Of a stretch of DNA of 64,000 nt, positions 1 through 64,000 are shown in pieces. Source of the DNA: Asterella californica (Eukaryota; Streptophyta; Marchantiopsida; Marchantiales; Aytoniaceae); NCBI GenBank assembly GCA_036924285.1, contig JAYKYS010000008.1, positions 20,011,001 through 20,075,000 of the forward strand. The letters are read 5' to 3'. The position numbers were made by a program, and so were the translations under genes. Every line of letters begins with the position of its first letter. Position 1 is the first letter of the stretch. The notes beneath the pieces were generated by a model, which was given only the letters and a program-made list of their open reading frames with translations, was not told where the DNA came from and did no database searches.

Positions 1-2000
1 TTGAATGAACTAGAGATACGACTGGGTGATGATAAGAGATATCAAGTCAAGGAGGAAAGGAACATCTGTATCAAGCTTCCTTCAGATCAGATCAGAACCA
101 TTGGAGGTGTTTGGTTTGTACCTGGTGTGGTATACAATTTGTTAAGTGTTGGTAAACTTGCTGCAAATGGATTTCAACTCTCATTTGATGCACAAGGTTG
201 TTCCATTCTCCACCAAGGATCTGTGGTAGCCACAGGGTTGAAGGTTGGCCACTTGTATGAACTACAAGTCCTACCTTTGGTTGTTCCAGTTCTAGCTGTT
301 GTAACAGATACGAGTCAATTATGGCATCTTCGACTTGGACACTTACATTATCAGAAAATGCAGAAGTTGCTCTATAAAGACTTGGCCCTTGGTGTTTCCA
401 AACTGGTCCTTGTTAACACCCCGTGTGAAGTGTGTCTCAAATCTAAGTAGACCTGAAGAAAGTTTCAAATTTACTACAACACGAGCAACAGAAATCCTTC
501 AGCTGCTACATACAGATCTCTATAGACCTACTGAGACTATTTCGCTTGGAGGTTCTAAGTACTTCATGCTGGTTATCGATGATTTCTCGAGATATATCTT
601 GGCTTTCTTCTTGTTAAGAAAGTCTGAAGCACTCTCACATCTTCAACAGCTTGTTAACATGGTGGAACGACAAACTGGACAGCTAGTGAAGAGTCTACGA
701 AGTGATAGAGGAGGAGAGTTCACTTCTAGGAATTATGGCAATATTTTGTTGAGAAGAGGATATTGCGATAGTTGACTACAGCATACATGCCTCAGCAAAA
801 TGGAGTGGTTGAACAAAAGAACAGATATGTCGTGGAGATGACAAGAAGTCTTCTCGTTGAGCAAGATCTTCCGAAAGATCTTTAGGCTGAAGCTGAACTG
901 CGGTTTACTTTCTGAACAGAAGTCCAACAAATGCTATTCGTAACAAAACTCCATTCGAAGCTTTCACAAAGAAGAAATCAGACCTCTCTAACTTATGATT
1001 TTTTGGCTGTAAAGCATATGCTAGAACTACTCAGAAGTTGCTCCAAAAGTTTGATGATAGATCTCAGATCTGTACATTCATAGGATATTCAGTAAGAGAA
1101 AAAGGATATAGGCTCTTGAGTGTTGCAAGAAAGATCATTATCAGTCGAGATGTAGTATTTTTAGAGATCCCTCCATCTCAAAATTCACAGCATCATTTTT
1201 CTGATCTGCCACCTCTCTCAGTCCAAACACCTATTTCAGAGAATCATGGAGAAGAAGCCCAGCTAGAACCACCACCTACACAAGTTGAAGTTACTGATTC
1301 AAGTCCAACTACAGCAGATTCGTCTTTGATACACCAGACTACTCCAGATTTGAATTTTGCTGCTCAACCAAGGAGACCCATCAGAATAAAGAAGTTTCTT
1401 GCAAGGCTAGAGGATTGTATTCTCATGGTTGAAGCTCAAGGTGATGAAGAAACGATTTCATCCGAGGAGGCTTTCAGTAAAGATCAATGGAGACGTGCAA
1501 TGGAGGAAGAATATGATGCATTACTCCAAAAATGAAACATGGAGCCTAGTACCTCTTCCATCTAACAAGAAAGCACTTGGCTGTAAGTGGGTTTATAAGA
1601 TCAAGAGACATGCGGATGGACTATTGAAAGATACAAGGCTCGTCTTGTTGCAAAAGACTACTTGCAGACTGCGGGAGAGGATTTTCAAGAGACCTTCACA
1701 CATGTGATAAAACTCAGCTCCATTCGAGTTCTTTCTGTCCTTGCAACTGCATGGTTGGAAATGTCTACAAATGGATGTCAAGAATGCATTTCTTAATGAA
1801 ATTCTTCAAGAAGATATCTACTTGGAGCAACCACCTGGATTTGTTCGTAGAGGATGTGAACAATTAGTGTGCAAGCTACATAAGGTATTGTATGACCTCA
1901 AACAAGCTCCAAGAGCTTGGTACACAAGAATCTACACCTTCTTGAAGCAGCAAGGCTTCTCATTGCTTGAGTGGACTTGGTCTCAATGTTTATAGCTTCT
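1..2000 (+). pseudogene. Ty1/copia polyprotein remnant (protease end, integrase, RT start)
   Basis: The fragment reads in copia order. The tail of the protease domain and the GAG-pre-integrase motif (LWHLRLGHLH near 322-352) come first, followed by a zinc-type CxxC (CEVC near 425). Then come the integrase core (HTDLY near 509, FMLVIDDFSRY, SDRGGEF near 702) and the PQQNGVVEQKN block near 790. The RT start follows, with GCKWVYKIK near 1580 and QMDVKNAFL, then LYDLKQAPRAWY near 1890. The frame changes several times (near 450, 776, 895, 1535 and 1700). There are in-frame stops at about 875 and 1000, so no functional polyprotein remains. The left end is cut by the window. The homology stops abruptly near 1985-2000, before the RT YVDD box, where an opposite-strand gag fragment begins. 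Confidence 0.9.
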
Positions 2001-2512
2001 TGCAAACCTAGTGTCTGTAATTCTTCGAATGTGACAGACTCCTTGCGTACATCCACAACTTTGACAAAATGCTTGTATGGTTTTGGTAAGCTCTGGAGCA
2101 CTATCAGCACCAAGTCGTCATCGTCTATATCCTCATCAAGATTCTTCAGTTCTTGTACCAGACCTTTCACTGTATTCAAATGCTCTTCGAGTAAAATACC
2201 TGCAGCCATTTGCAAAGTATTCAACTTTCTACGAAGCATTATCTTCCTCTTGTGAGCTGCTCCTTCATGCTTTTTTGTGAATGTATCCCAAGCCTCTTTT
2301 GAAGTTTTAGCCTCCAAGATATCTAAGACTTCAGAGTCTTTGATAGTCATCTTGATGATTGCAAGTGCTTGTTGATCTCGTTTATTCCAAGATTTGACAA
2401 CTGCTGGTGATCCAAAAAGTCTCTTTTCATCACCTAGCACAATGTCCCACAAGTAGTAATTGTGAAATATAGCTTGAACCTTGAAACACCATATTGGATC
2501 ATCATGAAGCAA
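1985..2512 (-). pseudogene. Ty1/copia gag fragment (UBN2/retrotran_gag type)
   Basis: On the minus strand this reads as a copia Gag core. The first part has the pattern WDIVLGDEK, then SWNKRDQQALAIIKMTI and SKEAWDTF. The second part has LKNLDEDIDDDDLVLIVLQSLP and ends in VTFEELQTLGLQEAIN. These are the usual landmarks of the plant copia Gag domain. The open frame continues to 1898, but the last part lies over the plus-strand RT remnant and is not Gag-like. The true end is therefore near 1985. The start is uncertain: no good Met context is visible, and the usual WK/NY start block is degraded around 2512-2560. It belongs with the LTR and primer site at 2970-3232. The CCHC zinc knuckle and all of pol are missing. 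Confidence 0.82.
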
Positions 2513-2969
2513 GTTATCACTAACTGTTACCCATCGACAGAATATAAAGTAGTTGAGAAAAATCTGGAACTTCCAAAGTTGTAAGAGGTGGAAGTAGTGT
2601 ATATATTGTTATCTCCTGCAATCCAGTCAGCACGGCAAAAATCTCAAAACGTCAAATTCGATCATTAAGGTCTTCAAAAACAAAATCAAAGTTGTGTTGA
2701 TCAATAGTTCACCAAAGTGTAACTTCTTTATACAAGCTCTGTTTGGGTAGAAAGTTGAATGGTTGGAAAGCTCCTTCCGAAAGACGGAGCCATTTCAAGA
2801 CCAAAAGAACTCTCAAAATTGTCAAAATAGATCTCTTTCACCTGCAGTCGAAGATGTTTTGATCAGAAAATTTCGCTCTTTTCTCTTTTTTCTGTTGAAG
2901 ATGGTGTGCTCACTCTATGTCTTTTTCACGCTCTGGTTCTTCAATCTCTTTGCTAATGCTCTAACTTGT

Positions 2970-2981
2970 GCTCCGATACCA
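2970..2981 (-). other. Primer binding site of minus-strand copia fragment
   Basis: Directly inside the LTR end, the minus strand reads TGGTATCGGAGC. It differs by one base from TGGTATCAGAGC, the common plant copia primer site that matches the 3' end of initiator Met tRNA. It marks the LTR at 2982-3232 as the 5' LTR of the minus-strand element. Confidence 0.8.
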
Positions 2982-3232
2982 TGTTAGAAAACCAAAGGTA
3001 GTGAATACTCTCTCACGTAGAAGAGATATCAGTAAAAGGATTAATCGACTCATCATCTCTCAAGAGGGGGTTATTATATACTCTAACCTATGGACAAGAG
3101 ATCAGTCACTAGTCAGTCATCAGTCATAGAGAGATGTGACCGAGGTTAATATACTAGAGGTGACTGTAGAGGTGACTGAATCTAGTAAGACTAAGACTAA
3201 CTGAAATATGAACCTAGACATTATCATTAACA
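2982..3232 (-). repeat. 5' LTR of minus-strand copia fragment (251 bp)
   Basis: Read on the minus strand the segment starts TGTTAATGATAATG and ends TTTTCTAACA, giving the TG...CA ends and a 5-bp TGTTA/TAACA terminal inversion. The primer site lies immediately after it. The second LTR of this element is not in the window, so target-site duplications cannot be checked. Confidence 0.75.
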
Positions 3233-4252
3233 GCCCCTGCTTCTCACAACACACAATGAGAAGGTATGCATCGTGTGACTACCGTTCCCATAGTCAAGCC
3301 TTCGAGACTTTGTGTCCATTAGTGCATGTCAAAGTTCAAAAGAAAATTCCTAATGAGGGAAAACATAAAATCCGAAACTCAGTATCACTGGCAAAAATTA
3401 GTGACGTAGCTCCGTCTGTTCTCGTAAATCTAGTCATGATCACTATGGACAAACAAAGAGCTCCGCTTGCAATGGAACTGCAAGACTATGCGGTTAAAGA
3501 CTTTCTGGATTTATCTCTCTTTTTTCAAGATTTATCTCTTTTTCTTTCCGGTTTTCATAGCGACACCACCCGTCCGTTGTCGCTACTACTTTTCACTGTG
3601 GTTTTCACCACGACTCCATCTATCACTTTCACTACACGAAAAAAAGTTCTCACATTTCTTTTCTGTTTTCACAATCGATGTATAACGATGCCACCGTATA
3701 ACGAAAACGTTAGATGCACTGAAAATGACTAAAGCCTTACACATAATATATACGAATCAAGAATATGCGACTGATGAGATTTTATCCAGAGTTGTTTTAT
3801 GCTGTTCATTCTTGGTTTCAGAAGCTCGCTCTTGCTGAATGCTACATTTTGGTTCTCTTCAAAAACCTGACGAGGAAAAGATTTAAATTTCAAAAGCAGT
3901 GAAAATCACCTATAATAAATCACGTATAATCTGCCTGCCACAGATACCAGGGTACTTCACCTAAATGTACACTGATTTGGAAGCAAGCATATTTCACCCA
4001 TGCCGGAATGCTTGCGATCAATTTATTCTCTATGAATTTGATAAGGGTGCTTTCGATCAGTCTATTCTCGATGAATTTGTTCCCTAATATGAAGAGATGA
4101 ATGAATGAGTGTTCGTCAGCGAGCTCCCTCACTTATAGTTTCTGCAGCTCGCAGTCCACATATTGGACTTGTGGGTTATGTCTTGGTCTGCACGCAACCC
4201 CTTATGCCATTGTCATTTAGTGGCTATAGAGAGATTTAATTTTTATCATCAC
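3233..4252. other. Gene-free spacer between copia LTR and Harbinger element
   Basis: I see no supported gene here. Open frames near 3208-3732 and 3920-4132 start inside the LTR or have low-complexity composition and match no family I recognise. Confidence 0.5.
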
Positions 4253-4255
4253 TTA

Positions 4256-4288
4256 GGCCGTAACCGCACCCACATTAATGAAACCGGT
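4256..4288 (+). repeat. Left terminal inverted repeat of Harbinger element
   Basis: Starts GGCCGTAACCGCACCCACAT. It matches the right end in inverted orientation at 29 of 33 positions and is preceded by TTA at 4253-4255. Confidence 0.92.
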
Positions 4289-4743
4289 AATCCGAGATTA
4301 GCGCAATAATCAGTTTTGGCCCGAGGCTGTTTAGACGGGTGCATGAATCTAGGTTTTTGTACTTTAAAAAACCGTTGTCACCGCACCAGGCAGCCGTCTC
4401 GAACAGAGCAGTTTCACTATTATCGATGTAATAAACGTTTTGACGATGTAATAAACGTTATGACGATAGACTGTACTCACGTCCTGCAACATGGATCCAA
4501 CATCGGCCGATCGTGCGTCGATTGCCATGCAAACTTTTGTGAATTGGTGAATGCGCGGGACGGGTTTTCCAGCCAGTTGAGTGTTCTCGCGCGAGGGAGA
4601 TTAGCGACGGACAACAGGTCGTAAGGTAAACAAGGTAGTAATTTCTTAGCGTACTTATCAGCGACTGTAAACTACTCGTAAGGTAAAGAAGCTCGTAAAA
4701 GCAAACAGCTCGGTTTCAAACGTTATACCTCGCACTGTAAACA

Positions 4744-4940
4744 GCTCGTGAAGGTAAACAGCTCGTAAGATAAACGGCTCGTAAGAATTAAAGCTCGTGA
4801 AGGTAAACAGCTCGTAAGATAAACGGCTCGTAAGAATTAAAGCTCGTGAAGGTAAACAGCTCGTAAGATTAATGGCTCGTAAGGATTATTTGCTCGTGAA
4901 GGTAAACAACTCGTAAGAATTAAAGCTCGTAAACAGCTCA
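4744..4940. repeat. Short tandem repeat, about 48-bp unit
   Basis: About four imperfect copies of a unit built from AGCTCGTGAAGGTAAACAG, GCTCGTAAGATAAACG and GCTCGTAAGAATTAA. The shared submotif GCTCGTAA(A)GGTAAACA also seeds the longer 126-bp array to the right, so the array looks hierarchical. Confidence 0.8.
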
Positions 4941-5104
4941 TAAACAGCGCGTAAACAGCTCGTAGCTACCTGCGACTATAAACAAGTGGTAACGTAAACC
5001 TCATCGTAAAGATAAACAGCTCCCTTTCAAACCGTCTACCTGCGATTGTAAATAGCTCGTAAAGGCTAACAGCTCGTAAAGGTGGACAACTCGTAAAGAT
5101 AAAC

Positions 5105-6040
5105 AACGATTTGGAGAATGCAAAGCTACCTGCGACTGAAAAGTGCTCGTACAGTAATAAAGCTCGTAAAGGTGAACAGCTCGTAAAGGTAAACAACCAT
5201 TTGGAGATGCAAAGTTACCTGCGACTGAAAAGTGCTCGTAATGTAAACCAGCAGAAAAAGGTGAACTGCTCGCAAACAAACTGTGAGGCGTGCGACTGTA
5301 AACTGTTCGTGTAGGTAAACAACGATTTGGAGATGCAAAGTTACCTGCGACTGAAAAATGCTCGTAATGTAAACCAGCAGGTAAATGTGAACAGCTCGCA
5401 AACAAACCGTGAGGCGTGCGACTGTAAACTGTTCGTGTAGGTAAACAACGATTTGGAGATGCAAAGTTACCTGCGACTGAAAAATGCTCGTAATGTAAAC
5501 CAGCAGGTAAAGGTGAACAGCTCGCAAACAAACCGTGAGGCGTGCGACTGTAAACTGTTCGTGTAGGTAAACAACGATTTGGAGATGCAAAGTTACCTGC
5601 GACTGAAAAATGCTCGTAATGTAAACCAGCAGGTAAAGGTGAACAGCTCGCAAACAAACCGTGAGTCCTGCGACTGTAAACAGCTCGTGTAGGTAAACAA
5701 CGATTTGGAGATGCAAATCGAACCTGCGACTGAAAAGTGCGAGAAATGTAAACCAGCAGGTAAACTGCTCGCAAACAATTCATGAGTCCTGCGACTGTAA
5801 ACAGCTCGTGTAGGTAAACAACGATTTGGAGATGCAAATCGAACCTGCGACTGAAAAGTGCGAGAAATGTAAACCAGCAGGTAAAGGTAAATTGCTCGCA
5901 AACAATTCGTGAGTCCTGCGACTGTAAACAGCTCGTGTAGGTAAACAACGATTTGGAGATGCAAATCGAACCTGCGACTGAAAAGTGCGAGAAATGTAAA
6001 CCAGCAGGTAAAGGTAAACTGCTCGCAAACAAACAGTGAG
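5105..6040. repeat. 126-bp minisatellite array inside Harbinger element
   Basis: The marker AAC(G/C)ATTTGGAGATGCAAA recurs at 5195, 5321, 5447, 5573, 5699, 5820 and 5947, giving steps of 126, 126, 126, 126, 121 and 127 bp. A variant first copy is at 5105. The copies near 5321-5699 are nearly identical, and the rightmost three form a subfamily. Because 126 is divisible by three, long open frames appear in several minus-strand frames, including a 402-codon one at 5001-6209. I treat these as by-products of the repeat. Confidence 0.92.
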
Positions 6041-6284
6041 TCGTGCGACAGTAAACGGAGTACTGAAAACCGAAGGGGTCCTTCAACAGTAAAAGAAACC
6101 GGTAAGTCATTGACAGTCGATACAACGATGGAAATTTTCGAGGATCATAAAAACTCAGACGGTAAGCAGCAGTTCGAAATGAAGCGAAATTTATATACAA
6201 TCTTTCCAAGTCTTGAAGAAGGAAAGGTGGAGTTCCACATTGCAGGTTGCCTAGGCAACGATATGTACATATCGAAGTACCTCC

Positions 6285-6740
6285 CTATTCCCAGGGAATT
6301 GAATAGTCTACACAATCTAGAGGGCACGGGAACTCTGCGTCCACCCCGTAAAGTAACACTGGGTCTACGTGAGCTACTGAGTGAGCTGCAAATAAATCTT
6401 CGATCTTCTTCTTCACAAGCTTTCGCTGGGCTTTGTGACCTGTGATTGCGAACCCGGCACATATAAGCATCGAAAGCTCGAAGATAGAATCGAAATCTAT
6501 TTCCTCGCCGACATGTAATGCATCTTCCCACCACTGCAAGCACAATTCGTGCCACATAGGAAACATCGTCTTCAACTCTTCTGGGTCGAATTCCAACCCC
6601 CAAGTCAGCTCTGCACCAACAACCTCCCACTTATCTGAACCGTCAACTCGATGTACTTGCACTACGGGCAGAGGCTCATCTGCACACCAGTCGTGGTCGA
6701 ACCTCGGCTGTGGAGGTAAGTCTGACTCCAGGGTCCACAT
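6285..6740 (-). CDS. Unrecognised 151-aa acidic ORF inside Harbinger element
   Basis: This minus-strand frame is open from an ATG at 6740 to a stop at 6285. It gives an acidic, Trp-rich sequence with a non-repetitive, globular composition. Examples are the segments WEVVGAELTWGLEFDPEEL and MWHELCLQWWEDALHVGEE. I do not recognise the family. Just upstream of the ATG, on the same strand, is a good splice-acceptor-like stretch (TTTTCTGCAG ending near 6766). The ORF may therefore be the last exon of a longer gene. It lies between the transposase and the left TIR, on the same strand as the other element genes. It could be a third transposon gene, a captured host fragment, or a chance frame. Confidence 0.4.
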   Translation of the reverse strand: MWTLESDLPPQPRFDHDWCADEPLPVVQVHRVDGSDKWEVVGAELTWGLEFDPEELKTMFPMWHELCLQWWEDALHVGEEIDFDSIFELSMLICAGFAITGHKAQRKLVKKKIEDLFAAHSVAHVDPVLLYGVDAEFPCPLDCVDYSIPWE

Positions 6741-7388
6741 TGGCCGTCCTGCAGAAAATCCATACGAATATCAGTCTGCTGCTTCACTGAACATCGAAAT
6801 GAAGAAACATCACCAAATCGCACTCGCTATGGGTCGGAGTTCTGACCCATGCTGTCTAGCTGTCCGAAAAATCAAATTCTATCGATCAGAAGACGATGAA
6901 GTGAAACATCCAAGCGAAAGCGAAATTCGATCAGAAGACGATGAAGTGAACGGTGACGCTGAAGGACTGAATTCATAACTCTTCGCGAAGACACTTACGT
7001 ACCTCCAAATATACCCAACCTTCTTCGACCTCACGCAGACCTGTTACATTAAACCACTACAGCCTAAAAATGGTGAATTCTTTTGTGACTTGGAGTATGC
7101 ATTCGAAGTTGCTTCAACCACTTGCTTCAACCACTACCTTCAATCAGTCCATACCATATTCGAAGCTTGGTTACATCTCTGCGAAATCAGCTCAAGTCTA
7201 ATAGCGAGATGTCCTCGTAGTCTCGAAAAAGTGAAACCATATTAGCGAAGAGTACTCAAGTTATATTTCGAAAGTATAATATCCTTCTGTCACCCATTTC
7301 GAAAGTATAATATCATTCTGTCACTTCACCACTACTCTGGAGGTCTGGAAGCGAAATTAAAAAACATACCTCAAGGGTCCTTGAAACA

Positions 7389-8663
7389 TCAAGGAGCTGA
7401 AGACGACTCCAACAATGCAGCTAAAGCTTCTCTAGCTTCACTGCCACTCGACCTGACAGAGTTATGAATATGATCCGACCTCGCAGTCACAGAGGACATG
7501 GTGACAGCCGAATCTACACAAACCACAACTCTATGGTGCACAAGAAAATTATGTAACACGCAACAACACTTCACTATTTCAGCTGCCCATTTCACGCTAC
7601 TGCTGATCCCAACACTAAGAATTGCAAAGCGTCCTTTCAGAACACCGAAGGCTTGCTCAATACAAACTCTAGCTTTTATCTGACGTTCTGTAAATAGTCT
7701 ATGTACATGTGGTGACCCCGGGTTCAATGAGAATGGAGGCATTAACCACCTTTCCAACATGTAACCAGAGTCTCCTAACAAATACGGGTGAAGCCGAAAT
7801 CCATTAGGTAGTGTAATTATGGGCTCTGATAACACTTTGCAGTCTCGAATATGGATCCACAAGGCTGAGGTTCGAAGAACTCGAGAGTCGTGGTTCGAGC
7901 CTGCCCGGCCGCAACTGACATCGAGAAAACGTCCTTCTGTGTCACACACACATTGCAACACTAAGCTGTGGTACTGTTTTCTATTGTAATATTCTCCATG
8001 AAGCTCTCTGGCTGACGGGGCTCTGATTTTAATATGTGAGCCGTCTATGACACCTTGACAATTTGGGAGACCAGCTTTCCTAAAAAAACCCTGAGACACT
8101 CGTTCCATAGTTGATCCAGTAGGTCATTGGATCAACTGAGGACCAAGGACTCCATTCACAGCAGTAACAACATCTGCAAAAACTTCTTGAGAGGTGGTCT
8201 CTCCTATACCGAACCTTTCGTCCATCTGAAAATGAGTCATGTCTGAGGTCAGTCTGAGTAATGCTGCCCCAACTCGAACCTCGGCAGGGACTGTTTTCCG
8301 ATTATGAGTATCTGCTTTTGATACATGTGGCCTAAGTAGAATGACAAGCTGAAGAAACAATGCCTTAGGCATTCGAAGGGTTCTAATCCATCGATCTTCC
8401 TCATAACTCTTCATGAGATAGTAGTCAAACCATATTAAAGATCTAGGCTTCACCCACCATGTATAATGTTCAGTCTGCTCGAGATGCTGAACGATTAGTT
8501 GTTGTGCCATGAAGACAACTCGCGTGACAGAGTCATGCACGGCTATAATATCAAACCACGATTCTGAGACATCATCCTCTTCCTCCTCAACTCTCACCCA
8601 CTCGGCCACAATTTCTGTAACGAGCACAACCGCTGCAGTCACTACCCCCAAGATAGCCTTCAT
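7389..8663 (-). pseudogene. PIF/Harbinger DDE transposase (DDE_Tnp_4), one in-frame TGA
   Basis: The catalytic half (8108 to 7389) has all three acidic blocks of HARBI1-type transposases: GVIDGSHIKI, then LLGDSGY, then CIEQAFGVLKGRF, and a closing CCVLHNFL motif. The N-terminal half is in the same frame, from an ATG at 8663 to a TGA at 8124-8126. It has the usual helical region (WIRTLRMPKALFLQLVILL, then RFGIGETTSQEVF). The TGA stands where the family has Trp in its WPxG motif, so it is probably a TGG-to-TGA change. The open frame extends further upstream to 8966 through a Ser/Glu/Phe repeat, but the ATG at 8663 directly follows a CTGCAG acceptor-like site and is the better start. The enzyme would cut and rejoin the element ends with its Myb-like partner, but this copy looks inactive. 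Confidence 0.9.
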
Positions 8664-8669
8664 ATCTGC

Positions 8670-8800
8670 AGAAGAAGACAACAGTTCGAACTTGAACTCA
8701 GCAGAAGAAGGCAACAGTTCGAACAGAAACTCAACAGAAGAAGACAACAGTTCGAACAGAAACTCAGCAGAAGAAGACAACAGTTCGAACTGAAACTCAG
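8670..8800. repeat. About 33-36-bp tandem repeat next to transposase start
   Basis: Four imperfect copies of a unit containing CTCAGCAGAAGAAGACAACA and GTTCGAAC. On the minus strand it translates as a Phe/Glu/Leu/Ser-rich repeat in the extended transposase frame. This is upstream of the preferred start codon. Confidence 0.75.
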
Positions 8801-8849
8801 TATACAACTCGAATTTAAAACAGTAAGTAAGTGAAACTAGAAAGCCGCT

Positions 8850-9235
8850 GTCTAACCTGAAACAAGATAGATTCTTATGGAGAGCCTCAACTTGCAAACA
8901 ACTCACAACTCGAATTGTAAACAATAAGTAAGTGAAACAAGAAACATGGTATCTGACCTGAAACACGATAGATTCTTATGAACAAGTGAAACTTGCAAAC
9001 AACTCAGTAGACAACTCGAATTCTAAACAGTAAGTAAGTGAAACAAAAAAACATGCTCTCTGATCTGAAACACGATAGATTCTTATGAACAAGTGAAACT
9101 TGCAAACAACTCAGTAGACAACTCGAATTCTAAACAGTAAGTAAGTGAAACAAAAAAACATGCTCTCTGATCTGAAACACGATAGATTCTTATGAACTAG
9201 TGAAACTTGCAAACAACTCAGCAGTTCGAAATGAA
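8850..9235. repeat. About 107-bp tandem repeat
   Basis: The marker GATAGATTCTTATG recurs at about 8866, 8967, 9074 and 9181, giving steps of 101, 107 and 107 bp. Units also share CAGTAAGTAAGTGAAAC and CAACTCGAATT. The two central copies are almost identical. Confidence 0.85.
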
Positions 9236-9528
9236 ACTTAGTAGACATCGAAAATGGGCTTCCTTACACAACATCATACAAGCTAGACAAGGATGTTAGA
9301 ACCACATCGTTCCAGAACTACTTAATCAACAACATTAGGAAGTTAGCTACGAACTGGACGAGTGAAACATCCAAGACAACACACCATCACATTGGGATAA
9401 TTCGAGTACATCATCTGCATGTAACAGAAAAAATTGGCTGAAAATTCGGAATGAAGAAACTGTAGAAGCTTCATGTTGTGAGTGTAGATACAGATGAGAA
9501 CTAGAACAGTGAAAATATTATGAACTCT

Positions 9529-10576
9529 TTAGTTTCTGATCAAGGCGCTGCCAATGTCAGCCAGTGCTCCTGCCATCTTATCTAACACACTAACAATTTG
9601 GCTCGAACGAACATTAGCCCCTTCTTGTTTGCTCTTCTCTTGCTGGAGTTTCTGAGCTTCTAGTTCTCTATACAAACTCAACTTCTCTCTATCAATTTCA
9701 AGTTTTTGTTTCTCTACCTCAACTATTGAACTAGAAAAACACGTGAGAGTTTGGTTCAAAGCAGAAGCACTGCGGCTCATTTCACGCTTCCGTTTTCCTG
9801 AGTTATGACGACTGGACTCCTCGGCATCTATATCTGTAGAATTCCGAACTTCTGAATCCTGAGGACCGGGTTGAGGACCCGGTTGAGGGGGCGGTTGAAC
9901 ATCATCACTATCTGGACCTGCAGGACCATTACTCGGAGTGAGAGATTCGGTCATGCACGGCGGGGTGGTGCCAGGTCGGAGACCATACCAATAGTCAATG
10001 AGCGGATAGTGGTGCATAAGATAATTCAAGGGGAGTTTCTACTCTTCACGTTCCTGTCGATTCAACGAGGTGTGGGGACATTTCCAGAGACGTTGTTGTG
10101 ATCTCGAATTTTTTTGTACCCGGTTATCACTGTCTCCCACTTGTTCTTTATCACAGTTATGTCCGTGATAACCACACCTTTTGCACGAAGGAACGACTGA
10201 ACCTGCTGAAGCTTGCTCACTGCCGTTATCATCTTCTTGAGACCTGAACTCCTATTCTGCTCCTCATGCTCTAATCGCTTCGCCTCAATCAGGTGCAGCA
10301 CTTGTCAATCTTGCCACACAAACCTACTCTGCTTATGACAATTACCTGGCAGCGGAGAGGACTTCCCATGATTTCATGAAGATTCGGAGGTGGTGCATAT
10401 ACTCGATCATTATGTGCAACAGCTTGAAAACGAAATGGAAGCTCATATCGAATTTGACTGTCAGGACTCAGAACTATCCCATTCGAATCATCTTGTTGTG
10501 TCTCTACATGCATGGGAGGCTCATCTGCAACGAGATCAAACAGTTCTAAAACCTTTCGTCTCAAAGCCATTTGCAC
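9529..10576 (-). pseudogene. Harbinger Myb/SANT (trihelix-like) accessory protein, broken
   Basis: Three minus-strand frames together resemble the DNA-binding partner of PIF/Harbinger transposases. The trihelix core reads RFVWQD, then LHLIEAKRLEHEEQ, then IKNKWETVITGYKKIRDHN. It is interrupted by TGA at 10305-10307. After SGN the frame shifts, with a TAG, near 10062-10090. It resumes with LPLNY and LIDYWYG, a Pro-rich linker, and a C-terminal coiled coil (KQKLEIDREKLSLYRELEAQKLQQ region) ending at 9529. The first frame (10576 to 10289) is an N-terminal extension of unclear relation. In the family this protein brings the transposase to the element ends and assists nuclear import. Introns could explain one of the frame changes but not the TGA inside the helix-rich core. 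Confidence 0.72.
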
Positions 10577-11066
10577 TCTCCACTTAACAAGGTTCGAAAA
10601 TAAAAGTAACGTTACGACACTGTAAATTACAAACGAAACTGCAAAGGCTAGAGAAGCTTCACACTACGCTAGCAACCCAACCGCAATAAAAATCATTTCT
10701 CTCTTCTCATACACACAACGATACGATTCTCTTACCGCGAATGCGAGACTCTGGTGACTCGAACATTTCTCGCTCCATCTCTGCACATGTGGACATCGAA
10801 TTGCTCGAGGAGCTAGTGCCTTCTCGCTCTATCGCAGCACATGCTAAGAATTCGTGTTAAATTCACATGCGCGAGAGAGGGACCATACTCGTGCGAAAGA
10901 CCGGAAAACTGTGCCTTCTCCCAGACCCCACCATTTTCGAGCCCGTCTCGCAAACTACAAATTAAACGTACGGACCGATTTCTTGCGGCCGCAGAGACTG
11001 CAACCGAGTACTGTGGGGTGAACAAGTCTATCTCCAACCGTAACGATCACTCGCGTCTGAGGAAAA

Positions 11067-11099
11067 ACCGACTTCGTTAATATGGGTGCGGTTACGGCC
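11067..11099 (-). repeat. Right terminal inverted repeat of Harbinger element
   Basis: Inverted partner of 4256-4288. Four mismatches in 33 bp. Followed by TTA at 11100-11102, the duplicated target. Confidence 0.92.
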
Positions 11100-11102
11100 T
11101 TA

Positions 11103-12046
11103 GTACACTCGAACTTTCCCGGTAACAGAAAACCCTCAAACAGGGAGATATACTAGGCCGTGGGAGAAGATTTTATTCTGCTTCATATACCCCCACTAGG
11201 GGTTCAAAGGTGTACATGTTCCTTTAGATTTCCCAATCTGACCCAGACTTGATAAGGGCGCTCGCGATCACAATCCAAAGGGAGAAGGAACACCGGCTAA
11301 CGGTCCCCTACGGGTGCTTCCAGAGCTCCAAACGAGTCGCTCGAGACTGTAGCCCCGGGGACAGTAAATATTCTAAGTTTTGACTTGGAATCTACCAGCT
11401 CTAGTTCTTAGAACATATTAGAACGACTTCGCTTAGCTGGACCTTTCAAACTAAAACCAAAGGTCCCAAGCACCACCACTGCGTGACTTAAACCTATTGA
11501 ACACCAAATGAGATGACAAGACTCCAGAATCTTTAATCATTACTGTGCGTTTCTCTCTCTCAACTTCTGGAAACTCTTTGTATTGACTTGCACAGGACCG
11601 CAAGGAAGGCACACATACCCTCTGAGAAACCCCTGCAATACTGCCTAAGAAGTACACGTACAAGTGCAAGCCAAACCGTGGCTTGCAAGGTAACATTTAA
11701 GATGTAAAACATCAGCTCAGAGCAACACAACTTCTGTCCAGTAAGATGAACTCATTTCTGTTGCAACAAGTAAACACAAGATCCATGCCTCCAGAATTCC
11801 TACGAGAGGAACTAGTCTCGTTCCCCAACTTCAAGGGACCAAGCATCTTGACTACATTGGTGATCAAATTTTAATATCTGGGTACGGTTCCTCCTGCCTT
11901 CAGCCAGCCTTGAAGCACCTCGGGTTTCTTTCGCTATATACAGATTTCAACAAATTACTCCAAACAACCTAAAAAGTTCTGACGTGACCCAACTTTCGTG
12001 GGTGGTGTACTACCTCGGTAGAATACAGTTTCTCAACAAATTCAAT
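11103..12046. other. Spacer; 3' flank of LANCL-like gene
   Basis: No supported gene. The part next to 12047 should include the 3' untranslated region of the LANCL-like gene on the minus strand. I cannot place a poly(A) signal with confidence. Confidence 0.45.
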
Positions 12047-15000
12047 TTACAGTTCATAACCTGGGAACCTAGAATCTGGAGGGTGTGCAACATCAAGCCA
12101 CAGACAAGCAGTCCCTGCCAATCCTTCGAACAGGGAGTGTGGATGGTCACCACCATGCATTTCTCCCGTGGACATCAAGGAAAACGCTCTATCATGAAGA
12201 AATCCAGCAAACATCCTGGCTCGATGCAAGTGTTTTTTGCCACCGAATAAGCGGTGTAGGGCCAAGAAGACGTAGGCGTTCCCGCTTACACCGTGGCACA
12301 ATCCTACGCGACGCAACAGACCCCGGTCCCAAACGACCTCACCAGCTTCCAAAGCAGCCAATCGAAATTCCTCCTCCTCAGGAAAAACCTGTCAGCGACG
12401 ATCACCCAGTAGCAGCTCAACTTCATTATTCACACCTCACAGTTCACGAGAGGCAAAACCAGAAAACCCTAGTTACTCCGAAGTCTAAAATCTCAACATT
12501 ACTCCTTCCGTAAGAAAACGGAACATTATAACGATGCCCACGGTCAATCTTTGAAGGTTAACGCAGCTAGTCAGCTGAACTAAAATCAATACAGAATTCC
12601 TTAATCTAGACTTCACTCTATGTGTACGCTTAAACCCCAAACGCTGTACTTCCTACTCAAGATCTCCTCTCTAACCGGGAACCGCACTGGTAAATCTTAC
12701 AAGTTGTCCAACGTTCCTGGTCGGACAGTTGGCACAGAGAAACGAACCTGTGAAGCTTTGCACAAGGTTAAAGCCACCCCAGGAGCACCATGGCACCAAT
12801 GTACAAGTCTGTCTCTGTTATTGCCTTCGCTGGATGGATAATTCCCTTTCTGAAAGCGGTTCTTGATCATGTACCTCAATACTCCTTTTACATCATCTGC
12901 AGCGTCTTCACTCAGCGGAAAATGTAGAAGCACATGCATGATACCTGCAAGACCATGAGCTGCACCCCAGTAACGCGTACCATGCCACTGATACATCAAG
13001 GGGCACCTCGTTTGAACAGCTCCAGCTCGGCCTGCTTGTATTACTGCCTGTACGATCGGTCCCTGCAGCATTGTGTGTTTCAAAGTCTATGTTAATCGCC
13101 TTATAACATTGAACTACAATACGTCATCCTTGAAACGAATTCAATTTAAACATGAGCTCCGCTTGGAAACGATTTATGTGTGACTCACCGTCGTGGTCCA
13201 CGGGATAGTATCTTCGCCAATATGCTTGTTGATGAACAAGGCAGCCCAGAGAAAGCCGGCTCGCCCATATAAGAGTTCATATGGCATTCCAAGCCCACCC
13301 TCGGCAGGGCCGATGGAAAGAGCTCTTTCGTGCGAAACCTGCGCCGAAAATTATGTTACCTTTCCAGAATCCTCTCTGCCCGGTCTCTAGCCATATTACT
13401 CTGAAAATTACTGTGCATTATACTATGTCGACTCTAAGCGTGCCGTGACATAATGTGCTGTCCTCTTGTTCTTTTCTTTTTCTGACACGAAAGAAAGGGG
13501 ACACTTTATTACCCGGCAAAACGCAGACAGGAAAGAATGACAACCTCGCCAATGCGTTGCGCTCTTGCTGTGATCGGATGTCATGAAATGCCTTAACAAG
13601 TACGGTAATGTAATGCTGGGATCGAACTAGACCTTGTTACACATGTCCACTTTAGGACATACGACTGACTCGCCTAGGGACCGCGGAGGAAGTGTAGTCC
13701 TTGCCAGGATCCTTGCCCGAGGACGAAGAATCTTGAACCCCTAAGGCAAGGACCCAGCCGAAGGCACAACTTCGGCACAATATCTCCACGCTCCTCTCGT
13801 GATTTTGGTACAAAAGAACTATTCAAAAGGTTGTCAATCGCTCTGAGACACTCCTATTCGTTCATGCACCATACACGATACAGCATAGAAAATATACAAA
13901 GGGTTTAGTTCGAATTTGGATTCAGGGCCCAGTTTCGGTAGCAGGGGCTCACATACTGACTGAGACCTCCCGACAGGACGGTTCAACCCCACAACCACCT
14001 GCCTAAGATGGTGAGGGGCACAAAATCAACGAATCAAGGTGCATGCAGCTTTCAGCATTTTACCTCATCAAAGAGTGCTAGATAGTGGCTCATACGATTC
14101 TTATCCCCCTTGTACTTTGCAGCAACAGCTCCCAACGCATAGATTCCGGGCTGTCCACAAAGGAATGTAACATACCTGCACATGCGGTGCATTTAGACCA
14201 AAAGGGAACCTAACTGTTTTGACTTGAACAAGGATCGAGAAACACACTCTACGGAGACTTCCATTAGTCCTCATATTAACTCGGGAAATATGAATCTAAA
14301 ACAATGACGGGGATTTTGGTGCTTCCTCTTGTAAATTACTGACACTTGGCCGATGGCAGCATCGCTCTCAAACCGGGATAAGAGGGTCAATGACAAGCAC
14401 GAATATTCTCACCCCATGCGGCCAGCGAAACACAGAACGAAGAGTTCAGGGGTTAGAAGTAGTTAGAAGTGAGAGATTCAGGGGAGCCTTACGGTCTCAT
14501 AGTCTGAGCTGCAGCACAACAGGCATCCACGATATCCATGCACTGGATGAGATCATCTTCACTTCCAGTGGACAGGTACACCTTCAGACATAAAAACGCT
14601 GTTCCCAACACACCAACATACATGGTTGGATCGTTCACACGCGGACCATTTCGTCTCCATGTAGACTGCACGACCTGCCGCAAATGTTGGGTAAACAATC
14701 CACGCTTTTCACCTTCGTATTTCAGGTGAAAATGTCTCCAGGTGCTGACTATAATAAATGAACAGAACTTTGGCCTTCTTGATGCTTCAAATTCGTTTGC
14801 AAGCGTTGTCTACTGAACAAATATCTTACCTGACCCAGACGATACTTCACATGCCTAAGTTGACAGAATACAGATTCTCCTAATGAATCTCCTAACCATA
14901 CTAAGTTCTCTCAAAGGGTCGATCATTAAATGGATACTATGAAACCCTTCGCGCAACGCTTAAGCAACAGTTATGAACAAACCTCATTTCTGAGCTCAAG

Positions 15001-15201
15001 CGCCGCCTTGAGGAAAACTTCCGCTGAAGGGAACAGATGCTCTCGGAATGAAGGCGGAACTTTCACCAAAACATCGTCGTCTGCTGTTGACGCGAAGGCA
15101 ACCAGTGGTCCGATCGTTTGAGACTCAGGTAAGTCTTCTTCCTTGTGCGCTTGGGGTTTATAATCTGGTAAAGTATTGGGGAAATGACGGTCCGTCGCCA
15201 T
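12047..15201 (-). CDS. LanC-like protein (GCR2/LANCL family), six exons, 439 aa
   Basis: Joined minus-strand exons are 15201-14983, 14674-14493, 14175-14064, 13338-13189, 13062-12748 and 12388-12047. They total 1320 nt with consistent phases and GT-AG borders. The ATG at 15201 opens MATDRHFPN, close to the start of plant GCR2 proteins. LANCL landmarks follow in order: DPTMYVGVLGTAFLC, VTFLCGQPGIYALGAVAAKY, YELLYGRAGFLWAALFINKH, WGAAHGLAGI, NYPSSEG, then the metal-site blocks VHWCHGAPG and GLCHGVSGNAYVFLAL, then SLFEGLAGTACLWLD and FPGYEL. By my count the zinc ligands are Cys311, Cys357 and His358; the 46-residue spacing equals that of animal LANCL1. LanC-like proteins are cytosolic or membrane-associated alpha-toroids that bind zinc and glutathione. 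Animal members add glutathione to dehydroamino acids in damaged phosphoproteins. The proposed ABA-receptor role of Arabidopsis GCR2 is disputed. The donor after exon 5 (AG|GTTCGT) and the acceptor before exon 2 are weaker calls. Confidence 0.92.
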
Positions 15202-18200
15202 GATACTCACTCCTACGCCGAGAAGTTCAAAGATAAAGTAGACAATACCTGCACCACGAACTCGCCTTTACATGCAACCTCCTCTCCGGTCACCCATTAC
15301 TGCATCTCATATCCCGCTTTCATCATCTATTGATTCAAATCACCCAGATTCTTTGGTAATTTCCGTGTAACGCGGATTCTATAATCAAAACCTCTGTTAT
15401 ATTCCTCTCGCTTCCCAATCAACCGCTGGGGATGTTCGTAAGTGGCACGCTGTACTGTAGAGAAGACGACAACATAACCATACCGATTACATATAAACCC
15501 TTCTTTCCAACTTCCAGACACTAACAGGTAATGCACGTCCTTACGCACAGAACGCAATTGATTAGAAAGGCAATATTTTCAGATTCGGTCAGCCAAGAAC
15601 AGAGTCTGCTACCACCACTGTGAATTTCCTTCAGACGAAAGCATAAAGGATCAGCATGCGCCTAAAAGCATAAGACACGCACAATGAAAAACCATATTCA
15701 AAACAGAAAAGTGAGTCCAAGGACAACCAGGCATATGATTACCACTCCACGCAAAGCATGCGACTCACTCAGAACCGAATAAGCTCACCAAACAACTTCA
15801 GCCTCAAAAGCGACGACCAGCCACCTGCATTCACCGTATTTTCATCTGCTCTCCTCCCGACAGAACAACTACCGCACTCTGACCCCACACATACACTGCT
15901 TCCAGTTCGAGCGGTTGAGTCCAAATCAAAGGTGATACCAGGCCATCCTCGCGTCCGAGAGGAGAATTGACTGCCTGCTGAGAAATTATGACGATCGACG
16001 ATCGGATGGAACGCCAAAACAAACCCACACTCTTGCTGGTGTGCTCGCACAAGAAAAGCGGAAGAAGACGTAACTTGTTGCACCGCATCGCATCGTGCTG
16101 ATACCAATCGGTACCGTTGGCTCACCACCTCCGCCTCCTCCCATGAAGCGACCAGTTCGAAGTTCTTGTCACAACGTCGTATTCCTGGCAGAGCAAGTGT
16201 CGCACCAAAAGACTGGCACGCGTAACTGAGAGAAACGAGCTCCCGACAGCAGGTTGAGCCAGGAAACGCGACACCTAACAAGCAGTGCCAGTCCATGCGG
16301 CGTTTACTTGTACGTGGCCCAGTTTAGAGTTGAACTAGAAGGTCCCGAGAGTGATGTTTTAATTGTAAAGGCCCATGCGGTTCAGGGGCGGTACAATGCT
16401 GAGATGTAGGTTACCGAATGTGGTTTCAGCCGGTTTTTCTGCGGAGCCAAGGTCTGATCAACACTTGAAATGTGCATGAACGCGGTGTGAACGATCGAGA
16501 CTCTGAACCGGCTGATTCACCGACTCGTTCCACTCATTGCGCTTCGACAGTGAAACTCGAATTTCCCCTTGCTACACAGAAGTACGATGTAGCTGTTTCA
16601 CGGCATCGTGCACGGTAAATTGGCGCTTGAAGTTTATTGCATGTGGCACTCGGAGTCATGGTTATGTTGAATTTTCTGTTTGTGTTAATTGGTGTTGTGA
16701 AGACTTAACAATCAAAAGCTGAATGGGAATGTGCAGGAGGAGGATTAGAGACAGAGGAAGGAGAAGGACGAACTTAAACGCACTCAGGCTCATTTATCCA
16801 TGCGACCTTCCTCGGACTATCTCATTCTAGTTTAGAATCACAGGCTTTACTTTTCTCTGGTGAAATTATCAATGTAGATAAGTAGATTTCTTGCCAACTT
16901 TCTTTAAATCGATTCGAAACCATCTTCATCGATTTTGCCGAAACAAAATTTTACTTCTGTTGCTCGCCATTGATCGATGCTTAAGGTACACTCTCAACGC
17001 AATTTGTTCTCTAAACGCAGCTATGTGAGATTGAACGCTCGACTGAATGCAAACCTTTCGAGCTATCCGAGCGATTCTCCTCTCCTTCCTCTCTACAGTA
17101 AAATTGTCTGGTTACATGTAAATCTGTCTGGTTACATGTAAATCTCTTACTGACCTTAGTCGAAACGTACTGTCCAAGTAGGGCCACTCAAACTTAGCCT
17201 TTATGACTTTACGCCTTGACGCAAGATATTTTACTGTGTATAGACATAAAACTTTTTATGGTACGTAAAACTTTTACGTTCATCATACTATATGTAAGCG
17301 TACCATCATGAATAATGGTACTTTTGCGTTAAATAAGATCAACTAAACTACGTGTTAAAGATATGAAACATAATCCACAAATAGTAAAACAATCTAAAAC
17401 AACAATATATTAACACTGCAAAAAACAACATTAGCGCTCCCCAGTCTTTTTGTTGACATACATTCTTTAGTTTGATCTGCTAGTGACTATTTAACATATT
17501 TGATTTGAGAGGAATTATAAACCTATTTGTAAATAATAAATATTTTACGATATCTTTTCACACGTAGGTTTTCTCTCTCATAAATATTTGGTTGAAGTGG
17601 TTCACATATGTTGACGTAATTCCTGTAACAAATTTTGCAGTTTGAGTTTCAATCTCCACAGTAAAAAACATCATTCTGCCGGAAATCAGGGAACGTACAA
17701 GTAAGAACCTTGCGTTCCATGCGTGCTCGGAAAATGTATATAAACTGCTCCTAACTCTATAACTGGGGATCTTCAACTCCGTTAGTCAAGAGTTTCCCAT
17801 GAAGTCGTTAACAAGCGTCAGCACTCTGCTATCCATCCCGTAAGACTCTTCTGCGTACACTTCCCTATATGTCATACGTACAATTCGTCTGGTCTCAGCT
17901 TCATGCTATTCATTTGCACTTCAATCCTCCAAAATCGATCCTCCCAAAACTACCTTCTGACTTTACCTTTGGTCAGCAGTAAAGTCAGGTCACCACTGAT
18001 TCGCAGTTTACTGTGCGGATTATATACCACTTATAAAATATTTTGCTGAGGTGGTGCTGTTTAGGTGTTCTAAATTCTTACTTCCTTGCATAAATCACCT
18101 GCTCCATCATTGAAGATGGAGGGGGCAATTATCGAAGTGATTTAATTTGTTATTAAACTTTTATTGGTTTAATTTATTTCGTCAAGAAGAGTTAAACAAT

Positions 18201-20988
18201 AATAGTAAAAACATTTTTCTGACTCGTCAACTTTTCGTTCATATAGTTCCTCGAGCGTGTTTACAAGCATTTCATTTATGTGTTCTTTTTGTAACTCTCG
18301 TTGGATTCAACGAGCTGTAACATTAATTGTTAGACTACATATTGATTTATCATATCTACTTAATCTATTGATTTTTTAATATTACACATTTTCTCAGTAA
18401 TATTTATCGCAAGAATGTTCTCGGTAAGTAAACTGGCATGTATAAAGTAAACGCGTCAAGTTTTCAAGATATCATATTTTCTCGAATAACCTCTAAATCG
18501 AACATGTGTTTTGAGACCTCCGGCACCTAATGACTCTCGCAAATTTACCTTCTTACTAGTACTGTCGGAATTTTGCAAATGAAGTTGCAGCAACAATAAG
18601 CTTGTGCGAAGAATTGGATTAAGAGGATTAGTCTTACAAGAAATATTTTTCTTCTAAAGAAATATAGAAAATAACTGGAATACTTTAGATAATATACTCT
18701 CAGAAAAGAAATACTATTGAAGAAAAAAATCATTTTTAACGTAAAAATAAATATTGATCCTATAAAAAGAAAATTACGTGAAAACATATAAGAATAATAA
18801 TGTAATATTTAGGAAATACAGAGAAATATAAGAGAAGGTTAGATCATTTCTTTTAATGGTCACTATTTTAGAACACTACATATATTTTTTAAAATTAAGA
18901 TTCAAATATAGTATCAATTATGGATGCTTGACAAGTATTCATTCAATTAATGACTTATTTTACTTCTCAGAGACATCCGAAGAATCTGTAATATGAAGAT
19001 ATCATGATGATTACTACTCTTGACAATGAAACTCTAAACTCTCAATATCGAGACTATCAAATATTCATACCATTCTGTCGATATTTTTAGATTCCATGTG
19101 CAACATGCCACATGCATTGCATGTCGAGTGCGTTCTCCATAACCTTTCTGTCTGGAAGGGTTAGGTGATGAGTTAAACATGTAATATATTGTTTTTCTCT
19201 ACTGGACACGCAGTTGATCTTTTGTCTGCTAGAACACAGTTCCAAGTACATTACTTGCCACCACTTTTGTAACATTCAGCTTTTTACTCCCTCAGTCCCC
19301 CGTATGAACAATGGAGCCTCCTCAGCCACCCTTCAGTCCTCTTGACTACCTACCGGTCATTTAGAGAAGCGAGTAAAACCGAATAGATGGATTCATAGTA
19401 GCAAGCTACTGGGCAAGCACAGGAACGGACCCGGCAATAAAAAAGCATTGTGAGAGAGGTCATGGAAGACAAGAGAAGGGTGTGAGGAGCTGCGCGAGAT
19501 AGTAAAGCTGTTGCACTAGTTCAAAAGCCTTACACCGAGCTGGACAGGACTGTCGAAATGTGTTCATTGACACAGTTCGAAGAATGCATTGGGAGTGTAT
19601 CGTCATGTGAGTCAAAGTCGAAATCCAAAGAATCATAAGGAGCAAGGAAAGATCAGTGTCCTATCTAGCTTGCTTTTGGATGCGTTGTAATAAATGAATA
19701 TTTCCAACACAAGCAGTCGAGGTAAGGAGCGAGAGTAGTTTAGCTCGAAAAGTACTAACCTTTGTAGAATCGAGTGGCGATTCTGAATGAAATACATGGC
19801 ATCGGTGTAGGCAGAGAGGGACAAGAGGTTCTATCCGAGCGCTGGCCGGGCACTATAAGGCAAATCTACCGATGATTAAATGGTTGGTTACAACGCTTTT
19901 CGTTGGGCGGTCAGCGGCCCTGGAAATTTTACTGGGGAATATTCTTGGTATGATCAAGAAAAGCTTGAACATACATATATTTTGGACGGTGCACGCCAAC
20001 GACGTCCAGATCAGAATACTTTTCGTAATCTCGTTCAGTGTTCGGCACTTCCCATCAAGTCGACACGATCACCATTTATTGCTCTCATGGCTTATGTGGG
20101 TTCATCTGATACACACTGCGTGAGCCTGCATCGCTACAGCCGCGTGGGACGGAAGGCGCAGGTCATTCATTCATTGCAACGGTAGACGTGAGTGGACGTT
20201 GTTCCAACGGACGGACAGAGCTGAAGCTGCTGGGCTCTGCTGGGCTCTGCTGGTCCGACTGGAGCGGCTGGCGGGTGCGAGAGGCTCCTCGGACAGAGTT
20301 GACTCTGACTTGACCCACACGACCTTGTGGTACTCTATAGAAGATGGTGTGGCGTGTTCCGACTCCCGAGGCCTCACCCTCATGCCAAGCTGCGCTCTTC
20401 ATTCACAACAGTGAGACTGAGCGTTAGCGCGCGTGTGTGTGTTCGTTATACACTACTACTGGCGTTCTGGGCTTTTGCTGTCCGGCCTCTGGCACTGCAT
20501 TCAAATTAGCTCGAATTAGTAGGGATGCTCAATTCCCTTGCATTCAGCGGCGAACCTTGGATGTTCTGATCTTGACACGCTCTCTCCGCCCTTCAGCAGT
20601 GTGCTCTTCTGGAGGTTGGACTCGCCTCCTTTGCTCGCTATTACGCAGTCTGAGGAGTTGGTATATGTTCCAGTTGTTTAAGTGAATGCTTTTAAGCTGC
20701 TGGTGCCTTCAATAGAGTGATTCTTCGTTGCCGGTTAGGTGTCATGTTGTTGGGCTTGAATCTTGGATATGTTTATGATCTGAGTTGCGAGTGGTGGCAA
20801 GGCTGCTTCTGTTCGTGCGGGTTGAATTTGATCAGTTAACTTGAATCTACCTGCTGTACGCTACTTTGAAATGATGACTGCGTTATGTTCAGTTTGACCC
20901 GTACACAACTGAGGGAACCTATCGATAACGAGGAGAAAGCGAAACGTTCGGGGAAAGGAGACTGGTTTCGCGCGTTTCAGCGCAGTCA
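15202..20988. other. AT-rich intergenic region between divergent LANCL-like and KDSR genes
   Basis: The sequence should contain both promoters: LANCL leaves to the left, KDSR to the right. Scattered open frames (for example 15769-16296 and 19880-20185) match nothing I know and have no repeat or splice support. Around 17230-17330 there are several short inverted stretches built on TGGTACG/CGTACCA and AAAACTTTT, possibly a decayed MITE. I could not define ends or target duplications. Confidence 0.4.
17105..17144. repeat. Perfect 20-bp direct duplication
   Basis: The 20-mer TGTCTGGTTACATGTAAATC is present twice in tandem without mismatch. Confidence 0.9.
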
Positions 20989-21661
20989 ATGGACTTCGTA
21001 ACTGGTTCCCTTCTGCTTGGATCGGCTATGGCGCTCATTGGGTATTTCCGGAGGCGAACTCCGTTCATACCGTCTTTGGAAGACAAACATGTTTTCATCA
21101 CGGGTGGTTCTACTGGAATCGGCTACGCCATTGCCAAACGGGCACTCGCACAGGGTGCATACGTGACTATGACAGGAAGAGGTTTAGGCAATATTCAGAA
21201 AGCTTATGATACTCTAACCGAAGAGATTGCCAATTCTGAGAAACGACTGCGAATCACGGTACTTCCCTCACCACACCATGCTGGCCTTGGGTCTCGAATT
21301 TTACGCACTCAGTTTAAAGCATGGAACAAGCATGTTCTTTCTTGCTTCTCAGATTTGTTTCTACCTTCATTCTTGTCTCGCTTTCGCCAGTGCGAATACT
21401 TGGTGGTCTGTCCACAACCTTGTGTCTCGAGTTGCGTGCAACATGTTAAATCATTTGCTCCTTCTTTTGATTGCTACGCACAGTAGCGGGTACCATTCAA
21501 GTTGGCGCTTGCGCTCATATGTCAACTTTGGCCGACTTACTTCTGTTCGGAATTTTATCCTCGTTAAGTTATAGTACAGGACCAATAGGCGTGGTAATTC
21601 GTGGCAGCTAACTAGAGCCTTAGAACTTGTTCTGATAGTAAATGGTTTAAGAGCTTATTGT

Positions 21662-21695
<34 letters not shown>

Positions 21696-24600
21696 GAGTC
21701 TTAACTTTTGCGTATGTCAAAACATATTCTCATGCAGGCAGTCGATGCAGGGGACTACAAGTTAATGTCCCAGGCGATCAGCGAATCTTTTCTGTGGAGG
21801 CCAATCGACGTTCTGGTTTGTAACGCGGGGCTCACTCGGAGTGGCTACCTGGATGACATGCCCGTTGAGGACCTTGATCTCATGGTTCGAACCAACCTTC
21901 TAGGCACTGTTTATCCTGTGCATACAGTTCTTCCTCTGATGAAGCAGCGCAGTCCCGACCATCCCATGTCAATCGTATTCATTGGTTCACTTGCTTCACT
22001 GGTAAGTTTTCTGATCCAAATCTGGGAGCCTCTACTCTCGTTTTAGGTTCTCAACGTTTCTAGATGCAACTAGTCTCTTCGAACTCTTATCCTTTGCTGC
22101 CTCCTGTTGCATTTTTGTGCCACCTGAGAAGTCATACTGGTAACTAACATTCTGGATTTTCAATCCTGTTCCGTGTTTCAACCCCAACATTCCACCGTCA
22201 AGAACAATAGCCGCGCTCGCCAGTATGTTCGGCCAGACATCCTGTACTCCTGGTACGGGATCGCTGTGGGAACTGGCGCTGCCGTTTAGTCTCCCTAGAA
22301 ACTGAGAGTGGATCTGTTATTAACTGTAGATCGAGGAATATCCGTTAATCTAACGTTAACATGCACGGTCATCTGCTGATAGTTGACAAGTAACTCATGC
22401 TCCACGCATCTATTCGAGATGGTTGACATGTTCTACAAAAGTTCGAAGAACACTTGTACACGAAGAGCAACAAAAGGAACCTACTTCCGTTCCTGGGATT
22501 GGAAGGTGAGAACCAAGTCAGTGTGATTGGTTCGTGATACGACGTGCTAAGAGATGGTCAAATTTGTGGTAGGCTTGAACGATTATACCAGATTTCGTCC
22601 TGTTATGCCAGTTCAGTTGGTGCAGGTACTGAACATGCGTCGTCGTCCACGTCCGTTGTTGGGACGACGCACTAGAACGTAGTCCTGAGGTGTGCAACGG
22701 ATCTGGAACTATTGGAGCTTCATGACGGATAAGAGCCTGAAAGCCCGGCCCGGCTGAAGTTCCCGCATCCGGATACGTATGATCTAAATAGACCTCGAGA
22801 AGCATTCTGGTCGCTCGAAGTGGAAATTGCCAGTCAAGTCACGACGCTGGTGCGGACTTGAAAGCAGAAACCATACACTCCTCGGCCTGTATTAGAGTGA
22901 ACTACTTATAAACGAGCGTCAGCGCTCGGGATCAGAATCAGATACGAGGTATAATTTACGTCGGATGAAGTGGGTTCTTGACTTACAGCCGCAGTCAAGG
23001 CATGCGATCTTCATTATCACAATCATTGCGCAGCATAGTTTTGTCGTCGTAGGCGATTCCGCAACTTCAAGGTAGAGCATCGAACCTTGTGAAGATCTTA
23101 CTGAGCTAGAAACTCGGTGAAAATTAAGGTTTATCCAACTCCGCAAATGTAGGAATTGTTCCTAAAGAAGCTAGGCATGGGAACTTGCTCTGGAAACAGT
23201 GAAAACGGGACTTGAAAAAGGAAGCCTTCTTCTGACTGGTCGTTTCAGTCACAGTTGTTAATTGTCGCAACAAATCGCTGGGAACAGGGGAATCCGTTCG
23301 CTTAGTTAGTAGAGCTCTCTATCGGTTCATCGCAAGGCTCGTATCTAAATACACTGTACCCTGTCTACATACGATGCTAGCGGGAAGAAAGCAGGAGGTG
23401 GGAAAGCCTTGCAGGAACAGTCTTCAGAAGAGGATGTTCTGGTTGGAAGGGACGGGTTACGTAGATGGTCTGTTGCTTCCACCGCTAGGGAAAGGAAAGT
23501 GGCTTCAGCCCGAGGAGGATGCAGTTGATCGCTGACTTCTGAATGCTGAAACTCCTACCAACGCAGATTAGGCGTTTCCCGTTTATGTCCGTAACAGCGG
23601 GGTTCACTTTTCGCTGGTTACCTTCAAAGTGTATGTGGATAGCCTTTGCATTTGTGCTGCTATACGCATAGACATCGAGACAAGACTCTAGGAAAAGCAG
23701 TAAAGTTTAGGTATTCTGAAGCCCTACTAATTAACTGCGGGGCTTCAAATTAACTAATCCGTCCTTTTCTCCATGTGCTATTACAAGTCTTGTTTCTCTC
23801 TCATCCTTCGGCCCTTCAACATTTGTTGATTGCTCTCCTCTTTCGACTAAGAGCCAATATCAGAACATATTTCGAACTTGCTAGTTATTTGCACTTGGTC
23901 TGCTCGTATAGCTAGCTCCATCATGTCTCTTGGGGCGAATTCTATGATGATTGTGCTAATCCGTAACACCCTTTTCTGCAGTTCTTAATGTACGGTAACA
24001 GTGTATACACTGCAACCAAGTACGCGGTGAAAGGGATGGCAGAAAGCTTGAGGTTGGAGCTGCTTCCGTATAGCATCCGCGTCTCGTTGGTTTGCCCAGG
24101 TTTTGTACAGACTGCATTTTTAGACGAAGGTAAGCCACTGTTTCCTCGTTCACTGTTGGCTTGCATTTACACATTCTTGTCTGAGATCTTTATCTTTTTG
24201 CGAACTCGTTCGTGTTTCTTTAGGATTGTTGTTGGTTAAAGTCAGGTGTAGGATGCTACCGAAACAAAGGAATAGTTGCAAAGTGAAGATAGTCACATAG
24301 GAATTAGGCCATCATCAAAGCTAAGTGCACTGCGGAGTCATCTCCCTTGATCGTAACCTGTAATGGTCTCGAAGCTACGGTAGCAATCCAGGTATTCCGA
24401 AATTTAGGTGTGTACATGTATCTTACAGCTAGTTTCGAGGAAGTGATCTAACCATGCTCTTGTCTTCGATCCTTTAAATAGCTGAGAAGAGAGACGATCT
24501 TCAAGTCTTGATGAAGGATATCAATATGTACGACCGCAAGCAAGCTCAGACACCAGACGAAGTAGCCAACCGGACACTTGAAGCAGTGAAGTATGGGTCT

Positions 24601-24807
24601 GCGATCGTAACGACCACACCCGTGCTTGGGTCGGCTTTGTTGATGTTGGCCAGGGGTTTCCTTCCCGATGACTCGCTGTTGAAGACGGTTCAAGAAATTC
24701 TGACTTACCCAGTCGTAAGGATCTTCTCTTTACTTGCCAAGTTTGATATGCACAGAAAGATATTGGCGTACCATCGTCGTCATCCATCTCCAGGACAGAT
24801 CAGGTGA
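20989..24807 (+). CDS. 3-ketodihydrosphingosine reductase (KDSR/TSC10), four exons, 335 aa
   Basis: Exons 20989-21258, 21738-22001, 23982-24129 and 24482-24807 join to 1008 nt with GT-AG borders (donors GTACTT, GTAAGT, GTAAGC). The protein starts with a short hydrophobic anchor (residues 5-20) and a basic RRR. The Rossmann motif TGGSTGIG is at 38-45 and the NAG motif has Asn119. The catalytic set is Ser174, Tyr187 and Lys191 (YTATK), with the usual 13-residue Ser-Tyr spacing. The C-terminal part has PGFVQTAFLDE and then a hydrophobic tail, as in TSC10. The length fits plant TSC10 (about 330 aa). The enzyme reduces 3-ketodihydrosphingosine to dihydrosphingosine with NADPH, the second step of sphingolipid synthesis, on the cytosolic face of the ER. 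The gene appears intact. A copia element lies 0.9 kb downstream in the same orientation. Confidence 0.93.
21665..21693. repeat. (CT)n microsatellite in KDSR intron 1
   Basis: 29 bp of uninterrupted CT dinucleotides, 45 bp before the acceptor of exon 2. It may act as a long polypyrimidine tract. Confidence 0.95.
22002..23981. other. Long KDSR intron 2 (1980 bp)
   Basis: GT at 22002 and an excellent CTTTTCTGCAG acceptor ending at 23981. No gene or repeat inside that I can support. The other two introns are 479 and 352 bp. Confidence 0.8.
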
Positions 24808-25738
24808 AGTATCACCGAGTGGGGCTTATCGAAGTTGTTCCTGCAAGCGAAGTCCCAGTCCATTGTTCTCACGCACAGCAGCTTCTTTACACAAGTGTTA
24901 CTACTGACGATCAAGTCAGGGGGAAGGATAAACAAAGGTAACTGTACAGTGACAGGCGCTCGCAACTGCTGTCAGAATTATACGTCGCGTGCCACTTGCT
25001 TCCAAAACGACGTTCACATGGATAATACAGAGGACATGGCAAGAATATAACAATCTGAGTGTGAAAGGCGGCCCTCCTCTTTGGAGACGAAACAGCTTAT
25101 AGGAACCGTTACTACAATATATTATGGAATCAGATCTTCTTGGTCTATTGTCAACCAACTGGCTTGACGCACGTAGAGCTCATGCTGTACTTCACGTGGG
25201 TACATGCATTTCTTCACGACGAAGAGAAGACACTGAAGACCAGAATCTTTGTCTACCGGTATGTAGAAAATGTCAAGGCTGACGACAAAAAGCATTTCCT
25301 CTTGGAACTGATACTCTTGGAATGTTCAATGTAAGATAATTACCGTCACTGTTTCAGTATTGTGCTGCTCTCATGAACTTAAAATTACTCATTCTGTTTG
25401 ACTTTCTTCCACCTTTGGCCCATGCAACATCATCTTACGCGTATCGCTTGCAAAGAACTGCCTACTTCGCAGCTCAAATATTGCGATGGGAACTTACTAC
25501 CAAAACAACAACATAGCATCTTTGCTCGGGAATCGAGCAGCCTCATTAGGACAGAAGAAAGAGTCACGCCAAAACCTCTTTCAAGTCGCACCGTTAAATT
25601 GAGGCCCTCCTTTCTTCACTGGAATTTGGAACTGAAGCGGATTGCCACCTTACATCTGCGTTCTTCTCACACATTAGTTTCGGAGCTGCTACGTGGGCTT
25701 CATTCAACTGACGTGCCTTCCAGCTCTTACTTCCACTT
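24808..25738. other. 3' flank of KDSR gene
   Basis: Probably includes the 3' UTR of the KDSR gene. Short open frames at 24835-25334 and 25398-25763 have no recognisable content; the last runs into the copia LTR. Confidence 0.4.
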
Positions 25739-26002
25739 TGTTAGAATACTGTACGCAGTGTGAATACCCCTCTTAGCAGTAAGCAGTTCAGGCTTTTAGG
25801 ATGGTGACCTTTCGTAAGGTCACCAAGGCCAAGACCCCAAGGTATATTATTCTGGCTGGAGGCCATTGTACATTATTGAGTATCTACTTACTTGGTTTTG
25901 CCTACACTCTATTGAGGAGCTCTCCCCACACTCTCACACTGTCCTTATGCCGTGACTTAGAGTTTTACCTTAGTCTATTCTATTAGCAGTCCATTTCCAA
26001 CA
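25739..26002 (+). repeat. 5' LTR of the young copia element
   Basis: 264 bp, TG...CA ends, identical by eye to 31911-32174. It contains a perfect 9-bp hairpin at 25803-25824 (GGTGACCTT, loop TCGT, AAGGTCACC) and a TATA-like TATATTAT at 25843-25850. Confidence 0.96.
25803..25850 (+). promoter_or_regulatory. LTR hairpin followed by TATA-like box
   Basis: A perfect 9-bp stem with a 4-nt loop (25803-25824) lies 18 bp before TATATTAT (25843-25850). The same arrangement recurs in the 3' LTR at 31975-32022. A TATA box here would place the transcript start near the middle of the LTR, which is usual. The hairpin could be a DNA element upstream of the promoter, or an RNA structure in the 3' end of the transcript. 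Function is inferred only from position. Confidence 0.45.
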
Positions 26003-26014
26003 TGGTATCAGAGC
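26003..26014 (+). other. Primer binding site, initiator Met tRNA
   Basis: TGGTATCAGAGC immediately after the LTR, the canonical plant copia primer site. Confidence 0.95.
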
Positions 26015-26186
26015 TTTGCATTGTTGATGCACTAGCACAATAGCATAGGCACTAGGTAGGCCTTCGGCCCTTAGGTGAGAGCAGTTGGAGGACGCTTCAG
26101 CTGCTGCGAGAAGGACGCTTCACGCACCCATATTCTGTACCTTCGCTAACAGAATTTCACCGTTCCAGCGATCAATCTGATACAGA

Positions 26187-29100
26187 ATGTCTGCCCCCTT
26201 TGACACCAAAGGCTGGGCCAAGTTCGACGGCACATACTTCACGCTGTGGAAGCACAAGACAACCTTGCGGCTCAGGGCCCATGGTGTTCTTGACATCGTG
26301 GAAGGGAACGTGCAGAGACCACGTGCCACGACGCCCGGAGGTACTGCGGTACCCATCCCTCCCCCTGCTACCGGACCCGGTAGCATCGCAGATTGGGATC
26401 AGCGTGACGTTAACGCACTCGCAGCGATCAACGAATGTTGCGAGAACAGCGTGGCAGGACATCTAATGTCCTGCGCCACATCGAACGATGCATGGTCCAC
26501 CTTGACCAGACACTTTGCAGGTCAAGACATGGTGACCAAGATGCACTTGAGAGAGAAGTTGCGGGTTTTAAAGATGAAACCCAACGAGACTGTTACCCAA
26601 CATGTCAACAACTTCAAGTCTCTCATCCAGCAGATGACTTCAGCTGGATTGATAATTGCCAACGAGGAGCAAGTCCTCGCGTTGATGGGCAGCATGCCCA
26701 ACAACTACCATCTATTTTTGCAGGCGATGAGAACGAACCCAAATCTCTCGCTACAGGACCTCATCACCTTCCTCATCCAGGAGGAAACGATCGGTCGCAA
26801 ATTATCGATGGAACCATCCACTGCCTTGTTTGCAGGACGCCGGCAAGGAGGACGCAATGGCAACAACCGGCGCAACAATGGCAACAACCGACAAGGTGGC
26901 AACCAGCCACCAAAGAGACCGCCAGATCCTAACGAGAAATGTTTTCAGTGCAACAAGCCCGGGCACCGCATCGCCGAGTGTCCGGACAAACCCAGCAGCA
27001 GTAATGACAACTCGACTGCTGGTAACAAAAACAAGAACAAGAATCGCCGTTCCCAAAACAACAACGGCAACACTCGTCGGGTTCTGGTGGCGCAATGTTC
27101 GTCTGCAATCGTGCAGACAGCTGATCCCAACTGGTATGTGGACACGGGTGCCACACACCACATGGCGCATAATCGACGACAATTCGTCGAATACTCACCC
27201 GTCTCTTCTGAGAACACCGAGAACGATGCAATTCTACTCGGTGACAACACCACCATCCACGTTGCTGGTTCCGGCATGGTGGAAGTGCGCCTGCTCAACG
27301 GCGAGCATGTGTACATACGTGACGTTCTTCACGTACCCGCCTTGCAAAAGAATTTATTCTCAGCTCGGCAATTTGATGCCAATGGCGGTTGGTGCCTAAT
27401 CGGCAACGGATTCTGTCATCTTGAAGACAGATTCGGTCAAGTGCTAGCTCCCTGTCCCACTGTGGACGATCTCTACATGCTCGGAAATTCAATTTTGGTC
27501 GCTGACCAAACCGCGCTTATAGCTACAGCTGGTAGGACTTCAGTAATCCACACACTACCTCCCAGCCAGCGATCAGGACCGCGCTTGCGAGCTAGACCAC
27601 AATCTAATCAGCGGACTAGCATCTCACTATACAACCGCAACATGCGCAGGATCCGCTTCCCACGGTCCAGGCCCAGCCCCGCCTCACAGATTGCGCACAC
27701 CCAAGCTGAAATTCAGCCAAGTCACTCACGGAATTTTCAAATCCCTAATTCTGAGCACTCTCTCACTAGAGAAGTCCCAATCACTCCACCAAATTCGGAG
27801 TTGTCCCACTTGGAAAATGAAGGCCCAAATTCAGTCCGCGCGGGGTCTACCCCCCTCACCACCACACCCCTTGGGCAATTTCCTGTTAGGACTCCACCTC
27901 TTGGTGCTCCACCTCCTCCACGCATGACCACAGGCCGCACACGGATCGAGTCGTTTCCCTCTACACGGATCGACTCAGCTGGCACACCTCTAGGAAGCCT
28001 CGCACCCCTAAGCCAAATCATTACTGCAGCGGCCACGCACCCCTTGAGTGCATACACGGATCCCGCAGCCAGTGGGGACTTTCACGCGCCCCCTCATCGC
28101 ACACCCATCTCCGGAGACCCTCACGACGCCCCTCCACGCGCGCCGTTCCAGGATGGGGATGGGGACCCCATCCGGATAGGAATGGGATCCCCATCCGCGC
28201 CGCATGCATTGCGCATGCGGCGCGGGGGCAATCCCCCCCGCAATGAGGATCGGGATGGGGATGCGATCCCCATCCAGATGGGGCCATCCCCATCTAGGCG
28301 TACGTCCCCGCGCAGCGGGGACGCACGCACCATATCCCCGCGGTGGCGGGGATATGATGGCACCCCCGCATCGGGGGTGCTGCCCCCGCATCCCCGCAAT
28401 GGGGATGCGTGCCCCCTATCCCCGCCGCCGCGGGGATATGGGAGCAGGGATGCGCATCCCCACATCGGGGAGCGCACATCCCCGCGCGGGGGAGCCGGCC
28501 CCTTACCGCGCGGGGCCGGCAATCTAACCCCCGCGGACTGCCCCGAAGGCAGTCCGCCAGGGGACCAAGGGGACGGTCCCTCTCACAGGGACGTAGTCCC
28601 CCGGACTGGGACGCAGGGACTTCTTGGCCCTGGTCCTTATAATCTTCCTCCGGTTTCCCTCCTCCATCTCGATCCAGCTCTGAATTTTCCCGACTTACAC
28701 CCTGCAAATTCCGAGTTCTTCAGATCACGATCTCCTCCGCGCCTACTAGACGGCATCCAGGGTTTCACATCTGGCAGTCGGACTCCTCCACCGACGCCAC
28801 CTAGACCCTGTGCCCTCGTTACTACGACGGGCGATCTCTCTACCTTGTGGCATCAGCGACTCGGCCATATCAACCATCATCGAGTTCATGAACTGAGCCA
28901 CCGCAGGTACGTTACCGGCCTCCCTTCCTTCCCGCTCTCTGAGGATATTTGTCCAGCTTGTGCACACGGCAAGCATGCACGCACTAAATTCCCACGTGCC
29001 AGCTCCACTCGATCTACTCGTCCTCTGGCACTGGTCCATTCTGATATTAGTGGTCGCATCTCCCCTTGCACCTTTTCTGGCTATGAGTATTTCATCACCT

Positions 29101-31874
29101 TTATTGATGATTACTCGCGCTACACTGTCACTCGTCTTCTCTACTATAAGAGTGACTGTTTTGCTGCTTTCCGGGACTATCTAGCATTTGCTGAGCGCGC
29201 CACTGGCCAATCTCTCGTCACTTTGCGATCTGACAATGGCGGGGAATATCGTTCAGCTGCTTTTGACGCTTTCTGTCGCGAGCGTGGCATCCAGCGTCAA
29301 TTCACAGTCCCTTACTCTCCTCAGCAGAATGGCGTTGCTGAACGTAAGAACCGCAGCTTGCTTGATGCTGTCCGTTCCATGCTTTACACTTCCACGCTCA
29401 TCAAGCCCTTCTGGGGTGAAGCAATCACCTGCGCCACCTTCCTCCAGAACCGGTGTCCGTCTAAGGCTATCCCGTCTATGACCACACCTTATGAACTCTG
29501 GCACTCCTATGCCTCCACAACACCTCGTCGACCCGATCTCTCCTTTCTGCGCGTCTTTGGCTGCCGCGCTTTTTCCCAGGTCCCCGAGGTTGAGCGCACA
29601 AAGCTCGATGATCGCTCTCACGAGTGTATCTTCCTAGGCTATAGCGGCCAGAGTAAGGGTTACCGTCTCCAAAGAAAATCTGACGGTCATACCTTCACTT
29701 CTCGTGATGTTATCTTCGATGAGTCTTCTCCGACTCTCCCTCCCACATCCACCCCCTCTGCTGATCTCCCACTCACTCAAGCATCTCCTGAGACCAACGT
29801 CCATTTTTATCATACTGTGCCCGCTCCTTCAGCTGGCCCAGCTCATTTCTCGTCGGTCTCTCCCGGTTTCTCTTCAGTGGGAGTTCCTCTGCCATCTCCT
29901 GCCCATCCAGCTCCAACCCCATCCACTGGTCTTGGATCTGGAGGAGGAGTCCCTAGCAGTCATGGCCTTGGCGGAGGAGTCACCAGCAGTACACAGTCCA
30001 GTGGGAGCAGTCGTCCTCCACGTTCTCACTCTTCAAGCACTCACTCTCCCCCTGCAGAGAACTTGAGCCCGCGCCATCCTTACCTTCGGCGCACATCACC
30101 ACGCTCACCACGAGTTTCCAGCTCCACCCACAGCGAGTCCTCTCTTCCTCCATTGGATTTCCCAGCACCGCCTCCATTGAGACGATCAGCTCGTCATTCA
30201 GTTCCTCCACAGCGGAACCCAGATGAAGGCTACGACCCTTCATCGCTGATCCCGAAGTCTCGGAAGACCACCAAGCGGGCATTGATGGTAACTCTTAAAC
30301 CAGTGCCAATGGAACCTGTTTCTTACACAGAAGCAGTATCTTCCCCTGATGCCGATCAGTGGAGAAGAGCAATAGAGGAGGAGCTTGATTCCCACGAATC
30401 CAACGGCACCTGGAAGCTCACCGATTTGCCACAAGGACGCCGACCGATAACATGTAAGTGGACCTTTAAGTTAAAACTTAATACCGATGGGTCCATTGCC
30501 CGTTATAAGGCGAGACTAGTGGCTCGTGGTTTCACCCAGATCTACGGGTTGGACTACACAGAAACCTTTTCCCCTGTAGTCCGCATTCAGTCTATACGGC
30601 TTATCCTTGCCATCTCAGCGCAGTATAATCTACATGTACATCAAATGGATGTTAAAACTGCATTTCTGAATGGAACACTTAACGAGGAAATATACATGAG
30701 TGTTCCGGAAGGCGTGACTACAGCAAGGCGCAGTCAAGTATGCAGATTGCTCAAGACTCTCTACGGTCTTAAGCAATCATCAAGAGAATGGTACTTGATC
30801 ATCGACAACTTCTTGCTTTCTCTTGGATTTGCTAAGTCCGGTGCAGACGGAAACGTTTACTACTTGCACCAGAAACAGCATTTCGTCATCCTTGCCCTCT
30901 ACGTAGATGACACTGTGATTGCCAGCAGCAGTGAGGCTCTACTGTCTCACGTAAAAGGAAAATTGAGCTCACGGTTCAGCATGACTGACATCGGTCCAGT
31001 CCATCATTGCCTTAGCATTGAGATTAATCGTGATCCATCTTCTGGCACTATCAGACTTAGTCAAACTTTGTATTTGACACAGAAACTATTTCAGTTTGGC
31101 TTACAGGACTGCAAACCTGTAAGCACTCCTCTAGTTACAGGTGAGAAACTATCTTCGGATGACTCTCCTGTCACTGAGGATGAAAAGAAGCTATGTAATA
31201 GTTATCCTTACCAGAGTGCAGCCGGCTCTATTAATTGGACTGCAGTATGTACTCGTCCTGATTTGTCTTATCCCATTAGTGTACTCTCCCAGTTCATGAG
31301 TAGCCCTGGACCTAAGCACATTGCCGCTATGAAGCGGGTTTTCCGTTACATCAAGGGAACTCTAAATTTGTACCTTGAGTATGCTCACTCACCCCAGCCC
31401 TACTCTCTGTTCGGTTACACCGATGCTGATTGGGGAGGACATGCGGAGACAAGACGATCCACATCAGGACATTGCTTCATCTACTCTGGAGGAGCCATCA
31501 GTTGGTCCTCCAAGAGACAGAAATCAGTAGCCTTGTCAAGTACAGAGGCAGAATATGTAGCTCTTAGCACGAGCTGCTCAGAGACAATCTGGTTACGTCA
31601 GCTCCTGACCGACATCGGATTGCATGACAAGGAGCCGACCGTTACATATTGTGACAACCAAAGTGCTATGGCCCTTGTCGACACCAGCAAGTTCCACGAC
31701 CGTACGAAGCACATCGACATCCGATATCACTTCATCAAAGATCACGTCGCTGGAAAAGTTATAGAAGTTAGATATTGTCCTACTGAGGACATGGTTGCAG
31801 ATATTCTGACAAAGAGCTTACCAGCTCCCAAGTTGGATTATGTACTACCGAAGCTAGGAATGTTTTCTAGCTAA
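26187..31874 (+). CDS. Ty1/copia Gag-Pol polyprotein, 1895 aa, intact
   Basis: Domains in order: Gag core (1-240); CCHC knuckle CFQCNKPGHRIAEC near 252; protease YVDTGATHHM with Asp319; a Pro/Arg/Gly-rich linker of about 450 residues (430-880). Then come GAG-pre-integrase LWHQRLGHINHH near 887 with CPAC; the integrase core with Asp near 953 (HSDISG), Asp near 1014 (RSDNGGEY) and Glu near 1051 (GVAERKNRS). RT follows from about 1407 with YVDDTVIASS near 1571, then RNase H YTDADWGG near 1743 and LSSTEAEY. The start ATG lies 172 nt after the primer site. All catalytic residues are present and there is no stop. Copia polyproteins are usually about 1300-1500 aa. The excess is in the linker, which is encoded partly by the hairpin array at 28151-28600. 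It makes virus-like particles and performs reverse transcription and integration. Confidence 0.96.
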   Translation: MSAPFDTKGWAKFDGTYFTLWKHKTTLRLRAHGVLDIVEGNVQRPRATTPGGTAVPIPPPATGPGSIADWDQRDVNALAAINECCENSVAGHLMSCATSNDAWSTLTRHFAGQDMVTKMHLREKLRVLKMKPNETVTQHVNNFKSLIQQMTSAGLIIANEEQVLALMGSMPNNYHLFLQAMRTNPNLSLQDLITFLIQEETIGRKLSMEPSTALFAGRRQGGRNGNNRRNNGNNRQGGNQPPKRPPDPNEKCFQCNKPGHRIAECPDKPSSSNDNSTAGNKNKNKNRRSQNNNGNTRRVLVAQCSSAIVQTADPNWYVDTGATHHMAHNRRQFVEYSPVSSENTENDAILLGDNTTIHVAGSGMVEVRLLNGEHVYIRDVLHVPALQKNLFSARQFDANGGWCLIGNGFCHLEDRFGQVLAPCPTVDDLYMLGNSILVADQTALIATAGRTSVIHTLPPSQRSGPRLRARPQSNQRTSISLYNRNMRRIRFPRSRPSPASQIAHTQAEIQPSHSRNFQIPNSEHSLTREVPITPPNSELSHLENEGPNSVRAGSTPLTTTPLGQFPVRTPPLGAPPPPRMTTGRTRIESFPSTRIDSAGTPLGSLAPLSQIITAAATHPLSAYTDPAASGDFHAPPHRTPISGDPHDAPPRAPFQDGDGDPIRIGMGSPSAPHALRMRRGGNPPRNEDRDGDAIPIQMGPSPSRRTSPRSGDARTISPRWRGYDGTPASGVLPPHPRNGDACPLSPPPRGYGSRDAHPHIGERTSPRGGAGPLPRGAGNLTPADCPEGSPPGDQGDGPSHRDVVPRTGTQGLLGPGPYNLPPVSLLHLDPALNFPDLHPANSEFFRSRSPPRLLDGIQGFTSGSRTPPPTPPRPCALVTTTGDLSTLWHQRLGHINHHRVHELSHRRYVTGLPSFPLSEDICPACAHGKHARTKFPRASSTRSTRPLALVHSDISGRISPCTFSGYEYFITFIDDYSRYTVTRLLYYKSDCFAAFRDYLAFAERATGQSLVTLRSDNGGEYRSAAFDAFCRERGIQRQFTVPYSPQQNGVAERKNRSLLDAVRSMLYTSTLIKPFWGEAITCATFLQNRCPSKAIPSMTTPYELWHSYASTTPRRPDLSFLRVFGCRAFSQVPEVERTKLDDRSHECIFLGYSGQSKGYRLQRKSDGHTFTSRDVIFDESSPTLPPTSTPSADLPLTQASPETNVHFYHTVPAPSAGPAHFSSVSPGFSSVGVPLPSPAHPAPTPSTGLGSGGGVPSSHGLGGGVTSSTQSSGSSRPPRSHSSSTHSPPAENLSPRHPYLRRTSPRSPRVSSSTHSESSLPPLDFPAPPPLRRSARHSVPPQRNPDEGYDPSSLIPKSRKTTKRALMVTLKPVPMEPVSYTEAVSSPDADQWRRAIEEELDSHESNGTWKLTDLPQGRRPITCKWTFKLKLNTDGSIARYKARLVARGFTQIYGLDYTETFSPVVRIQSIRLILAISAQYNLHVHQMDVKTAFLNGTLNEEIYMSVPEGVTTARRSQVCRLLKTLYGLKQSSREWYLIIDNFLLSLGFAKSGADGNVYYLHQKQHFVILALYVDDTVIASSSEALLSHVKGKLSSRFSMTDIGPVHHCLSIEINRDPSSGTIRLSQTLYLTQKLFQFGLQDCKPVSTPLVTGEKLSSDDSPVTEDEKKLCNSYPYQSAAGSINWTAVCTRPDLSYPISVLSQFMSSPGPKHIAAMKRVFRYIKGTLNLYLEYAHSPQPYSLFGYTDADWGGHAETRRSTSGHCFIYSGGAISWSSKRQKSVALSSTEAEYVALSTSCSETIWLRQLLTDIGLHDKEPTVTYCDNQSAMALVDTSKFHDRTKHIDIRYHFIKDHVAGKVIEVRYCPTEDMVADILTKSLPAPKLDYVLPKLGMFSS
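28151..28600. repeat. Array of about 15 consecutive short hairpins inside the copia ORF
   Basis: Perfect stems follow one another with almost no gaps. Listed as left arm / right arm, they are: 28157-64/28166-73, 28197-207/28213-23 (11 bp), 28253-62/28266-75 (10 bp), 28276-83/28288-95, 28303-11/28315-23, 28331-41/28346-56 (11 bp), 28360-68/28372-80, 28387-95/28401-09, 28417-25/28430-38, 28447-53/28454-60, 28480-85/28486-91, 28494-502/28512-20 and 28533-42/28548-57 (10 bp). Shorter ones lie at 28570-80 and 28588-600. Stem sequences differ from each other but share a CCCC/GGGG core, often in ATCCCC...GGGGAT form. Loops are mostly 0-5 nt. The segment is much more GC-rich than the rest of the element and lies between the protease and integrase coding parts. 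Confidence 0.95.
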
Positions 31875-31900
31875 GTAATATTTTTTATCCGAACTGTTAC

Positions 31901-31910
31901 TGAGTGGGAG
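31901..31910 (+). other. Polypurine tract of copia element
   Basis: TGAGTGGGAG directly before the 3' LTR; primes plus-strand DNA synthesis in LTR elements. Confidence 0.75.
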
Positions 31911-32174
31911 TGTTAGAATACTGTACGCAGTGTGAATACCCCTCTTAGCAGTAAGCAGTTCAGGCTTTTAGGATGGTGACCTTTCGTAAGGTCACCAAGG
32001 CCAAGACCCCAAGGTATATTATTCTGGCTGGAGGCCATTGTACATTATTGAGTATCTACTTACTTGGTTTTGCCTACACTCTATTGAGGAGCTCTCCCCA
32101 CACTCTCACACTGTCCTTATGCCGTGACTTAGAGTTTTACCTTAGTCTATTCTATTAGCAGTCCATTTCCAACA
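31911..32174 (+). repeat. 3' LTR of the young copia element
   Basis: 264 bp, identical by eye to the 5' LTR; followed by the CACTT target copy at 32175-32179. Confidence 0.96.
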
Positions 32175-33976
32175 CACTTCCCTTTAATGACAGTGAACTG
32201 ATCTCCAGGGGACTACTGTTCGAATTCGACTCACCAAGTGGTGGCTAAGTACAGTTCCAATGAACGATCCTAAAGTTGGTTCGTGTTTCTCAAGGGTCCA
32301 ATGAACGATCCTTGGAAACTTCGTAATCTATTTTAATGTTTCCTTGGAAACCTCCTAATCTATTCTGAAGTTGGTTCATGTTTCTCAAGAACAGAATGGC
32401 CTATAACTATGAGCACTAAAACTATGAATGGGAAGCACATGAGCATATAGATGGAGGCGATGATATCACGTGTGGTCAGGAGTTAACGGCTCTGCATGAT
32501 GCGAAGTAGTTCACGTTGAGTAATCAGCACTAACAACTGGACAGTGGCAGAATCTAATCCACTCGAGACTCGAGAACCTTAACTAGTTCATGTTTTCACA
32601 CTTGTGCTTTGTTCCATGTTGAAGTGTTGATTCATTGCAGTATTAAGTCCCTAAGTGAACACTACTTTTCATGTTCTTTCGGTACGCGTTACAGTGACAA
32701 GTGGAGTCTGTCAGTGCACGCAGTTGGTATGCCGTACACTTGGATGCAGCAAACTGAGCCCACAGAGGAGCTGTATAGCATACTTCAGTGATAATCCACT
32801 TTGCGCAATCATCGTGCGCGATTTGAAAAGGTATATACATTCACATATGGCACATATGAACAGTTTTCGCAGTTATCACATCACGCATAAAGAGCCTGAC
32901 ATTCAGCTTTTTCGCGCGAACTTACAGAAAGTGCAGGACTGCGAAAAAACTCATTAGATGAATCCATCAAGATCAGTAGCTGGCAACCCCTCCCGCATGA
33001 AGCCGCGCTGGCGTGGGGTTCCCGGATGGAGCCTGGAGGCCGCATGCAGTGCTCGGAGAGTTTCGGTATTCAGTGTTGTGACTTCAGTATATTTCTGGTC
33101 AGGCTCTGTAATATCCCGTTCGGTCTGCTTTGAATCTATTCACACACGAGAGTTTAGGAATAAAATGATGCTACAGTACATACTTTCTCCTATTTCTACT
33201 CGTTGGGAGTATAAACCGTGTAGTGTGATAATCTTGTTCTCATAAAAGCACTTTAGTTTTGTTTATACCAAAATGGCGAATGATTACCGACATATTTAGC
33301 GCGTGTCAAAGCTAAATCATAAGATTCTATAACGTCCAGAAGGAAAAGTTATGTATTTTATCGAACGAGATCTTAGTATAGAGTTGTGGATAGCTTATGG
33401 TAGTATATGTGTTGATTTTTAATTTTTAATTTAAAAAAATTTGAAATCAATTCTTTGAGTTTAAACTTCTTTACAAACGGAACTCATGGCAGAATCGGAT
33501 GAAAGGTCAATAAGAAACACTTGCGGCCTCTTGGCTGAACAAGCACCCCAATGGTTTGAACGTTGGTGGTTGCGGGGTCCTCTAAAATTCTTGCTGACTG
33601 TTGGCTGCATGTCTTCGAAAGTAAGCTGGGGCAGAGTGCGGTTACCATAATTTCTGGTTGGCCGTTGTCGTGTTATGACACGGCTCACATATGAATTTAG
33701 CATAGAACTTGTATTGTGTTACTTTTTACGTCTCTTTCATGTAACTCACTAACAGCATATTAGGTGTCACATTCATGGTCATCTAGAATATGAGATCGCA
33801 CGATAATGAGAAGTGCCAGCTCAGTGATCAGTGGACATTCATGTGAGTGGCTCTTGTTGTCAAATCTGGGTATAAGATAGAGGGTCAAAGATTCATGAGA
33901 CATTCTTCTTTAGATGGTGTTTCGTGAGTGTGTCTTATGTCTTACGTGACGGGTGAAGAGTTACAAAAGTTATATT
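32175..33976. other. Gene-free spacer
   Basis: Short open frames only, without family resemblance. The stretch around 33420-33460 is a simple AT-rich tract. Confidence 0.4.
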
Positions 33977-34207
33977 GTGGATGGAGGACTGATCCTAGTT
34001 CTGGATTTTTCATTTTTGAATCCGTTTCATATCAAGCTTCACTACATCCATCGCGATCATTTTTTACAGTGGTTCGTTGCCTACTTTGGTGATGAGTTCA
34101 TGAGAAAGGTGATGAATTTACCTACTCTGGTGATTGCTCATCGTCACATACGGGGAGAATTGAGACCTGATTGTGTACATCTTACTTTGACGGGTGAATG
34201 GACATGA
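33977..34207 (+). pseudogene. Small-protein module 1, ORF A (76 codons), start codon lost
   Basis: The frame reads VDGGL, NPFHIKLHYIHRDHF, then FGDEFMRKVM. It aligns with ORF A of module 2 (48744-48959) over most of its length. Shared features are D-x-GL, F-x-F-x-NPF-x-IKL, R-x-HF and FG-x-x-F-x-x-x-VM. Where module 2 has ATG, this copy has GTG (33977), so the start appears to be lost. Its TGA overlaps the ATG of ORF B in the form ATGA. I do not recognise the family. It lies in decayed repeat DNA, about 7 kb before a gypsy gag fragment on the same strand. Confidence 0.5.
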
Positions 34208-34368
34208 ACTTTCTAGTCAACTTTCCTTTCTACGTCCAGATTGATGTCTGGTGTCATTGCCGACGAAAGATCAGCCATCGCACGTGGATCACGAGGAACT
34301 TTGGTGAGGAGTACTATAATCAAGTGATGGCATCCTCATTCTGTTTTGTAGTATCTTTGATTTTTTGA
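34204..34368 (+). CDS. Small-protein module 1, ORF B (54 aa)
   Basis: ATG at 34204 overlaps the stop of ORF A (ATGA). The protein carries RNFGEEYYNQVM and FVVSLI and aligns with ORF B of module 2 (RNFGEEYYREIM, FVVPMI). An identical RNFGEEYY octapeptide in two separate places argues for real common descent. The FG-x-x-(F/Y)-x-x-x-(V/I)M signature also occurs in ORF A, so A and B look like diverged copies of one domain. Function unknown. Confidence 0.5.
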   Translation: MNFLVNFPFYVQIDVWCHCRRKISHRTWITRNFGEEYYNQVMASSFCFVVSLIF

Positions 34369-37300
34369 CTTTGTATTGACTTTTGAGTATCTCGTGTCAT
34401 TGTAATCTCTATCGTCTAGCAAAGGTGATTATCTTAAAGATGGGGCCCAAAGTACTTTTGTTCAAGCTTTGAAGGGGTGAGAGTGTTTTAGGGTTAGAAC
34501 TCGTTCTATGGTGCCAAGTAGGAGATAAAGTGATCTCCAATCTTTTTTCTCATTGATCTATTTTGGATCAATCAAGTTCATCCAAGTTCTAAGGATGATT
34601 TTGGGGTTTCATAGATCTTCCTGTGGGTCATTCACAAAGTGTGAGGTCTCGTTGAAAACCTCTCGAACGAAGCTACAATCTGGAGGGGAAGATCAATCGA
34701 TTTGGAGCTCTAAGCGCGGTGTTATGATCATTCAAAGTTAGGGGGTCGAATCGATATCTCGAATCACGTTTCTGAGTGTCTCGAGAGTTTGAGAAATAAT
34801 CTTCGGTGTTGTCAAAAGGATTGAATAGTTGACACCGTGCTGGTTGCACTGATGTAAAATAGTCCTACATTAGGATTGGATTCAATCTCGAAATGGTCGA
34901 CTAGAGTTGGCTGTGACAGTTAAGAGATAGAAGTAAAACTATTTTTCTTGGATTCAATGATTGAGTTGTTTCATGAGCACGGGATCGAATCTCTAACTGG
35001 AAATTTCCAGGATTGGAGTGTGTCCTATTAACTTACATCGTGTGAAATTTTAACTCATTTGGTTAAGAGAAGGTGTTGGGGTCGTGGATTTTAACCACCG
35101 AGGTCTATAAAGCTCATAAGTTAACACAGACTAAAGGCTTTGTCCATTTCAAGCAATTGTTTGAGATCTGAAGCTGAAATTTCATAGAGTAGTAGTGAGG
35201 GGTCAGAGGGAGTTTCTTGAGAAGTTTTGAGCCCAATTGGAAGTTCAAGTTGGGAGCAAGAGGTTGTCGGAGTTCGGATTACAACGTGACGGTTTTTGAA
35301 AGAGAAGAGTGATTTCTCTTACTTGGTTGACTTCGACCAAACGACTTGGGGTTTGGAGGTGGAACTTTATGGAAGTGCTGCAAGAGAGATGAAGGAGCTA
35401 TGTTGTGAATTTAGTACGGAGATCGGTCAGATAAGACGTTACACTATGTCGAAGTTGTTGATTAGAAATCTCTAACAACGAGGTATCGTTATCTTCGGTT
35501 CTCGTCTTGAACTCATTGGTTACTTGATATGTGTATGCCTTATCTTATTGGAAAGCTTGTACGGTAGGACTATCCGTTTTTGTAAGATTCATCTTCATAT
35601 CAACAAACCATAGGAAGTCAAAAAGTTGAGTGTTTAGGTAGCTTGTCAGAGAAACCCAGTGAAACGTGTATTGCTATTGCACATTTGAAGATGCTTTTGT
35701 GATGTAAGCACATGTTTATCATGTTGAATCCTTGTACTTAGAATAAGATTGAAAGTCCAGTGGTGGTGTGTGATGCACGTGTCTTACACTTGGAGTCAGG
35801 TTATGTCAATAGAAACCAAGACAAAGTTTGATAGATTAGGTATTGAGGGCATTAGTATTTCATCGAGTAGGTCCAAGGTCTTGCTGTATCTCTCTACAGC
35901 CAGATACCTTGTGTATTCCTAGACCAAACTTCACGCGCTATGACACCGTGCTCTCAGCCATTAGTTTCAGCCACCATGGGAAAAAAGTTTCTATGTCATT
36001 TACTCCTCATATCTTTTTAATCAGCAGCAGGTTTTCTTCTTTAGTCATTGCGTCCAGCTTGCTTGCTTCATGCCGTTGCTGCGAGCAGCACCTTTGTTCA
36101 GCAAGCAAAGTAGAGGTGCTTTTTTCACTGCGACATTCTTCTTACGTCTGGAACTCAACTGAGGACCGCCGTTTACACTTCGTTCTTGCATGCGGAGACT
36201 GCCACTTCTACTTCTTCCTTGCAGTGGAGAACAAGAGCTCTCACTTTCTTGCAGTCGAGATCATTCTCAACAATCGTCCACTCCTCTTTGTTTGGAGTCA
36301 GTTTTGATCATCGCGCTTGTTTCTTCCCGGTGGGAACGTCGTCCACTCCCGCTGTTTGTCATCACTTTCTTTTATCTTCCACTGCTCGAACTACTCCTGG
36401 GACTTTGTCTCCGAATGAGTCTAGTAGTGGGACTTCGTCTTCGAATGGCAAGCCATGACCACACATACTTTCAAACCTGCTATAGTGCACCTTGCGATTC
36501 GATGTTTGTCTTGCATTGCTTTTTATTTGATTCGTCCTTTTGCATGTACCGACACCCGTTTAGTTTTTCTTTCTTGCAGACGTTTACTTCTACGGCTTTC
36601 ACATGTAAGTGCTTCTTTTCAGTTTGAACATTGTGTCTGTGCATTGTCTACAATGTCTAGTGATTGTGAACATGATGATGGAACCAGTGATGATAAATCT
36701 ATTGACTTGCCTTCAAGCCCTACATGGAGTCCGCCACTAGTGTCATATAGCCCTCCTCGGTGTATTCTGCACTCTATCAAAGTCACATGTAAGCACAGTA
36801 TCGGAGGATATCAGTGTGAAGTCAATCATTTCTCTCTTCTTTCGATTCTTTCGTCATATCTGTTGCTGCCCACTCGTTTGCTCTCCTTCTCGAAATCAGA
36901 ACGGTACGTTCACCAGAAGTTGTGTTTATATAGACTTCCGATTCTATTCAAAACCTCTTGAATTTCTTTTACCACGCTTGGATTATGTTAAGATATGTTA
37001 TGCTTTTCCGAGAGATACTGAATGTTTCTAGTGTATAATAGGTCCATTTCTGTATATTGAGACCTAAGAGTTGTGGCTTATCCTAAAGGATTCGTGCTCG
37101 ATTTACTTCTGCTATCCCAAGTTCCTTCACTGCCAAGAAGACGAGACGCTCTTAAAACCCGTCGTTACATCCGTAGGCATGCAGAAAACTTTACAGTGCA
37201 TCTGCCATGCTCTAAACACCAAAGTCTACCAGATAGGTTGCAAGCATTTAGCATATCCTTCTGATGCAGATGCTGCAAGCAGCACACGCAAAGCGTGCTA

Positions 37301-40300
37301 GCAACCCACATGTTCTCGTATGAAAAAAACACAGTTTCTGAAAACTCTTGAAGTTTTTGTTCCAATCAATCAGACTTGTGGTGACCTTGACTTAGCTTGT
37401 TGGGGCACCTTGTGTGCGTTCTGCAGCAGGAATGTGACAGTGGTTTGATCTCTGTGGAAAGAGGAGGAGCATTCTTGCATCTTCACGTCCACGGAGTACT
37501 CTGTCTACAGATCACGAGCACTATAGACGTGAAGAACAAACTCATCATTGTCTTAGGATGGAAAGGTGACAATAGGTCTTTAGGAGGGGAATTATGTGTC
37601 AAAAGACTCAACAACAGGGACCTTCCTACTTCGTGATTGACTATTGTATGAAGGATAAGTATGAAGTTCATCACAGTTCTTCCATGAAAAACATCACTAA
37701 CGCCATGCTCGCAGATGGGGACTAACTTTTCACGCTGTTTGGAGCCGCTGATACCAAGAGTAGAGTGAAATTGAACAGCAACAACATATTGCAAGGAGCG
37801 TTCTCATACAACAAATATACAAGTCAACATCCGCTGATTAGCACTCTGCAGACGTGTTTATGGTCCATGGTTAGATCGGGGAGGTATGTTTCATCCTGCA
37901 AGTGGTTGATGGATAACGATTTACAGCAAGCAAGAAGCGAAACGCAATGGAAATCCATTGTCCACCTAGAGACCACCACCATGAGAAATATTCATACCAT
38001 ATGCTTTTATCGTAATGAACAAAGATGTTATTTCAGCACATCAGAAGACGAGGAAAGATCACTCATTCTACCATCACCAATAATGGACATTCTATGTCCT
38101 CTATTTGAAACCGTTCAAGCGTTGCCGGACTACATTCTCCTCTGTTCAGCATTGCTTTGAGACACAACCGTCAGACGCATTGTCGAAGATAATATGATAC
38201 TTCAGTATATGCAGAAACACTTTTACTTTTACTTGATTGTCTTCACTATGTGCACAGACGATTTCCAAGCGGCCGATCTAGCATCAGCGTCATACTGCCA
38301 CATGTCGTCACCAGGTCAGCATGCACATATGTGTGTCAGCCTCATGTCAGCCCTCGCTGTCACATCATCGTCATATCAGCATATCACCTCAGCAAAAGGT
38401 GACATGTGTCATTTTTCACAACGCACTTTTTAGTTTATTGACACGTCAAAAAATATCACGTCAACACTTGTTCTACCACATCAGCGTCATGATGTCTCAA
38501 GACTCGAAAAAATGAACTGACCGTAACTTCTTCGTCTTGGACCCGTTCGTAACGATAAATTAATGTCAGTAAAAGGTCAGCTCGATGACATTAATATCTC
38601 GCAAAGCAAAATCATGTGAAAGTTGATGAAGGAGTGCAATGAGACATGCATGAATATCGACCTCATCCGAAGTCTATCGTTTGACCGTTTGGATTTCTAC
38701 ACTTTCACATTGTGTGATAGTATTCAATGGGTCCGAATCTGCAAGTGCAGTGGCATTGTGACAAGAAGAACTTTACGAACACGAGCACGTGATTGTGCAT
38801 GGATGATTTCTGGGCTTTTCTTTGCAACTGACCTGTAGAGTGAAAGGGGTCTGAATTCAGAAGTTTCATCCTCTTCTTGGACTCGAATTGAAAAGTGACA
38901 TTTGGACCGGCACCTTATCACTAAAACTCAGCAGTAGAGTTGAAGTTCAGTAGAGTGGGATCTTTAAACAAAAAGAACAAACCAAAAATTATATTTCAGA
39001 AACCATGAGAATGAAAACCGGGTGCTGGAGGAACATGTTTTGAGTGTGCGAACTCGTGAAAGCTCACTCGTACGAAGTGTCAAAACTGCATTTGCTCTTC
39101 CAAAGATCACCCTACAGGAGCCCGTCTCGTTACATGTAAATTATCAGTACGGTACGGCTTCATCCCGCAGCGAAAATCTAAACTTGTTATTATGCAGTGA
39201 ATGACTTTATCCTCGACTGTTACTATTGCACGCATCAGTAAAAAATATCGATCTAGATAATGTGGGTGCCGTTGTCGTGTCGTGGATCGACTCCTACCAG
39301 AAAATCTTTTTTTGATACTTATCATTATCACTCCAAAAACACTCATAGGATCAAAAATGAGCTTTTTGCACAACTTTGGATCTTCACTTTCATTACATCG
39401 ATGTGTAGAGCTCGTTGTCAACTTTCCATAAGCACTTCGTCTACTTCAATTGGACGCCTAGTGGAGAAGTTACGAGACTCGACGGATGGGAAAAGCAAGC
39501 TAGGCCCTAGCTTACGACCTTTTGCACAACTTTGGATCTTCACTTTCATTACATCGATGGGTAGAGCTCATTGTCAGCTTTCCATGCGCACTTTGTCTAC
39601 TTCATTTGGACGCCTAGTGGAGAAGTTACGAGACTCGAAAGATGGGAAAAGTAAGCTAGGCCTCAGCTTACGGGCTTTTTGCACAACATCGGATCTTTAC
39701 TTTCATTACATCGATGGGTAGAGCTCGTTGTCAACTTCCCATGGGCACTTCATCTACTTCATTTGGACGCCTAATGGTGAATTTACGAGACTTAAAAGAA
39801 GGAAAAATCAAGCTAAGCCTTAGCTTACTATTGCTGACTGGGTATTTGCGGCTCTTGGCGCTATACTAAAGACGCAACGGGCCTGGTTGCTCATTATCAG
39901 TGAAAACTTGTACGTACAGCGACTGACGTAAGTGGACAACTTAAGGGGTTAGTTTGTTTCTGTGATCTGTCGGTGGACGGTTTGGAGAATTGAGAAGTCT
40001 AATGCATGCACACAAGGTGTCATTGGGTTCATATCTGTGCATGCTATGTGTGGTTTAAGACGATTCTTGAAGAGGCGAATCGAGGAGTGCGTTCTAGGGA
40101 AAATTGAGACGTAGAGAAGGTTTTTGGAGGACTTTAGTGACACGTGAAAGAAAGTTGGACCGTTCGAGCTGTTCCGGAGTCCAAACGTGTTGTCTTTGAA
40201 TCCATCGGGATCAAAACACCGAGTTCTTCTGGTAATTGAAGACGATACGAAGTTTCATCGGACGATTTGAGAGATCTGAAGAAAATTGGCTCGCAAGGAA

Positions 40301-41359
40301 GTGCTTACGTCCGTCTTTTGTCGTCTACGACCTAAGATTAGGTTGTTCTTCGCGATCGGTGAGCCAAGCTCTTCGTTCTTGGTGCCCACGCAATCAACGA
40401 GTCTTCATCTACGCATAGGAGAAGACCGTCTGTGGATTGGATTGTTGGTTTGGGTGTGGTAAGCGAGTTTGAGTCACAAGGAGTCGATTTACGTCAGTTT
40501 TTTTGCATCATGTGATCAAATTTCTTGCGTGGTTTTGCACAGAGAACTCCACACGGCTTGTTTGGAGTCTCGTTGGATTCAAGGTAACTAGATCTATCTA
40601 CCAGTGAAGATTGATATCAGATCAGACGATCCGTTTGGACGGTGTGTGCGATTTTAAGTCGTAGGGAGGAGTTTTTGAAGATTCGGTCACCTACGACTGT
40701 AAATCGATGATATCTCAGCTGTCGAGAGTTGGATCTAAAGGTTTCTTCGGTCAACGGAATCGAGGAAAAAGACCCTATCGACATCTGAAGACCATTTGAC
40801 GAAAGGAGAAAGTTCTCAGGTAGGCCTTTCTCAGTTCTTTCGCTACGAGTTTTACTCTTTTTGAGTTCGTCAGAGATCTAGTTGGTTATGTACAACTTGT
40901 GGTAACTAGCTTTAGTTAAAGGCTTGTACGTGGATGTTGTTTGGACTTGGGTTTGAATCTTGTGATGCTGACTCTTTTTGTTAGCAAAAAGATGTTTCTC
41001 TTGGTTTGAGCTACACTTCGATAGTTTTGGGTCTGGGTTGAGATTCAAGGACTCGTTTTAGGAGGTTTTGAAGCAGATTACATACCACTTTGGTCTGTTT
41101 CTCAGTTTTGTGTTCTTAAGGAGAAAGAACCGATAGTGTATATACACTGGGAGTTAATATATATTGCGACGCTCGTTTTCGTGCTTATTTCTCTCTTTCT
41201 TGTCTCTGTTCAACACACTACATCTCCACAGCCATGAACCTCATGTTTTCTTGGACATCCTTCACGCAAAATTTGACACGATACGATGGTGAACTCGACG
41301 TGAAAGTCTGGGATGGAGATTTCTTTTGTGTCTGAACTTTGAAGAGTAGATTGATAATC
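34369..41359. other. Decayed repeat DNA, probably old LTR-element leader and body
   Basis: No supported gene in 7 kb. Open frames at 35843-36961 overlap in several frames and show low-complexity Ser/Phe/Leu-rich products; I do not believe them. The section 38270-38500 is rich in GTCA/TGAC direct and inverted words. A 156-bp tandem repeat lies at 39360-39830. The part just before 41360 has TATATACAC and a pyrimidine-rich leader and may be the 5' region of the gypsy remnant. Confidence 0.4.
39360..39830. repeat. 156-bp tandem repeat, nearly three copies
   Basis: The marker GCACAAC(T/A)T(T/C)GGATCTT recurs at 39368, 39524 and 39681. Units share CATTACATCGATG(G/T)GTAGAG, then GGACGCCTA and AAGCTAGGCC-like ends. 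The third copy is shorter and more diverged. Confidence 0.9.
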
Positions 41360-42347
41360 ATGAGTGGGGAGGAAAAAGGTGATGGAAATAGAGCTAGTGG
41401 TTTGGGTGCATTGCCAAATGTGCAATTGGATCCGGCGACTACATCGATGTTTCAAGCTTTCACAATGTTCTTAAGGCAACAACAGTCTGATGAGCAGAAT
41501 GAAGCTTTGGCGACAAAGACGCTTCAAGCGGTGATCAGCAAGATTGATCAATTCGATGAGAGAGATGTCTCAAGATATTCGAGGCATTATGTGAAGAAGA
41601 CGGAACTGAATCGGATATCAGAAGATGATATGATTGAAACATTTGAGTTGGTAGCAGCTTTAGAGATTAGAGATCATGTTAAAATGCTAACGAAGCATTT
41701 TGACAAAGATTGGGAGACGTTTGCTCGTGCATTGATGGATGAGTACTTCTTGGAAGACTCTGATCGTGTCACCAAGAAGTCATTCTTGGAGTGGGTTGGC
41801 AACCGAGGAAGGGTTTACAAGCTACTGAGTTGCTCAAGGAGTTTGAGAAACAGTTTTCTAGATTGATTAGGACGGAGAAGTTGACGCTGCCATCCGACAA
41901 GAGTTATTTCTTCGGTCTGTAGATGAGAAGCTGCAAGAAAGGCTGGAGGTACTTCTGGAGGATCAGGAGAAAGATGATGGATTGACCAGTAGTTGGAAGA
42001 AAGTTGAAGAAGCGGTTGGTCTACTTACCAAGAGGGAGCAAAGACGAGATAAAGTTTTCATTAAGAGATCGGCACCAACACCGATTGCTGTAGCACCTGT
42101 TCTTGTGATTCGACAAGTGGTTTCTGTTGCTAGACAGATGGTATCAGTTGCTCTAGTTGTTTCGGTTGTCCAAGGACTTATAGTATCTCTGAAGAAGGAT
42201 GATTCAAACCTTGAGGAGATCATGCGTGGAATGCGAGACCTGCAGATCAAGCTCATAAGATTGGAGGAGCAAGGGTCTACAAGCGGAGCAAAACTCATTG
42301 GGAAGCAAGGTTGGATCCAACAGTGTCATCGGAATCATTTCACATAG
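41360..42347 (+). pseudogene. Ty3/gypsy gag remnant
   Basis: From ATG 41360 the frame gives a helical Gag-type sequence with WETFARALMDEYFLED near 41710. This is the same kind of block as WETLSNALIEEFLPEE in the gypsy Gag at 53.6 kb. The frame breaks near 41820-41870. It continues in other frames as TELLKEFEKQFSRL, then LRSVDEKLQERLEVLLEDQEKDDG, and LTKREQRRDK, to a stop at 42345-42347. No zinc knuckle, protease or RT follows, so this is a truncated gag. It could belong to the same family as the nested element at 46-57 kb, but the sequence is clearly diverged. Confidence 0.7.
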
Positions 42348-43084
42348 TAATCGGGATCAACGTGAATCATTTCACATAGTAAATAATTCACCTCTTTGTC
42401 ATGAGTTAGTCTCATCGCACTGATCACTATTATCGCATTACTTGGCGGTTACGTGTTGCATTTCAACTCCGACACTTGAGTCTAGTAGTTCTAGAAGTTA
42501 GCTTAATATTATTTCTAGTCCTTTACGCATATGTTTGACATCTTTGTATATGGTGTTAACACTATTATGTTATATATTTTTTGAGTCATAGTAGGTTGAT
42601 AGTATGTTTTTTATCTTGTTCAAGCATTTGTACGCTTTTGTATGAGACTTCATACTTATCTACGATGTTCAAGATACATAACTTAGGTTTATTGTGTTGA
42701 TAGAGTTAAGCTCATGGGTTGTACTTACATGTCGCCCATGCATGCTTTCTAGCTTGTTTAAGTTATCTTTTAAGATTACGTGTCATTTTACATGTCTTCG
42801 CAGGTAGTTTAAGATTTACGCTGATAATTTAGAGGCTTGACGTGGTAACCTACGTGTGAAATTAAGTTACCACGTGGACCAAAAGGACGGGGAAGTAGAG
42901 CTATGAATTCCCATTGGTTCAATTTTTGTCCTCTGTGAAACTCAACTTAGAAGCAAGGGTCTTAAGGAGAGTTTGAGCTTTTGGTAGAGACATTGAGAAA
43001 TCAAGAACAATGTGATAGAACTCATCGTGCAAGTCAATGTAAGTGAAAGTTTTGATCGATTTGGAGCAATAAAGAAGGAGTTAT
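42348..43084. other. Gene-free spacer
   Basis: AT-rich, no open frame or repeat I can support. Confidence 0.4.
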
Positions 43085-44989
43085 TGTGGTACCCACAAAT
43101 TACAGGATTCACAAATTTTTGAAAATTTTAAGATTAATAACTTGTTAACTGAAGAAGCGTTGTTACTTAAGATTACGGCTTCTTTAGCAGGAAGATGATC
43201 TTAAGGGCTGTTTGTAATAATAAGTTGACTTCTTCGGAAGACGGCGGAAGACACGCATCTTCCGGAAGACGGCAACCATGGAAGCTTAACCACGTAAGGA
43301 GTAGGTGCACCTACCAGGTAGCACCGAGAGATTAGGTAGGTCAGGAGGGTCGAAACTCCTAAACTGCGGGGAAGATGCACAGGAAGCGCATTAGCACAGA
43401 AACCTACCTGCTTCCCGCATCGAGAGATTGGAGAACGAGAAGATCGATTCAGGCAGCGAGTTGATTTGAGTGAGGAAATCAGCGAGTGAAATCTAGTGAG
43501 GTTAGATCGATTCGAAGCTAGAATAAAGACGAAGTCGAATTGCTGAGCGCAGAAGAGTGTCGAGCTGAAGACGGTTTTCTGTGAGCTCCCGGAAGCTGAC
43601 ATTGGAGGGTGGCTGAGTAGAATCGAAGGTGGAATTGAGACGTAGCCAGAAGCTGACCGCAGAAGTAGCCTTCTGGGGTCGCGTTGGAGCTAGAACTAGA
43701 GACAAAAGCGCGCAGAAGATCGAAGACAGCTCAGGAAGTCGACAGAAGACAGTAGAGGTTCTTCTCATGTTCTCTTTCCTTCCCCACTGCTTCTCGCCTT
43801 TGTTTGGTATCCCCCGCGCTTCCTCGGTTGTTTGCAGGCAGCCTGATCGATCAATCCCCCACCCCTATTTTCCTATTGTGACATTGGGTGCGAAGCGCTG
43901 CCCAATTTCTGTCAGACATCTTCCTACTTCTTCCCGAGTTCAATTCGAGCTTCCCTACTCCTAGCCCTCAAATTGGAGATCCCCGCTATCAATTTCTCTA
44001 TCCTACCATCTCCTCTACTCCCGAAACCTTGAACAAAAGACGCTTCGGAAGATTGGAACATCTTCGGAAGACTGTCTTCAGAAGACGCTTCAGTAGCTGA
44101 TTGTCTTCAGAAGTCGACTGTGCACAATTCGTATCAAGAGTGGATTTGCTTTGCTTTTGTGATAAGAGAGGCTTGGTACGAATTCCGAGTGGCTTGGTGA
44201 GTTGTTTGTTATTTCGAGAAGTTGGAAGTCGGGAACTAGGCCTGTGCCTCCCGGTCTTCCAAGCTTCTCAAATCCACATCTTCCTAGAGAGACTAGAAGA
44301 CTGGAAGGGCGGGCAAAATGCGCGAGAAGACGTGAGGGTCCACTTCGGGTCTCTTCTGTCCGACCCATAGCAGCCCATTCCTTCTTCTTCCTGAACTTAG
44401 GAGAGAGTCGTGAGAAGTCTTGCCGGCAGAATCTAGAGAGAATGGTCGAGGGTCATGTCTTCCCATCGAGCAGCAAGCTTCTTCTGAGTGTGTATGAGAG
44501 GTGAGAAGTCAGAAAAACAAAGTGCAAATGTCTTGAGTCTGTTGTGAGGATAGATTGCGTGTAGGAAGGAGAAGACAGGTGAGACCAGTGAAGGGAAGCC
44601 TGACTTCGAGAGGTCTTCCGAGAAAGACATTGAATCGGAAGCTGTCTTGGGGGTCTTCCCAGAGGTCACTGTCATCGCAGGAGCCCGCAATCATCTTTTG
44701 AACCTGTTGTGCACTCTACGTTTCGCGAATCTTGTATCTTCTGATAGGAAGTAGGATGTAATGCAAGGTGGGTTGTCTTCTTAGGAATCCATGCGAGGTC
44801 TTGCTTAGGATTGTTTAGATATAGCTCGGAAGACGAGAGCTATCTAGGAAGTACTGTTAGAATCCCGGAAGACGGAGTAGCTGTCTTCTGGAAGACTAGT
44901 TTCGTCTTCTGAGAAGTAGAAGTTAGACTGTGGGCACTTGGGAAGGACTGAGCCTTCAGCTCACAGTAACTGCGTGTGGCTTAGTCCAA
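43085..44989 (+). repeat. GAAGAC-rich direct repeat, copy A (putative LTR, 1905 bp)
   Basis: Starts TGTGGTACCCACAAATTACA and ends GTGGCTTAGTCCAA, directly joined to copy B, which begins TGTGGTGCCCACAAATTACA. Both copies share the same order of blocks: the ACTGAAGAAGCGTTGTTACT block, many GGAAGAC words, TGCAGGCAGCCTGATCGAT, CGCTGCCCAATTTCTGTCAG, and GGACTGAGCCTTCAGCTCA near the end. TG at the start and CA at the end of copy B fit an LTR. However, the ORF starts only 11 nt after copy B, leaving little room for a primer site. It may instead be a duplicated promoter/leader block. Confidence 0.75.
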
Positions 44990-46057
44990 TGTGGTGCCCA
45001 CAAATTACAAGATGCACGAATTTTTGAAATTTTTAAGAATAATAACTTGTTTGTATAACTGAAGAAGCGTTGTTACTTAAGGTTACGTCTTCCTTAACAT
45101 GAAGATGACCTTATGAGCTTTTTAATAAGAAGTGGACTTCTTCGGAAGACGACCGTCTTCGGAAGAGCGTCTTCTCAGTTGCGTCTTCAGAAGACGGGAA
45201 GACGGCGGAAGATGAGAAGACGACGGAAGACACATGTCTTCCGGAAGACAGCGACCGCGAAGGCCTAACCACGAGTTTTCGGGTAAAATAGTAGGTGTAC
45301 CTACTGGGTCGCACCGAATAGGTAGGTAGGTCGGGGAAGACACCTAAGGTCGAAAACCCCTAATCTACGGGGAAGATGCGTAAGGAAGCACATTAGGCGC
45401 ATTCCAACTTCTCGCAGCACAGCGCGCTTGAGAAGATCGATTGGAGAGAGTGAGCTTCGCAAGTAAGCTTTGAGAGAAGAATCGAGTGAGGACATCGAGA
45501 TAGGAGAGAACCCGTTGGCAGCTAGACGAAGGGCGAGACCGAATTTCTGAAGCACAGAAGGCAGAAAGCGAAAGCGTTTTTGTGATCTCCCGAGAAGCTG
45601 ACATCAGAGAGTAGCGAGTAGAATCGAAGGTAGAATCGAGGCGTGGTCAGAAATTGACAGCAGGCGCCGTCGAGAGGAGTCGCATTGGAGCTAGGACAAG
45701 AGCCAGAAGCGCGCGGAGGTCGAAGGCAACTCAGGGAGCAGAAGAAGATTGTAGAGGTTCTTCCCCACGTTCTTTCCCCTTCCCACTTCTTCTCGCCTTT
45801 GTCTGGTATTCCCCGCGCTTCCTTGGTTGTGTGCAGGCAGCCTGATCGATTACCCCACCCCCCATTCTTTCTATTGACACATTGGGCGCGGAAGCGCTGC
45901 CCAATTTCTGTCAGACATTTCTTTGCTTCTTCCCGAGCTCAATTCGAGCTTCCTTACTCCTAGCCCTCAAATTGGAGATCCCAGCTATCAATTTCCCTAC
46001 CCTACTACCTCTCTACCCCCGAAACCTGGAACAGAAGACGATTTGGAAGATGGGAAC
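44990..46057 (+). repeat. GAAGAC-rich direct repeat, copy B, left part
   Basis: First half of copy B, homologous to 43085-44053 of copy A. It ends in GAAGATGGGAAC, where the nested gypsy element is inserted. The rest continues at 56814. Confidence 0.85.
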
Positions 46058-46970
46058 TATAAACCCTCCGCGGTCCTATCGATCAACTACCCCCCGATCT
46101 CTTAACCTCCACGATCGTCATCCACGAATCTGCAACATGTCGGGCCTGTCTCTCACTCAGGGGTCACCTCTGATGGCTTTGATGGAAGCACACCATGAAC
46201 TTGAAGGGAAAATGCTGAGTTCACTCATTCATACACCCACAAACTTATCAACTAAAAATCTCCTTAAACACATCAACTAAAATCCTCCATTCTAACGACG
46301 TCTCTCAAGTTCTCACATGCTAAAAATATCCCACACTCTCTATATTACTCAAGTTGTCATTACGACAATGTGAAAACAAGGATGAGGAGCTCTTCTCTAC
46401 TCCTCTATTTATACATTCTAGGTTTTTACTTTGGTACCCTCGGTAACTCAGCCGTAACTACTTTTACCGGATTTTACTAAGATATTACTTAAGGTAAAAG
46501 CATTGATCACATGGGCTTTTTACCTTTTCACATGGGCTTATTCCTTCAAAGTCAACAACTTCTAGAAGGATTCTGGAATATTCTCAAGGAATCTCGAATT
46601 TCCACCCCCTCTCTACACTAGGACCCACTAAAAAGGAAACATGTGGAATCTCTTCTTGTTTTTAATGCCCACAAAGTCCACAACTTTAATCCAACCACTA
46701 ATATCAAGTCAAAAAGGAGATAAGGGATACTTTCCACCTCCTTTCTACCTTTTAGACAAGATGACAAGATAGTAGTGCTCACTCTTTAGCAAATATCTGA
46801 ATTCTGCCAAAAGTACAGCTAAGTTTAACCATAACTAACTTTTAGATAGTCATGACTAACTTGATACATCCTTAAAGTACTTTGGCAGCCAATAAACATT
46901 CTCAACACTTAGTTATAACTAACCACCTTACTAATAGACAAACTTCCTATGTGTAACATAGGTCGTTACA
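46058..46970 (-). repeat. 3' LTR of nested gypsy element (913 bp)
   Basis: On the minus strand it starts TGTAACGACCTATG and ends GGAGGGTTTATA, where the other LTR ends TTTACA. It has a 22-bp duplication-like insertion around 46520-46550 that the other LTR lacks. Confidence 0.95.
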
Positions 46971-46980
46971 TTTTATCCCC
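46971..46980 (-). other. Polypurine tract of gypsy element
   Basis: Minus strand GGGGATAAAA directly before the 3' LTR. Confidence 0.7.
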
Positions 46981-47275
46981 GGACTAAATATTCGCTCCGT
47001 CCTCGGAGTGAAGAGAGCTTTCGTCGATGAAACAACTTCAACTTGTAATGATTTACTCGATCAAATCTCCTTCCTCCCAGCTCCTGAAGGTCATATGTGA
47101 AGTTGCTCCACACCTTATCTACAACAAAAGGACCAAAATATCTCGGAAGAAACTTCTTCCTAGCCCTCTTGAATCTGATAGCATCATACAACATAACCCA
47201 ATCTCCGACTTGAAAAGGTTTTACCTCCCTCTTGCTCAACCGTTTGTCGTAACTCTTCTTTTGATACGCTGTCAT
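46973..47275 (-). pseudogene. Gypsy integrase C-terminal part, separated from its body
   Basis: The frame from 47275 reads AYQKKSYDKRLSKREVKPFQVGDWVMLYD in two overlapping family blocks. It then has FLPRYFGPFVV, YDLQELGG and RVNHYKLKLF. These are the standard integrase C-terminal (GPY/F-type) features that follow the catalytic core. There is no chromodomain after it, and its stop lies in the polypurine tract. The catalytic core ends at about 49303. The intervening 2 kb is therefore an insertion. Confidence 0.88.
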
Positions 47276-48743
47276 GTTGTGGGACCAGTTAGTATGTAAA
47301 TTACGCGTATAAGTGCGTTTTGCACATAATTGTAGAAGTTGTGGTGTAATGGGATCTAAAACATTGCTCTTATGAGCTTAGAATGCACTATTATCTGCTG
47401 GGGGTCTCCATGAGGCAGAAAAGGACAAGGTTGAGTCCTTTAGCTTCCCATTGGTCCACCCAAAAGTGAAGATAACTTGTCTTCTACCGAAGTGTGCGCT
47501 CTGGGAGGTTCGGGGGCACTTTGACGAGGGATTTTGAAGATCAGAGGGCATGGGCGGAGAGCTCTCGACGGGAGGAGCAATCTGACCACAAATTTCACTC
47601 GATTTGGAGGTCCAGGGCATACGTTATGACGATTTGAAGTTCATAGAGTGATGAGAGTACAAGAGTTTCTCTTCCGATTGTAAGATTAAGGGGTTTGAGT
47701 GATTGAGCCGTCAGATTAAGACCAGATTTCATGGGCTTGTAGTCTGTCAGCTGCTGAAGCTCTGACCACAAATTTCACCACCGGATGTTGTGCGGATTGA
47801 GCGCAATGGCGATTTGAAGACAACGGGGTGCAGAAAGCTGTCAATCTGAAGCAGCGAGTTTGCAGATTTATGGAGGACGATCAGAACGGTCAAATCGGCT
47901 CAAATTTCCTGTGTAGTGAGTTTACCTTCTGAATTGATAGCACAGGAAGTTGGAGTGGAAGTGGACGGTTCATTTAGTCGAAGAAGCTTCTGTCCTGAAT
48001 CTGAGATTGGAAGTGCGTGTTAGTTTCTGTGGATTTGTGTTAATTGTGGGAGGAGATCTAGCCGTCAGATCTTCCTGAAATTTGACCTGTAAGTAGAGAT
48101 TTTAGTATCCTACCTACGTGGCAAGTTTGAGAGGAGACTGAATTGTAGATCTGTATCTATCATGTGTGAAAGTTCGCTGTTTTCTCTGCCGCGTTGTATC
48201 GGCAACGATATCTACTCTAGGTCTCGAGTCTTGTTACGGCAGCTGGCAGAGAAGCGTCCAGTGTGACGTTTGTGTTGCTTTGGGGTGTATTCTAGGCGTA
48301 GATGAGACTTTAGCGACCTACGTTGTAACCACGTCATGTGGTTGTCAGGTTCGCACTCAACGTGGCAAAGTGCGATCCTTGACCTGTAAAGTCGACTTCC
48401 TATCTAGCCTAGTCTCTTGTATTAGGACACGTTACGGTGCATGCATTAGAACCTTTCAACCCGACGACCTACACGTGGATGAGTATGACGGCACCAAACA
48501 TGCGATGTGCATGTGTGCCACCTCATCGGTCCGTGTGGCTGGGGTTGTTCTGTTAGGGGACTTGCACCTATCCTTCTGTGGGGGTTCTAAACCTTTAAGC
48601 AGAGGGGAGTGACTTGTGTGGGGGATTCGATCTTGAGAAATCCAAGAGATTGTTCGTGGAGAGATCGTGGTGATCCTATGAGATTGTATCAGATGTTTAT
48701 GGATCGATATACCTTTGTAGTTGGAGTGCACATGTGGTGAGAG

Positions 48744-48959
48744 ATGGACGAAGGACTCTACTTACCGCCCAGATTCCCTTTTCGAAACCCTTTCTCGATT
48801 AAACTGATGTATATGGAACGAGTTCACTTTCGACAGTTTCTGATAGGATCCTTCGGGCATAACTTTACCGCGCAAGTCATGCTCTCGCCTGTCCCTGTGA
48901 TCTTACCTGTTGTCACTTACGGCCAAGAATGGGATCTCACCGTCTTTATCCTCATCTAA
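48744..48959 (+). CDS. Small-protein module 2, ORF A (71 aa)
   Basis: ATG at 48744 opens MDEGLYLPPRFPFRNPF, then IKLMYMERVHF, FGHNFTAQVM and VPVILPV. It matches module 1 ORF A at 33977. The stop (TAA 48957-48959) is followed two codons later, in the same frame, by the ATG of ORF B, so both may once have been a single two-domain protein. The domain also resembles ORF B (FG-x-x-(F/Y)-x-x-x-(V/I)M, then P-x-(V/I)(V/L)P). No signal peptide or clear membrane segment. Function unknown. It is antisense to the host gypsy element, inside the integrase insertion. Confidence 0.5.
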   Translation: MDEGLYLPPRFPFRNPFSIKLMYMERVHFRQFLIGSFGHNFTAQVMLSPVPVILPVVTYGQEWDLTVFILI

Positions 48960-48965
48960 CGAAGG

Positions 48966-49169
48966 ATGGATCTAAATCAGCTCCCTCCTGTAAACTTTAA
49001 CACCCAGTGCGAGATAAGACACATCTGTCGACCCAAAGCCATGTACGAAGCCCTAGTAGTGAGAAACTTTGGAGAGGAATACTACCGAGAGATCATGTCA
49101 TCACATATCCCGTTTGTCGTGCCCATGATCATCCAACGTTTTCGTGTAGTTATCTTGACCCTTTACTGA
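48966..49169 (+). CDS. Small-protein module 2, ORF B (67 aa)
   Basis: ATG at 48966, 6 nt after the stop of ORF A and in the same frame. Contains RNFGEEYYREIMSSHIPFVV, closely matching ORF B of module 1 (RNFGEEYYNQVMASS). Basic C-terminal end (RFRVVILTLY). I cannot assign a family. The conservation of order, spacing and motif in two places 15 kb apart supports a real coding unit of a repeat family. Confidence 0.5.
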   Translation: MDLNQLPPVNFNTQCEIRHICRPKAMYEALVVRNFGEEYYREIMSSHIPFVVPMIIQRFRVVILTLY

Positions 49170-49294
49170 GAGAAAGAAAGTGCTTAGTTATCGAGGAAGT
49201 TAGAGAGAAATCTACGAGATACTAGTCGTTCTGCTGTGCACTGATCACTAGCCACAGCCAGAAGGTACGCCCTTGCTCAAAGGAAAGGCTCTCG

Positions 49295-52200
49295 CTACGA
49301 CAACGCCTGAGCTCGTTCCATCCGGATCATTGCTACCGCTCGGGTCTCTTCCAACTCCATGAGTTGCTCCCTTCTTGATCTGACCACGTCTTCTCCTCTC
49401 GACCTCTTCAACTTTCGTTGAATAGTTTGAAAAGTATCCAATTCGAATTGGATCGGCAACTTGGACTCCACTCCATAAACCAGTCGAAATGGGGAGTATC
49501 CAGTAGAAGTCTTTGTTGTCGTTCGGTACTTCCATAAGATGGCATGTAGCCTCTTATCCCAAGTATGTTTCGCAGTTTCAACACCAGCGTCTTTGGCGAG
49601 CATCATACAAAGTGTAAGATTGGTCTTCTCCGCAAGACCATTAGCATTTGGTTTGTATGAGGTCGTTACTCGTGGCTTGATAGAAAAGTGTTGTAGCATA
49701 GCAGTAGTCATGCTCCTTACAAACTCTCCTCCTCTATCTGAGACCAACTCTAACGGACATCCAAATCTCGTGATGATCCTCTCCCATAGGAATCTACCGA
49801 CTTCTGTTTCATTGGTCTCTCTCAAAGGTCTAGCCTCTACCCACTTGGTACAATAGTCAGTGGCGACTACAATGTATCTATTACCTCGAGGTGTCTTATT
49901 AAGAGGACCTACAAAGTCAATACCCCATTTCTCAAACGGCCCTAATACTGGAATTGATCTTAACGGAGGTGTTCTAGTAGACTTTAGAGCAAATGCTTGA
50001 CATACGTCACAAGTTTTGCAATAGTCTAAACACTCTTTGAAAATCCCTCTCCAGTGATAACCCGCATCCAAAATCTTGAAGGCTGTTATCTTACCAGCAA
50101 AGTGACCTCCGCAAACAGTTCCGTCGTGAAACTCGTGCATTAGCTTGAATGCCTCCTTCTGACCAACTGCTCTCCTTAGTAACCCATCTGCTCCTTGATG
50201 AAACAGAATTCCCTCCACCATGGTGTAAGGTTTGCATCTCTTGATCAACGCGTTACGTTCTCGGGTATGCATACCTTCTGGAAAAGAGTCATCTACAAAG
50301 AAACTCCAGATTTCCTTGTACTCGTCCGGTATCTCCTCGATGCTTGTGATGGTCATCAGATGCTCGTCTGGAAATGAATCATCAAACGGTTCTTCTCCCT
50401 CATCATCATAAGCCCTTGACAAAAGATCAGCATTTGCATGCTTCTTCCCTGGTCTATCTTCGATCACATAATCGTATTCTGTTAGAAGGATCTTCCAACG
50501 AGCAATACGACCTTCGGCATTAGGCTTATTAAAGATATACTTTAAAGCCTTGTGATCTGTGACTATGGAAAATTTCCCTCCTAGCAAGTAGTGTCGAAAT
50601 TTCTTCAATCCAAAGATCACCGCTAATCCTTCTCGTTCAGTCACGGAGTAATTCTTCTCCGCTGGAACCATCTGCCTACTAGCATAAGCTATAGGATGAT
50701 CATGCCCATCTCCATCTAGCTGACTTAATGTACATCCGATTGCTACATTGGAGGCATCCGTATACAAAATAAATGCTTTACTCCACTCAGGTTTAGCAAG
50801 TATAGGAGCTGTCACTAATGCCTTTTTCAGCTCCTCAAATGCTTCCTTTGCCTTCTGATCATGCACTATCAAGCCAAAATCAACTCCATTCTTCATGTAC
50901 ATAGTCAAAGCTATTGCTTTGTTTGAGAAGGAAAAGACAAACCTACGATAATATCCAACCATGCCAAGAAACTGCCTCAACTTTGTCAAGTTGATCGGAA
51001 ATGGAAGATCCACAATCTTCTTCACCTTCTCAGGATCTACCGCAATCCCATTCTTGGAAATGATGTGCCCTAATAGCAGACCTTCTTCGCAGCCAAAGAT
51101 GCACTTCTCTGGATTTAGAGAAGCGTTGGCTTGCTCCAACCGCTGCAAAACTTTGATCACATGATCAAAGTGGTCCTCCTTTCGTCCGTACACACAGAAA
51201 TCGTCAATGAAATCCCGAACAAACTTCCCTATGAATGGTTCAAACACCTTGTTCATGAACCTTTGAAACGTGGCCGGAGCATTACACAATCCGAATGGCA
51301 TCACCCGAAATGCAAATGTTCCCCAAGGAGTAGTGAAAGTAGTCAACTGTTGGTACTCTTGTGCTATCTTGATCTGGTTATACCCACTATAACCATCACC
51401 AAAGTTGTACCACTCATGACCAGCAACTTCCTCCAAAATCTCATCTATAAATGGTAGAGGATAATAATCCTTCTTGGTAACTGCATTCAGCTTCTTATAG
51501 TCTATGCACACTCGCAGCTTACCATTTTTCTTCTTGACAATCACAATGGGTGAAACCCATTCTGAGTTCTCCACCTCATAGATGAAACTCGCCTCCTTCA
51601 ACTTGTCTATCTCCTCCTTGACCATCATTGCCGTTATGGGATTGACCCTTCTCTGCTTCTGTCGAACTGGTCTTACGTGCTCCTGCAATTCGATTCGATG
51701 AGTCTCGAGAGTCATCTCCTTCAAATCCTTGTAGCTGAAAGCAAACACATGGATATATTTTCGAAATATATCTAGGAATCTACTTTTCTCTTCTTGAGTG
51801 ACATTGATACCAAACTTCAGGGTAGAGAGTCTTCTCACAATCTCTGCCTCACTCAACTCTTCTTTGTCAGGATCTTTCTCCACTGCTGGTCGAGGCAACA
51901 AGTCAATAGCACTAAGCTGATGTAATGATTCATCTCGACCAAATCCTTCTTCCTCAGACGAGGATTCTTGATCGTAAGAATCTCCGGTATCTACTTCTGA
52001 TACACTCTGATCATCCTCCGTATCAGATTCCCAATAGTCACTAGTGGATCTATCAGAGTCAGAAGTCACAACTCCAACACCCGAGAGAGGAACTATCACT
52101 CTATGATCTCTAGGCACAATCCGTAAATATCTCTTGTGCCACCTATCAGTGGTGCGCACAGCTCTCAACCAAGGCCTACCTAGGAGCAAATCATAACTAG

Positions 52201-53884
52201 AGTCCTTTAACACTTGAAAGGACATCAACGTTTGAACTCCCATCACAGACACGACCACCTTCTCTAACACATCAAGAGGTCTTACCCGTTGCTTGTTAGC
52301 CATCCCCACGACAATGCTAGCCGGGCGAGTTGGTTCCATCCCCAACTTCTTCATCAACCTCTCTGATATGACATTTACAGCCGATCCTCCATCCACCAAT
52401 ACGTCAGAGACGTAGTGACCATTCAACCGGACTTCAATCTTTGAAGCCCTAGTGCATACCTCTGAAGCATGCACATCCACCACACCAACTCCCACAGACT
52501 TTGATGTTTTGCTCTTGGGTTTCTTCTTCTTGCTTCTCTTAGAACTCAGTCCTCCTCTGAGTTCCCTTCGTAAGCTGGGATTAAGTGCGATCAGTTGTCC
52601 AACAGTGATGTTGGCTTTCTGAGCACCCACATCTTCAACCACATCATATCCCGCTTGGGAAGATGAAATGGTGAAATCCGCCATCCCCAGCTTCCTTCTT
52701 GGCTCCCTTGGTGTACTCGAAACATTACTCGAACGAGTACTTCTACTAGCTGATTCCTCCATGAAAACCGGTTCATCAGAAAATCGAGTTCTTTTCCTTT
52801 CTTGAGCTAAAAGCTCCACCGGTGCATGAGAAGAGTTTGAACTCTCTCCTTTCTCGTAGATGGGATCTTGCACGACATCGATAGTAGCCACCCCCTTGTC
52901 TCGTCCTTGTGATGGATTTCCTCCACCCACATTCATTCTGATAGCTTCGGCACCTCTTGCTCCGTTGTTAGGACAATTTCGCTGGAAATGAGAACCTCCA
53001 CACGTCCAACAAGTGATTCCTCCAAAGTTACCTTGATTTCCTCGGTTGGGATTGTTGTCGTAACCTCTTTGACCTCCTTCTCCACCTTTGTTCCTCCATT
53101 CTCGTAACTGCATCACGTTTATCTTGAGATCCGCAAGAGTATCGGTGATGCTCTTCAGCTCGGCATGAAAATCAGAGGTGGCAGTAGACATCGTTGTTGG
53201 GACAAACGGTCTTGGCACCACCGTTGGAGTAGGAGCTGACGTTGAAGCAATCACCAATTGTGATGGTGCAGGTGCGATCGTTGTGACTATACTAGGAGTC
53301 GGAGTTGACACCACAGCAGCATGATGAGGTTGGATGATATCTCCTTCATCCAAACTCTCTTCCATATTTGTCGCAATCTTGATGGCCTCCGCTTTGGTTG
53401 CTGGCTTCTCGTACCTCACTTGGGTTCGAATTGAAGGCCTCAACCCTCCCACCAAGTTCTTGGTCAGCACTGCTCCAATCCTCGCCATCGTTAGTTCCAC
53501 ATTGTCTCCACTCTTCCGTAGGACCGTCCGAAATCGCTGCTCCAACTTATCCACCCTTTCGGCATATTGCCGAACTTTCTCATCGTCACGTTGCTTCAAA
53601 TGAGTAAGCTCCACCATGAGCTTCTCATAACTCTCTTCTGGAAGAAATTCTTCGATGAGTGCATTACTCAACGTCTCCCATGTGTCCTCAATTGCACCAG
53701 GTGTCTTGCTCTTCACTCGGTCGTCATATCACGTAAGAGCAAAATCTTCTAAAAACTCTGGCAGTAACAACACCCATTCTTCCTTCCTTCTCACGTTGTT
53801 TCCGATGCAACCCCTTTTGAAGTCTCGAACAAACGGTTCTACATCTTCATTGTCCTTCTCATGAAACACGGGTAGCTTTCCCAT
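49295..53884 (-). pseudogene. Ty3/gypsy Gag-Pol polyprotein (Gag to integrase core)
   Basis: The frame starts at ATG 53884 (MGKLPVFHEKDNEDV). It has one TGA at 53729-53731 (codon 52), where the sequence context (before YDD) suggests a lost Trp, and is then open to 49295. Approximate residue positions are: Gag 1-280; CCHC CWTCGGSHFQRNC near 291; protease VDGGSAVNVI near 496; RT from about 760 with FRVMPFGLCNAPATFQRF and the active-site box FIDD (51200-51211, residue 892). RNase H YTDASN is near 1041. Integrase has an HHCC zinc finger near 1255-1290 and a core with GIDFVGP (about 1322), SDRGGEF (about 1383) and GLAEK (about 1415). The FIDDFCVYG box resembles Athila/Tat-type RTs more than chromoviruses. 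The C-terminal integrase lies at 46973-47275. Confidence 0.92.
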
Positions 53885-54098
53885 CTTGTAACTACTCTTT
53901 CTACTCTTCTAATTTTTGTGCAATAACTACTCGCTTAAAAGAGTACGAACATCACCAATTCCATTCGCGAATAATCTACCATTGGTAAAATGAAAGGAAA
54001 TGGTTGTAACAACACCTCTTGTGTCATCTCTTCTCCCAAGGTAATCATGAGCCTGAGTCGCATCACCGTCTTCTCCACCATCCGAATGACGATCTCCA

Positions 54099-54590
54099 TC
54101 ACAACTCAGCCGAGTCCTCTTTTGAAGTCGACAACTTCTCCGTCTCAGCTCTTTGAGTCTCGTCCAACTTCTCGACTACTGACGTAAGTAGGGCGGCCAC
54201 ATCGACGCACTTGTGTCCTCTTGATAGATCACCCACTCCACAACTTGGACAAGGATCTTCGCCTAGAAGATGAATTGGCGCTGGTGACGATGGACCCACT
54301 CGAAGACTTAAATCAGTAAACTCCCGCTTCCCTTTAGCTCTCTCGGTTCTGATTCTAGTTGGACAATTCACTACTTTATGTCCCAACCCTCTACAGAAAT
54401 AACACCACAAGTCGGTTTCTATTCTTCTCCTTGGAGATTCTACTTGAGGTTTTGTACTAGGGTTCTCAAACTCAACGATAATCTCTTTCGAGCTCTCTCC
54501 GACGCTTACTATGACATCTAAACCTTGAGGAAGGTTTCTAAGTCTAACTTTCCAATCTTTTGAATTTCCACTCATGTTGCACCTTCTCAA
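54099..54590 (-). CDS. Gypsy accessory ORF with CCHC zinc knuckle (163 aa or less)
   Basis: Minus-strand ORF upstream of gag in the same element. The likely start is the second Met (MSGNSKDWKVRL, 54575). The N-terminal third contains LPQGLDVIVSVGESSKEIIVEF. This is followed by a single knuckle CYFCRGLGHKVVNC (about 54400-54358) and a Cys pair CPSCG, and then an acidic tail. A separate zinc-knuckle protein in front of Gag, which has its own knuckle, is unusual. It may be an ORF0-type accessory protein or a nucleic-acid chaperone. It has no stops. Confidence 0.6.
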   Translation of the reverse strand: MRRCNMSGNSKDWKVRLRNLPQGLDVIVSVGESSKEIIVEFENPSTKPQVESPRRRIETDLWCYFCRGLGHKVVNCPTRIRTERAKGKREFTDLSLRVGPSSPAPIHLLGEDPCPSCGVGDLSRGHKCVDVAALLTSVVEKLDETQRAETEKLSTSKEDSAEL

Positions 54591-54713
54591 CCATTAAGTG
54601 GACAAAATATCATAGAGGAAAATAATTCTACATTACTTTCTTAACTCTTCCGAGCTTTATATTGGAAATCGTGCATTATACATGCTATACACGAAATAAA
54701 ATCTAATCTAAAA

Positions 54714-55031
54714 TTAACTATCGAAGATATGATCCTCCTCACCATCGTTTGTACTCATCACAACAGACATCTTGAACTCACTCTTATAAGGATCCAACTC
54801 TACTTCACCAGGAGCATTCATGGCCTCCACAGTGAATGATGCTTTCATCTCGGTTTTCTTCAAATCTGCGCCAATGGTCGCGGAAGCTTCTTGGTATAGG
54901 GTAAAGAGGGCACCCCAAGTAGTATAGATAAGTGTTCGCAACTCATCTACACTTAACTTTGGCTTCTCCGACTCCGTTCGAACTCCTAAACGTCTCTTCT
55001 TCCACCTCGGCACCCGAACTGGATTCCCCAT
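54714..55031 (-). CDS. Gypsy accessory ORF, 105 aa, unknown
   Basis: First ORF of the element after the leader, from ATG 55031 (MGNPVRVPRWKKRRLG) to 54714. Basic N-terminus, then a helical-looking middle (LSVDELRTLIYTTWGALF) and an acidic end. No family recognised. It is co-oriented with the CCHC ORF and with gag-pol, suggesting a three-ORF layout for this lineage. Confidence 0.5.
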   Translation of the reverse strand: MGNPVRVPRWKKRRLGVRTESEKPKLSVDELRTLIYTTWGALFTLYQEASATIGADLKKTEMKASFTVEAMNAPGEVELDPYKSEFKMSVVMSTNDGEEDHIFDS

Positions 55032-55185
55032 GAAGTATCTTCAAGACCTCCTTGTATGCCGAAACGTATATCTCTTAGTTGGTAAGAGATCTCTCCAAGA
55101 TTTTTATGGTCTCCAGTAGCTCAACCTCCAAGCTACTAAATCATGAAGTTTCAACAAAAACTTCCCTAATCAAAAGAGATGGTGA

Positions 55186-55625
55186 TGACTGTACAAATTT
55201 TCAGAGAACTAAAATTTGTATATTTTCACTTCTCTCATGGTTGTCAACCCCCTCTACTTTGAAAAATTCTTTCTCTCTCTTCAGACCTCATCTTCTCATG
55301 ATTTCTTTTGTCCTGGATAGCTTATCAGCTACTCTAAAACACTGGAAAGTTTCTCAGGAAAATAAAATTCACAGAAAATCTGACAATGACTGTAAATTTT
55401 TTTTCAGATAATAGAATTCTTCAACTCTCACGAATAGACCCCCTCAACTTTGAAAATTCATTGCTCCCTCTCTAGACCACCTTTTCCTATGATTTCTTTT
55501 GTCTTAGATAGGTTATAAGCCAATCTAAAATACTGGAAAGTTTCACAGGAAAATAAAATTCACAGAAAAGTTGACAGCGACTGTACAAATTTTCCAGAGA
55601 GTAGAATTTCTAAACTCACAAATTT
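55186..55625. repeat. About 191-bp tandem repeat in gypsy leader
   Basis: TCTAAAA(C/T)ACTGGAAAGTTTC recurs at 55333 and 55524. GACTGTACAAATTTT-like words recur at about 55186, 55389 and 55580. Two full units plus a partial one, with many small differences. Confidence 0.8.
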
Positions 55626-55887
55626 ATGTCCTCTAATAACTTTTCTCTCCTCCTTTCTCTACAACTCTTGTTGCACCCTCTTTCAACTCTCCTCAAACCC
55701 TTTCTAAGTGAACAAGATGTAAAGAATGACTTCGAACGCGTCATATATCACTACGGGATACACGAAAGGTTCTAACGTTGCTAACATTGCGTTAGCTCTC
55801 TCTCCTCCCAACGTTCTCTCCATGTGCTCTCTCATAATCTCCTTTTGTCGAATATAGAACTGAACTCTAAACATCGTTCAACGATCC

Positions 55888-55916
55888 CTTCAAGTGAGGT
55901 CTCGGCAACGGAAAAA
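55888..55916 (-). other. Possible primer binding site of gypsy element
   Basis: Minus strand next to the 5' LTR reads TTTTTCCGTTGCCGAGACC. CCGTTGCCG matches the complement of the 3' acceptor end of plant Asp tRNA, but the first bases after the LTR do not. Tentative. Confidence 0.4.
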
Positions 55917-56809
55917 TGTAAACCCTCCGCGGTCTTATCGATCAACTACCCCCTGATCTCTTAACCTCCACGATCGTCATCCACGAATCTGCAACATGTC
56001 GGGCCTGTCTCTCACTCAGGGGTCACCTCTGATGGCTTTGATGGAAGCACACCATGAACTTGAAGGGAAAATGCTGAGTTCACTCATTCATACACCCACA
56101 AACTTATCAACTAAAAATCTCCTTAAACACATCAACTAAAATCCTCCATTCTAACGACGTCTTTCAAGTTCTCACATGCTAAAAATATCCCACACTCTCT
56201 ATATTACTCAAGTTGTCATTACGACAATGTGAAAACAAGGATGAGGAGCTCTTCTCTACTCCCTCTATTTATACATTCTAGGTTTTTACTTTGGTACCCC
56301 CGGTAACTCAGCCGTAACTACTTTTACCGGGTTTTACTAAGATATTACTTAAGGTAAAAGCATTGATCACATGGGCTTTTTACCTCAAAGTTAACAACTT
56401 CTAGAAGGATTCTGGAATATTCTCAAGGAATCTTGAATTTCCACCCCCCCTCTACACTAGGACCCACTAAAAAGGAAACATGTGGAATCTCTTCTTGTTT
56501 TTAATGCCCACAAAGTCCACAACTTTAATCCAACCACTAATATCAAGTCAAAAAAGAGATAAGAGATACTTTCCACCTCCTTTCTACCTTTTAGACAAGA
56601 TGACAAGATAGTAGTGCTCACTCTTTAGCAAATATCTGAATTCTGTCAAAAGTACAGCTAAGTTTAACCATAACTAACTTTTAGATAGTCATGACTAACT
56701 TGATACATCCTTAAAGTACTTTGGCAGCCAATAAACATTCTCAACACTTAGTTATAACTAAACACCTTACTAATAGATAAACTTCCTATGTGTAACATAG
56801 GTCGTTACA
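55917..56809 (-). repeat. 5' LTR of nested gypsy element (893 bp)
   Basis: Minus strand TGTAACGACCTATG to GGAGGGTTTACA, near-identical to 46058-46970. Confidence 0.95.
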
Positions 56810-56813
56810 GAAC

Positions 56814-57747
56814 ATCTTCGGAAGACGCTTCTTAAACTTGACTGTCTTCGGAAGACTGTCTTCGGAAGTCGACTGAACACAATTCGTATCAAGAGTAGAT
56901 TTGTGTTGCTTTGTGTTAAGAGAGGCTTGGTACGAATCTCGAGTGGTGTGGTGAGTTGCTTTGTTATTTCGAGAAGTTGGAAGTCGGGAACTAGGCTTGT
57001 GCCTCCTGGTCTTCCAGGCTTCTCAACTCCACATCTTCCTAGAGAGACTAGAAGACTGAAAGGCTGACAAAATGAGCGAGAAGACGTGAGGGTCCATTCG
57101 GGTCTCTTCTGTCCGATCCATAGCAGCCATTTCTTCTTCTTCCTGAACTTAGAAGAGAGTCGTGAGAATACTTGCTGGTAGAATCTGGAGAGAATGGTCG
57201 AGGGTCATGTCTTCCCACCGAGCAGCAAGGTTCTTCTGAGTGCGTATGAGAGGTGAGAAGTCAGAAGAACAGAGTGCAATTGTCTTGAGTCTGTTGTGAG
57301 GATAGATTGCGCGTAGGAAGACGAAGACAGATGAGACCAGTGAAGGGAAGTCTGACTTCGGAAAGTCTTCCGAGAAATACATTGAATCGGAAGCTGTCCC
57401 GAGTGTCTTCCCAGAGACCACTGTCACCGCAGGAGCCCGCAACCGACTTCCTAACTTGTCATGCACTTTATGTTTCGCGAATCTTGTATCTTCTGATAGG
57501 AAGTAGGATGTAATGCAAGGTGGGTTGTCTTCTTGGTAATCCATGCGAGGTCTTGCTTAGATAGGATTGCTTAGATATAGCTCGGAAGACGAGAGCTATC
57601 TAGGAAGTACGGTTAGAATCCCGGAAGACGGAGTAGCTTTCTTCTGGAAGACTAGTTTCGTCTTCTGAGAAGTAGAAGCTAGACTGTGGGCACTTGGGAA
57701 GGACTGAGCCTTCAGCTCATCGTAAGTGCTTGTGGCTTAGTGCAACA
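56814..57747 (+). repeat. GAAGAC-rich direct repeat, copy B, right part
   Basis: Continues copy B after the nested gypsy; homologous to about 44058-44989 of copy A (CAATTCGTATCAAGAGT, CTTCCTAGAGAGACTAGAAG, GGACTGAGCCTTCAGCTCA). The end at TGCAACA is provisional, because copy A stops at CCAA. Confidence 0.8.
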
Positions 57748-57758
57748 GATCTTCTAGC

Positions 57759-60051
57759 ATGACGATGCATCCGCGAGGCTTGGTGTTATCAGCGGCAGAA
57801 TTGGCCGAGGCCACTCCTTTCCTCAAGGAGTTGGGTCTCGACTTCTTCCTGTGGGATTGGAACCTCGCAGATCAAGGACTTCTGGAGGAGGTGTGGACAG
57901 CGTTGCCACCTCGTAACCGTGTACCTGCGAAGGCAGGAGTAGCTCGAGGAAGACCATCTTCCTGGACTGAAGACTGGTGGCGCAAGGCTTTTCACATGCC
58001 TGAATCCGAGAACCGAGGATATTGGTACGAGAAGAAGATCTTGCCTAGAATCGTGAGTTCGTGGCATGTGCCTGGGAGCACCACCTGCCTTTCCGTGGAA
58101 GACAGGCAGGGGAGGAACGGTTGGAAGATAGAATCTTACCGGGAGCCGAAGAAGCGACTTCTGGCGAAGTTGTTTCTGCATCTCTTTCCCAAGGGGAAAG
58201 CGCAGAAGACAAGGTACTTAGGAGATCAGGACGTGGAGTTCTTGGAATCAGTGTGGGGATGACAGAGTGCCCATCTACTGAGACGCGTACATCCACAACT
58301 ACGTACAGACGGAGCTAGCATACTTGGGTACCCCGGCGGGAGGACACTTGACACCCTTCCTCTGCTACTTGTATGTAGCCATGGGGGATCTTAGGGAAGA
58401 TCAGCTGGCAGAGTATGGGCCAACGGAGCGACAGGAGGTGAAGGAGGAGACCTCAGAAGACGATGACCGAGAGGCAGCAGCAACGCCCCCTCCCACTCTG
58501 ATGCCACAGTTGAGGCCCGGCTCTCACCAGAAGACGCTTCTGGTGAGAGAAGACGAGTCTAGTGGGTCGGAAGACGCCACACCACTGAGGAAGATGGGTC
58601 TCAGAAGTGTATCGAGGACATCCATCTCCCTCATTCATTCAGGATCGGAGTCCGACTCGGAAGAAGACCTGCTGAGTACCCAATCAGAGCAGAAGACCGC
58701 TTCTGCAACGCCTGGGAGTCTTCCGAAGACTCTAGAAGACGAAGGATGGATGGGCGCTCCTGCTGCGATGCAGGGAAGCGCAAAGAAGAGAGCCGCTCCT
58801 GCCATGAGGAGTCTTTCACCCCGGAAGATGAGAAGAGTAGCTTCTTCTCGTGCGCAGAAGATGAAGACCATCGTGGTGGAAGAGGCTTCCTTGCCTCTGG
58901 AAGACGAAGTCGACAGCGCGGAGCGAGTGGTGGAGATGAACTTGTCTTCCGCAGGAAGACGACTGGAGGAGTTCAGTGCCTACTTCCAGAAGGAGATCCA
59001 GCCAGCTATGGAGTTGCTGGAGAAGAAGGCGAAAGCACAGGAGAGGCCCTTACAACCTGGATTCGGCCTGCGCACCTTGCTGCGACAGGGAGAAGACCAG
59101 AAGAAGACGGAGTCGCTAGAAGCTAGTCTCCGCACCACAGAGAAGCTTGCAGCCGGGTACAAGGCGAAAGCAGCCGCTTCTGCCAAGGAGCTGGTGCGGC
59201 TTCGGAAGAGCAACCAGGAGTTGCAGGCGCGGGTACAGCAGCGCAATCAGGAAGTCACCCGAGTGCGGGAGAAGATCACCGCCCTCGCAAAAGAGCAGAC
59301 CATATGGAAGATGCAGCGAGAAGCCGCAGAAGCGCAAGCTGCAGTTGAGAAGACGCAGAGGGAAGCAGCAGAGGCCCGTGCACAGAAGATGCTTGCACAG
59401 TCGGTGGAAGCGCTTCGGAAGAAGTTCAACTACACCGCGAGTAGGAAGTTACTTACCTTAGCTAGAGGATGGGACAGCGAGTCCAAAGCAATGTTGGTGG
59501 AATGGCGGGAGAGCATGTTCAGGTACTTGGATCGACAGATAGAAGGAGTGAAGACACTTTATGGTCTTCCCTCGCTTCCGACACCTGCAACCGCATCTTC
59601 CCACGCTCCAGCACCATCGACTGGATCCGGAATGGAGAAGGAGGAGTTTGACCTCGCTGTGCACTTGGTGGTGACAGCGTTGGAAGCCGAGAAGACTCCA
59701 GAAGACGCCCCGGAAGACAAGATGTCTTCTGGAAGACAGGAAGACGAGCCGTCTTCCCAGGTATTCCGTGTGGAGGAAGCGACTTCCCCGGATCCCTATG
59801 AGGTCCCCATGGTCCCTAGTCCCGCACCCGTGCCTCAGAAGACGGAAGAAGCACCGGTCGACTCCGCTTCTCAGAAGACGCTTCTGTCTTCCGAAGCAGA
59901 AGCCGAAGCCGAGGAAGACGCAGCAGCAGCGACAGCAGAGCCAGCCAAGGACGATGAGGAGGAAGCCACCTCAGTGACACCCGAGGTAACTGCAGGGCTT
60001 TCTATCAGGGTAACTGCAGGGCTTTCTGCAGGGTATCAGAAGCCGCGTTAG
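57759..60051 (+). pseudogene. Coiled-coil gag-like protein of GAAGAC-rich element, copy 1, one frameshift
   Basis: ATG at 57759 opens MTMHPRGLVLSAAELAEA, followed by a conserved globular part (FFLWDWNLADQGLLEEVW, SWTEDWW, GYWYEKKILPRIVSSWHVPG, FLHLFPKGKA). One extra G near 58254-58258 shifts the frame and leads to TGA at 58260. The second copy lacks this base. The other frame continues from about 58265 to 60051: LAYLGTPAGGHLTPFLCYLYV, an acidic/serine-rich linker, a long Glu/Lys/Gln-rich coiled coil (about 58930-59460), and an acidic Ala/Glu tail. No zinc knuckle, protease or RT is visible. The layout (helical N-terminal domain plus long coiled coil next to an LTR-like repeat) is compatible with a non-autonomous retroelement Gag, but I do not recognise the family. 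Confidence 0.7.
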
Positions 60052-61739
60052 GAGCTCTGATAGGAGCAGATCAGGTAGAGATTGCCTCTGTGCAATCTGA
60101 GTAGTTAGTAACTCCATTGACAATTCCAAATATAGTAGGATCGAACATGCTATCTTAAGGGTGGCAGTTTTTTCGATGTAAAATTAGTTAGGATACCATG
60201 TGGCAGCATAGGTAGCGTAGAAAAGGTAAGGTGGATGACCAATTCGGGCAGGGGAACCGCTTGCATGTGAGGTAGCAACCTCCTATCAGCGCCTCTCTCT
60301 CCCTGGTGGTCGTCTCCCCTGGTTCTCATGGCAGCGACATAAGTAGGATCGCAGAGTAGGAGATAGAGTGCTGCCTGTTCTGCCAGTTCTAAAACGTTCA
60401 GTAATCAATTCTATGGTGCAGGCAGACTATACACATTAGAGAGAAGACACCTGATAGATAGTTCTTCGCACTACACCCGTTGTTGGAAACATACGAATAG
60501 TCTTGGAATACACAGGAGCGGTCTGCATACTCGTACCAGTAGTGGTTCGGAGATGTAGGTAGAAGTAGTGGACAGTCTAGGAACAGGGAACGGCATCCTC
60601 GTGCAGTCCTGTTAGCTAGACTGGTGTGTCGAGGAGTAGACGCAGGAAGTAGAGGGAGTGAGCTTCCCAATGCTATTGTGACTTCTTCTCGGGGAATAGA
60701 TTGTGGATTTGAGTGCAGAAGCTTTGTTCATGTCTTCTGGATGGTGGGTTCCTTGAATTCGCTCCCAATTGTGCATGAGAAGTGTTCTTCTTGAATGGCG
60801 GTGACCGTCAGCAGTTGTGGAAGTGTAGCTTGACTCGTTCAGTAGAGCACTTGGGATCTACGTACGAACGGTCTTATGGGTAAGGGATCTCAGAAGACAG
60901 AGTAGTCAGAGCAGCGAAGTGAAGAAGAAAGAAGCCTTCTTCCCGCAACAGAAGACGACATCCTCGAGTAGAAGACGGTGCAACAGTACTCATGTTTGTT
61001 GTCTTCCTCCCCAAACTATTACAAGCAGGGATGGCTTGTTAGTCAGGATCCGGACTAGAAGCCTGTCGAAATCTTAATTTACTCTTTTCATCTTGTTTTC
61101 TCTTGTTTGGATTTTCTTATCTTCCCCATCTTCTCCCATCTTCCCCATCTTCTTACCTTCTTCTAGTGAGCTTCCGAGACTTCTATTGAGCTTCCGTGAA
61201 GGTGAATGTCGTTGTAGTGCTGCAGGAAGACCATTTCCGTAGGCAGAAGCCTGGGAAGGCTACAGGGGGCATACACCCTGTGATTAATCTAACCCGTTGG
61301 AATGTGAGTGTGAGAATAAGGTGTAACGACCGTTACTAGTCAACTTCTGTGAAGCAGGACAACCTTCTGGAGGTGTGAGAAGACGAGCTGAACCCCCAAA
61401 AGACAAGAATCGCTTCGGGAAGACGGTATCGAGAAAACCGGAAGAAGCAACCTGGAAGCAGGAAGATCGTCTTCCCGAGCTTCTCTGTGAATAATTGTGT
61501 GATATTTTAGTTGGTAGTTGTTTGTCTAGTTCCAGAGCACCATGTGGCGTGTTTGGAAGACGTGTGGTTTTGTGAGAAGATGAGATTTTTAGACAAAACT
61601 CGTGTGTTTGTGTGTTTGAACAGATCCTAGAACTTAGAGCAGCGATTACTTACGTAAATCCTCTGTGGGAACGATATCTTGTATACTAAATGGGCAAAAG
61701 GAGTAATCCTGCGTCACTACATGCAACAGATCTTCCAGT
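60052..61739. other. Spacer between the two coiled-coil ORF copies
   Basis: No supported gene. Around 61080-61170 lies a long pyrimidine tract (repeats of TTCCCCATCTTC) ending in CTTCTTCTAG, which could be a splice-acceptor-like or terminal element region. GAAGAC words are scattered through the interval. It has no copy of the 2-kb direct repeat. Confidence 0.4.
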
Positions 61740-64000
61740 ATGTCGATGCATCCTCGAGGGTTGGTATTACCGGCAGCAGAGTTGGACGAGGCCACACCCT
61801 TTCTCAAGGAGTTGGGTCTCGACTTCTTCCTGTGGGATTAGAACCTCGCCGACCAAGGACTTCTGGAGGAGGTTTGGGCAGCATTACCGCCTCGCAACCG
61901 TGTACCTGCGAAGGCAGGAGTAGCTCGAGGAAGACCATCTTCCTGGACTGAAGATTGGTGATGCATGACCTTCCACATGTCAGAATCCGAGGACCGAGGG
62001 TATTGGCTTGAGAAGAAGATCTTGCTCAGGATCGTGAGTGAGTGGCATGTGCCTGGAAGCACAACTTGCCTCTTCCTGGAGGACATGCAGGGAAGGAACG
62101 GGTGGAAGATCGAATCTTACCGGGAGCCGAAGAAGCGACTTCTGGCGAAGCTGTTTCTGCATCTCTTCCCAAGGAGAAAGCGCAGAAGACGAGGTACCTT
62201 GGAGATCATGACGTAGAGTTCTTGGAAGCAGTGTGGGATGAGGGAGTGTCCGTCAACTGGAGCTCATTCTTCCACATATATGTACAGGCGGAGCTAGCGT
62301 ACTTGGGTACCTCGGCGGGAGGACACTTGACACCTTTCCTTTGCTACTTGTATGTAGCCATGGGAGATCTCACTGAAGGACAGTTGGTAAAGTATGGGTC
62401 GACAGCGCAACCTGAGGCGAAGGAGGAGACCTCGGAAGAAGACGACCGAGCAGCAGCCAGAACTCCCCCTCCCACTCTGATGCCGCAGCTGAGGCCCGGC
62501 TCTCATCAGAAGACGCTTCTGGTGAGGGAAGACGACTCCAGTGGGTCGGAAGATGCCACGCCTCTGAGGAAGATGGGCCCTAGAAGTGTACCTAGGAAGA
62601 CCACCTCCCTCATACATTCGGGATCGGAGTCTGACTCGGAGGAAGAACTGCTGAGTACCCGACCGGAGCAGAAGATCGCTTCTGCCACATCATGGAGTCT
62701 TTCGAAGACTCCAGAAGACGTAGGATGGATGGATACTCCTACTACGATGCGGGGAAGCGCACTGAAGAGGACCGCTTCTACCATGGGGAGAGATCTTCCA
62801 CCCCGAAAGATGATAAGAGTAGCTTCTTCCCTTGTGCAAAAGTTGAAGATTATTGTGGTGGAAGAGGCATCCTTGCCTCTGGAAGACAAGGTCGACACCT
62901 CCAACCGAACTGTGGAGATGAACCTGTCTTCCGCAGGAAAAAGACTGGAAGAGTTCAACGCCTTCTTCCACGTAGAGATCCAACCAGCTATGGAGTTGCT
63001 GGAGAAAAGAGCGAAGGCTCAGGAGAAGCCCTTTGCAGCCTGGATTCGGTCTGCGCACCTTGATGCGTCAAGAAGAAGGCCAGAAGAAGACAGAAGCGCT
63101 GGAAGCTAGTCTCCGCACCATGGAGAAGCTCGCAGCGAGGTACAAGACGGAAGCAGCCGCTTCTGCCAAGGAGCTGACCCAACTGAGGAAGAGCAACCAG
63201 GAGTTGCAAGCGCGTTTACAACAGCGCGACCAAGAGGTTCTTCGAGTGCGGGGGAAGATCACTCGCAGAAGAGAGGACAACATGGAAGACGCAGCAAGAA
63301 GCCGCAGAAGCGCGAGTTGCAGCCGAGAAGATGCAGCTGGAAGCAACGGAAGCTCGTGCGCAAGAGATGCTAGCACAGTCGGTGGAAGCACTTTGGAAGA
63401 AGTTCAACTTCACCGCGGGTAGGAAGTTGCTTACCCTGGCTAGAGACTGGGACGAGGAGTCCAGAGCGAGGTTGGTCGAGTACAAGGAGAGCATGTTCAG
63501 GTATTTGGATCGGCAGATAAAGGAGTGAAGACACTCTATGGTCTTCCCTTGACTCCGCCACCTGCAACCGCATCTTCCCAAGCTCCAGCACCATCGACTG
63601 GATCTGAATTGGAGAAGGAGGAGTTTGACCTCGCTGTCCACTTGGTAGTGACAGCGTTGGAAGCCGAGAAGACACCGGAAGAATCCCCGGAAGACAGGAT
63701 GTCTTCTAGAAAACAGGAAGAAGAACCGTCTTCTCAGGTATTCCGCGTGGAGGAAGCGACTTCTCCGGACCCCTATGAGGTCGCCATGGTCCCTGTGCCG
63801 CACTAATACCTCAGAAGAGCGAGGAAGCACCACTCGACCCAGCTTCCCAGAGGACGCTTCCGTCTTCCGAAGCAGAAGCCGAAGCCGAGGAAGAAGCAGC
63901 AGCTGCGACAGCAAGGCCAGCACAGAACGATGAGGAGGAAGCCACCTCAGTGACACCCGAGGTAATCGCAGGGCTTTCTAGCTTATCAGAAGCAGCGTTA
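61740..64000 (+). pseudogene. Coiled-coil gag-like protein, copy 2, several lesions, cut by window
   Basis: Homologous to copy 1 along its full length. From ATG 61740 (MSMHPRGLVLPAAELDEA) it has TAG at 61839-61841 and TGA at 61959-61961, both replacing a Trp codon of copy 1. It has lost one base near 62165 (CTCTTCCC against CTCTTTCCC), a frame change near 63035, and further changes after 63260. It keeps the VWDEGVSVNWSSFFHIY segment that is frameshifted in copy 1, so the two copies together show the ancestral frame. The right end is outside the window. Confidence 0.8.

Follow-up and report, generated by a model that had tools for sequence, protein, structure and literature searches.

A fast-changing hairpin array inside the gag-pol frame of a copia-type retrotransposon of Asterella californica, with a possible origin in slippage and strand-switching

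A series of short hairpins of differing sequence, packed almost end to end within the reading frame of a retrotransposon, raises two related questions: by what process such an array could be generated, and what keeps its arms paired. The locus lies in a 64,000-nt stretch of Asterella californica DNA (contig JAYKYS010000008.1, 20,011,001-20,075,000, forward strand), called here the window, to which all coordinates refer. Its carrier is a complete copia-type LTR retrotransposon spanning 25739-32174 (Table 1), with the paired LTRs and short target duplication (CACTT) of the Ty1/copia type and a copia-like order of Pfam domains (gag_2, Pol_BBD, gag_pre-integrs, rve, RVT_2). Since both 264-bp LTRs are identical and CACTT stands on either side, the element looks young. 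Its putative primer-binding site, TGGTATCAGAGC, presumably resembles plant initiator-tRNA sites. Each LTR also holds a perfect hairpin (25802-25825 and 31974-31997) with 10-bp arms and the loop TCGT, and in the gag of the same element there is a second, weaker low-energy stretch (26481-26720, z -3.8 and -4.5).

Table 1. The element, its insert and the individual units of the hairpin array, in window coordinates
Feature	Coordinates	Strand	Basis or remark
5' LTR, 264 bp	25739..26002	+	identical to 31911-32174; CACTT flank at 25734-25738
Putative primer-binding site TGGTATCAGAGC	26003..26014	+	sequence, immediately 3' of 5' LTR
gag-pol frame, 1895 aa	26187..31874	+	uninterrupted across hairpin array
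Retrotran_gag_2	26271..26789	+	Pfam
Pol_BBD (protease region)	27132..27386	+	Pfam
Insert, 436 codons, between protease and integrase	27507..28814	+	spacing compared with related proteins
Hairpin array	28151..28612		inverted-repeat counts, shuffles, folding
Hairpin	28157..28173		arm 8, loop 1
Hairpin	28195..28225		arm 13, loop 5
Hairpin H5	28253..28275		arm 10, loop 3
20-nt stretch	28266..28285		twice in tandem in sister L012
Hairpin	28276..28295		arm 8, loop 4
Hairpin H7	28298..28328		arm 14 with one mismatch, loop GCA (TGC in L015, L019, L026)
31-nt stretch	28315..28345		absent from sister L014
Hairpin H8	28331..28356		arm 11, loop GGTG (CACC in L015, L019, L026)
Hairpin H9	28360..28380		arm 9, loop 3
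20-nt stretch	28363..28382		absent from sister L013
Hairpin H10	28387..28409		arm 9, loop 5
Hairpin H11	28417..28438		arm 9, loop 4; near-exact inverted copy of H8
Hairpin H12	28447..28460		arm 7, loop 0
Hairpin	28494..28520		arm 9, loop 9
Hairpin H16	28533..28557		arm 10, loop 5
gag_pre-integrs domain	28806..28976	+	Pfam
Integrase core (rve)	29016..29321	+	Pfam
Reverse transcriptase (RVT_2)	30402..31136	+	Pfam
3' LTR, 264 bp	31911..32174	+	identical to 5' LTR; CACTT at 32175-32179

The window holds several other repeated features. GAAGAC/GTCTTC motifs, which occur in both orientations and form small palindromes, are clustered at 44820-45360 and 56790-57100 in a different repeated element (90% match between 44056-44989 and 56810-57745) and may be binding-site clusters. 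A 0.9-kb direct repeat, 96% identical (46060-46970 and 55919-56809), likely represents the terminal repeats of another element around a 1473-aa open frame on the minus strand (49295-53716), which by eye resembles a Ty3/gypsy-type polyprotein. Two copies of a 2-kb coding repeat, 85% identical, occupy 57741-60004 and 61722-63980, and a tandem repeat with a 126-bp period at 5036-6056 keeps a 402-aa minus-strand frame open.

The array sits between the Pol_BBD and gag_pre-integrase domains (Pfam), in an insert corresponding to residues 441-876 of the 1895-aa frame. The distance from protease to integrase is thus 436 aa in the window element, against -29 to 17 aa (median 3) in 111 of the 113 related proteins, out of 128 fetched, in which both flanks could be placed; the exceptions are P0007, with 78 aa, and the composite protein P0010. 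The best-matching single-element relative listed, P0025, is 38% identical over gag-PR and 47-48% identical over IN and RT, but has no insert between protease and integrase. The search for a flanking duplication around the insert gave only chance matches of 7-8 nt. Relatives of the insert outside the host genome were found neither in genome contigs nor in viral contigs scanned with the polyprotein, its RT part and the array pattern, nor in distant DNA searches of phages and plasmids, nor in a protein search with the insert in which 7965 candidates were scored.

The frame that crosses the insert is open, as an earlier reading of the sequence alone had stated. The insert contains no in-frame stop, as against 9 to 19 in the other five frames; within the array alone, however, the other frames show just 1-3 stops, so that the open frame there is weak evidence. 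A comparison of the window with the related copy L024 gave dN/dS ratios of 0.05 for gag-PR, 0.03 for IN and 0.03 for RT, 0.42 for part A of the insert (its first 450 nt) and 0.26 for its last 174 nt (47 codons aligned). The values against L018 are 0.03 for gag-PR, 0.47 for part A, 0.23 for the insert end, 0.18 for IN and 0.12 for RT; those against L016 are 0.40 for part A, 0.12 for the insert end, 0.10 for IN and 0.12 for RT, the L016 gag-PR value (0.63) being left out because the alignment is out of register there. The stop-free frame and the higher dN/dS of the insert relative to its neighbors suggest that this linker is probably translated, its sequence mattering less.

The array itself is present where the sequence-only reading had placed it and extends slightly beyond, to about 28612. 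That reading counted at least 13 perfect hairpins with arms of up to 11 bp; the number holds, with 14 perfect inverted repeats having arms of at least 6 bp (11 first counted, the one at 28494-28520, and two with 6-bp arms), but the longest arm measures 13 bp (28195-28225). There are 12 hairpins with arms of at least 7 bp and loops of up to 9 nt, and 10 with arms of at least 8 bp and loops of up to 6 nt, in comparison with a mean of 0.6 and a maximum of 4 in 4000 codon-preserving shuffles. When mismatches are allowed, 16 stems comprise 144 pair positions of which only three are mismatched (A-G, A-C and C-T; no G-T). Hairpins of the array were not found elsewhere in the window, Rfam has no match in the window, and no four-run G-quadruplex motif occurs on either strand of 28149-28640.

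Folding, which the sequence-only reading had proposed as a check, bears the array out. The minimum free energy of 28149-28601 is -327.1 kcal/mol, against -239.0 +- 7.9 in 300 codon shuffles (z -11.2) and -232.1 +- 7.9 in 300 dinucleotide shuffles (z -12.0), and the four lowest z-scores of 798 windows of 160 nt each all fall within 28161-28560. Lying 11.2 SD below the codon-preserving shuffles, the fold is no by-product of the protein. This loss of the fold on codon shuffling is what would be expected if selection preserved the comb of stems as a device within the genomic transcript, serving in export, in packaging or in slowing ribosomes between Gag-PR and IN-RT, with the sequence free to vary as long as it folds; and reviews report structured elements for RNA export from other LTR elements (PMC12786077). 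The sequence-only reading had named the setting of the Gag:Pol ratio, packaging and dimerisation as candidate roles. The antisense strand, however, folds better than the sense strand (-344.1 vs -327.1), a strand difference that the shuffles share, and we regard such a device as a doubtful explanation. A different solution to the balance of Gag against Pol is described for the Arabidopsis Ty1/copia element EVADE, in which an intron and early polyadenylation yield a spliced short GAG RNA (PMC8892269, PMC12786077); here a simple pattern search for the donor-like motif GTRAGK found none in 26187-28900.

G-U makes up one of the 160 pairs in the local sense-strand fold (6.5 +- 1.8% in shuffles), and in runs permitting G-U it accounts for 6 of 130 pairs, against 24% by composition. 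The CCCC/GGGG core that the sequence-only reading had described as shared by the arms lies within the inner six arm positions in 9 of the 12 hairpins, and is thus shared without being universal; in these nine the core sits toward the loop, with the unit-specific part further out. Starts of C-runs are spread over all codon positions (4, 8, 6), and those of G-runs favor one (11 of 15). In seven core-anchored units of the window, the outer arms match their own partner more closely than those of other units, with 24 of 35 matches against a permuted mean of 16.9 (P 0.017).

How are the units related to each other? They are not tandem copies of a single hairpin, TRF detecting only two short two-copy arrays (28151-28197 and 28360-28425). 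Adjacent units nonetheless resemble each other more closely than the remaining pairs do (0.184 vs 0.065, P 0.018). Both observations would suit an ordinary minisatellite with a palindromic unit, changing by slippage alone without template switching; yet a uniform repeat unit is lacking, and neighboring units differ by 17-25% while the mismatch within stems is only 3 in 144. The best-matching pair in the array is H8 and the reverse complement of H11, identical at 24 of 25 positions. Seven of the nine best unit pairs align better forward and two inverted, from which it appears that tandem copying is commoner than inverted copying.

To follow the array through its family, we searched the host genome (516.7 Mb in 773 contigs) with two queries. 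The first, 28100-28650, listed 40 primary places (the window and L009-L047), all of which were read; the second, the integrase part, was blind to the array, and the best 40 of its 438 candidates were all read, 20 of them already belonging to the first set. The resulting 60 copies consist of the window, 20 copies read at about 8 kb and 39 pieces of 1.3-1.4 kb; as they come from the top of the match lists, distant family members are under-sampled. All the genome matches to the array among those listed and read lie in this copia family. The array-bearing insert is found in 59 of the 60 copies, often as a different version, although in L028, L031 and L044 its first part is unmatched or outside the piece read. 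The sole copy without the array, L064 (G000:C43:5005110-5006510), lost about 1.2 kb in a deletion that shifts the frame and also takes the end of the protease region.

In the last 1000 nt of the inserts (arms of at least 8 bp, loops of up to 6 nt) the 60 copies contain 297 perfect hairpins, whereas dinucleotide shuffles predict 9.5. The number exceeds that of all 40 of a copy's own shuffles in 55 of the 60 copies (the exceptions being L015, L022, L029, L059 and L064) and in 38 of the 40 chosen by integrase. Retention of the insert, and of its hairpins in 55 copies whose array sequences differ widely, again speaks for an RNA device; but the family is young enough for simple inheritance to explain this persistence. 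Among the first 52 copies, 31 inserts were fully read, of which 7 are open and in frame (the window, three sisters and three others) and 24 are not.

The closest copies reveal how quickly the array changes. Six sisters (L009-L014), all with identical LTR pairs, are separated from the window by 9-15 substitutions across 6.4 kb, and three of the six differ from it by a single array gain or loss of 20-31 nt: L012 carries a 20-nt tandem duplication, an exact copy of the neighboring sequence, and L013 and L014 each lack a stretch of 20 and 31 nt, respectively (Table 1). All three changes shift the frame, and the only other gap in the sister alignments is one of 1 nt, in L014. Between L031 and L024, which are 99.7% identical elsewhere in the compared region, there is an in-frame tandem duplication of 99 nt containing several hairpins. 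Insert length ranges from 1055 to 1423 nt among the copies (partly extrapolated), while the starts of IN and RT lie 1572 nt apart in 16, and 1570-1571 nt apart in two, of the 18 copies read at about 8 kb in which both could be placed. The stretches gained or lost measure about 20-31 nt or multiples of this. In the 26 listed pairs, out of 45 compared, 40 indels reach 20 nt or more; 34 of these are either tandem or bounded by direct repeats of 6 nt or longer and six have 0-3 nt, a tally in which copies recur among pairs and events are not independent. Such gain and loss of units with direct-repeat ends is the behavior of a minisatellite.

Hairpin DNA is hard to sequence, and some of the unit differences between near-identical copies could be errors. 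That the array as a whole is an artefact of sequencing or assembly is nevertheless extremely improbable, for its sequence is identical in L009 and one base off in each of L010 and L011, all three on other contigs, and many diverged versions of it occur with diverged flanks.

Two loops show a kind of change that slippage does not produce. In H7 the window shares the loop GCA with five sisters, but L015, L019 and L026 have TGC; in H8 the window and five sisters have GGTG, against CACC in the same three copies. Each loop has thus been replaced by its reverse complement, with flanks, arms and order unchanged. Several out-groups have TGC and CACC as well, which makes the form seen in the window probably the derived one, the direction of change being judged by out-group comparison. 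As the inversions are adjacent and occur in one subfamily, they could be linked. Other loops are also found, in H7 AGC (L022) and TAC (L041), and in H8 ACAG (L017, L020, L029) and CGTC (L022). In the 60 copies, exact reverse-complement loops make up 2 of the 48 same-arm pairs with loops of equal length (3-5 nt), as against about 0.17 expected.

The arms, too, differ between copies in a compensated fashion, which is the covariation that the sequence-only reading had proposed to look for. In H18, a hairpin behind the array, 18 perfect sites read GAGGGCC/GGCCCTC and six CAGGGCC/GGCCCTG, a G-C to C-G exchange for which a route through G-U is impossible. Slippage does not make such a swap on both arms, nor does it invert a loop in place, and we judge a minisatellite changing by slippage alone to be distinctly improbable. 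One H7 pair, in six copies, is G-C in three, A-T in one, A-C in one and A-G in one. Selection on the sense RNA alone should favor G-T mismatches, yet these do not exceed A-C, either in all 3443 matched cells (147 vs 212) or in the strictly matched hairpins (14 vs 19), the latter sum covering H7, H8/H11 and H12 minus the outermost pair and leaving out H5, H9, H10, H16 and H18, whose loose patterns may mix neighboring hairpins. Nothing in these counts accordingly singles out the sense transcript as the strand in which pairing would be selected, and where old copies have mismatched arms, most of the mismatches resemble ordinary decay.

Our preferred reading, which we consider rather probable, is that slippage and strand-switching during copying of the element create this fast-changing hairpin array, in a linker whose frame is open and likely translated, and keep its arms paired. 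A growing strand whose end is a G4 or C4 run would fold back onto a nearby complementary run, copy its own upstream bases as an outer arm and then return to the template; this would explain why the shared core is on the loop side and the outer arms are unit-specific and complementary. Slippage between the shared CCCC/GGGG cores would add and remove units. The polymerase involved could be the reverse transcriptase of the element or the DNA polymerases of the host. The changes would be tolerated in a loose protein linker; a change that preserves the frame could persist there, and one that shifts it would lead nowhere. The gain and loss of units fits slippage, and the inverted loops, the inverted unit copy and the changes on both arms fit template switching in hairpins. 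Of the two origins that the sequence-only reading had offered under repeated birth by a common process, copying by slippage and template switching is thus retained, on the strength of the unit-size gains and losses, the two loop inversions, the compensated arms and the rarity of G-U; the serial insertion of one palindromic micro-element finds no support, because the units are unlike one another both in sequence and in length, and the one clear gain repeats its neighbor exactly and in tandem.

Template-switch mutations are known to create and maintain RNA hairpins (PMC8794818), and the near-perfect arms, few G-U pairs and arm-preserving loop inversion seen here are the marks of that process. 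The hairpins of that study likewise have perfect stems, compensatory pairs and loop inversions arising through copying of the opposite arm; loop inversion alone is enriched there, but compensatory change together with loop inversion is very rare (6 cases, not enriched), a point against our reading. Those cases, however, are single stems in RNA genes, whereas here a whole array in the reading frame of a retrotransposon also undergoes turnover of units. The palindromes of the Volvox organelle genomes (PMC2670323) are similarly short and numerous, with loops of 3-5 nt and, in the plastid, a TCCCC/GGGA core; but they are dispersed, mostly noncoding and share the loop TAAA/TTTA, whereas the present array has one fixed coding place and varied loops. 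Dispersed selfish palindromes of the Volvox type were considered and rejected, there being no other copy in the window and no genome match, among those listed and read, outside this family. Within the open-licence PMC literature, where absence is not proven, we found no description of such a hairpin array in a retrotransposon.

The fold below shuffles, the compensatory changes and the restriction of array loss to L064 leave the array standing as a feature, and the persistence of hairpins despite fast turnover would be expected from selection for structure and equally from a self-renewing array in a young family. The two could be combined in a self-renewing structural module, in which the element's own strand-switching during copying gives birth to hairpins, inverts and loses them, while all that selection keeps in the genomic RNA is a comb of stems, structure then being inherited without sequence; we put this forward tentatively and think it unlikely. 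Whatever the role of its stems, the family supplies a single hairpin array in dozens of natural versions, at a fixed site and between strongly constrained sequences that can serve as a clock. It opens to direct test the long-standing question of the birth of perfect stems and the origin of compensatory changes without broken intermediates, and it demonstrates that a reading frame can tolerate a continuous turnover of hairpins. Were a role in the RNA to be shown, the array would exemplify a structure that is preserved although its sequence is not.
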